NCBI GenBank assembly: GCA_949130485.1 | Contig: OX422194.1 | Coordinates: 7,841,273 to 7,905,272, forward strand | Source: Agelas oroides | Lineage: Eukaryota > Porifera > Demospongiae > Agelasida > Agelasidae | Direction: 5' to 3' | DNA: 64,000 bases | In this document: positions 1-64,000 of the stretch, in pieces | Position numbering within the stretch: the stretch's first letter is position 1 | Layout of the letters: each line of letters opens with the position of its first letter | Position numbers and translations under genes: made by a program | The notes under the pieces: generated by a model | What the model was told of the DNA's origin: nothing | What the model saw: the letters and a program-made list of their open reading frames with translations, nothing else | Databases searched by the model: none

Positions 1-663
1 CCCCCCACCCAACTCCTTCAGCTAGAACTTTGGTAGCTAGCTATAGCTAGATGTTTCCTCAAGCTCAGTACATATGTTTACCATCCATGTATCATCATTT
101 TCGGACTACTGATTACATCTCACATCTCTTGCACTTTGTATGGTAACCAAAAGATGATCTGACTATCCCTGCATGGGGACCACCTACTTCGGGGATCCGT
201 TTACATTGTGACAGGACTGGTCTTTTCTCGGTTAGCTGGAGTATCTGAGCTAAAATAACTAACAGGTAGCTGCTGTGTTGTTTCTAGCCTCTCTCATAAC
301 ATTACTAGCTGCAGACTGACAATCTTTCCTACCTTGGCATGTAGCTAGCTAGCAATGGACATCCACATTGTTTCATATTTGATAGTGTAGGCGTGCACTG
401 TTGCCATTTATTACCAAAAGGTGGTATAATTATGAATGAATTTCCTTACAGAGAAATGGGGGCGATTTTCCTTCTGCTGTATATATTTGTTACATTACTA
501 TAGCAACACCAATATCTGTCCCCTGCACAGCAATGTAGATCTTGTACCTACTACTTAGTGATGTCTAATTAGCAATCTTAGGCCCCATCTATGACATCAT
601 GGTAAGAATGAACATGACAGCGTCCATTGTGTATAACTATGTGATGCATGCCATTCTGTCTAG
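1..663. other. Non-coding stretch, no gene seen
   Basis: I see no supported coding exon on either strand. The sequence is AT-rich and contains many copies of the short word GCTAGC/TAGCTA. It may be intron of the plus-strand gene whose exon begins at 664, because that exon opens with a splice acceptor (CTAG then GTTACAATT). Confidence 0.5.
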
Positions 664-1378
664 GTTACAATTATGGAAGCATTCTTTGATCGTGAAACAA
701 AGCGGTTGGAATTTACTGCAGAAAGAACAGTCTTGAGAGCCAATGAAAAGAAGGCCCTCGACAGTGCTCAGATCGACAGAGAAAAGGTAGGACATAAAGT
801 ACCACAGTTTGAGTTTCACCCTAGCTATGATCATCCTGTCTTCTAGTGCATGTGCATGTATTTTAATTACAGCTTTAATTCTACCATGAAACTGAATGTT
901 GCAGCTTTTATTTAGGAGATTAAGGAAAATACTGCCAGGAAAAAACTTGCCAATAGTATTTAGTGAGAATACTTTAAACATGCAGAGTTTTGCCCATGGC
1001 AGCTACCAGTGCTGAGGAAAAGGAATTAGCAAAAGGAGTCAAGCTTCATGCCTGGGGAAGGACACCCAATTCTGACTGCCATCAACCACATTAATTTCTA
1101 ACACTGCCAACAGGCTCAAATAAATTATTTTCATTGTCCAAAATTAACCTTTCCTTGCTAGCACCTCAAGATACGCAAAGAAGGTATAGTAATATATAGC
1201 TACCATTCACTCTGGTACAAGGACCCACTAAATTTTACATTTGCAGGACCTGAAATATCCTGTGATGCCTTTGAAGGTGAGTGTGCTGTAATTACAGGAT
1301 TATGAGAAGTACCTTGCTTTGGAGAAAACTCTGCTGATACAACTAGGCTTGATAGAGGCTGAGACCAAAGAGGAATAA
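664..1378 (+). CDS. 3' exons of an unrecognised coiled-coil gene (partial)
   Basis: Several short plus-strand pieces have exon shape. Positions 664-786 (acceptor CTAG, donor AAAAG|GTAGG, 41 codons, phase 0) encode a strongly helical, charged peptide starting VTIMEAFFDRETKRLEFTAE. Positions 916-955 begin EIKENTARKKLAN. A 22-nt piece may lie at 1162-1183. Positions 1247-1276 encode DLKYPVMPLK and end at a GTGAGT donor. Positions 1298-1378 encode DYEKYLALEKTLLIQLGLIE plus six residues and a TAA stop. The two last exons join in frame. The charged heptad-like composition suggests a coiled coil. I do not recognise the family. The start lies left of the window. The gene converges tail-to-tail on the sacsin-like gene ending at 1651. 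Linking all pieces into one transcript is inference; the 664-786 and 1298-1378 exons are the best supported. Confidence 0.35.
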
Positions 1379-1650
1379 CACTGCTATAGACAGTGTACAA
1401 TGTCACCATCGTATATCACTTATGTTTAATGTCTTTGTACAAGTGGTATCTGTTGGTTATTCTTGTGTATCAAACCAAACATTTTCTATTTTGCATTATC
1501 AAGAAACTATACATATTTGAACAATACAAAACTATAAAGCATTATTTTTAGTTTAAAAACTCAAAAAAAAAAAGAAGAGGTTCCAATTAAGACTACACAA
1601 GTCCTACTATTCACAGTTACTACAAAACTACAATCTAAAGAAACGTGTTT

Positions 1651-4600
1651 CTACTCATTTACAAGTGTTTTCATCATGTCTAAGATGTTTTCAGCATTCT
1701 CTTTCGCTTGTTGTGCATCTTCTGGTGAGTAGTGGTCAGATGGAATCATTGTACTGCCTGGGTATCGGTCTGGAAATCGTGTATCCAAGTAGTAATCTTC
1801 AAGTGGGGTCGTGTATCCAGCAAGACCTTGTGTTGAAGACGGCTCTTTAGCTTGCAGTGCATACGCCAGGGGAGTGAGGTTGTGGGACTTCAAACTCTTC
1901 TTTCCCAGCCCACACTTAGCATACATCCCACCTTTCAGGGCCTTCTCTGCAACCTCATGTGCCATAAAACAGACACTTCCTGAGACCTCTTGGGTGGTAG
2001 ATGTTCGATTTAGAAGTATCATGAGAGCACCAAAGTCAACCTCAGCTTGCTTCACCCACTTTTCTCCTTCTTGTTGGTTAGGTTGCGGCCCAAAGTCTTC
2101 ATCAAATGGGAACTGTGGATCAGTGGGGTCACTGCCACCTCCTCCTCCCCCTCCACCTTCTCTAGCCCTATAGTGATTCTCACTTTCTCTGGAACGGGAG
2201 TGTTGGTAAGCTGTTCGATCCCATTTTCTGAAGTAGGAACTCCACTCTGAAGTGAAAGACCCAAATGGCCTTTGTGAAGGTATGCCATCTGTGGCAGGTT
2301 CATCAGGATCTTCAAGGGGCAAGCCTCGTTCCAGACGTTCAATTTGCTTCTTAAAAAATTTAAAAACTTCTTCAGCAAGAACAGGTTTGTATGGATTTTT
2401 ATCAGGATGCCATTTGAGGTAAAGTCGGCGAATTGCCTTAGTCTTTTCAGTTGAAGGCAGCTTCCAGATCTCTCGCAACTCATTGCAGATTTGCCGCTTT
2501 ATGCTCTTGAGATCAGTCTCTTCCCTTGCTTCTCTTCTAGTCCATCTGTCATCAGTTCCCCCCTCATATGGTACCAATGCTTTGTTCTCTCCCGCATGTT
2601 TTCCAGCCTTTTTACCACGAAGAAATTTATACAGATCCAGTGCACTGACTTTTATGCCTTCTTCATCATCTTCACTTACATAGATCTTATATATCATTTG
2701 AATTCGTACCTCTGCATCTTGACTGTTAGCACCATCTTCTTCCACCACTGGATGGATAATTTGTACAAATACAAAATGATCTTCTCTGTCCTCATAACCA
2801 ACCCATTCTTGAGGGTGGAAGAGGTTGTCAACATCTTGGTCAAGACGGTGATGCCACGATTCTGGTATGGGCTTTCCAAGCCTTGGAGTAATATCTGTTT
2901 CAAACTGGATATCTTCTCTTTCAAATTTGATTCCTCTGTTGTACAATACAAACTTAACCTGCTGTGGTGTTTGTGCCATTAACAGATTTGTAAACAAATT
3001 CGCAAGTATCAAGAAATTTACATACGGTATATCTGTGTTTTGAGTCTTGATTATATAAGTCAAGTGTTCTGCTAATGACTGGCATGCTAATGAACCCATT
3101 AAATCAGGGCCACTCTCAGAAATTTTAGAGTCCAGGTAAAAACACCAGGATGCCTCCTCCTGTTGTAGGTAGAAATCACACTTTACTGACCCTATCAAAG
3201 TATTTGGCTCTCTTATCAGTAGTATGATGTCAGTTTGAAGGTTTTGAACAGCAATAATTCTGATACTCTGCAAGAATTGTGTAATGATGGGTTCAAGACA
3301 ACTGCAAAGTTGCTCATCGCCAGTGACATGTTTGATAGCTGCTAGTATTGCCTGTGGGAAGTTGTGAAGCCTTAATGTGGTCTGGAGGGATGTGGCAACT
3401 GAGAAATTGTCGGCCTCAGTGCAACTTTTTGGCACCACTTGTTTGCAACACTGTGAAAGCCCCTTTGGCCTAATGCTTTCTGGCAGGTAATCACAAAACT
3501 CTTTCTCTAGGCCTTGGTCTTCCCATTGGTTTGGTGTTGAAAGACTTAGTAGGAAAAGCCCAGTATCTTTCAGCTTTAATTTGCAATTTATGTAATTGTA
3601 GCTGTCACAGTAGAGTAGAGATGGTGTATGAATTAGCATTCCTTCTTCACTAAGGAGGTACAGAGGATTCAGGGCAGCTTCAACATCTGCAACTGTGCCC
3701 TTTCTGGACATTTTATGCTCTTTCAACAATGTAAACAGACACTTGATTACTTTTCGAACTACATGTTTGGTGTTCACATCAAGTGGTAGCTGGTCAGAGC
3801 ATTTGAAAGCAGTTTCTAAGGCAATTCGCATGTGACCAAGTTCAAGACTGTTCTTTACTCCAATTCTTTCAAGCACCCCGTGTACAGCAAACAGTTCATC
3901 CGGAATTCGGTGCAAGAATGGAAAGTACCCTTCACCTATACTAGTGCTGAGAACATGTACTGGCCTTGTAAGCACTATACACCCTCTGGACACAATACTG
4001 TGTTCTGTTGTGGCATGAACAGGGATACATGGAAGGTCTTTCAGGAGGCTAATTTCACTGCTAGTTAAGTCATTGACCGTCACTAGAAATTGAAAGTGCC
4101 GAAGCATGATTTGGATTAAATCCTGTGCACCTTCTGGAGGTTTGCACTCAACTGGATAGTTGTCAAACAGCCCAAAATCTGCAAAACGAGTTCTAGCGAT
4201 GGCAGCTATGTTACTTACCACATCAGCAGTTTTGGGCTTTGTGAGCACTTGTAGTTTCTCAAGAAGGTCTGCTTTCCAATGCTGGTGAGGAAGGTGCACG
4301 ACACATTTTACAGCCCAAACAATGTTGCCATGTTCAAATAGTGCTGCTCCTTGTAACTCAGTCATGTGGACAACTTCATTACCTCTTTGGATGGTATTAG
4401 GTGCAGGGTGCACTGGTTGGATCCAACTCAGCTTGTGGAGACTTGCTGTACACACAAATCGAATTTTTGAAACATTCAAGAGAAACATGGAATCATCATA
4501 CCATTCACTGTCTGTTGCTTCTTGTGAGAAGAGGTAATTAACTAGAACTGAAGAGGCCTTTCTAAGATCATCAAGTTTCCCGTCAGCTGTTTCTCTGCAG

Positions 4601-7600
4601 AACAGTTGAAATTCTTGCTTAGTGACAGTTTCTCTTAGTCCAATGGCACGAAAGAATGTCATCCAATTGGGGCATTCTTTCTCATTGCTTGTGAAATATT
4701 TCGGCAGAAAGTGGAAATGCGTGGAGAAGGTCGTAAAGATCTCCTTCTGATGTGTACAGAATCCACTCACACACATGAGCTGCTCACCTTCCCTGCCTAT
4801 GCAAGGGAGAGCCTTCAAAGCACCAATAAACTGACCTGCTAGATACTTCCGCTCATAAGTAATGGACTTGGAGCTAGAATCAAGTATAAACTTGTTTGAG
4901 TCAAAAAGACTGTCCCTGATGTGTTCTAGGTGTTGATATCTCTCTGTTTCGCTCAGCTTGGCAAATGATTGGAAGATGTATTGGATATACAACTTTTCTT
5001 CAGGAATTTTCTCAATCCCCAGAATTTCCAAGTTGGATAGTCCAAGTTTAGCCCATGCACCATGCTCATCTAAAAACACAACATTTTTGCCATGTACCCA
5101 TTTGGAATAGCCACTGATACAAGCATATGTGGGCCAGATGTACACTGTTTTTCCATTAACTGAAGTCAGATTGCCATCTGTTGTAAGAAAAAGAGGAAGA
5201 GCTTTTATGCTACGACATTCATCTTGGTACATTTGAAAATTGACATTCTGCAAATAAGTAATCAGAATAGTGACGTTATCCCTTGTGATCGTTGAGGAGA
5301 GGTCACTTTGTTGGTGGAGGTGGTACAAGTTGGTCAGGACACGTTTGTAATCACTCAGCTGTGGACAGCAATTCTGCACAACATTTTGATGTTCTACTAC
5401 TATATTGGTTGCTAGGAAAGGCATTCCTAGGTGGCGCAGCACTTGATAGACAGCTGAGAAGTCAGGAACAGTTGCCAGTGTGAAATGAATAAAATCAGAA
5501 GATGGTGGGAAGATGGGAAGCAGCAAGTTTGTTGATGAGAACAGCTCGTTACTAGTACTGGGTAGAAAGGCCCAGCACTTCAGTATGTCCTCCAAATGTG
5601 AACAAAAGGTTTCATCACAGGAAAAACAGACCCACAATTCAGTGAGCATGGATTTGGTTATGTGCTCTTCTCCTGCATTATGCACACGTGTAGTTTGCAG
5701 TGAATGTGGAAGTGCCTTGGACAGAATTTCTTGAACTGTTGCATAGCTCCCCAAGTCAACTTCAGGGGAGAGGAAGTAGTTACTGCCATACTTCACATCC
5801 AGAAGTTCTGGATGTAGAAATCTTTCAAAGCTCTTGGGAAAGAGTTGTGAATATTCTGATGAAATCACTTTATTTCTTTCATTAAAGTTTCTAAGTTGAC
5901 CATCTGCAGTGAGAAGGAGTGGATGGCCGAATGGAGGCTTGGGAAATATCTCAGTAACTGATGCTGGACAAGGTAATAGAAGGTACTGGGTGAATATTTT
6001 GAAATCTGCAACTGAGTGAAAAGCAGTCACTTCAACAGCACATGGGAATGTGAGATTGGGACTAACCTGCCCACTGAATTGTGTGTAGTAATCATACACA
6101 GAGGAGGGGGAGGTTTCTGGAATATCACACTCAACAGTATGGAAGTGGTTCTTGATTCTCAGTGGTGCACAGGTTATTTTCATCCCAATACGTTCCAAGA
6201 TAGGCTTTAGTGGTGCATCATCAAAACCAAGCCTCGTTGCCCAGAAGTAAACTTGAGACGACGGACTTTCTGGATTCTTCAGTGGGTGCCACTTTACTGT
6301 ATGTTGTGTATGTTGTACACCTTGTCCTGAGGATATTTGCACTGAAGCTGTTGTAGAGGGTGGTGGCTGAGTTGATTCAATGGTTGAAAGAACATTTGCA
6401 TTGTGGCTAGCTAGCTTTCTGTAGACAGTCTGTGCTAGTTTGAACCACTGTCCTTCAGGAACTGTCTGATCCTGCATGGGCCCTTTAGACCAGTTTGGGA
6501 AGACACTGTAGTAGCACTGTGCACTAGTTTTGAGTGTATTAAGATCTTCGAAGGGTTCTGACTTGATATAATAGCTGCGGGCATGTACCAGAAAATCAGC
6601 ATAGGAGGAAGATATTGCCTTGAGAAGGTTCTCATTCCACCTTGACTTGTCATCAACTTCTCCTGGAACTGTGGATTGCCAGAGGTTTCTGCGAGATGCA
6701 TTAAGAATGAAGTGAGCATTTACATGCACTGGGAGATTGCAACTCACTGGGAGAGGAAGAAAGCAGAAAACATTACCAAAGAATGCCCTGAGGTGTTCTG
6801 GTGATGAGCTGAGAGGTGCAGCAATGCCGTGTTTAGGTTTGACCTGTGAGATATAGTTCCATGTTTGTTGTCTGTCTTCCAAGTCCCCAATGCCTTGTTG
6901 AATGAGCCACTTTTCTGTCTTTTGCTTCTCTCTTTTCTGCAGTGTACCAGGGAAAGTTTCAGTGATAGTCAGAGGGTATCGGACCACACAAGGCTCACTC
7001 CCCTTTCTATTCTTGAAAGCAGCAATCTTCTCATGAAGGTGAGCACGACTTTGCTTGCCTGATTCATCAATACATACCTGAAAACAGTGCTCTGAAACTA
7101 GTGAAGGTATAGATGAATATGAGACTCCTGGTGATGATAATATGACCTGCTTGTTGTCTTCAATAACAAAAAAACGCAGTTCTGTTACATGGTTCAGAAA
7201 AAGTAAAGCATGCTTCATTTTTGGAGCCCAGTAATTAAGGTATCCGTGCATTCTGTCAGCTGTAAGAGCTTCATGTTTGTAACTAGTGCTGTGGTCTACA
7301 ATCTTTGAGGACCACATGAGGTTGTATGTGTGTCTCAGGGGAAAGCGAAACAGGGATCCACCCAGCAGCTCTGGTGGGCAATCTTCGAGTCCATCTTGGA
7401 GATAGGCTGATTTGAGGTCAGGAAAATCCTCCCAAAAACCCCTTTTCAGGCCGTCAAATCTTCTTCCTGGCATTTCTTTGCTGGCCTCAGGAACAAAGCG
7501 ACAGTGAGGATCCATAATGCAGAGAGTCTCTCCACCAGTGATAAAGCTGGGGCAATCTGTGAGGTGGTAGACCACATTGAAACCAATGCCATATTGGCCA

Positions 7601-10600
7601 ATGGTTTCTGCGTCTGTTCGTTTGCTTCCAAGGCCCAGCTGCTGAATCCCCTCTAGATCTTTTTCAGAGAATGTGCTGTCATTCCAAACGAGCAAGGCAG
7701 GACCTTGTAGTTGCTGCCAATCTTCTGAGAGCACACTTTCTTGTCCATGAGTTCTTTTGTCAAGAATGACATACATCTTTGTAGCTTTTGCATCGTCAGC
7801 ATTCTGGAGGAATTCTTTGAGCACAGTGATGTCAAAAGGATACTGTCTAAGAATGTTCTGAATTCTCTGAGTTAGTTCCTCATGCTGGCCAAATGGAACT
7901 CCCTGAAAGTGGAGTTTAGCCTGAGAGGCATACTTCTCCAGCTTCTTGCTTCGAACTGGTTCCACCTTGAGCTGTAGAGCTAGCCTCCTTGGAATGATAT
8001 CATTTACAAATTTATAGTGTTCTTCTGGTTTGCACCAAGGGGCATCATTGAAAGCTAAATCTGAAGATATGTGCATCGCAAAAGAAGTATCTGGGAGCCA
8101 GATCGGCTGAGAACACTCACTGGGCTTGATTTTGTATAGTTGAGCCACTAGTTCACACAGCAGTTTTTGGCAAGCATCGTTGACAGGATGATCATTAAAA
8201 TCTTCTTTCATTTGAGACAGAACTCTCACAATATCCTCTGCAGTAAATTTGTCTTTGATTCCCAGTGATGCAACCAGGCTCTTTCTAAAGGCTAAGCTAG
8301 AAGGGACAGGATAGAGGTAGGGTCCCTCTAGCTTCCATTCTTTAGCAACATCTTGAATTGCAATGAATTTTGTGCCAGTCCACACACATGGAAGACCTTT
8401 CAATTCTTGTAAACCAGGAGGTAATTGTGGTGCTTGTCCTACTGGTGTTTCCTGCTGTATCTGCCCATCAAGAAACTCATACGTTTGTCGGCAAATGCGA
8501 TTGGTCCAGTCAACTAGGTCAGAATTAGGCTGTTGTGAGTTGAACTCAGAGATCAACAGTTTTAGGTGGTTTACAACCTCTTGACAAGATGGTGAATTTC
8601 GTACCTGGAGAATTTCTCGAGTTTTTTGGTTAATATAGCCACACCCACCCTCTTCCAAACTTGCTTCATTCACAATTGCTACTTGAGAGCCAGCTATGTT
8701 GATGTTATTCTCTACAATTTTAAAAGAATATCGGTGTGTGGTTGTTCCCTTTATCATTAGTTGTTCTCCACTGAGAAGTTGATGGCCTTCACCAAACCAC
8801 AGCAAAGGAAAGTCTACAGGCTTCTCCATGACTGGAAGAAATTGAACTGCACTTAAAGCTTTGGCTTCTTGTTTGGCTTGCTTGCCTTTTGAATTGGACT
8901 CAATGCACTCAAGAATTAATTTTACTCGTTTGAGTGCTTTTGTTTTATTAGTAGAATAAAGCTGAGCAATAGTTTCTGCCCGTTCAATCACCATGCTCCA
9001 AGGAATGGTTTCACTAATCATTCCAAGTTCCAACATTGCTGTACGTACCAGATGTCGTTCACTGAACTCTTGAATAGGGAACATACCCTCTGATGAGTCA
9101 TAGAGATTTGCAAACTCAGCTTTAGGATCAATAACCTGACCGCACTTTTTCAATTGACTTCCATCTGGAGTGCAAGGAACGCAAGGGTGTTCAGTGAGAC
9201 ATTCTCCCATGTAGTTTGTTCGTTCTGTTGGATTGTGATCAAGTCCAATAGCATACACTTCAAGCATGCACTGAAGGACTTCATTTCTACTCTGCTGAAT
9301 GTTGGTAAAGTGGGTTGTATTCTTGAAGAAAAACTGTATAAAGTCTTTTTCAGTGATGGTGGAGCTGCTGAGACTGAGGTGGGTGTGGTACTTGCTTGGA
9401 AGGTCAACAAGAGGTAGTCCTAGATGGGTAACAATGGCAAGCACACAGCTGAGAACATCAGGGTCAGTGGATGACTGGCACAGAATGCCAGGTTCCAGGA
9501 ACCTGCTTTCTTGGAGGCTCAACCACTGGTTTGTAGATGCAGAATGGAACAGTCTGCTTGGAGACAACTCCTCACTATAGAGTTTGTGCACAGCATAAAC
9601 CCAGAAATTGTGCTGGGTCAGGTCTCTTTCTAGTGGCCACAAAGAATAGAATGCATACTCCTCGAGCATCCCCTGAGAGTGCATCAGATGGAGTGATACC
9701 AAAAGAGAGTGGTATGCTTTGGGAATCACCTTTTGTATGAGGGACATGTTCCACTGTACTTCAGAATCACTTTTTGATGCTTCATCTGCTGTCCAGATTC
9801 CTCTTCGGTTGTTGATCACAGCAAAGTTGCTGCTCACATGTACAGGGAGTCCAGTCTTTTGTGCCAAGGGTAAGAAACAGAATACTTCTCCTTCTACTTG
9901 CTTAACATTGTAGCAGACACTAGGGTTAGTGGCTTCTAGCAAAGAAGCAACAGATGCAGTGGCTCGCTTGGTATTGATGGAGTCAGTATGGGTGGCTACA
10001 AGCCAGCAGTCTTCATGAGATTGTGAAGATTGTACATCCAGGCACCTCAGCTTCTTGACTTCAGCTAATGCTCCAGAAATGGGCTGTTCCTCCTCCTTGG
10101 TGATTTGTAGCAGGACTGTGGGGGTTATTTCACATTGGTCAATTCGACTGACAGTGATACACTTGATGTGCTGGAGGAAAAGAAAGAGCTTGGAGCTACA
10201 TTCTTTGATGTCGTGAATCAGTTCATTGACTGTTGTTTCAGTGTACAGAGTACCACTTAGCTCACTAGCAGAGGTGCGGAATGGGAACCTGAACATGGTG
10301 CCACTGTAAGCTTCCTTTGGATCAAAATCAAAGAGACCAGTGTATGGAACTAGCTGATTGGATGAAGCAATGAACCTCGAGGCAAATTTGACCTTTTTGC
10401 CTGGCCTTGCAGGGTTTTTAATTTCTTTCTTGAGGTAGCTCAAGGTGGGGTCAAAGATACACAGAGTGTCTTGACTAACAAAAGAGGGAACATCAGTAAT
10501 GTGGTATACAGAACAAAATCCAACTCCAAACTTCCCAATTTTCAGAGCTTTGCTTGCTTTTGTGGCTGCTGCTAGTTTTGTTATGTTAGTAAAGTCATCT

Positions 10601-13600
10601 TGAGAGAAGGTGGCATTGTTATGCACCACCAGTGCAGGTCCGTGGCAGTCTTGCATTCCTGGAAAGAAAAGAGAGTTTGGCTTTACAGTATGTGTGCGAG
10701 CATCGTAGCAAATATTGACCTCAGTAGCCTCAGCATCATCTGCATTTTGCAGTAGTTCTTTCACAATAGTCAGCCCATCTTTGTAGTCTTTGAGAATGTT
10801 CTTTAGTCGCACAGTAAGGGGCTCATACTGACCAACATCCTCAAATGTGTCTTCAGAAATGTCCAAATGCTCACTGAGAGGAGTCACACCTAGATTATGG
10901 GCCATTTGGGGATGAATGTGATGATGTACAAAAGTATATGATTCACTTTCGTCTGTGGATGCTAAGAATCCTTTGAGGAAGTCATTATCAGTGTAGACAA
11001 CTTCACTGGGCTCCATTAGCTGTGCCCATAAGGAGTCTGACTCTACTGGGACGTACAAGATGTCTTTCTCCGATAGACAAGGTTCTTGTGTCCCATCACT
11101 TGTGATCCAGTTGAGAATGCTCATCACAGTTTGCCATGCCTCACTGTCATCAGATCCTGATCCTTTGTCTTTGATCATTGAAAGTACAGACACAATTTGA
11201 GACTGGGTAACTTTGTGTTCCATGCCAAAGGCACTGAAGAGGTCTGAGTATCTGAACAAGTTGTCAGGAAGAATGTAAATGTACGGCTCAAGGTTGTGTC
11301 TGAAGCTGCTGTTCTGGTACATTGCAACAACATCAGGGCTAACAAAAATGTTGTACCTTCTGATCCAGATCCATTCTGGAAATGACTTCAGCCCATGTAG
11401 TTGTTGTGGGTGTTGTTTCTTTGAAGTCTGGAGGTACTTGTAGATCAGGTCAACAATGTGAGTCATTGTGTCAGTAGAGATTTCTTGCTTACAGCGAATT
11501 ACTTCTTTAAAGTGTGCCAAGATATGATTCACAGATATCCCAGCAGCAAAGATGCTTGAAATGCTGGAGGGTAGGGTTGAGTCCAGTAGGTACACCTGCG
11601 AACCAACTACCAGTGATAAAGAGTGAAAGTTGTCAGTAGTTGGAATGAGAACTGAACTGCTGAGGGAAATAAAATGGGATGTAAAGCCCCTCCCTTTCCA
11701 CTCCAAACAGGAAGGGTAGCCTTCGGGAGGTGATGAGCAAACTGGTAGCCAGTTTCGGTCTGTTGCCAAGTTCTTCAGAGTTGTTGAGAAGGGGTAGCTT
11801 TGGGATCTCCACTGGTAGGAGGTAGTGACAATAATGGAAAGTATCGAGGAGTCACACTTACTCAGATACTCAAGGACAGCCTTAGCACGAGACAGTTTTG
11901 TGCTGTCAACTGACTGTGGGTATGTATTTGCTGGAGTGCTGATGGCACAAATGATATACACAATTTCCTGTGGTTTGACAGTTATGCGCAAGCCACAGTT
12001 CCTCAAGTGCTGAAGGTACCTTGTCTTGTCAAATGGCAAAGTGGGAAAAACAGGCTCACCTTTATACAGCTCACACAGTAGCTGAACAGAAGGGTCAAAA
12101 AGTTCATGTGGACACTTTCGGGTTCCTGACTGTGTTTTGAGAAATGGGAGACTTTGAAGTGCAGACAGCAGCTGCTGTTGTTTTCCATAAGGAGCTCTGG
12201 AGACTAGGATCTGGAACATGTCCAGAATTTCTTGCATGAGGTCGTCTAGAAGATGGTCTGGGAAGACTCTTCTCTGAATTAGAGGGAAGAGGTAGTCAAG
12301 GATAAAGTCAAGGTTGCTAGGAAAAGCAACACTGCTACCTAAACACCTGAGAAGTTGTACTTGGTAGTACTCATGAGAGAACATGAGAAGGTTGGGAGGT
12401 AGGTGGGATGCACTGACAACTGTGTTCTCTGGTTCTACAACTGCTTTGCAGAGAAGTGAGGAATGCTCAGCAGTTGCAACTGAGTAGAGACTACCACCAG
12501 AGTTCTGTGCAGTGGCGAAAATTGCAAGATTTTGAAGAGTGGACAACTGCCATTGATTTAGAGGAGAGGTTGACCCTGATGAAATCAACTCACAAAGGCT
12601 GCGTGCTTCCTCTGATGTCATTGACACCATCCGCAGCTGAAAAGTGGAAGTGGAAAGTGCAATTGCATCCAGGATACCAGTTGCATTGAACTGCTTCAGA
12701 CATGAGGTGAGTTGATGGTGTTTGAGGTAGAGAAAATCTGCTACCTTGACATACCTGACTTGTAACTTATCAAGGGCTGCTGCAAGTGATGGAGAGCAGG
12801 AAGTAAATTGTGGTATATACACCACTGCTGAGTTTGCACTGAGACGAGTGACATGAAAGTCCACACCATACTGCCGGCTACTCTGGCTGATGGGAAGTAT
12901 CAAGTTACCAGCAAAAGGCTTGAGAGATTTGCTTCGCACCCACTCCCAAAACTTCTGGAACCAATCAGAGGGGAAGCAATGATCTGGTAGAGAAACTATC
13001 TGCTGGTGTCTCCACTCTGGAGGCATGGATGTGGGGATGAGCTCTGCTATCTTTTCAACAGTTAACTTCTTCAGCTGTGTGACTTGTTGGTCAGCCATCC
13101 CACTCAGACTCTTTGAAAGGTCAACATCATTGGGTAAATCAACCAATATGTTGTCCAAATTTGGAAGCAGATAGCGAGGGCACTCTTCAGTGCAAAGGTA
13201 ACAACAGTGTTGGGAATACCGAGAAAAACTTTGAAAAGCAGTGAAGGTATGATTTGCAACTGGAAGGAGGGCTAGACCAGGAAGCTCACTATACTGCTCG
13301 TCAGATAGACAATATCTGAGTATCTCCAACTTTCCTATCTCATCAATATAGTAGTAGCTCTGCGGGTTGCTTTTTAGCTGTGTGCGTACAAATCTAGGTG
13401 ACACTTCTGAAACTGCTTTTCTAGAATGACGCAAGGCACTCCAGATTCTGACAGGAACGTCGACTAGCTTAATCCCACTTTGAGAGAGGGCATTACAGAC
13501 AACAGATGCAACTTTGCTTCCTTTTGGGATGAATGAACCCTCACCTATTGCGATCCACTCTCCTACTACTCGCAATGCTTCTGTTCGTTCTGTCCAAACC

Positions 13601-16600
13601 ACTGCTTGACTAAAGAGCTGAGTGAACAAAGGAAGCAGGAGACCCTCCCAGGGTGTGGGCTTCACTGCATCCACAACAGGCCAGGCTTCATAGAACTGCT
13701 GTGGATAAAGGTTCTTGATTTCCATGAGCAGTTTGGCATAGCATGGGGGGAGGAGCTCACTTACCAGCAGTTTGTTCCAGTCAGCTGCAGGATCATTCTG
13801 TCTCTCAACAGTTAGCCATTTTACAGTTCTACGGTCGTCGTTTAGACCAAAGGTGCCATTGACATGCATGGGCAGGGGAGAAGAAGCCTCAATGGGCATG
13901 GGAAGGAAGCAGAAGATGCGCCCACTAGAAGTGGGTAAACTTGAGTCATCACTCAGCTCTAGTGCCGCTCCTACCCAAGGGAATACATGCTGTTTTGCAG
14001 CAATATGAAGAACAGTTTCATTTTGTGACCCTACCTGGTTAGCCACTAGCCAGTGGCTGACTGTTGTGGTATGCTGGAACTGGTCAGTTACTTGCACATG
14101 GAAATCTGTCACCAGGTCTATGGACCTAGTGATGCAGTATGGTAGTGCCCCTGCCTGCGCACTTGCTGTTCTCAGCTCATTCATAAAATGTTCTCGCTTG
14201 TGGCAGACGTCATCCTTTTCATGTATTGCTACCTGAAAGGACAAGTTTTGTTGCCCAAACTCAGATATCTCGTAAACTTCAATTTCTTGAATAGAGCGGA
14301 GGAAAAGAAGCAAGAACTTGGCCTCATCTCTGAGAGCGACAAGAAGATCATGTAGCTTCTGAACTGTGTAGCAGTTTTCTGATAGATCAGAGGGAGCTTT
14401 ACGTAGTGGAAATCGAAAGAGCGTGCCATAATAGGTTCTCACCTGAGCAGAAAAGCCAGCTATTCCCTCAAATGGTGCTAGACTATCCAACTTGCCTTGA
14501 CTATGAATGTCCTGAATGAGGTAGGACCGTCCTGACTCTCCACGCCACACCTTCTCCTGAGGCTCCATGTAGGCCAACTTGTCTCCACTGATAATCACTG
14601 GAAGGTCTGCATAACAATAAGTTTGTTGTGCATCAATTTTTACATGCATATGCAAGTTAGCTACTAAGTATTAAAATTAGCTCCTTTTTGGCATATAGCA
14701 TCATAATGATTGCACATTCTTAGTTGCTGTAATTAGCCAGATTGTAGGTACATACGACTGACCAAAACATTCATGCTGCTAAAAAGCTATGCATCACAGC
14801 GCATGTGCCCTCAAGATTGTACAAGACATTAATAGGTATATACATAACAGCTTAGTTTCCTCAAAAGAAAATTGTTAAATAAACTGTTAGGGCTTTATTC
14901 TTGAGGTAGGTACACCATGGCATTAACAAATATACACTCACATTGAATGTCCATTGGTTCCTCTGTGGTTCAAACTACCTCTCGTCATTATTAGCAAATT
15001 ATTTGTAATGCAAGGAAACTCCTATTATGCTAAAAAAAATTATGCATGCATAGCTAGCACAGGCCTATTCCTCTGACCTGGCAATATTATACTAATTACA
15101 TGAATCCTTCATCCTCGGGGGGGGGTAATAAGCACATCTTTCTTCCTGTAAATCAATTGGTGCATCCACTTGTTACACATGTCCCAAGCAAAATGTGAAG
15201 GTGGCATATGCAGAAGTACCTGGCACTCTCCAAGCTACCCTGGATAGCCAACTCTTATGTGACAGCTCTCATGGGACATGACCTCTTCCCTCACAAGGCA
15301 CACACCAAAATTGTTGTGATCATTTCTCTCCTCATAGTAAGTTGAAGAACCTTGCCAACAGTAGCTCTCTCCTATACACTGTGATCTCATACAACTTCTT
15401 GACATGCAGATACACAGCATCTTCATTGATTAAATTTGCCATGACCCCGATCTTTTGTTATAATTTTTTATGTGTACTTAGTATACTGCTAGTAAGCACA
15501 TACTGATATTAAGAACATGACTTTTGCTGCTACATACAATAGACACATGTGCCTATTAACCAGTTTCTAAACCAATTGTGCTCTATGGGGAGCGGATACC
15601 TGGACTGTTGTCTTTTAGCAGAAAAACTATACTTTGTTTTTGTTTAAATTGTGCATGCAAAATGTGGTTCCCACCATACACTAATCTAAATAGACAAGAG
15701 CGCATGATGACGTCATTTTTTATTTGGGAGGGAGGAGGAAGAGTGTGTAACTTCCTATTCTGGCCTTGGTGAAAGCAGAATCTTTTGCGTGTACTATAAA
15801 TAGCACATCTGGTCGAGTTGTAGCTAGTGTGCGGGTGAAGCATGAGTAAAATGTAGCTGCTAAACAATTGAGTTGGAGGCTTATCGGTTAGATAAGGACC
15901 GCGTGTTACCCAGGGAGATGCTCAAGAGTTTGACTGAAAGGCTATGTGGCCGTCTTTGACTGTCAGGTGTGGATTGCATCGTAACACGAAGTTCAGGCCT
16001 CGCGTCAGGAAGGGCCGACAACCGTTCCTGTGTAGGTAGAACTTGCCAGGTAAGCTTGGAGTGTTCACATCTTGTTGACTACGAGGGTAACACTGCGTTG
16101 TGAGGTCGTAGATCGTGGAACTGCGAACTTGTGCAAAGGTGTGTTCTATTTTTAGTACACGCGGGAGATTCCGCCTGTTTCGAATGTTTGCCAGTTACAC
16201 GCTCTTCCTCCTCCCTCGAGGCCTCCGCAATAAAAAATGACGTCATCATGCGCTCTTGAAATAGATCATGAGCAGCTTTCACTAGCACTTTCTAAATAAG
16301 ATTTAATGGTGATTAACACAGCAGAGGGGCATGTGCACCGCATTAATTAACCTAATAATTGGTGCTCAACATTTGCATGCTTTTCTCTCAGCCAACTGGT
16401 TCCAAGTGAAGTCCTCTTGAATTCTTGTTAAAATCTTCAAATCCACTCTACCCAAACCCACATGGCTGACAACTACCAGCACCAACCCAAACTCGAAATG
16501 TGCTCCTCTCATGCTACCACACAGGGTGGAAACCAAGTTGAACTGCCAACCATTGATCTCCCAATGAGAGCTATCCAGGCCATGGAAGAACTGGCAAAAG

Positions 16601-19600
16601 TCCTCAAACAGTTCTGCATAACCACCTCAGGTAAGAAAATTTACACCACATCTCACCTCCTTACAGAATTGCTAAGCAGTTCTCTTTTTTTTTATTTCTG
16701 TTAGCAGCTATTTTTCCATGGAAGAACTGGCAAAAGTCCTCAAACAGTTCTGCATAACCACCTCAGGTAAGAAAATTTACACCACATCTCACCTCCTTAC
16801 AGAATTGCTAAGCAGTTCTCTTTTTTTTTATTTCTGTTAGCAGCTATTTTTCCTTCTTCAGTTATTTTGTCCTTTCAATTTTCGCCACCATATTTCTGGA
16901 TCTATACTGCAACTATCCCACTGCAACTACCCCATGTCAGCAAGGAGCAATTCACTCCTCTTACACTGACCACCCCCAAGTTGTGGTTGCAAACCACACA
17001 TGCAGCAACTACCCCAGGTCAACGAAAGCCATAACACACTTCTCGCACTGACCACCCCAAGTCGCTCTAGCTATTGCAACTACCCCAGGTCAACAATTTA
17101 TTTCAGATAACTCAGACAAGCCAGTGATACAAGTGGCCAGCCTGGGTTATTTTTGACCAAAATTCCATCAGGAAGTGGCAGACCGGGCCTCCACTGAAGT
17201 GGCCCATCTTGACCCTACTCTACATGGCCAGTGTTTCAACAGCCAAACAAAAGAGGGTAACGCATGGTGCCAACACTGTCACTCAGCTTGGATTCCTGCC
17301 ACTTCAAACCCCCTCCCACTAAGATCCGTAGGCAAGCACCAGCTGAACAGGCCATTATTCAGACCCGGCTTACACCTGATTAGGAACTACAATTGGAAGG
17401 GGTGTAAATACGGCAGAAAGTGCCGCCACACCCACCAATGTCTGGAATGCTGCAGGCCTCACCCTTTGGCACAATGCCCAATGGCATTCTCATCCTCCAG
17501 CAAGCCAGAGGGCCCCTCCCATCCTGTCTCAAGGGTAAACTTATCATATCTCCCCCACGAACACTTTCATAACTGTTAAGTACTCATCAGTCTTAACACT
17601 GTGTCCGCATTATTATACCTATCATAAGCATTTCTGTGGTACTAATACCATGCCCTGATGTAGTGATCTGCACCACTATCACTCATTCAATTCATGGTGT
17701 TGTAAACCTGAATTATCAGTAAAAAAAAATTATTTTGTCACTCACCACTCGTAGGCCTGTCATACTATACCCCTGACTGCCTGCTTACCCCTATCCATAC
17801 ATGCACTGGCTAGAGGGTCTAAGGACTTGCACCCTTACTATTGCCCCCCCAGCTACCACAAGAGCGCCAAGCTATACAACTCCCCTTAATCTATCCAAAT
17901 GACAATCAGAGCTACAGGGTCACCCAGACACAACATTCGCCAAATTTATTGTTGCTTGTCTGCAGAAAAACTACGCAGAAAAACTATGCAGCCTAAACCA
18001 GTCAATCAGAGAATGGAGAGGTCACAAAGCTGCAGAAAAAGGGAACTACTCTCACTCCTTAGCTCCCTACAACATGCAGTAAAAGTAGTGAAGCCAGGCC
18101 AGGCTTTTGTTCACCGGATGGTCAAACTTTCACACTTCCATGCAGACCTTCAATGGTGTACCAGATGGTTTCCACTTGGAATGGGGTGTCTATCCTAGCC
18201 CCAATAAAGCTGAGGTTCCAGATAGCATCATCACCTCAGATGCATCAGGTGGCTGGGGCTTTGGTGCCTTTCATGCCAATGAATGGTTCCAAATTGTCAT
18301 ACCACCCCACTACACATCACTACAAAGGAACTCCTGCCTGTGGTACTTGCTACAGCCATCTGGGACTGCAACAATTCAGCCCACAACTTTGACCACATCA
18401 TGCTATGGGCTACATCAACAGGAGGCAACAAAGGTCCACTCTTCTGCTTCTAGAATGGTCATCCCCTGGCATATGAACGTTTTAGTTTGGGAAGCGCTAT
18501 CAGCCTCCAGCATTGACCAATCCAAGTACACAGGTCACAGTTTTCGAATAGGCACCACTACAACAGTGGCACGATGCGGCATTGCCGATTCCACAATACA
18601 ACTCCCCAGCAGATGGGAGAGCACAGCCTACCTACTTTACGTCCACACCCCGTCAAACTCTAGCAGTTTTGTCATCTGTACTTAGCAGGTCGACATCTTA
18701 AACCTGCATGTACAGATGTATACGTAAATACTTGTGCCACCTTCAACACCGAAACATAACTTACTCTTATATACACTGCACTCATGATACTGAAAGCTTG
18801 ACAGTCTCATACCCAGCAGCCACTCAGTATGTACTGTCAGAACTTAAATAGGGATCAACCAGAAAATTCTCCCCATCAGGAAAGAACCCATGTTGAGCAG
18901 TTTCTCTTAGTCTAAATGTTTTTGCTTCAGCTGGAAGTAAAGACATTTTGATATTATGAGATGAAAACAGAGGAAAGCTGGCAGTCACTACAAATTGAAG
19001 CTAGGGCTCCTGGCTTGAGCCACCAGAGCTCTACCACTGAACTATGACCATTGGACAACCATCATTCCTGGCAACCACTGTTTTTTCACTTTCCTCTACT
19101 GTTGCCTCATAACATCAAACATGCCCTGGGGTGGATTTCTTGATGACTGCCAGCTTTTCACTTTCCTCTGTTTTCACCTCATAACATCAAACATGCCTGT
19201 ATTTGTAGCTAAGGCAAGATGTTTAAAGTAAGTACTAAGTATGAACCTGTGATGTGGTAAACGGAGTTGAATCCAATTCCAAATTTTCCCACTTTGAAGG
19301 GGTCCTCTGCCTTGACGCTGCGCTGCAAGTTCTGTATGCCCTCCCAGTCCTCGTCGTTAAACTGTGCATCGTTGTAGGCCAACAGCGCAGGTCCTTGGAA
19401 GGGCTCCAACGCGGGATCCACGAGTGACGTCTTTCCATGCTCCCTACTGTCGATGAAAAACCTCACCGTCTTTGCCCCAGCATCATCTGCATTCTGAATA
19501 ATCTCCTGCACAAAGAAACACATAACTTTATAGTTGGAGGTAGTTGGAGGTACTAGCTAGCAAAAAGTGTAGAAGCACTTACTGTACAAGCTCAAATTGA

Positions 19601-20191
19601 GGTAGCCTCGTACCCAGACCGTTCATTCGTTTCTCCTATGAATGGCCTGGGTATGAGGCTATAATTGAGGAGGCTCCCCTACGTTAAATGCCCTCCAGCA
19701 CACACTCAACTTTTTCATGAGCTCAAGTGCCCCCTGAAGAGTGAGTTAATTCAGAGGGCACGTGGTCAAAAGGGCTTCCATTGTGCTTGGAATGGTTAGT
19801 ATGGAAAAACAAGCTAGGGTAACAGTAGTCTATCAAGCCAGCCCATCTCTCACCCTCCACTTTTCTGGAGGGTGAGAGATGGTCTGGCTTGATAGACTAG
19901 GGTAACAGTATTGGCCAATTATTAAAAGTGCTTTATTTATTAAGTGCTGTTAGCTCATGATGTGGTATTTCATGCACACAAAGAGAAATCACCATGAACA
20001 AGTTTAATTTTAGCAGTACTACAATTATGCTTTGTTCTCTTGGCCAAGCATACCGCGAAAATTTGACCATCAGGGTATCTCTCGAGAATCGCTTTTATTG
20101 TCACAGATAATGGAGGTCGCCGCTGTCCAAACTGCTGCCCAGTCAGAGACGGACTCATCCTCTGCTTTCCACTTACTTCATCAGATGACAT
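1651..20191 (-). CDS. Giant sacsin-like protein, copy A (SIRPT x3, J domain, HEPN)
   Basis: Exons on the minus strand are 20191-20054 (138 bp), 19505-19247 (259 bp) and 14606-1651 (12,956 bp). They sum to 4,451 codons with consistent phases, giving 4,450 aa. Exon 1 opens MSSDEVSGKQRMSPSL and leads into FGQRRPPLSV. Exon 2 begins at EIIQNADDAGA, and the exon 2/3 junction restores FGIGFNSVYHITD. Three GHKL/HSP90-like SIRPT units follow, starting near residues 22, 1391 and 2369; each has a QNADDA motif and a glycine-rich FG(V/I)GF or YGIGF loop. A J domain lies near 4163-4230 with an intact HPD in KWHPDKN. A poly-Gly/acidic linker precedes a C-terminal HEPN domain near 4312-4450. Human sacsin (4,579 aa) has the same order plus an N-terminal ubiquitin-like domain, absent here. 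In the family the role is chaperone-like, at mitochondria and intermediate filaments; the function here is inferred. The ATG at 14655 is intronic and is not the start. Confidence 0.93.
15695..16258. mobile_element. 564-bp MITE with CAAGAG termini and 7-bp target duplication
   Basis: The ends are inverted repeats of about 50-60 bp beginning CAAGAGCGCATGATGACGTC. The element is flanked on both sides by AAATAGA (688-694 and 259-265 within the respective kilobases), a perfect 7-bp target duplication. It has no transposase-like ORF, so it is non-autonomous. The left arm contains GGGAGGGAGGAGGAAGAG, mirrored at the right. It lies inside intron 2 of sacsin-like copy A and is absent from the matching intron of copy B, so it probably inserted after the duplication. 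The element at 49210-49488 shares the CAAGAG ends and the 7-bp duplication length. Confidence 0.85.
16462..18685 (+). mobile_element. DIRS-type (tyrosine-recombinase) retrotransposon remnant
   Basis: Three decayed coding pieces lie in DIRS order on the plus strand. Positions 16462-16630 encode a gag-like N-terminus (MADNYQHQPKLEMCSS). Positions 17175-17579 carry the DIRS gag zinc motif CKYGRKCRHTHQCLECC followed by HPLAQCP. Positions 17990-18685 hold the RT/RNase H boundary motif KRELLSLLSSLQHAVKVVK, an RNase H start SDASGGWGFGAF, and the recombinase C-terminus GHSFRIGTTTT with RWESTAYLLY. In this family HxxR and the final Tyr are catalytic residues. The reverse transcriptase core and most of RNase H and the recombinase are missing, and frames shift between pieces (99-aa and 192-aa frames overlap near 18,107-18,198). 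The copy is dead and internally deleted. A CAACTACCCCAGGTCAAC-rich repeat lies at about 16,905-17,095. I could not define the terminal repeats. Confidence 0.8.
16581..16852 (+). repeat. 136-bp tandem duplication inside the DIRS-like element
   Basis: Positions 16581-16716 and 16717-16852 are essentially identical. Each unit starts CATGGAAGAACTGGCAAAAG and contains a complete intron-like module, CTCAG|GTAAGAAAAT to TTCTGTTAG|CAGC. The duplication therefore repeats an exon end plus a putative intron. Confidence 0.9.
18982..19053 (-). repeat. tRNA-derived SINE/pseudo-tRNA segment
   Basis: Read on the minus strand, the segment has an A-box-like TAGTTCAGTGGTAGAGC and an anticodon-type stem CTGGT/GCCAG around a seven-base loop. 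The T-arm is degenerate (no GGTTCGA box), so this is not a working tRNA. A related copy lies at the matching place in the other sacsin-like gene (42915-42975), so the insertion predates that duplication. Confidence 0.5.
19603..19661. mobile_element. 59-bp hairpin element, TAGCCTCG family
   Basis: The ends are TAGCCTCGTACCCAG and CTGGGTATGAGGCTA, nearly perfect inverted repeats with a short loop. Flanks are AAATTGAGG (left) and TAATTGAGG (right), a 9-bp target duplication with one change. Copy B has the uninterrupted site at about 43,468-43,476, which confirms insertion. Confidence 0.85.
19826..19899. mobile_element. 74-bp hairpin element, TAGTCT family
   Basis: The ends are TAGTCTATCAAGCCAG and CTGGCTTGATAGACTA; the arms pair over about 33 bp. 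A perfect 9-bp target duplication, GGGTAACAG, sits at 19817-19825 and 19900-19908. The matching intron of copy B has a single GGGTAACAG (about 43,963-43,971), the empty site. Confidence 0.9.
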
Positions 20192-21348
20192 CTAAGAGAG
20201 ATTTGAAATACTAGTATTTAGCTAGAAAATCAACTCTGCTTCTAAAGAGCTTAGAACAGATTTAGAATCCCTTCTTTCATCCATAGTTAGCTTATCAATA
20301 TATTCTCTACTTCAGTGCATGGGTTATCATTCATTCTGTACCCCTAAGTAGTCATGCATGCATTTGCTTAAACTACTGTGACTCCAACAGCTAGCTAAAA
20401 GTATTGAGTCTGATGTATAAACCTCAGTAATCTATACTAGGGGAATGCAGTGCATTGTGGGATGAGTGTGAGTGAGTTGTATGTAGCACTGGTGTTACAC
20501 ATAACACATCTCACATAAGCTCAATGACGGTCCAGTGAAAGTTCTCACCCATCACCAAATTGGAATCCCAGAACAAGGTCTGGAAATGCATCCAGAATGG
20601 CTACCCGGTGGCCAACTTTCATTTTTGCTGAGAGCAGGATCTGATACTCTTCCTACCCCACTGAACCTTCGACGCTGGTGGAAACTGAAGACAGATTCCA
20701 AATACCCCCTCTGCAATAACCTATAACCTATGGCCTACCATTCAACACATAATAAATGGCTGTCAAGTAGCTCTCTCTTGGGGAAGATACACCTGGCAAC
20801 ATGAAATGCCTTGAAGACTCTGGTTGATGGTCTGTGGCGTATAGTAGCCAGGGCTACTATTTGAGAATGGTGTTTATTTTGCTCAGAGCTCCTGATTATG
20901 TGGCTACTATTTGAGGGCGGCGACTATTCAAGGGCGGTACCTTTCAAAGAAATATGGTACGTAGTTATAAACCCCAGAACTCAAGGTGCCAAAGTACAGT
21001 TTGGACTCGGCAAGGGCAAAAAGATAAAACCACAGTAGCTATAAACCTACAGGTGGTTTAGTGCAACACAAAACACTAATACAAGCAAACTGAGGAGAGT
21101 TCCAAGAGGGGTTGAGACAAGCATGAAATAACTGGTGGGAAGCTGTTATGATGGTTTGAGCTGCTAGGTCAAGGAGATGTGTGGCCATTGACTTGGTAAA
21201 TGAGGGAACTTACAGCTGGAGCGAGGAGGATTTCTATGGTGGTAAGTTCAGTGGAGAATCCCCTCAAGTCAAGATCGCTGAGTGCAAGTTGGTATAACTC
21301 CTTGCCCTCCTTCCTATAGTCCTTGCATTGTGCAGGCAGTCAAGAGAG
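20192..21348. other. Intergenic/5' flank of sacsin-like copy A, no gene seen
   Basis: I see no supported gene. The first 200 bases align with the 5' flank of copy B (44,866-45,080), so the promoter region is part of the duplicated unit. Positions near 20,440 hold a degenerate ATTGTGGGATGAGTGTGAG repeat related to words at 23,430 and 23,870. Confidence 0.5.
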
Positions 21349-21728
21349 TTACGTATATGGGACTTCAATCATGGCAATCTCCTTAGCTCTTATTATGTCA
21401 ATGTCTGGGTGGGCAGGGGTATTCAGGATTTTTGCTGGAATGGTAGATGGTGGATTGTCAGTTGCTCTCAAGTCAGCATAGAGCTGTTCTCCTGGTTGGA
21501 GCTCCTTTATTACATGCACACATATGCGAATAATAATGGTCACCGGGCTAGCACTAGAGCTGTTTGTGTTGTATGATTCGTTTCCACTGCTGACAGCAGG
21601 ACCGAGAGGCTGTGCTTACTACTGACAGCGTCTAACAGTTGCCACTGTATCGCTCGTACATACCTTATCCAGCCGTCATTGATGTCAGTGGGCTTTCCGA
21701 AGAAATAAACGTCACCCTCGAATAGTAG
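21349..21728 (-). CDS. Possible PR/SET-domain (PRDM-like) gene fragment
   Basis: Two minus-strand exons are proposed: 21728-21664 (acceptor TGTGCAG, donor ATAAG|GTATGT) and 21589-21349 (acceptor GCTGTCAG). They join in frame across a 74-bp intron and end at a stop. Exon one encodes LLFEGDVYFFGKPTDINDGW, which resembles the PR/SET stretch ending in NWMR(F/Y)V. Exon two contains VIKELQPGEQLYADL, resembling the RxIxPGEELL motif at the end of PR domains. The part between is short and unlike the family, and I see no zinc fingers and no upstream exons. It could be a fragment, a decayed copy, or the end of a gene whose other exons I missed. Known PRDM proteins are histone methyltransferases or DNA-binding regulators; no activity can be claimed here. 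Confidence 0.4.
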
Positions 21729-23898
21729 CTGCACAGAAATGTGCAGCAACAACAACAAAAAATACTAGCTGCGGCATCTGATCGAAGAAATATATATTGT
21801 ACATATGTTACTCAAAAAAATCCAATGTATGCAGATGACATTGCTCTTATATACCAGAAAATGAGTTGACTCCTTCTGAAGGCTGTCATCAGTTCATTAA
21901 GCAAATGGGTCAACTGTGACCATCTCAGTCTAAATGCTGTTACCTGTCCACTAGCTAACCTAGAGATATCTAGGAATCATTGAAACATCAAGTTGTGATC
22001 ACTGTTGCCACGCTCTATGCAAAACAAAATTCTCACTGATTCTCAGTCTATCTAGCTAGACCAAGTTTAGGGAAATCAGTCTAGATGATAGATTGACACT
22101 TCGCTTAAGGCAGCTCTATGTGGGAAGTCAGGTCAGTTTGGAAACTTGTCAGTTCAGTCATCAGGCATGATCATCTTTAACAGTATAAACAGCTAAAAGA
22201 GAGAAGTTGCAGGGTCTGGTTTTCCTTCATCTCCTGTGACGCTGGTTCAAGCACTTCCACTGCATGAAGCCTGGGCTTACTCTTGTCTCACCTGGGCTAA
22301 TTGTGTCTATCGTCGTTCCATTGATCCATCCTACTCTTTCAAACATAGTTCACTAACTTAGCCACTCAGTCTACACCTAAGCTGAGAGAGGAAGGACAGC
22401 TGTAGTCATGGGATATGGGGATGGGGCCTGTGCGTGTTTACCCTCTATCCACCTGATTCCAAAGCACATGACTACTCTTCGTAATTGTGTATTGCAAGCA
22501 ACTAGAAACTTAAGGCAACACGGGCCTGGTGTCAAGACTACACCACCGTGCACCTTATACTCATGAAAATTAAATATTATAAAAATTGATTTTGTTGGTG
22601 TGGTCACACATCTGACATGCTGTTGGAGACATGTCTGGTGTTAGATTATTCCCTGTTCACCCTTCTCCATACAACATTAAACTGCTCACTAGAGGAGATA
22701 ACTCACCTAGTAAACACGGCAACTCCCACTTGGACATTGCATATCTACCACGGAATCATGGATATTTTGTCGTGTCACGTTTACAAAGGTATCCACCACC
22801 ATACCAATCAAAATGAACCGCCATCAGGTAAGTATAGGATTGCTTTACAGTACATCTCCCCTAACTGCCATTATATTCTGTCACGTATCTCCCAATCCCA
22901 TGGCAGTCCCAAAACCATTTTTACACCACAAACGAAAGGAAGTTTTATGAGCTATAAGTGGTGTAAATTGTAGCGCATAAAGTTAAACACGTCGAACCCT
23001 ATTTCATAAAGTTAATCTATCTCAAAGTTATGGTTGATTTAGTAAATGCAGGTAAGAAATTTTCCGAAAAATTATACATCGCAGAATGCTGAAACTCACT
23101 GTGGGTTAACAGACACCGTGTCAAAACCAAGTTTCGCTCAAATCGGTGAGGGTAAGGATATTTTTTGTGTTGATTTGACATGGAATGACCCGACCCTACT
23201 GTAAACACTTGCACATGTACAGATGTGTTTACAGTAATAACAACAAAGGACCAATCAGGTACATGTAGGATATAGTAGTTATAGCACAGATGGCCAGGGA
23301 TTTATGGCTGTTATTAAACCCTCAGCTACACCCTCCAACTCGGTCTGTTTACTGCTATAAATCACTGTGCTATAACTATAACATATATACATAATATACA
23401 TTTTACTAGGTGAATGTAGAACATTGTGGGGCGAGCGTGAGCAAGCCATACACTGCAGCATTGAACTGTTGTGTAGCCAAGGCTTTACCAGTGAAATATC
23501 AGACCACAGCATACAAGGCTTTGGCAGTGTTTGTCACTCTGTAAACATGCTTAACGATGTTTTCCACTCTACTGTCTGTAAAGGTGAATAGCTTGTCATG
23601 CATGGAGTGGCGCACGTCGAACCCTATTTCGCTCTCTCCTGCGCCATAGCCTGTGTCTTCTAAAAATATTTGGAGTATCCATTTTAACTACAAGTAGCAA
23701 AACAACTCTAAAATGACTCCTGACATTCTGTAAAAGCGTGTAGGTGGGCACATGCTGTTAGATCACGCGCATATTGTCCGCACGTGGTGTGCGTACGCGT
23801 GCATTTGGACGTACAATACATATACACATATATCAGAGAAATTCCGCCGTTGAACTCACTAGTGTGGGGCTCGCTCACGCTCACCCCAATTATACACA
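21729..23898. other. Intergenic, no gene seen
   Basis: The region is AT-rich with only short unsupported open frames. The end at about 23,865-23,895 carries the word TAGTGTGGGGCTCGCTCACG, whose reverse complement recurs (diverged) at 44,058-44,090, so both are probably ends of one repeat family. Confidence 0.5.
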
Positions 23899-26800
23899 TT
23901 ACAATTCCAATACCTCAAGCACGTAATCTCCACACTCCAGCCTAATCACTGATGCATCCTTGGAGAGCACTGATGCTTGTTCATGGGAAAGTGGGAATAT
24001 CTCTTGAGCTACGAATTTGGGAATCAGGAAAGTTAGCTGCACACATCCTGGATCCACACTGACAATGATCAATGCAGCCACGTTGACCTGAATAATCTTA
24101 GCAATTCTTCCCTTAATCCGACGAAGCTCTTTACATTTAATATCTTCACGAACATTGAGCTTTACAACAAATTTCTTCTGCTTTGAATCACCAGTGCCAG
24201 TGCTACTCTCAGGCATAAGCACTTCAAAAATTCTACGCTCACAAAATTTGTGAAGCTTTTTACAATAACTTGCCAGTCTCTCAGTATCATCACTTGTGCC
24301 ATACAGATTTATGATATACTCTAAGAGCTCATAATTAAGATAGTTCCAATAAGGACACAAAATATTAAAGATTTCTGAAATTGTATCAGCCCTGTTAATT
24401 TCTTCTTTGTGTTCATCAAGAAGTGACCGATCTTGCTCTTCGGGAGCTGGCTCATATGCCCTTAGTGTTAAAATACTTGTAGCAAATTTCCCTACTGGGA
24501 CTTGTTCTTCAACAGAGTCACGTGTCTTTGTGACTAAGTAGCCAAACTCATGTGTCATATTTCTCACATCATCATCCAGCATTGCTTTGAGTTCCTCTTG
24601 CTCACTAGAGCTTAGTTGCTGAAACGAAGACTGACTACTGAGAACATTTTTCAGCTCTGCATTTGTACCATTTGCAGTGCTTGTACTGCTGTGTTCATGC
24701 CTCAAGGTAGATGGCAGTTCCTGATTACTGCTGTTGGTGACACTCATGCTCACAGAGCTGTCTTCTGAGGTAACAGAAAAGAAAACTTACACTTGCATGT
24801 AGAGAACTGGCAAACAAGGCCACCAGGTAGCTTAGTAAACAACAGGTAATAAAGCACAGAAGACTGTTGGGAGTGTTACAGCAGCTTCTCCAATAGTCTC
24901 ACAAGCCAGACCCACTTCCGCAAGAAAAGGAAGGGTCTGGTGAACTGGGTATACAAGCCGTGTCCCACCAGAATGCAATTAGCTGGAGACATAACCAAAT
25001 TTCAAATAATGCACTCTTGAATTACCTGTTGTGGAGTAAGCACGCTCCCTGAGGAGCATAGTCGAAGTGTTTTTATAACTCCTGCGGTAGCGGAAAGATG
25101 TCCGTTTTCAAGAATGCTATTGCTACTCAAATAGTGATGTAATGCGTCGTGACAAAATACTGCAACATGATTGGACCGCACTGAACAGTGCGGTGGGACA
25201 TGGCTTGTATACGCAGTTCACCAGACCCTTCCCTTTTTTGTGGAAGTGGGCCTGGCTTGCGAGACTACTTTTCCAACACTGCTGGGGGAGAAAATTAGAG
25301 GACCTGGAGAAGGCCAAGCATTTATCAATGTGTAGCTGTAACTTAGAAAGTGGTACAGTGCTCATGTTATAGGCAGTTAGATAGGTGGCATACAGAAACT
25401 TACTTGCAGCTTCACCAACACTACTTTGAGAGAAGAGAGAGCCTGGTGAAAAGCCAAGTGCTCAGTATAAATGTGTAGCAGGTGCAGTCTATGAAATAAT
25501 AGTACCTAGTACTTGCATGGCTCTTCTCCAGGCTCCCTCTGTTCACCCAGAAGTGCTGGAGGATCTGCAAGTAAGTTACTAGGTACTATAAATGCATAGT
25601 TGTGACTTAGAAAGTGCAAAGTGGTAGCTACAGTCTATGCCACATTAGTGTCTAGTTAGTTGTAGATCCTCCAGCACTCTTGGGAGAGAAGAGAGGACCT
25701 AGAGAAAGTCAAATACTTCTACTGCAATTGTAACTTAATTAGAAAGTATAGTTAGATAGATAATATATGCAGCACCTACTAACTTACTTGCAACTCCTTC
25801 AACACTGATAGGGGGCACGAGAGGTCCTAGAGAAAAACCAAGTAGCTACCTATAAACGTGCAGCCAGTGTAGCTTAGAAAGGAAAGTAACATGTGGTATA
25901 CCTTGCTGTTGTCTGGGTGATCCCAGAGCTTGACATACTACCTCCACCATGCCTAGCATGTCAGCTTGATAGAAACATTTGGCAAGGTTTCCGTATGTGG
26001 CAGCTGGACCATGTTTTGACCTCCATTTCCGCAATACAGCAAGCCTAAGGATTACAGAACACTTGTTTCCATTCACTCTTCACAAACTATTAATTATGTA
26101 CTGGACACGACTAGTACATGCTGGAGTGTTCACCCAGGCTCTCGGTGGGCGGGAAAAAGAAGAGCCTGGTATCCACTGTTTGTGCATGCGATTAATTTCC
26201 CAGAAATCTTGGGAAATTGGGAACTATCATGTTATATCCGTACAACCGTGACATCATAATGTATACTTACCACTACACCGTCCGCACATTTTCTGACCAA
26301 CGATGGAGTTCTTTTGAGCATTAGTTCTCCATTGCCCTCCAGCGCCCTCCAACAGGTAGGTACTTCTGATATCAGTCTCAAGACAGTACAAGTAGCTTCC
26401 ATTTTGGATGTTTGCCGGGGGATACGTGTTTATACTGTTACTACCTGGTAAGTCTGTGTGATATGAAGTGTTTCCATTTGTCATAGACTGTAAGTTAGCA
26501 TGAACTAATAGCGAATCAGGAGGGTGTAGCACTAGTTGTAGTGTAGTTGTTTCGCTGTTTGCATGCGTGGTACTATACTAGTATATGTGCTAAAACTTAC
26601 AACACAATATCAATCACATGGATGCATATTACGGGTTCCCCTCCCACTGTTACTTGAACACGTATTCAGCAGTGGATAATTACGCGCATGCATGAACAGT
26701 AGATACCAGACTCTTTTTCTCCCCGCCCACCAAGAGCCTGGGTATGAGGCTAGTGTTCACCTCATTCCCAGGATCCAGCTTTCTGTCGCTGTTTTGTTTG

Positions 26801-28180
26801 GATGTGGGGAGAGTCTAGGAACGAGGCTACTGAAATGTTGCAATAACTGAACTTAGCACTGTGTGGAACAACTTTTCATTCCCTTGTGCACAAGCCCAGT
26901 GGCTATTAAATGGCTAAAAAAACAAAACAACATATTTGTGTTTCTGAGTACAATATCCAACCTCAAAAATCCTCAACAACCACCACTCTCATTCTAAATT
27001 TTCCTTCTTAAGCTTCAATCACATTGCTCTACTTGTCTGCCCTAACAATAGCTAGAATCAACTAGTCTCATTCCCAGACTGCTTTTTTTTTTGCACTCAC
27101 ATAAAAAATGGGTCTGGTAAAGGTAAACAACCTATTCTAGTTTCATTCAAGTCCACCTGAATGAGTGCGAGTGAGTGTAATGGTAGGTACAGTGTATGGC
27201 TAACAATGAGAGTGGTCGTATGTTGACATCAGATTCGGTTTTGCTTGATCATGCACATTTCTTCCTTATGTGGCGTGCGCACACATGCACATGGATGTTC
27301 AACACATGTTGTTTGATTGCGCACACATGCACATGGATGTTCAACACATGTTGTTTGATTGCACACACATGCACATGGATGTTCAACACATGTTGTTTGA
27401 TTGCGCACACTTCTTCCTATGTGGCGTGTGCACGCATCCACATGGATGTCCAACGTGTGGTTCAATTATGCACACTTTATCCCTATGGTTGTTAAATGAA
27501 AGGAGCTTCCATGTTTATTTTCACAAGTGATAAAATCTCAGCCAATTGTGAGCCATAGTCTTGTTTCTGGTGTGGTCTGTTGCATACATTATGGTTCATA
27601 CATATTTTGACATCATTGAAGATTACAATCCACACTGTGTGCCAATGATCTGCTAGTAACATAGACATTGATCAGGCAATCCTAGCTACGTACCTCATGT
27701 AGCCTAGACCATTCGAAAGTAGCAGCAAGAGTAGTAGACTACATTTGTGGCACACACCAGAAAAAAAGTTGTCTGGGTATGACACTACCCTAGAATTCAC
27801 CAGTTGCAAGGACATTTTGAATTTATAATCCAATTTAGACTTAGCATTGAATTGGGCTCGGCGTAAAGTAGTCTGTGTTCGATTGTGTCTGCCTGCAGTA
27901 ATTAACTTAAAGCAGGAACTCCCAGACGTACGATTGATCTCAGTATATAAAGGACAAAAGCTCTATGTAGGTACCTCCGCACATCTACTTCTTTATTCTC
28001 TTCTTCAATCGCTTTCTCCTCTGCTTCGTTGATCCCCAGGTTAGTACAAATCGACTTCCAGTTGATAAGCTCCCTCGCGATCTCGGCCAAGTGAGCGTCA
28101 CCGACCTTTTGGTTCAATTCACACCGTCTTTGCTGCGGAATAACAGCCAGCATCTGCTCCAGAGAGACTTTTGGATCCAT
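23899..28180 (-). CDS. Death-domain protein with C-terminal helical/ZU5-like region, copy 1
   Basis: Exons on the minus strand are 28180-27975, 26044-25902, micro-exons 25826-25788 and 25442-25404 (39 nt each), and a terminal exon 24764-23899. Phases agree throughout and total 431 codons (430 aa). Exons 1-2 build a Death domain: LAEIARELINWKSICTNLGI then, across the intron, VLRKWRSKHGPAATYGNLAK and VVEVVCQALG-like ending (MVEVVCQALG). The micro-exons add Ser/Pro-rich linker. The terminal exon has a helical region with ISEIFNILCPYWNYLNYELL and a beta-rich tail. I associate this architecture with invertebrate immune or apoptosis-type proteins, but I do not know a named orthologue. It lies 3.7 kb upstream of sacsin-like copy A on the same strand. 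Skipping or adding micro-exons would keep frame, so isoforms are likely. Confidence 0.75.
24894..25267. mobile_element. 374-bp MITE, TAGTCTCGCAAGCC family, breaking a micro-exon
   Basis: The inverted ends run for about 78 bp with roughly 85% match: TAGTCTCACAAGCCAGACCC at the left and the complement of TAGTCTCGCAAGCCAGGCCC at the right. Flanks are CTTCTCCAA and CTTTTCCAA, a 9-bp target duplication with one change. There is no ORF of its own. It sits between exons of the Death-domain gene and separates the last relic micro-exon (from 25303) from its original 3' part. Confidence 0.88.
25269..25826. repeat. Array of five 39-nt micro-exon units, about 128-bp period
   Basis: Homologous exon-shaped units lie at 25788-25826 (minus, intact), 25660-25698 (minus, donor GTAAGT changed to CTAACT), 25532-25570 (plus strand, that is inverted, intact splice sites), 25404-25442 (minus, intact) and 25269-25303 (minus, cut by a MITE). 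Intact units have an AG acceptor, 39 nt and a GCAA|GTAAGT donor. Phase-1 reading gives GPLVPPISVEGVA, SPLFSPKSAGGST and SSLFSQSSVGEAA. Unit spacing is 128 bp for four units and 139 bp for the last. Confidence 0.8.
27277..27478. repeat. 42-bp minisatellite
   Basis: Units begin at 27277, 27319, 27361 and 27403, each built on GCGCACACATGCACATGGAT followed by GTTCAACACATGTTGTTTGA. The first three are almost identical and the last is diverged. It lies in intron 1 of the Death-domain gene and creates spurious open frames on both strands. Confidence 0.92.
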
Positions 28181-29046
28181 TGTTTCTAGTTAACGCTGTG
28201 GCTGGGCTAACAAGCCACGCCCACTAGCGGAAGCCCCCTAAACTCAAAACGTAACAGAGGAAACTACTAATCTATGCCGATACTAATAAGTGTTACAGCA
28301 AAAAACGAAACAAAAAACAAAATGTCAAAAAGGAGCAAAAAAAAAACACAAAAAAAAAACAACAACAACAAAAAAAAACACGGTATGTAGCCTTGCTGGA
28401 TAGCTGATATTCCACTGCAATTGTACATGCAATGTTCCTTGAACTCCAAAATGATGCATTACCATGGAAACCAGATGCTGGGGTAATATTATTTGAACAC
28501 ATGTACTCTTCTCTAATTGTTAATAGTTATAACATCCAAGGTAAAGTACCTAACAGGTAGTTCAGTATATATTGAGTTGCTTCCAGCCTCACTAATGGAC
28601 TTCTCTACCTTGGCATGTAGTGATGGTCCACATTTTTTCGCTTTCAGTGTTAGCTACACACATTTTCATACCCTATAGCTACCTGCACTAGCTGTTGCCA
28701 TGTATTACCAAAAGGTGGTTTTGTTGCGTTAATATAGCAATTGCCCCTCTTCCAAAGCTTAATTTGGCCACTCAATAATCAGTCTAACTAAACTTAGAAC
28801 TCATTTCACATTTGAAAAGTGCAAGTGATGCCTTTTTGCCATGATGTAGCTAGGTACCTCAATTTTTGTAGCTATCATGCTATTGCTTGCATGCATAAGT
28901 ACAGCGCATAAAATCTTTAGGCTTTTTGCTTTGATACGACATACATATCACTGACTAAAAGTACTGAAATCTTGTACAGGGTATATTACTGACTAGCTAA
29001 AAAAATGGTCTACAAAAAAAAAAAAAAAAAAAAAATTAGCTATTGG
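28181..29046. other. Intergenic, A-rich, with one dispersed repeat
   Basis: There is no gene. Positions 28,300-28,380 are a CAAAAA-type tract and 29,015-29,035 a run of A. The sequence at 28413-28479 is nearly identical to 51732-51798. This is the interval between the start of the Death-domain gene (28180) and the stop of sacsin-like copy B. Confidence 0.6.
28413..28479 (+). repeat. Dispersed 67-bp repeat, copy 1
   Basis: The segment begins CACTGCAATTGTACATGCAA and continues through GAACTCCAAAATGATGCATT. It matches 51732-51798 in the same orientation with a single difference that I can see. No terminal repeats or target duplication are evident, so it is probably a fragment of a longer interspersed element. 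Confidence 0.85.
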
Positions 29047-32000
29047 CTAACTGTTTACAAGTGTTTTCATCATGTCTAAGATGGTTTCAGCTTTCTCTTT
29101 TGCTTGTTGCGCATCTTCTGGTGAATAGTGGTCAGATGGAGTATTGCCAATACTACTTGGGTGTTGATCTGGGTATCGTGTGCTCAGGTAGTATTTGTCA
29201 AGTTTAGTTGCACATTCATCTAGTAGATCCTGATCTCTTAAAGGTGGATCCTTTTTCTTCAGCTCTTGCACCAGAGGAGGCAGGTAGTGTGTTATCAAAT
29301 AGAACCCACACTTTCCATACATCCCACCTTTCAGGGCCCTCTCTGCCACCTGGTGTGCCATAAAGCACACAGTACATGAGAGCTCAGGTTGTGTTGGTAC
29401 CTCCTTTAGGAGAACCTTGAGTGCTATAAATTCAACTTCAGCTTGCTTTACCCACCTTTTCCCTTCTTCAGGGTTGGGTTTTCTGACCACTTTGCTTTCT
29501 TCCTCAGCAGGGGCCAGAATTTTTCCAGCCATGGCTCTTTTTTCTTGGGGAATTTTGCATAGATCGAGTGCACTGACTTCAATGCCTTCTTCATCATCTT
29601 CACTTGCACAAATCTTGTATCTCATGCAAGTAGGATCTTCACTGCTACAGCTACCACCATCTTCAGCCACCACAGGATGAATAACCTGTGCAAATATGAA
29701 ATTACCTTCTCGGTCTTTATATCCCACTTGTTCTTTTGGGCCAAAGAGGTTGCTGATATTTTGGTCAAGGCAGTGATGCTGTGATTCTGGTATGGGCATC
29801 CCAAGCTTTGGAGTGACACTAGATTCTGCACTGTCAAGGAAAAGCTTGTGTTCATCAAGTACAACACGAATGTCTTCTGCTGTTTGAGTCATCAGAAGCA
29901 TTGTTAGAAGGCGTTTAAACTCAAAATGAGTGGGGAATGAAATGTTTGCAGACACTGATTTCATAGCTGAAATTAGGTATTCTGCCAGGTACTCAAACAC
30001 GTAAAACTTCCTTACATCACTCATTCTCAATTTTGTATAGAAATCAAAGGAATGTTCACCTCTCTGCAAATAAAACTCAACTGTCGCTCTCCCAAGGATT
30101 TGCTTTGGTTGCACAGTTGTCAGCATAATGTCAGTTTGAAGATCATTTTTAATTGCATATACTCTGATGAACTGCAAAAAATGTAGCAAGAATTGCTCAA
30201 AGTTCTTGCAGACTTCATCATCCTTTGTAAAATGCTTGAGTGCCTTTAACACTGCTTCAGGAAACTGAGGTAATGCAAAGGTCGTCTTGAGATTATTAGT
30301 AAAGCAGGATTCAGAGATGTCCACAATGGTACACTCTTCTCTCAGAGTTTGTTCACAGCACGTTTGTTCACAGCATGTTGAAAGCCCCTTGGGCCTGATA
30401 GCCTCTGGGAGATACTCACAGAACATACATTCATGGAATTTGTATTGTGTGCTGGGGAGGTGCAAGAGGAATAAACCGGCTTCTGCAAGGTGGTCTAGTT
30501 CACAGCTCTTGTACATTATGCTATCACAATAAACAAGATCTGATGTGCACACTAACTTTCCTTCACTACTGGGAAGATAAAGTGGCTTCAAGGCAGAAAC
30601 AATGTCCTCATCACCCACTTTCCCAGCCCTCCTGATCTGCTCCAACATCAGATACAGTCTTTCAATCACTTTCACAGCTTTTTCTGCAGTATTGAATTCG
30701 AGTTGCAACTGGTCAGAACATTTATATGCATTCTCAAGGGCAATCCTCATGTGCTCCAATTCAAAACTGCTCTTCACTCCATTTTGTTGAAGTAGAGGAA
30801 GCACAGAAGCCAGTTCATTCGGAATACAGTGAAGGAATGGATAGTACTCCTGAGCATCTCTGTTAGTGAGAACGTGGTTTGGCTTCACAAGGACCACTGG
30901 CACACTTTGGTTGGGAGCCACGACACTTTGGTCTGGGGTGGCATAAACAGGAATACATGAGAGACTACTTAGTTTAAGATCAGCTGAAGTTGAGTTCAAA
31001 AATTCTCTAAAGTGTCTGACCATTACCTCTACTAATCCTTTTGATTTATCAGGAGGTCTGCAATCTTGAGGGCATCTGTCAAACAGGTCAAAGTTGGCGA
31101 AACGAGACTTAGCAATAGTGAGCAGATTTGCAATCACATCAGCGACACTAGGAGATGTGGTTACCTGCAAACCTGTAAGAAGGTTTTTGTGCCACTCCAC
31201 TAGTCTGTTATAGGGAAGGCACACAATTGGTTTGACAGTCCACAGAAGACTGCTGTGTTCATGAAGTGCTGCACCAGCCAATTTTGTCATAGCAATACCT
31301 TTTGCATGATTCTCTGAGGGGCAAACAGGCTCAATCCAGCTCAGTTCTGGGAGTTTCTCTGTGCACACGAATGAGATCTGTGAAACACTTGAGAGGAAGT
31401 TGTGGTCAGTGTTCCATCGATCATTCTCAGCTTGTTCAGAGAAGAGATAATCAAGTAAGACAGAGGATGCTTGTCTGGGATCAGGGTGCTTCCCACCAGC
31501 TGTTTCTGTACAGAATTGCTGATACTCTTGCTTGGTAATGGACTCTCTCAGTCCAATCTCACGAAAAAATTCCAACCACTCATCACTTTCATCCTCCTCA
31601 CTTGTGAAGCATTTTGACAGAAAACAGAAGTGCTCAGCAAATGTTGTAAATATTATCTTCTTATGGTTGCAGACTTCATTTGCACATCTCAGGACTTCAC
31701 CATCACTTCCCAAGCAACGGAGATTTCTTAGTTTATTAAAGAAACTTTGTGATTGTTGCTTCTGAGATGGAGGTCCTGATTTCAGGTTGAGTTTGTTTCT
31801 TCCAAAGAGATGGTCTCTTATGTGTCTCAGATGTTTAAATCTCTCATCTTCACTAAACTGGGAAAACACAGGGAAAATGTAGTTGATATACAGCTGTTCT
31901 GGATATATTGTTTTGATTTCCAAATCAGATTCATGTCCAAGTCTAGCCCAGTCACCATGTCTATCTAAAAATTCAACACTTCTGCCATGTACCCACTTGG

Positions 32001-35000
32001 AATATCCAACTCTGCAAGCATTCACTGGCCAAACGTACACAGTTTTTTCATCAAGAGTAGCAAGATTTCCTTCAATTGTAAGAAAGAGTGGAAGGGCTTT
32101 TACACATTCTTGACATTCATGTTTACAGAAATTGGTGTTTCGCAAGTAAGTGATGAGAGTGGCAACATTGTCTTTTGTGATCATTGAAGAGATGTCTCTC
32201 TCTCGGTGGAGGTGGTACAAGTTGGTCAGTATGTGCTCATAATCACTCAACTGTGGGCAGTAGCTCTGTACAACTTCTGCATGTACAACATCCGTATCTA
32301 GGAAAGGCATTCCAAGATGCTGCAGTAGTTTGTAGATTTCAGAGAAGTTTTCCTTCCTGTGATGAGTCAAGAGAGAAGTTGGTGGTATGACAGGAAGAAG
32401 TGTATTTTTTGATGAAAACAGTTGGTTGGTGGTACTGGGTAGCAAGGCCCAGGCCCACAGTACGTTCCTTAAATGTGAAGAGAATGTCTTGTCATGGTCA
32501 CTGGAAAGGCAGGCCCACAATTCAATGAGTTCAGACTTGGTTATGTGCTCACATGCATTATGCACATGTGTAGTTTGTAGTGCACGTGGTAGTGCTTTGG
32601 AAAGAATTCCTTGAAGTATCTCTGGTATTGTACAACTCTGTGGGTCATCTTCAGGGGAAAGGAAGTAGTTGCTGCTATACTCCTGATTCGAAAGTTCTGG
32701 ATGTAGAAACTTTTCAAAGCTCTTGGGGAAGAGTTGTGAATATTGTGAAGAAATCACTTTGTTTCTTTCATCAAAGTTTCTAAGTTGACCATCTGCAGTG
32801 AGAAGGAGTGGATGGCCGAATGGAGGCTTGGGAAATTCCCTATTGCCTGGTTCTGATTTACTAGGCTGTAAAAGGTATTTGGTGAATACTTTGAAATCTG
32901 CAATTGAATAAAAAGCAGTTGCTTCAACAGCACATGGGAATCTTCCATTGGGACTAACCTGCCCACTAAAGTGTGTGTAGTGTTTATGCACAGAGGAGGG
33001 AGACGTTTCAGGAAGATCACACTTGACAGTGTGGAAGTGGTTCTTGAGTCCCAGTGGTGCACAGGTTATTTTCATCCCAATGCACTCCAAGATAGGCTTT
33101 AGTGGTGCATCATCATGGTCATCTCTAGGTGCCCAGAAGTATACCGGAGAAGATGGGCATTCTGAGTTTATCAAAGGGTGCCACTTTATTGTGTATTGTG
33201 TATCTGGCTCTGAGGGGGGCTCTTGTACTGAAGCTGCTGTAGAGGGTGGTGACTGAGTAGATTCAATGGTTGCAAGGACAGTTGCATTGTTGCTAGCTAG
33301 ATTTCTGTAGACATCTTCTGCTAGTTTGAGCCATGGTCCTTCAGGAACACAGCAGGAATGAAATTCTCCCTTAGACCAGTTTGGGAATGCACTATAGTAG
33401 CAATGTAGGTCATTCTGGAGGGTACTCAAATCCTCGTAGGGTTCTGACTTAATATAATAGTTGCGGGCATACACCAGAAAATCAGCATAGGAGGAAGATA
33501 TTGCCTTGAGAAGGTTCTCATTCCACCTTGACTTGTCATCAACTTCTCCTGGAACTGTGGATTGCCAGAGGTTTCTGCGAGATGCATCAAAAAAGAAATG
33601 AGCATTCACATGCACTGGCAGGTTGCAACTCACCGAGAGAGGGAGAAGGCAAAAAACATCACCAAAGAATTTCTTGAGGTCCTGTAGTGAGACAAGAGGT
33701 GCAGCTATGCCATATTTAGGTTTGACCTGTGAGATGTAATTCCATGTTTGTTGCTTGTCTTCCAAGTCACCAATGCCTTGTTGAATGAGCCACTTTTCTG
33801 TCTTTTGCTTCTCCCTTTTCTGCAGTGTATTAGGGAGGGTTTCAGTGATAGTCAGAGGGTATCGGACCACACAAGGCTCGCTCCCCCTCATATCCTTGAA
33901 AGCAGCAATTTTCTCATGAAGGTGAGCACGACTCTGTCGAGCTGATTCATCAATACATACCTGAAAACAGTGCTCTGAAACTAGTGAGGGCACAGGTACA
34001 TCTGAAATCTCTGGTGATGATAGCACGACCTGCTTGTGGTCCTCGATAACAAAAAAGCATAGTTCTGTCACATGGTTCAGAAACAGTAAAGCTTGCTTCA
34101 TTTTTGGAGCCCAATCACTAAGATATCCATGCATTCTGTCAGCTGTAAGAGGTTCATTTGTGTAACTAGTGCTGTAGCCTACAATCTGTGAGGACTGCAT
34201 GTGGTCACATGTGTGTCTCAGTGGAAAGCGAAAGAGGGATCCACCCAGCAATTCTGGTGGGCAATCTTTGAGCCCATCTTGCAGATAGGCTGTTTTGAGG
34301 TCTGGAAAATCCTCCCAAAAACCACTTTTCAGATCATCAAATCTTCTTCCTGGCATCTGTGAAGAAGCCTCAGGAACAAAGCGACAGTGAGGGTCCATAA
34401 TGCAGAGAGTCTTTCCACCAGTGATGAAGCTGGGACAATCTGTAAGGTGGTAGACCACATTGAAACCAATGCCATATTGGCCAATGGATTCTGCATCTGA
34501 TCGTTTGCTTCCAAGCCCCAGCTGCTGAATTCCCTCTAGATCTTTCTCAGAAAATGTGCTGTCATTCCAAACAAGCAAGGCCGGACCTTGTAGCTGCTGC
34601 CACTCTTCCGAGAGCACACTTCTTTTGCCATGAGTTCTTTTGTCAAGAATGACATACATCTTTGTAGCCTTTGCATCATCAGCATTCTGGAGGAGTTCTT
34701 TGAGCACAGTGATGTCAAAAGGATACTCTCTAAGAATGTTCTGAATTCTCTGAGTTAGTTCCTCATGCTGACCAAATGGAACTCCCCGAAAGTGGAGTTT
34801 AGCCTGGGAGACATATTTCTCCAGCTTCTTGCTTCGAACTGGTTTCACCTTGAGCTGTAGAGCTAGCCCCCTTGGAATGATGTTGTTAACAAACTTGTAG
34901 TGTTCTTCTGGTTTGCACCAAGGGGCATCATTGAAAGCTAAATCTGAAGATATGTGCATCACAAAAGAAGTATCTGGGAGCCAGATAGGCTGAGAACTCT

Positions 35001-38000
35001 CACTGGGTTTGATTTCGTACAGCTGAGATACTAGTTCACACAGCAGTTTTTGGCAAGCATCACTGACGGGATGGCCATTGAAATCTTCTTTCATTTGAGA
35101 CAGAACTCTCACAATATCCTCTGCAGCAAATTTGTTTTTGATTCCCAGTGATGCAGCCAGGCTCTTTCTAAAGGCTAAGCTAGAAGGAACGGGATAGAGG
35201 TAGGGACCATCTAGCTTCCATTCTTTAGCGACATCTTGAATTGCAATAAATTTTTTGCCAGTCCACACACATGGAAGACCTTGTAGTTCTTGTAAACCAA
35301 GCAGTAATTGTGGTGCTTGTCCTGTTGATGTTTCCTGCTGTATCTGTCCGTCAAGAAATTCATACGCTTGTTGGCAAATGCGATCAGTCCAGTCAACTAC
35401 TTCAGAATTGGGCTGTTGTGAGCTGAACACAGCAATCAGCAGTTTTAGGTGGCTTACAACTTCTTGACAAGATGGAGTATCCCGCAGCTGAAGGGTTTCT
35501 TGAGTTTTTTTGTTAATATAGCCACAACCACCCTCTTCAAGACTTGCTCCATTAACAATTGCTACTTGAGAGCCAGCTATGTTGATATTCGTCTCTGCAG
35601 CTTGGTGCAGTGTTGCTCCTATCATTAGTTGTTCTCCACTGAGAAGTTGATGTCCTTCACCAAACCATGGCAAAGGAAAATCCACTGGTTTCTTCATGAC
35701 TGGAAGAAATGGAACTGCACTTAAAGCTCTGGCTTCCTGGTTGGGTTGCTCGCCTTTTGCATTGGACTCAATGCACTGAAGGATTAATTTTACTCGTTTG
35801 AATGCTTTTGTTCTATTGGTGTGATAGAGCTGAGCAATAGTTTCTGCTCGTTCAATTACCATGCTCCAAGGAATGGTTTCACTAATCATCCCAAGTTTCA
35901 ACATTGCTGTGACTACCAGATGTCGCTCACTGAACTGTTGAATGGGGAACATACCCTCTGATGAGTCAAAGAGATTTGCAAACTCAGCTTGAGGATCAAT
36001 AATCTGATCGCACTTTTTCAAATGACTTCCATCTGGAGTGCAAGGAACACAAGGGTGTTCAGTGAGACATTCTCCCATGTAGCTCATTTGTTCTGTTGGA
36101 TTGTGATCAAGTCCAATAGCATACACTTCAAGCATGCACTGAAGGACATCATTTCGACTCTGCTGAATGTTGGTAAAGTGGGTTATATTCTTGAAGAATA
36201 GCTGGATAAAGCCTTTTTCAGTGATGGTGGAGCTGCTGAGACTGAGGTGGGTGTGGTACTTGCTTGGAAGGTCAACAATAGCCAGTCTCAGATGGGTAAC
36301 AATGGCAAGCACACAGCTGAGAACATCAGGGTCAGTGGATGATTGGTGCAGAATGCCAGGTTCCAGGAACTTGCTTTCTTGGAGGCTCAACCACTGTTTT
36401 GTAGATGCAGAATGAAACAATCTGCTTGAAGACACTTCATCCTCATAGAGCTTGTGCACAGCATGAACCCAGGGATTGTGCTGGGTGAGGTCTCTTTCTA
36501 GTGGCCACAGAGAATAGAATGCATACTCCTTGAGCATCCCCTGAGAGTGCATCAGTTGGAGTGACACCAAAAGAGAGTGGTATGTTTTGGGAATCACCTT
36601 TTGCATGAGGGACATGTTCCACTGTACTTCAGAATCACTTTTTGATGCTTCATCTGCTGTCCAGATTCCTCTTCGGTTGTTGATCACAGCAAAGTTACTG
36701 CTCACATGCACAGGGAGTCCAGTCTTTTGTGCCAAGGGTAAGAAACAGAATATTTCCCCTTCTACTTGCTTAACATTGTAGCAGACACCAGGGTTAGTGG
36801 CTTCTAGCAAACAAGCAACAGATACAGTGGCTCGCTTGGTATTGATGGAGTCAGTATGGGTGGCTACAAGCCAGCAGTCTTCCTGGGATTGTGAAGATTG
36901 TACATCCAGGCATCTTAGCTTCTTGACTTCCGCTAATGCTCCAGGAATGGGCTGTTCCTCCTCCTTGGCGATCTGTAGCAGGACTGTGGGGGTTACTTTG
37001 CCTTGGTTGATTCGGCTGACAGTGATACGCTTGATGTGCTGAAGGAAAAGGAAAAGCTTGGAGCTACACTCTCTGATATTGTGAATCAGTTCATTGACTG
37101 TTGCTTCAGTGTACAGAGTACCACTTAGCTCACTAGCAGAGGTGCGGAAGGGGAACCTGAACATGGTCCCACTGTAAGCTTCATTTGGGTTGAAGCCAAA
37201 GAGACCAGTGTATGGAACTAGCTGATTGGATGAAGCAATGAACCTCGAGGCAAACTTGACCTTCTTTCCTGGCCTTGCAGGGTTTTTAATTTCTTTCTTG
37301 AGGTAGCTCAAGGTGGGATCAAAGATACACAGAGTGTCTTGACTGACAAAAGAGGGAACATCAGTAATGTGGTATACAGAACAGAATCCAACTCCAAACT
37401 TTCCAATTTTCAGAGCTTTGCTTGCTTTTGTGGCTGCTGCTAGTTTTGTTATGTTAATAAAGTCATCTCGAGAGAAGGTGGCATTGTTATGTACCACAAG
37501 TGCAGGCCCGTGGCATTCTTGCATTCCTGGAAAGAAAAGAGAGTTGGGATTGACAGAATGTTGGCGAGCATCGTAGCAAATATTGACCTCAGTAGCCTCA
37601 GCATCATCTGCATTTTGCAGTAGTTCTTTTACAATGGTCAACCCATCTTTGTAGTCTTTGAGAATGTTCTTCAGTCGCACTGTGAGGGGCTCGTGCTGAC
37701 CAGCATCCTCAAATGTGTCTTTAGAAATGTCCAACTGCTCACTGAGAGCAGTCACACCAAGTTTATGGGCCATTAGGGGATGAATGTGATGATGTACAAA
37801 AGTATATACTTTACCATCGTATGTGGATGCTAAGAATCCTTTGAGAAAGTCACTATCTGTGTAGACAACTGCACTGGGTTCCATTAGCTGTGGCCATGAT
37901 GACTCAGACTCCACTGGGACGTATAGGGTGTTCTTCCCTGGCAGGCAAGGTTTTTGTGACCCATCACTTGTGAGCCAGTTGAGGATGCTCATTACAATTT

Positions 38001-41000
38001 GCCATGCCTCACTCTCATTGGACCCTGAACCTTTGTCTTTGATCATTGAAAGGACAGTCACGATTTGTGACTGGGTAACTGTGTGTTCCATGCCAAAGGC
38101 ACTGAAGAGGTCTGAGTATCTGAACAAGTCATCAGGTAGAATGTAAACGTATGGCTCAAAGTTGTGCCTGAAGCTGCTGTTTTGGTACATTGCAACAACA
38201 TCAGGGCTAACAAAAATGTTGTGCCTTCTGATCCAGATCCATTCTGGAATTGACTTGAGCCCATGTAGTTGCTGTAGGTATTGTTTGTTTGATGTCTGGA
38301 GGTACTTGTAGATCAGGTCAACAATGTGAGTCATTGTGTCAGTAGAGATTTTGTGCTTACAGCGAATTACTTCTTTAAAGTGTGCCAAGATATGATGCCC
38401 AGGTATTCCAGCAGCAAAGATGTTTGAAACGCTGGTCGGTAGGGTTGAATCCAGTAGGTACATCTGTGAACCAACTACCAGTGATATGGAGTGAAAGTTG
38501 TCAGCAGTTGGAATGAGAACAGGACTGCTGAGGGAAATAAAATGGGATGTAAAGCCCCTCCCTTTCCACTCCAAACAGGAAGGGTAGTCTTCAGGAGGTG
38601 AAGAGCAAACTGGTAGCCAGTTTCTGTCAGCTGCCAAGTTTTTCAAAGCTGTTGAGAAGGGGTAGCTTTGGGATCTCCACTGGTAGGAGGTGGTGACAAT
38701 CACTGAAAGTGTAGAGGAGTCACACTTACTCAAATACTCAAGGACAGCCTTAGCACGAGACAGTTTGTTGTTGTCAACTGACTGTGGGTATGTATTTGCT
38801 GGAGTGCTGATGGCACAAATGATATCCACAATTTCCTGTGGTTTGACAGTTATGCGCAAGCCACAGTTCCTCAAGTGCTGAAGGTACCTTGTCTTGTGAA
38901 ATGGCAAAGTGGGAAAAACAGGCTCACCTTTATACAGCTCACACAGTAGCTGAACAGAAGGGTCAAAAAGTTCATGTGGACACTTTCGGATTCCTGACTG
39001 TGTTTTGAGAAATGGGAGACTTTGAAGTGCAGACAGCAGCTGCTGTTGTTTTCCATAAGGAGCTCTGGAAACTAGGATCTGGAACATGTCCAGAATTTCT
39101 TGCATGAGGTCGTCTAGAAGATTATCTGGGAAAATTCTTCTCTGAATTACAGGGATTAGGTAGTCAAGGATAAAGTCAAGGTTGCTAGGAAAAGCAACAC
39201 TGCCACTCAAACACCTGAGAAGTTGTAGTTGGTAGTACTCATGAGAGAACACGAGAAGGTTGGGAGGTAGGTGGGATGCACTGACAACTGTGTTCTCTGG
39301 TTCTACAACTGCCTTGTGGAGAAGTGAGGAATGCTCAGCAGTTGCAACTGAGTAGAGACTACCACCAGAGTTCTGTGCAGTGGCGAAAATTGCAAGATTT
39401 TGAAGAGTGGACAACTGCCATTGATTTAGAGGAGAGGTTGACCCTGATGAAATCAACTCACAAAGGCTGCGTGCTTCCTCTGATGTCATTGACACCATCC
39501 GCAGCTGAAAAGTAGAAGTGGAAAGTGCAATTGCATCCAGGATACCAGTTGCATTGAACTGCTTCAGACATGAGGTGAGTTGACGGTGTTCGAGGTAGAG
39601 AAAATCTGCTACTTTGGCATATCTGACTTGTAACTTATCAAGGGCTGCTGCAAGTGATGGAGAGCAGGAAGTAAATTGTGGTATATACACCACTGCTGAG
39701 TTTGCACTGAGACGAGTGACATGAAAGTCCACACCATACTGCTGGCTACTCTGGCTGATTGGAAGTATCAAGTTACCAGTGAAAGACTTGAGAGATTTAC
39801 TTCGAGCCCACTCCCAAAACTTCTGGAACCAATCAGAGGGGAAGCAATGATGTGGTAGAGAAACTATCTGCTGGTGTCTCCACTCTGGAGGCATGGATGT
39901 GGGGATGAGCTCTGCTATCTTTTCAACAGTTAACTTCTTCAGCTGTGTGACTTGTTGGTCAGCCATCCCACTCAGACTCTTTGAAAGGTCAACATCATTG
40001 GGTAAATCAACCAATATGTTGTCCAAATTTGGAAGCAGATAGCGAGGGCACTCTTCAGTGCAAAGGTAACAACAGTGTTGGGAATAGCAAGAAAAAGCTT
40101 GAAAAGCTGTGAAGGTATGATCTGCAAGTGGAAGGAGGGCTAGACCAGGAAGCTCACTATACTGCTCGTCAGATAGACAGTATCTGAGTATCTCCAACTT
40201 TCCTATCTCATCAACGTAGCAGTAGCTCTGGGGGTTGCCCTTGAGCTGTGTACGAACAGATTTAGGTGACACTTCTGAAACTGCTTTTCTAGAATGACGC
40301 AAGGCACTCCAGATTCTGGGAGGAATGTCCACTAACTTGATCCCACATTGGGAGAGAACATTACGGACAACAGATGCAATTTCGCTGCCATTTGAAATGA
40401 AGGAACCCTCACCAACTGTGATCCACTCTCCTAATATTTGCAGTGTTTCTGTTCGTTCTGTCCAAACCACTGCCTGCCTAAAGAGCTGAGTGAACAAAGG
40501 AAACAGGAGACCCTCCCAGGGTGTGGGCTTCACTACATCCACAACAGGCCAGGCTTCATAGAACTGCTGTGGACCAAGGTGCTTCTTAGCTTCCATGAGT
40601 AGTTTGGCATAACATGGGGGGAGGAGCTCACTTACCAGCAGTTTGTTCCAGTCAGCTGCAGGATCATTCTGTCTCTCAACAGTTGGCCATTTCCGAGTTC
40701 TACGATCATCGTTTAGGCCAAAGGTGCCATTGACATGCACTGGCAGGGGGCAAGAATCTTCGGTAAGAGTGGGAAGAAAGCAGAAGATGCGCCCACCAGG
40801 AGAGATGGGAGAACTCGAGCCATCACTCAGCTCTAGTGCCACTCCCACCCAAGGGAATGCATGCTGCTTTGCAGCCGTTTGAAGAACAGTTTTATTTTGT
40901 GACCCTACTTGGTTAGCCACTAGCCAGTGGCTGACTGTTGTGGTACACTGGAACTGGTCAGTTACTTGCACATGAAAATCTGTCACCAGGTCTATGTGCC

Positions 41001-44000
41001 TAGTGATGCAGTATGGTAGTGACCCTGCCTGTACACTTGCTGTTTTCAGCTCATTCATAAAATGTTCTCGCTTGTGGCAGACGTCATCCTTTTCATGTAT
41101 TCCTACCTGAAAGGACAAGTCCTTTTGCCCGAACTCAGATATCTCGTAGACTTCAATTTCTTGAACAGAGCGGAGAAAAAGAAGCAAGAACTTGGCCTCA
41201 TCTCTGAGAGCAACAAGAAGATCATGTAGCTTCTGAACTGTGTAGCAGTTTTCTGATAGATCAGAAGGAGCTTTACGTAGTGGGAATCGAAAGAGTGTAC
41301 CGTAATAGGTTCTCACCTGAGCAGAAAAGCCAGCTACTCTCTCAAATGGTGCTAGACTATCCAACTTGCCTTGACTGTGAATGTCCTGAATGAGGTAGGA
41401 CTGTCCTGACTCTCCACGCCACACCTTCTCCTGAGGCTCCATGTAGGCCAACTTGTCTCCACTGACAATCACTGGGAGGTCTGCATAACAATAAGTTTGT
41501 TGTGCATCAATTTTTGCATGCATATACAAGTTGGCTACTACTACGTATTAAATTTAGCTCCTATTATTTTGGCACCATAAAGAATGAATATTCTTAGCTG
41601 CTGTAATCAGCCAGTAGATGCATCCCTACTCACTTGATTGTGATCTAATGCCTTGAATATGTATACTGTCTGAAGTATACACATTCAAGTATACACCAGT
41701 ACTGGTATATATATGAAGGAGTACACTATACTCCTTCATATATTTACCCCTAGTTATAGCTAGAGGTTTATGTACCCCATGTCTCTCAAAGGCTGTTTCA
41801 CAACGGCTTCCATCCAATGCATGGTTGAAACTTGGTGCAAGTGATGGCATAGGCTAATTCAACTGTTCTCACCTCCAATACAATGGAGATCGGTTAACAG
41901 GCACATACAGCTATTTGGTGACCTGCCAAACATTCATGCTACTAAAAAGTCATGCATCACAGTGCATGTCCCCTCATAATTCCATAAGACATTAAGGTTA
42001 CGATGAACAAGCTGTGCGCGTGCTCATTTATAATTATATTCATGATGTGTACCCGCAAGTCCGAATACATTCCTACCATTACTAACTTTGCGTCAATTTT
42101 AGCGAACTACTTCTGGAAGATAACAGCTCTACGGCCTTCCGTACTAAATTTTCGAGGTCGACTCGTCAAGTTTTGACAAAAATTTCTGGACGAACCGTCC
42201 AAAAATGGCTTTGTCAGTCGTGGTTTAAGAAGAATGCTACTCAAAATTTTATGTAGCGCCCACATTTCGAGCGCTGCTTGAAAATTGCCATCGACTCGAC
42301 CTAGATACTTGTGCTAGGAGACTAGTAACCGAAAACGGTGAGTTTGAGGGCCGTCAGTAAGCAGATATTTGATGCAAAAGAGCTTATGTGAAGGCTTTGT
42401 TCTGGATGGTGTGGATTATAAGCTGCTAGAGCTGTTATGACCAAAAGAGCATTGGTCTTTGGTATCTCCATAGGCTTTTGAAGCGCTAAAATACCTGCAA
42501 GCACTCTAGAGTTATAACTCTGACATTCAAACGCATTTATTGAATCCTGCGATAAGACAGGTTGTTCATCGTAACCTTAATAGGTATACCTAACAGTTTT
42601 GTTAAATAAACTGTTAGGTCTGGCATATATGGGAGGTGTATTAGGTTGTCTAACACCACTTGTCTGTTTTGTACAGAGTGTCCAGCATTGTATGCCTGAA
42701 GAAGGTCCTGCGGGACCAAAACGTTTATGAAGTTGTGTGCACTCAAGATTGATTTGACTAAACAATGTATATGTACTGCACAGTTAGTGCTTAAACTTCA
42801 GTCTCACACCCAGCAGCCACTCAGTATGTAGGTACTGTCAGAACTTCACTAGGGGTCAACTGGAAAATTCTCTCTGTCAGGATGTTATGAGGTGAAAATA
42901 GAGGAAAGTTAAAAGCTGGCAGCCAGGGCTCCTGGCTTGAGGCACCAGAGCTTCACCACTGAGCTATGACTGCTGGACAACCACCATTCCTGGCGACCGC
43001 TGGTTTTTTCACTTTCCCCTACTGCTGCTTCATAACATTCGATTTCTCGATGACTCCCAGCTTTTCATTTTCCTCTGTTTTCACCTCATCAAACATGCCT
43101 GTATTCGTAGCTAAAGTAAGTACTAAGTATGAACCTGTGATGTGATAAACGGAGTTGAATCCAATTCCAAATCTTCCCACTTTGAAGGGATCTTCTGCCT
43201 TGACACTGCGATGCAAGTTCTGTATGCCTTTCCAGTCTTCGTCTCTGAACTGCGCATCGTTGTATGCCAACAGCGCGGGTCCTTGGAAGGGAGCCAACGC
43301 GGGACCCACAAGTGACATCGTTCCATGCTCCCTACTGTCGATGAAAAACTTCACCGTCTTTGCCCCAGCATCATCCGCATTCTGAATAATCTCCTGCAAA
43401 AAGAAACACATAACCTTACAGTAGGAGGTACTAGCTAGCAACCACTGCAGAAGCACTTAGCGTACAAGCTCTAGTTCAGGAAGCTTCCCTACCTTCAACG
43501 CTTTCCAGCACACACTCAACTTTTTCATGCTCAAGTGCCCCTGAAGAATGAGTTAATTTCAGAGGGCACATGCAATCAAAGGAGCTTCTCTTGTGTTTGA
43601 AACGGTTAATATGGGAAAGCAACAGTGTTGTTTTAGTATAGGGTTTGTGCTTTTAGTTTTAGCCATAGTTAGTTTTTGGATTTAGAAAATACTTTTGGTT
43701 TAGTTTAGTTACAAAATTTATAGTTTCAATTACTAAAACTCTAAAATCCCTTACTATATAAAAGGTATTTAGTTACAGTTATCAGTGCAAATAGTGTATA
43801 GTTATGGTTTCTTCTTGTATGTTCTTGGATATTTTAGTTATAGTTCCCAGCTTAGCAAAAATTTTTAGTTAGTTGTAGTTTTGGTTAACTAAATTTTAAA
43901 AAGGCCATACTAAAATGTATTCATAGTCAGTAACTAAAACAACAATGGTCAAAGCAAGCTAGGGTAACAGTATTGGCCAATTATACAAGTGCTTCCTTAT

Positions 44001-44865
44001 TAGCTCATGATGTGGTATTTTATGCACACAAAGAGAAATCACCATGAGCAAGATTAATTGGGGCGAGCCTGAGCGAGCCCCACACTAGCGTGACTGCATT
44101 GCGCACGCGTGTGTGTATGCTTGTTGGTTTGTTGGTTTGTTTGTTTGGACCGACCACTTACCGTAAATGTCAAATAAGCGCATTCAAATATTTCACGAAG
44201 ATCGATGTGAAGGCCAGTGGAGGGCTACTGTCAGAGTGTAGCGTTGACGACCCAGAGCGAAGACGCTTGAAGTTGAAGCACGCGCGGCAACTTAATTCTG
44301 CTTTGTGCTTCTACAAACCAGTCCACTCACAGGCGGTACAAATTTACTGATATCGGGACGGTTGGTTCACTGACGTAAGGGCCATGCATAAACGGCACTC
44401 AGCTAAACGCCAGGAATTTAGCTCGTGATTTTGCTGTAAAGCTTAGTCCATGCATGTGTAGCCACATTAGCTGCCCTGGCTGGAGAAACAGCTGGCATAT
44501 GTGATACTTAGCTATCTCTGGTGAGGACTTAGCTATTAAGCAATGACATATTTCCTCCCCCCCGCTTGCCTTAAACAGTCGACAGCTAGTGACAAATCCT
44601 GCTGTGTCCCATGACAAATTAGTAAATCAGCAGTTTGCTGCTTGCTCAGGCTCGCCCTATGATGATGAATCATCTCACTAGTTTTAGTGGTGCTACAATT
44701 ATGCTTTGTTCTCTTGACTATGCATACCTTGAAAATTTGACCATCAGGGTATCTCTCGAGAATCGCTTTTATTGTCACAGACAGTGGAGGTTGCCGCTGT
44801 CCAAAGTGCTGCCCAGCCAAAGACGGACTCATTCCCTGCTTTCCACCTACTTCATCAGATGACAT
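29047..44865 (-). CDS. Giant sacsin-like protein, copy B (SIRPT x3, HEPN, no J domain)
   Basis: Exons are 44865-44728 (138 bp), 43393-43135 (259 bp) and 41480-29047 (12,434 bp), 4,277 codons with consistent phases, giving 4,276 aa. Exon sizes and splice junctions equal those of copy A. SIRPT-like ATPase units start near residues 22, 1391 and 2368, all keeping QNADDA and the FGIGF/FGVGF/YGIGF loops. The C-terminal HEPN domain occupies about 4136-4276. Where copy A has about 165 residues holding the J domain and poly-Gly linker, copy B goes directly from ALDLCKIPQEKRAM to EEGKRWVKQAEVEF. The N-terminal two thirds is very similar to copy A; the region from about residue 2,900 to the linker is much more diverged. 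With no J domain it presumably cannot recruit HSP70 in the usual way (inference). A Death-domain gene begins 1 kb upstream on the same strand. Confidence 0.93.
41996..42576. mobile_element. 581-bp TTAA-target MITE in intron 2 of copy B
   Basis: Inverted ends are GGTTACGATGAACAA and its complement TTGTTCATCGTAACC. Target TTAA is duplicated at 41992-41995 and 42577-42580. In copy A the same place (14829-14832, ACATTAATAGG) has one TTAA and no insert, a clean empty site. A TTAA target is typical of piggyBac-like or Kolobok-like transposition; no transposase is encoded here. Confidence 0.92.
42915..42975 (-). repeat. tRNA-derived SINE/pseudo-tRNA segment, copy B
   Basis: Minus-strand TCATAGCTCAGTGGTGAAGC followed by the TCTGGTG...CAAGCCAGGA arm. 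It is the paralogue of 18982-19053 at the same intron position. It has no proper T-arm. Confidence 0.5.
43626..43944. mobile_element. AT-rich insertion with TGTTGTTTTAGT ends
   Basis: Absent from copy A, where the flanking words join directly near 19,801-19,815. The ends are TGTTGTTTTAGT and ACTAAAACAACA. The inside is made of degenerate TTTAGTTA words (AGTTTTAG, TTTAGTTACA). There is no ORF. The target duplication is not clear. Confidence 0.6.
44060..44657. mobile_element. Insertion with GGGCGAGCCTGAGC inverted ends in intron 1 of copy B
   Basis: The left end GGGGCGAGCCTGAGCGAG is mirrored by GCTCAGGCTCGCCC at the right. Copy A lacks the segment at the matching place (about 20,003-20,015). 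The exact right boundary and target duplication are uncertain because about 30 bases after 44657 also do not align. A related terminal word occurs at 23,866-23,894. Confidence 0.6.
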
Positions 44866-45847
44866 CTAAGAGGGATTTGAAATACTGGTCTTTAGAAAAC
44901 CAGTTCTGCTTCTAAAGAGCTTAGAACAGATTTAGAATCCCTTCTTTCATCCTATCAAAATAGTCATCTAATTCAGTGCATGGTCTATCATTCATTCTGT
45001 ACTCCCAAGTAGTCATGCATGCATTTGCTAAAACTATACTGTGATTCCAAAAGCTAGCTAACAGTATCGAGTCTGATGGAAAACCTCAGTATAGCATCTA
45101 TCCATGTTTGCTTGTACATTATACATACTCAGGCCTTCATTTAGAAATTGATCCAAGGGGGGGCGAAATGAGTATTTATGAAAAAGAGGGGGGGCGAAGC
45201 CCTGTGTACATGTGCATAAGCACATGTACACTAGGGGGGTCTGGGGGCATGCTCCCCCAGAAAATTTTAGACTGTCTGAGACTGCTTCTGGTGCATTCTC
45301 AGGGACTTTGTAGTGAATAGAGAATTTTTAATTTGGAAGCAAGGGGGGGCGAGTGCCCCCCCCCTAAATGAACCACTGATACTCTAGTGCATTGCGTGTG
45401 CCACTCTTCTAACAAATGGCCAGCTAATACCATGCTGTTGTAAGCTCCAGGTTTACGCTGGTCAGGTTTCACTAGTGAGCAAAGACTTGCTACTACTTGG
45501 AACAATCTAGGTAAGGTATTACAATAATCTTCACTGTGCAGGTTCATAAATGTGTCTGTACTGGAATTGAAACTTTCACTCAGCTGTATGTTAATCCAGC
45601 AAATAAGGAAGCTCAACCTTTAGTTTGTGAGCTAGGACTCTTCCTTAGGTAAGGCATAGCAGGTTCAGTTGGGTGCATAATATTTTGGTTAAGAGATTAT
45701 CTCTTTTTGTCATCTCTTGAACTAGCGAAACAAGTAACTTGGGATGCTAAGGCCCAGTAAAACAAGTTAGTAGATGAGCTTGTTATCCCACAAAACTCCT
45801 ACATGTACAGAAATTCCTAGGCCATCCCAACTCCAGCCATCAAGCGC
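44866..45847. other. Flank of sacsin-like copy B, no gene seen
   Basis: The first 200 bases match the flank of copy A. Positions 45,130-45,375 hold an element-like stretch with CCTTCATTTAGAAATTGATC near the left and GGGGGGCGAGTGCCCCCC next to CTAAATGAACC at the right, a probable decayed inverted-repeat element. No coding exon is supported. Confidence 0.5.
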
Positions 45848-47568
45848 TCAATAAAGTAAATTTAAGAGCCACACCTTCCTTTTGAATCCTGCACCCTCAG
45901 ACTCCAGTGGAGGGGGCTCTGTATCCATGGGATAGATGCACTGCTCTTCCAACATCACATTCTGAATTTTCTGCTCAGCAAACTTGTTTGAGGTTTCTCG
46001 TGCCATTCTTATGACATGCTTGACCAAGTTGGCAGGGATAAGCCATATGATGCCTACACACCCCTCAGCAATGTTGTGAAGTATCATTGCAGGTTGAGGG
46101 AGCAAAATTAGTTTTGCAAGTGACCGCCACAAATCAGTCACATAATTGAGAGAGTGATCGGTGACATTAGCCTCCACTTTGACAGAAAGCTTTCGGAAAA
46201 GTTGACGTGGTGGAGGAGATGTAGCAATCTCATTAGTCGTGTTTTCACCTTCACCAACGATAGAATGCTCATAGTGGGAAGCATCCAGGTATGTTTGAAT
46301 CCGCAGGGTAAGAATGTGGCCTGTTAGATCTTTCTGGTATTCCCCCATCATATCATTCAGCTCATCATCATCACTTGCAAACTCCTCAATGATACTTTGC
46401 AGCAAAAAGTAGTTGAGGTAATCCCAGAGCCGATGTTTACTAAGTGCACGAAAGATTTTATCCAAGCTTGTAGCAGACTCCAGCACTGTGGTGACCACGT
46501 CACTCCCATCACTGGAATTAGGGGAGGAGTACATTGTGATGAGAAACGTCTGGACATCTTCGATGTTAATCGCTCTAATCTGTAGCCTTCTACGACTCTT
46601 TGTCACTAGCATTGAGAACTTCCCCTGGATCTTTCGAATGTTACGCTGTGCGATGGCTGCATGAAGGCGTGGTCCTGTGACAGATGGAGTGTCTGTACAT
46701 GTTGGGTTATATACCATAATATGATATTGTAGATCAGGAACTAGTCATTGGTGCAATGCATTATGTAATACCATGGCTTGCAGTGCAATTTGAGATTAAT
46801 TGCATGAGTAAAGTTTGCAATTTCAAGAGGCGAACATATAATTAATTTACACTCTAGCACTTAAACTGGTTTCAAATCTGTTGATGATCACTGGTTTGGC
46901 CAAACCACATTGCATTAGGTGTGTTTACACAGGTTTAAAGTGCTAGCGTAAACGGGACCCACATGATAAAAATCCAGTTTCTTGGGCAACCATTCTACTA
47001 GGCCATTCACTGGGAAATATGATGAACTATAAGACCCAGTCAAGGAGAAAGTGTAAAAATACAAATACTGTGTATGCAGGCTCCATTAATTTGAATGTCT
47101 AAACCAATAGATGCATACCAGTGGCAGTAGAGGAACTGCAATGTTTTGTTTGCATTTTTGAAGCGACTGCTTGCTCTCCCATCAAATGAAGGGCATCAAT
47201 AACTGCTTTCCATGTGGGAAGTTTGGAATTTTGAAGCCACCTTTCCAACATCTCGTGCTTGCAACGCCGACTGTCTCTAGGATAGTCTTCTTCAATTGTA
47301 CGAAGCTCATGACTATTTAATCCCAACTTTACCCCAAGTGAATGCCAATCCTGGACTGAAGAGAGTTCATTTGAGAGTTCCCGTAAAGTGGGTGTGGCTG
47401 GAGCTGTCGGTGGAGACGAATGATTCATATATACATACATGCAGTATGCATAATAGAAGTATTAAAAATGTTTTGTCCATGCACATATGTATGTATCAAA
47501 GGCAAATCTAATCTGGTGCTAAACTCACACTTCACCAGACTTTGTCCAGGGTTCGGTCCTTCTGCCAT
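45848..47568 (-). CDS. Death-domain protein with C-terminal helical region, copy 2
   Basis: Three minus-strand exons are proposed: 47568-47529 (starts MAEGPNPGQSLVK, donor AAGT|GTGAGT), 47403-47119 and 46674-45848. All junctions are phase 1 and the total is 384 codons (383 aa). Exon 2 is a complete Death domain (LSSVQDWHSLGVKLGLNSHE through LPTWKAVIDALHLMGEQAVA). The terminal exon has the same helical motif as the copy at 23,899 (LDKIFRALSKHRLWDYLNYF, LLQSIIEEFASDDDE) followed by a beta-rich tail. The two proteins are clearly related in layout but strongly diverged, unlike the neighbouring sacsin-like pair. Terminal residues after GAGFKRKVW are less certain. Function is inferred to be adaptor-like signalling through the Death domain; I do not recognise an orthologue. 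The sacsin-like gene starts 1 kb downstream. Confidence 0.75.
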
Positions 47569-48124
47569 GGTTATTTGCTCAGTACCCAACGCACATTAAG
47601 GTAGTTGCTCCTATAATAAGACAGCATCTATTATTGAATATCAACCAACATACTGAGCTATTTCTTTGGTAGCTAGCGCACTAGATATGTCACCCACCAA
47701 TACTTTTCAAGTGTCTGTTTGTTCAAACCATAATACGAATGGGAAGCCTGAGTCTCAAGATAGAAGGCTTTGAGGACAGAAGTGATTGCTAGGGTCTGGT
47801 CTCCTCGGGGGGGGGGGGGAGCGTGTTGGGACGGGCCTATCCTAGATCCGCCACTGAACAAGTCTGCGTTTAATATGGATGTTGTTTGTAGCTTCTAGTT
47901 GCACAGTCACCAGGCTGTAGCCACCGGTCCGGTTAGTCCGGTTTCAACCGGACCACCTTTTCCCTCACCCATGGCGTTACCAAATAGGGCCAATGCTCGG
48001 CAAACGCCCATGGCACGCACACAGCGTGGTTACATGTTGAAACATAATACGAGATGCCTGCAAACAGTGCGAAAGAATCTCTTCCGAGTCTTCCAACAAC
48101 TTTCCGTTCTTCCAAGTGAACGAT

Positions 48125-48169
48125 TAGTCTCGCAAGCCTCATCTGCGAGGGATATGGCTTGTGAGATTA
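48125..48169. mobile_element. 45-bp hairpin, TAGTCTCGCAAGCC family
   Basis: It starts TAGTCTCGCAAGCC and ends GGCTTGTGAGATTA. It is flanked by a perfect 9-bp target duplication GTGAACGAT (48116-48124 and 48170-48178). It is the smallest member of the family also seen at 19826, 24894 and 58183. Confidence 0.9.
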
Positions 48170-48666
48170 GTGAACGATCTGAAAGCCGAAACTAGTGCAA
48201 TATGGCACAACGGGCAGAAAGGGTAGATATTCATGCATGTAAAACTCTGTCGTCTGGCCTCCGAGAAGCATCGTTTTGGCCCAAAAGTGGTCTCAGAACC
48301 AATCTCATAGCCTTTAATAATGGGGAGCATGCCTCCAGACCCCGTAGCTGTTGTGTGCTTACGCACGCACCACTAACCTGGCCACTTCAAATTTGATGGC
48401 TACAGCCCTGGTCACAGATACCACATCAACTCTTGAACTAGACATAGGACATCTACGTACTCAGAATCAAGACATTATCTCTAGTTTTACATTACTTTCC
48501 AGCTTTAATATAATTCGCCAGACTCTCGCACTCGCACGTATATATAAAAGCCGGGGCGAGAGTTTGGCTTCGTGCGATAAGTATTCTCCGTAGGCCTATT
48601 ATCTGCTATTTATATCATAGATAGTAGAGTGACATGTACTTGCCTGAGAACTCAGTTTCTGTCAAG

Positions 48667-48903
48667 CAAGGGGTAGTCCTGTGTAGAAGCGTTTGCGACC
48701 GGGATCAAAATTGAATCAAGCGATCAAACATGTCAAAGCCCTTTTAGGGGGGCCGATCAAGGGATCAAGTGACCTCTGAACTGCTAAAAATCGACAATCA
48801 AGAACGCGCGCGGCTGCAATTTGACCTTTGACCCTTGGAAAATCAAGCGATCAAGGGCCTCAACGTGATCGCGGTCGCAAACGCTTACTAGTACTACCCC
48901 TTG
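48667..48903. mobile_element. 237-bp inverted-repeat element, CAAGGGGTAGT ends
   Basis: The left end CAAGGGGTAGT and the inner GAAGCGTTTGCGACCG are mirrored by CGGTCGCAAACGCTT and ACTACCCCTTG. Flanking 5-mers are TCAAG and TTAAG. The interior repeats ATCAAGCGATCAA words. A diverged relative is at 58345-58616. Confidence 0.7.
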
Positions 48904-49209
48904 TTAAGGCAACGAGATGGACGCGCCCTAGCTCCCACACAAGTTGAAACCTATATTGTCTGAGTACAAGACTAGGTTGATTCCCGACGACAGGACACGG
49001 TGGCGGGTGTTGCAGCAAGAAACAGCATGCAGCTTTGCTAGCATTTTCCTTAGGATAGCTGATATCCTAAAACTACAGTTTGGGATCTTTCTTACTTGCA
49101 GCTGAGTGAGCAGACAAAAAACAAAATTAAAAGCAGAATTCAAGAGATTTAGATGTCATGAGGTGAACAAAGTTAGAGCAAAAACCCTGAAATGGTTGTT
49201 ATATCCAGC

Positions 49210-49488
49210 CAAGAGTTTATAACAGTAAGAGTGTGCAACTCCCATATGGTTTCTACACCCGCCATCTGGATTGGATGACGTAGGCAATCAGCAGTGAATA
49301 TGCTTAGCAGGTACTTAACATGAAGCCATTCTAGGTGCTAGTGTACATTAGCTATGTGAAAGCCCACCTGTTTGGTGCTGTGTTTCACAGCTAAGCATAT
49401 TCACTGCTGATTGCCTACGTCATCCTATCCAGATGGCGGGTGTAGAAACTATATGGGAGTTGCACACTCTTACTGTTATAAACTCTTG
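49210..49488. mobile_element. 279-bp MITE with CAAGAG termini and 7-bp target duplication
   Basis: Inverted ends of about 95 bp begin CAAGAGTTTATAACAGTAAG. The 7-bp target duplication ATCCAGC is perfect (49203-49209 and 49489-49495). It has no ORF and lies just beyond the 3' end of OXCT1. Confidence 0.92.
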
Positions 49489-49593
49489 ATCCAGCAGACA
49501 AGATTTTTTTACAAAATTAAAGCATAATGTTTTGCTCTGTAATAATGTATTTACTTGCAGACAATAAAATACAGCAGATAATCTCAGATTAGG

Positions 49594-57904
<8,311 letters not shown>

Positions 57905-58182
57905 AGACGTGCAGTATTAAACTTCAGGGAGGCGACTCGAGTAAAAAACGCGCCCAATATGACCGCCATCTATTGTACTAGACTACAGCCAACTGAATTA
58001 GCGGTTACTTTTGAGTGGATTGCTACTCGACCCCCTATTCAACCTGCAATTCATTGCACGACCTTTGAACTGATGTCATGCCCTGCAATTCATTGCACGA
58101 CCTTTGAACTGATGTCATGGTGGGTTATTTATGTATGAAATTCCATCATTGAATGGAGACGTGATATAATGAGACATGGTAT

Positions 58183-58284
58183 TAGTCTTGCAACCCAGAC
58201 CCAACCAACCCCAGCACGGATCACTTTCAGTATCACGCACGGGGGGAAGGGACGTGGGGTTGTTGGGTCTGGCTTGCGAGACTA
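58183..58284. mobile_element. 102-bp MITE, TAGTCTCGCAAGCC family
   Basis: Ends TAGTCTTGCAACCCAGACCC and GGGTCTGGCTTGCGAGACTA. Flanks are ACATGGTAT and ACATGGCAC, a 9-bp duplication with two transitions. Confidence 0.85.
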
Positions 58285-58344
58285 ACATGGCACTAGCTGC
58301 TACTGGCAGGCAAGAAACTCAGGTCTAGTTAGAAAATGGCTGAG

Positions 58345-58616
58345 CAAGGATAGTCACATATAGGTCGCCTGGTGAGCTTTTGCTACCAAGATCAAGGTTT
58401 TTGACTGGTGGAAATTGTGCTTAAAATTGCTTTATCACCAAAGCTCTCGATTGCTTGACTCACAGTGGTTCAAAGGTCAAATTGGCAGGCACACATTCTT
58501 AGTATCGTTGATATATGTTAGTTTTTTCAGTTTTGATTCATTAGTTGCTTGATTCCATTTTGATCCAGGTCGCAAAACGCTTCATGCAACGGGGACATGT
58601 AAGTAAATACTCCTTG
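58345..58616. mobile_element. Diverged inverted-repeat element, CAAGGA ends
   Basis: Starts CAAGGATAGT and ends ATACTCCTTG, with inner AGGTCGC words near each end. A 5-bp duplication CTGAG flanks it. It resembles 48667-48903 in ends and in internal TTGATTC/GATCAA words. Confidence 0.55.
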
Positions 58617-58625
58617 CTGAGCCAG

Positions 58626-59930
58626 CTAGACTAAGGGTGTGGCTATATGAGGTCTTTGTATTTGGATTGGTCCCCAAGGTTCTTCCTCTTCGTCCTCTTC
58701 TTCTTCCACATATCTTCTTGCTTTAGCTTCCATTTTCTTCTTTTCTCGGGCTGCACGTTGCTCCCTCTGTGAGGGTAGAGGGGTCCAGAGGTAGAGGGAG
58801 GATATGGTAAGGATATCTGTGTGGTGTGGGGAAGTGGGTGGGTGGAGGGAAGAGGGGAAGGGGGGAGGAGAAGGAGGAGGAGGGAGGGTGACAGTCACAA
58901 GACAGTTAGTTTTGTACCCAGACTATACATTGTGAAAATTGTGGTTTGGGAATGAGACTACACAACAAGAGCCAATATAGTAGCCAGCATCCATCTGTGG
59001 TACAGAGACTAGTCCCAAGGTGGCAGAGTCAGTGCCTCAGTAGCTGGCTAGGCTGACACCCTTGGTTCCTAGCCTTGTACCCAGGCTCTTTTGCTCACAC
59101 ACACAGAAGAAATTAGCCTGGGTATATATGAGGCCATGGTTCCTAGCTAGCCTCGTTCCCAGGCCTCCCCCGTTTTCGTTCTTCGGTTTGCATTCAGTAT
59201 AATACACGGAAGCCGAAGAGCGCAAAAAAACGCTACATTGAGTTACATTGAGTTTCATTGAGTTACATTGAGTTATGGTTAAAATGATGTCGACTGCAAG
59301 TGATATTATTTCCCTTACTTGTGTTGAATTGTGTAAGTGGAGCCATCTTGGTTGACCAACAGCACCTTGTACATCCGAGGAAAGATCTTCTTTGTGTTGG
59401 GAATAGGCAGTGGTTTCCCGTCAGGACCAAGACCCAGTCTGCAGATGAAATATACACAAGCTGATGCCCGAGGGCATTTGTTTCGTTTAGATGCTTAGAC
59501 TTGTGAGTCCTGAATAGAAGCTGTATTGTATGTGCTTAATGAACCGCTTCCAGGGAGTAACAGGGTTGAAGCGAGAGGAGGATTCGGGAGATGACGAAAT
59601 GAGAGGGGAGAGGAGGAGAGGTGAGAGAAGAGTGGGAAGGGAGGAAAGAAAGAGGGAAAGAGAGGAGAGGGAGTGGAGGAGAAGAGAGAGAAGGGGAGAC
59701 TACGTTTAAATTTTCAACTGGCACAATTATGAGATTTGTAATACTCACTTTTCTAATCTCTTTGCTGTTCTTGCAGTGGGAATTTTTGTTTTTGCATACC
59801 AACGAACAGGGACTCCTCCACTAACAGACCAATGAGTAGGGGCTCCCCCACTAGCAGACCCCTGACAGCAGCATGGCAGTAAAATGGTATTAAACCGTGG
59901 GGCACGTACGCCAAGGAACACCGAAACCAT
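58626..59930 (-). CDS. Small mitochondrial protein, MRPL55-like
   Basis: Three minus-strand exons: 59930-59749, 59438-59319 and 58764-58626, 441 nt, 146 aa with the second of two overlapping acceptors. Exon 1 looks like a mitochondrial presequence ending RWYAKTKIPTARTAKRLEK. Exon 2 encodes GLGPDGKPLPIPNTKK followed by FPRMYKVLLVNQDGSTYTIQ, which resembles the MRPL55 core (Y.R.YPVLLV.QDGST..I.Y). Exon 3 has a CAGAG double acceptor at 58764/58766. The upstream choice gives a basic tail ending KYKDLI; the downstream choice gives a tail with EEEEDEEEEPWGP. The usual EPR..LP motif after the core is not visible, so the assignment is tentative. If correct, it is a subunit of the mitochondrial large ribosomal subunit. 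Its start is 720 bp from the divergent CTNS start. Confidence 0.5.
59070..59136. mobile_element. Hairpin element, TAGCCTCG family
   Basis: Ends TAGCCTTGTACCCAGGCTC and TAGCCTGGGTATATATGAGG in mirrored arrangement; TGGTTCC occurs on both sides as a duplication remnant. A further half-copy (TAGCCTCGTTCCCAGGCC) begins at about 59,149. It lies in intron 2 of the small mitochondrial gene. Confidence 0.65.
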
Positions 59931-60650
59931 CTGAGAAAGATAACCAGATATGCAATAGGATCACAACACAAGGAGTAGCTACATGCATCTCATCGGTGAA
60001 CTATTTTCAACTAGGAGCAAATACTGCTCAATGAGTCCCTTTTGATGGCTTGATTTACAATAGCCACACCCGAGGAAAAATTGCTAATCAGTTGATCTTG
60101 ACTGTTTAGAGCTAATATCTTGATTCCTTGGCAGTCACCAAGGCAAAATATACACTACCCCTTTTACAACATAAGTGACTACCCCCTTTTACAAAAGGAT
60201 CTTTATAATGATTTGTGTGGAACTAGAATAAAATATGGACCAACAATGCCTACCTGCCTGTGGCTATTTTGCATGAAACAGTATGATTCATATAATTTAC
60301 ATGTATTATGTACATGGCCACTAGCATGACTAGGCAATGATGTGGCCATGTGCACGCATGATTGAATCACCATTGATGTAAACAGAGACGGATATACGAA
60401 CTTACTCACTTCAATGACAGAGCACAGCTGCTGAACGACCCATTGAAAATCATCGTCTAGACTTCAGAGCATACCGCCGGGGCTCTAGTCAATTCTCCCA
60501 GGCTCCTCCCGATCCCCAGAGCTACTTCAGACCAGGAATGGTCTGGGAACCAAACTACATGTAACTTGGGCCATGTGACCGGGTGGGCGGAACCACACAC
60601 TACGTACGTGTACTCAGCAAGTAAGTCATCCCTCCATTCAAGCACAGACA
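59931..60650. other. Divergent promoter region between the mitochondrial gene and CTNS
   Basis: No coding exon is seen. A half-copy of the CCCAGGCTC/GGTCTGGGAAC hairpin repeat lies at 60,490-60,552. The two flanking genes start in opposite directions, so their promoters share this interval. Confidence 0.5.
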
Positions 60651-62951
60651 ATGGCAGCTAGTACTGACAGGAGAATATGGTGGAGTCTGCTTGTAGCCGT
60701 GTGCTCTTGTGCGGTGGCACTGGCAGATGTCAACTGCGACTATGCAACGCCCCAAGGTACAGTTATGATGATACGTCGGGTTGGTACTTGCTGTCCTCTT
60801 GCCTGGTCTTGGTAGCCAGACTCTCACTCCCGATGAACATACCGAAGTTTTGTCTCGCAGCTGTCTCCAAAGCTGTGAGACAAAACCTCGGACATGTAGT
60901 CTGGCCCCCATACTACTTTATTTCTGCTCAATACAGAGGGGCAGTTTTTTACTGTGTGCTGACGACATAACTACAGTTGAAGTTGGTCAGAATACATCCC
61001 TACGGCTTTACGTCATGTGAGTTCAACCTTGCATGTAGCCTAGCATTAGCCTTGAACCCGGGCTTTCCATTCCGAGGTTTTGTCTCGCAACTGTCTCCAA
61101 AGCTGTGAGACAAAACCTCGGAACATGTAGTCTGGCCCCCAGACCCTCAGTATCATACACACACCGCATTCTTACTGGGCGTCTTGCTGAGGATCTGGGA
61201 ATGAGGACTAGGTAGTGGTAGGAATGGACATATAGGCCTGGGAACAATGCTGTACACACACACATGCTAGGCTTGCAAGCCTGGCACAGTTGGGATGTTA
61301 NNNNNNNNNNNNNNNNNNNNNNNNNNNNNNNNNNNNNNNNNNNNNNNNNNNNNNNNNNNNNNNNNNNNNNNNNNNNNNNNNNNNNNNNNNNNNNNNNNNN
61401 NNNNNNNNNNNNNNNNNNNNNNNNNNNNNNNNNNNNNNNNNNNNNNNNNNNNNNNNNNNNNNNNNNNNNNNNNNNNNNNNNNNNNNNNNNNNNNNNNNNN
61501 TATACAACATGCTTACAACGATCACTTAAATACAGACATAAACCGAAAGTGTGCAATACTTGGAAACATAGATTGCAAAAAAGCAATATACATACATAGA
61601 CAGACAACATGGAAGTTCAAGAGAGTCTGCTGATCAGTCTGTTGTAAAGTGATGCTCTTGTAAATGAATGTGTGCAAAGATGGTTGCATGGTTATAGAGG
61701 GAGTGTAGACCTATAGGAATGAAGGTGACCATACACACTACATGTATGCATATGTCACTCAAGTCAATGTGAATCATTGACGTTATCACACATCAACCTG
61801 GTGGCCTGCGACTCTCTCCTCTAAACAGGTATTAGTAAAGGGTTGAATTGTGGGACTATACATTGTACACTTTCCAAACTTTTGACCACTATGTTGAGTT
61901 ATTCCTGATCTTATCTTAGGGGTTCGGAGCAGGAGAATGAGACACTGAATCTTGTTCTTAATGTTACTGTGGACCACAGCGGAATTATAGATGTTCCAGA
62001 TCAGGTACCTTTTCCTTCTCTCCCTTCCCCCCTTCATCCTTCCCCTTTCTCCCCTTCCTCCCTTCACCCTTCCTCCCTCCTCCCCTTCCTCCCTCCTCCC
62101 CTTCCCTCCCTCCTCCCCTTCCTCCCTCCTCCCTTCCTCCCTCCTCCCCTTCCTCCCTCCTCCCCTTCCTCCCTCCTCCCCTTCCTCCCTCCTCCCCTTC
62201 CTCCCTCCTCCCCTTCCTCCCTCCTCCCCTTCCTCCCTCCTCCCCTTCCTCCCTCCTCCCCTTCCTCCCTCCTCCCCTTCCTCCCTTCACCCTTCCTCCC
62301 TCCTCCCCTTCCTCCCTCCCCCTGCCTCCCTCCCCCTCCTTCCTCCCTCTCCCCTTCCTCCCTCCCCTCCTTCCTTCCTCTCCCCTTCCTCCCTCCCCCT
62401 CCTTCCTCCTCCCCCTTCCTCCCTCCCCCCTTCCTCCCCCCTTCCTCCCTCCCCCCTCCTCCCCCCTTCCTCCCTCCCCCCTTCCTCCCCCCTTCCTCTC
62501 CCCTCCTCCCCCCACCTCCCTCTTCTCCAATCCTCCTCTCCCCTCTCTCCCTCCTCTCTCCCTCCTCTCTCCCTCCTCTCTCCTCCTCTCTCCCTCCTCT
62601 CTCCCTCCTCTCTCCCTCCTCTCTCCCTCCTCTCTCCCTCCTCTCTCCCTCCTCTCTCTCCCTCCTCTCTCCCTCTCCTCTCTCCCTCCTCTCTCCCTCC
62701 TCTCTTCTTTTTCTCCCTTTTCTCATCCATCTTCCCACCTAAGAGCAAATTCCACCTATATAGTGATTTGGAAATAAACAATTCCATTGGCCCAGGTGGA
62801 GATCAGTAGTTCAAACGCGACCATCTTACCCATTCATGGCATTGGTGCTGGTCGAACGCTCATTGGATTTTATATACGCACATAATGATGGGAACCTTTC
62901 TAATTCTTCAGGACCAATTGTAAGGTATGTCGGGGAAGTGGGAGGGAAGTG

Positions 62952-63001
<50 letters not shown>

Positions 63002-64000
63002 GGAGATAGATCACGATGGGATGGAGGTGTGCTTCTGTCTTTTACCACTCATTGAAAAACTTGATTTCTCCTCCCTTTCTTTTGCCTCTCCTTCCTCTCT
63101 CCTCCCTCACTCCTCCCTCTCCTCTCTCCTCCCTCTCCTCCCTCTCTCCTCCCTCTCCTCCCTCTCTCCTCCCTCTCCTCTCTCCCTCTCCTCTCTCACT
63201 CTCCTCTCTCCCTCTCCTCTCTCCTCCCTCTCTCCTCCCTCTCCTCTCTCCTCCCTATCCTCCCTCTCTCCTCCCTCTCCTGTCTCTCTCCTCCCTCACT
63301 CCTCCCTCTCCTCTCTCCTCCCTCTCTCCTCCCTCTCCTCTCTCCTCCCTATCCTCCCTCTCTCCTCCCTCTCCTGTCTCTCTCCTCCCTCACTCCTCCC
63401 TCTCCTCCCTCCTCCCTCTCTCCTCCCTCTCCTCTCTCCTCCCTATCCTCCCTCTCTCCTCCCTCTCCTCTCTCCCTCTCCTCTCTCCTCCCTCTCTCCT
63501 CCCTCTCCTCTCTCCTCCCTATCCTCCCTCTCTCCTCCCTATCCTCCCTCTCTCCTCCCTATCCTCCCTCTCTCCTCCCTATCCTCCCTCTCTCCTCCCT
63601 CTCCTGTCTCTCTCCTCCCTCACTCCTCCCTCTCCTCTCTCCTCCCTCACTCCTCCCTCTCCTCTCTCACTCCTTCTCACTCCTTCTCCTCCTTCTCTTC
63701 TCTCACTCCTCCCTCTCCTCTCTCTCTTCTCTCTCACTCCTCCTTCTCCTCCTTCTCTTCTCTCACTCCTCCCTCTCCTCTCTCTCTTCTCTCTCACTCC
63801 TCCTTCTCCTCCCTCTCCTCTCTCACTCCTCCTTCTCCTCCCTCTTCTCTCTCACTCCTTCTCCTCCTTCTCTTCTCCCTCTCTTTCCTCCTAGTCTTGA
63901 AAAGGTGAAATTTGAAGCATCCATTGTCCACTGGCTACCACTCAACATCATAATTGCCGTCGTTGGCTGGATCTATTTTGCTGCCTGGTCCATTTCCTTC
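60651..64000 (+). CDS. CTNS: Cystinosin, lysosomal cystine transporter (5' part)
   Basis: Cystinosin exports cystine from lysosomes with protons. Exons: 60651-60756, 60977-61016, 61920-62004, 62796-62924, and 63895 to beyond the window. Exon 1 is a signal peptide (WWSLLVAVCSCAVALA). Exons 2-4 form the lumenal N-terminal domain with several N-glycosylation sequons (NTS, NET, NVT, NAT, NLS, NSS), as in the human protein. Exon 5 reaches the first membrane helix with AVVGWIYFAAWSISF, close to human VIGWIYFVAWSISF. Splice phases agree except in exon 4. There the frame must drop one base in the TTTT at about 62865-62870 to give FIYAHNDGNLSNSSGP, matching the human lumenal stretch ending SNQTGP. The direct exon 2-to-3 junction keeps frame, but a further exon hidden in the 61301-61500 gap cannot be excluded. 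The PQ-loop motifs lie outside the window. Confidence 0.85.
60841..60891. repeat. Hairpin repeat flanking CTNS exon 2, copy 1
   Basis: AAGTTTTGTCTCGCA pairs with TGTGAGACAAAACCTCGG around a short loop; followed by ACATGTAGTCTGGCCCCC, which also follows copy 2. An outer TAGCCAGAC at 60,811 mirrors GTCTGGC, so the full element may be about 60,811-60,905. Confidence 0.8.
61072..61121. repeat. Hairpin repeat flanking CTNS exon 2, copy 2
   Basis: CCGAGGTTTTGTCTCGCA mirrored by TGTGAGACAAAACCTCGG, an almost perfect 18-bp stem. Followed by the same downstream word as copy 1. The two copies bracket the 40-nt exon 2. Confidence 0.85.
61301..61500. other. Assembly gap (200 N)
   Basis: Exactly 200 undetermined bases within CTNS intron 2; the length is probably a placeholder. 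Confidence 0.99.
62020..62725. repeat. Pyrimidine-rich (CCTCCCTCCTCCCCTT)n tract in CTNS intron 3
   Basis: Sixteen-base CCCTTCCTCCCTCCTC units pass into CCCCC-rich and then CTCTCTCCCTC units. Long open frames here are artefacts of composition. Confidence 0.95.
62955..63000. repeat. 46-nt G homopolymer in CTNS intron 4
   Basis: An uninterrupted run of G starts about 30 nt downstream of the exon 4 donor. Confidence 0.97.
63066..63890. repeat. (CTCCCTCTCCTC)n tract in CTNS intron 4
   Basis: About 820 nt of C/T-only or nearly C/T-only sequence, ending at the CCTCCTAG acceptor of exon 5. Confidence 0.95.

Follow-up and report, generated by a model that had tools for sequence, protein, structure and literature searches.

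Between exon 2 and the last exon of a Death-domain gene on the minus strand of the analyzed window (the whole 64,000-nt stretch of DNA) lies a row of short, similar units, raising the question whether these are exons that can be spliced into the mRNA, remnants of former exons, or copies of a mobile element carrying splice sites by chance. We consider it probable that the array arose by tandem duplication of a genuine small cassette exon, of phase 1 at both ends, within the intron separating the Death domain from the carboxy-terminal domain.

Exon 1, exon 2 and the last exon (Table 1) join into a single open frame of 404 residues when all units are skipped. The Pfam Death profile (PF00531) matches residues 40–105, spanning exons 1 and 2, with an E-value of 1.3e-8 and 35.3 bits, above the curated cut-off of 22.6, placing the protein in the Death-domain family. 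For the carboxy-terminal region (P0001), an effector-side domain had been proposed. The searches lend this assignment no support: the region matched no Pfam family, and a profile of the P0001 alignment yielded no sequence relative in the PDB at an E-value of 1 or better. A Pfam search of 56 aligned relatives of P0001 returned single weak matches to three families, in one member each.

Table 1 Coordinates of the Death-domain gene, the units of the array and the elements associated with them.
Feature	Position	Strand	Details
Exon 1: beginning of the Death domain, with the start codon	27975..28180	-	206 nt; open frame, ATG at 28180, donor CGGAG|GTACC
Exon 2: remaining Death domain, phase 1 end	25902..26044	-	143 nt; acceptor CCTTAG, donor CAAG|GTATAC
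Unit 1 (U1): intact 39-nt micro-exon, adds GPLVPPISVEGVA	25788..25826	-	AG acceptor, donor CAA|GTAAGT
Unit 2 (U2): 39 nt, donor lost (GTAAGT to CTAACT)	25660..25698	-	reads CAA|CTAACT
Right arm of the inverted repeat around U3	25577..25599	.	23 nt
Unit 3 (U3): inverted, 39 nt	25532..25570	+	splice sites intact on the plus strand, CAA|GTAAGT
Left arm of the inverted repeat around U3	25489..25511	.	23 nt, 87% complementary
Unit 4 (U4): intact 39-nt micro-exon, adds GSLFSQSSVGEAA	25404..25442	-	donor CAA|GTAAGT; C2 paralog 93% alike over 90 nt
Unit 5 (U5): 5' part	25268..25303	-	nhmmer 5.9e-8; start 139 nt from U4
MITE in U5	24894..25267	-	374 bp; terminal inverted repeats, target duplication
Unit 5 (U5): 3' remnant past the MITE	24872..24893	-	without CAA|GTAAG donor
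Last exon: Ser/Thr-rich linker and carboxy-terminal domain, including the stop codon	23899..24764	-	open frame

The gene is flanked by two giant uninterrupted sacsin-like frames on the minus strand (1651–14670, 4339 residues; 29047–41547, 4166 residues), each comprising three SACS stretches and one HEPN domain. A second Death-domain gene (45848–47461, minus strand; Pfam E 2e-11), with a downstream frame containing GCVGIIWLIP, was not matched by any micro-exon unit. Elsewhere in the window, positions 16580–16853 form a perfect 136-bp tandem duplication, the unit of which contains a CTCAGGTAAG stretch.

On the sense strand of the gene, exon 2 is followed by U1, U2, the inverted U3, U4, U5 with the inserted MITE, and the last exon. 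The five units are spaced by 128, 128, 128 and 139 nt and are homologous to each other, with blastn E-values between units as low as 1.8e-10. A unit profile recovered all five at E-values of 9e-21 to 6e-8, including U5, which lay outside the profile, and gave no match below E 0.5 elsewhere in the window; as it was built from four window units and two units of a paralog (C2, see below), this profile is partly circular. The acceptor is AG in all five window units, and U1 and U4 combine intact GT-AG sites in the sense direction with phase 1 at both ends. The donors of U1, U3 and U4 agree with CAG|GTAAGT at 8 of 9 positions, compared to 6 for the exon 1 donor and 5 for that of exon 2. Searched on both strands of the 64 kb, the pattern of a pyrimidine tract and AG, 39 nt and GTAAG has four distinct occurrences, three of which are units of the array. 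These data confirm the original prediction in its description of five homologous units at a period of 128–139 bp, the intact ones measuring 39 nt with phase 1 at both ends, an AG acceptor and a CAA|GTAAGT donor. The same holds for its middle unit inverted with intact splice sites on the opposite strand, the unit whose donor changed from GT to CT, the unit cut by a MITE, and the tandem duplication of a symmetric phase-1 unit within a Death-domain gene.

Due to their equal phase at both ends, each unit can be included or skipped without a change of frame. Judging from the sequence, the sites usable in the sense transcript would be confined to U1 and U4, with U2, U3 and U5 out of use, so that at most four linker forms, with 0, 13 or 26 extra residues, are expected. 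The variable linker proposed earlier would thus be limited to these two units. The live units encode 13-residue Gly/Ser/Pro steps, set in a flexible linker that is already Ser/Thr-rich. In the MAFFT alignment, U5 also contains an insertion of 3 nt, and the sequence past the MITE lacks a CAA|GTAAG donor; the unit may therefore have been dead before the MITE arrived.

The MITE shows 76-nt terminal inverted repeats that are 91% alike and a 9-bp target duplication, TTGGA[A/G]AAG, with one mismatch. Its presence within the array, as well as the inverted repeat formed by the flanks of U3, would fit an origin of the units themselves as copies of a mobile repeat with fortuitous splice sites. Genome searches over 259 Mb argue against this: the U1–U2 and U3–U5 DNA matched only its own place (C12) and one C2 locus, compared to 40 scored places (own included, from 759 candidates) for the MITE in the same search. 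Likewise, the DNA of the units in a further paralog (C13) matched only itself. Hence, the units do not occur in the many dispersed copies seen for the MITE, which speaks against the unrelated mobile repeat named earlier as a refutation. As this DNA search returns near copies only, missing the diverged C13 units, and skips very common words, a mobile-repeat origin is ruled out within the range of near copies; we regard it as extremely improbable.

The orientation of U3 finds its simplest plausible cause in a flip between the 23-nt inverted repeats surrounding it. An inverted unit could also mean that the array acts via RNA structure, U3 pairing with U4 and shutting its splice sites, with the flip as a switch or as splicing control by competing structures. 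The array indeed folds better than its shuffled counterparts (z −4.57; 0 of 100 shuffles as good), a score that is expected since any inverted copy pairs with its neighbors, and in the minimum-energy fold 29 of the 39 exon bases of U4 are paired to U3. In the present arrangement, the fraction predicted to be unpaired is 0.03 for the U4 acceptor and 0.32 for the U4 exon; turning U3 back gives 0.12 and 0.44, and shuffling it 0.13 and 0.44. For the U1 donor, the fraction is 0.14 in the present arrangement and 0.41 once U3 is turned back, a comparison without the shuffled control. In contrast, the U4 donor hardly moves (0.47 as is, 0.51 with U3 turned back, 0.45 with U3 shuffled). The occlusion of U4 by U3 is thus predicted to be modest, and no inverted unit was found in the C2 or C13 paralogs. 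We rejected hairpin control of splicing on the modest size of the effect in these predicted fractions, and an array working through RNA structure appears very unlikely.

To place the array within its gene family, we compared the 18 loci with a recognizable separate exon 2, drawn from 99 matches. Unit number as well as the live or dead state of the units differ between paralogs of the same genome. In the C2 paralog (L003; region C2:1826400–1836399) the gene is intact, and the DNA of its last exon is 91.6% alike to that of the window gene; both frames are open, with dN/dS of 0.079/0.153 (NG86) and 0.087/0.116 (YN00). Of its three units, U1 is dead, with 10 nt deleted across its donor, and both U2, which has a GT donor, and U4 are intact; counterparts of U3 and U5 were not found. 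The dead unit therefore differs, being U1 in the C2 paralog and U2 in the window gene. In the C13 paralog (region C13:7930200–7932300), with an exon 2 that is 60% alike, two units of 36 and 63 nt are present, both multiples of three, of phase 1 and stop-free, with CAG acceptors and the donors CAA|GTAAGC and CAA|GTAATT. Using a profile without any C13 unit, they scored 37.7 and 16.8 bits, versus a best score of 12.7 in 1000 shuffled introns, and they are too diverged to show as a repeat of each other.

Two further loci carry donor-less relics of a unit, L007 (0 of 300 shuffles as good) and, more weakly, L008 (1 of 300). Altogether, the exon-2 loci comprise three with units, two with relics (one of them weak) and 13 in which none were found. 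Among the latter, the stretch read extended from exon 2 through the last exon in L009, L014 and L039, and over 1.5–2.0 kb in L041–L050, with the last exon not identified, so that units lying further on would be missed. The shuffle controls covered L007, L008, L009, L014 and L039–L045. Faint profile matches to the 3' part of a unit in L048 and L049 (E 0.04), without a GTAAG donor, were counted as none. With none found at 13 of 18 loci, most members of the family can do without the unit exon.

For the last exon, 135 matches were scored, 13 of them at E < 1e-80 with its own place included; for one close last-exon relative, L006, no such exon 2 was found in the stretches read. A tree of the 18 exon-2 proteins (44 columns) gave good support only for the pair of window gene and C2 paralog and for one deep split. 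No relatives were confirmed in viral_contigs and genome_contigs. Other linker arrangements were seen within the family: L012 (1117–1212) and L013 (1109–1204) each contain a 96-nt linker exon, of phase 1/1 by reading, as well as a similar copy located some 1 kb upstream of it, and the linker part of the last exon is extended by repeats of a SSSQELQPVLRHEH-like segment within the exon itself, two in P0093 and four in P0110. Upstream of a close last-exon relative lies an open frame (L038, 201–1091, plus strand) in which DIEKNPGP, which we take to be a 2A-like motif, precedes a stretch resembling a Death domain (21.4 bits, slightly below the 22.6 cut-off; Pfam E 2.7e-4).

The main alternative to cassette exons is that the units are decaying pseudo-exons, a former exon having been duplicated within the intron, with none of the copies now spliced in and the intact sites as leftovers. 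The units are readily broken (U2, U5, U1 of C2, L007, L008), which would be in line with such decay, as would the 13 exon-2 loci in which none were found. U3 adds to this, being intact though unusable in the sense transcript, and for this reason intact sites alone are no proof of use. We assessed the splice sites against neutral expectations. In an eight-unit alignment the splice columns were less variable than random columns (P 0.017 for AG and GT; 0.003 with GTAAG). Neutral simulations, starting from an intact ancestral unit and following a neighbor-joining tree derived from the other columns, yielded a mean of 0.7–2.0 intact units out of nine, whereas 7 of 9 were observed (P for 7 or more of 0.005 or less); these and the following simulation values are rough, as the tree is based on about 70 columns and the units were found by their likeness to intact ones. 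The nine assessable units leave out U5 and the two relics and score the inverted U3 as intact; including broken or relic units weakens the result. With three extra tips, P for 7 or more of 12 was 0.02 without indels and 0 of 3000 runs with indels. For the units outside the window alone, of which four out of five are intact, P was 0.010 when indels were left out and 0.0003 when they were included; given at least two of U1, U2 and U4 intact, this outcome for the five others arose in 21 of 420 runs and in 0 of 88, respectively. With halved branch lengths the simulation is not decisive, these values rising to P 0.12/0.02 for 4 of 5, P 0.29/0.05 for 7 of 12, and 309 of 1332 and 44 of 607 runs for the conditional case.

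At the peptide level, differing codon positions across non-independent unit pairs were most frequent at the third position (140/357), followed by the second (111/357) and the first (83/357), and the pooled pS of 0.37 compared to a pN of 0.26, again from non-independent pairs. Between the window and C2, in contrast, U2 and U4 show six changed codons, all of them non-synonymous end to end (one synonymous and six non-synonymous steps by path counting), indicating no peptide-level constraint between these units. The lack of a synonymous excess in this comparison is again in line with pseudo-exons. The exact unit peptide seems to be free, and length, flexibility and splicing may be the properties that are kept. 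Against the pseudo-exon reading stand the number of intact units, 7 of 9 where one to two are expected, and the C13 units, which deviate from 39 nt by −3 and +24 nt and thereby keep the frame, the longer one remaining stop-free over its 63 nt. Weighing both sides, we regard pseudo-exons as rather unlikely.

We also searched for spliced units among protein hits, using regular expressions for exon 2 and for the unit peptides, the latter within the first 90 residues. Among the 120 listed of 222 protein hits, which are exon-level frames, none showed a unit in its coding frame. On visual inspection, P0049 appears to continue through a unit-like stretch in a different frame. P0020 runs from exon 2 straight into the last exon with the linker almost absent, and its sequence looks genomic, as it starts in an apparent intron.

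Together, these data make genuine cassette exons that evolve by birth and death the most likely reading of the units, and their use in mRNA is likely. In this scenario, unequal exchange would have duplicated the units and raised their number, a flip between the short inverted repeats would have turned one of them round, and point mutation, deletion and the MITE would have killed others. Selection, weak on the peptide and stronger on the splice sites and the frame, would retain about two live units per gene. U1 and U4 would then be included as cassettes, adding 0, 13 or 26 residues. For the case of cassette exons that are spliced, this predicts four mRNA forms in the window gene and two different live pairs in the C2 and C13 paralogs. 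The genome would then allow single exons to be traced in their birth, their decay, their inversion and their destruction by a transposon, across closely as well as distantly related genes, and would offer a Death-domain protein linker that is varied in fixed steps. A far-reaching version of this idea, to which we assign only a slim chance, is a modular linker ruler by which the Death-domain family would tune its domain spacing through gaining, losing and flipping cassettes of 12–21 residues. Selection would keep about two usable ones per gene (U1 and U4 in the window gene, U2 and U4 in C2, A and B in C13), and inversion in place would act as a heritable off-switch that also masks neighbors by base pairing.

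Among the literature matches listed, we found no earlier report of this array, and we consider it a new variant of tandem exon duplication. Tandem exon duplications are described as neighboring homologous exons that resemble each other in length and content and arise by tandem duplication (PMC6071210, PMC9013439). The array shares with them homologous units that lie within one gene and are not dispersed; it differs from these and from mutually exclusive clusters in consisting only of 36–63-nt units, one of them inverted. Whereas mutually exclusive exons contribute exactly one copy per mRNA, the symmetric phase 1/1 found here also allows both or none.

A second likeness is to the schistosome micro-exon genes (MEGs), in which series of very small symmetric exons, each of which can be left out with the frame preserved, give rise to a pool of similar proteins (PMC4350168). 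As described there, the coding region consists mostly of such exons, and the genes encode a signal peptide and are apparently restricted to flatworms (PMC4350168). The exons here are likewise very small and symmetric (39, 36 and 63 nt, phase 1/1). In contrast to the MEGs, two live units with predicted splicing are located in one Death-domain linker, and micro-exons account for at most 26 of 430 residues.

A functional analogy is provided by MyD88, in which the exon for the linker between the Death and TIR domains (residues 110–155) is present in MyD88L and skipped in MyD88S, resulting in a dominant-negative form, a signaling switch shown by experiment (PMC8772076). Without claiming homology, we note that both cases feature an in-frame exon coding for the linker between a Death domain and a carboxy-terminal domain, a single exon in MyD88 as opposed to duplicated units of 12–21 residues preceding an uncharacterized carboxy-terminal domain here. 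By this likeness, the most likely role of the units would be to set the distance between the Death domain and its partner domain, or their assembly, be it through a fixed, gene-specific linker length or through a regulated splicing choice.
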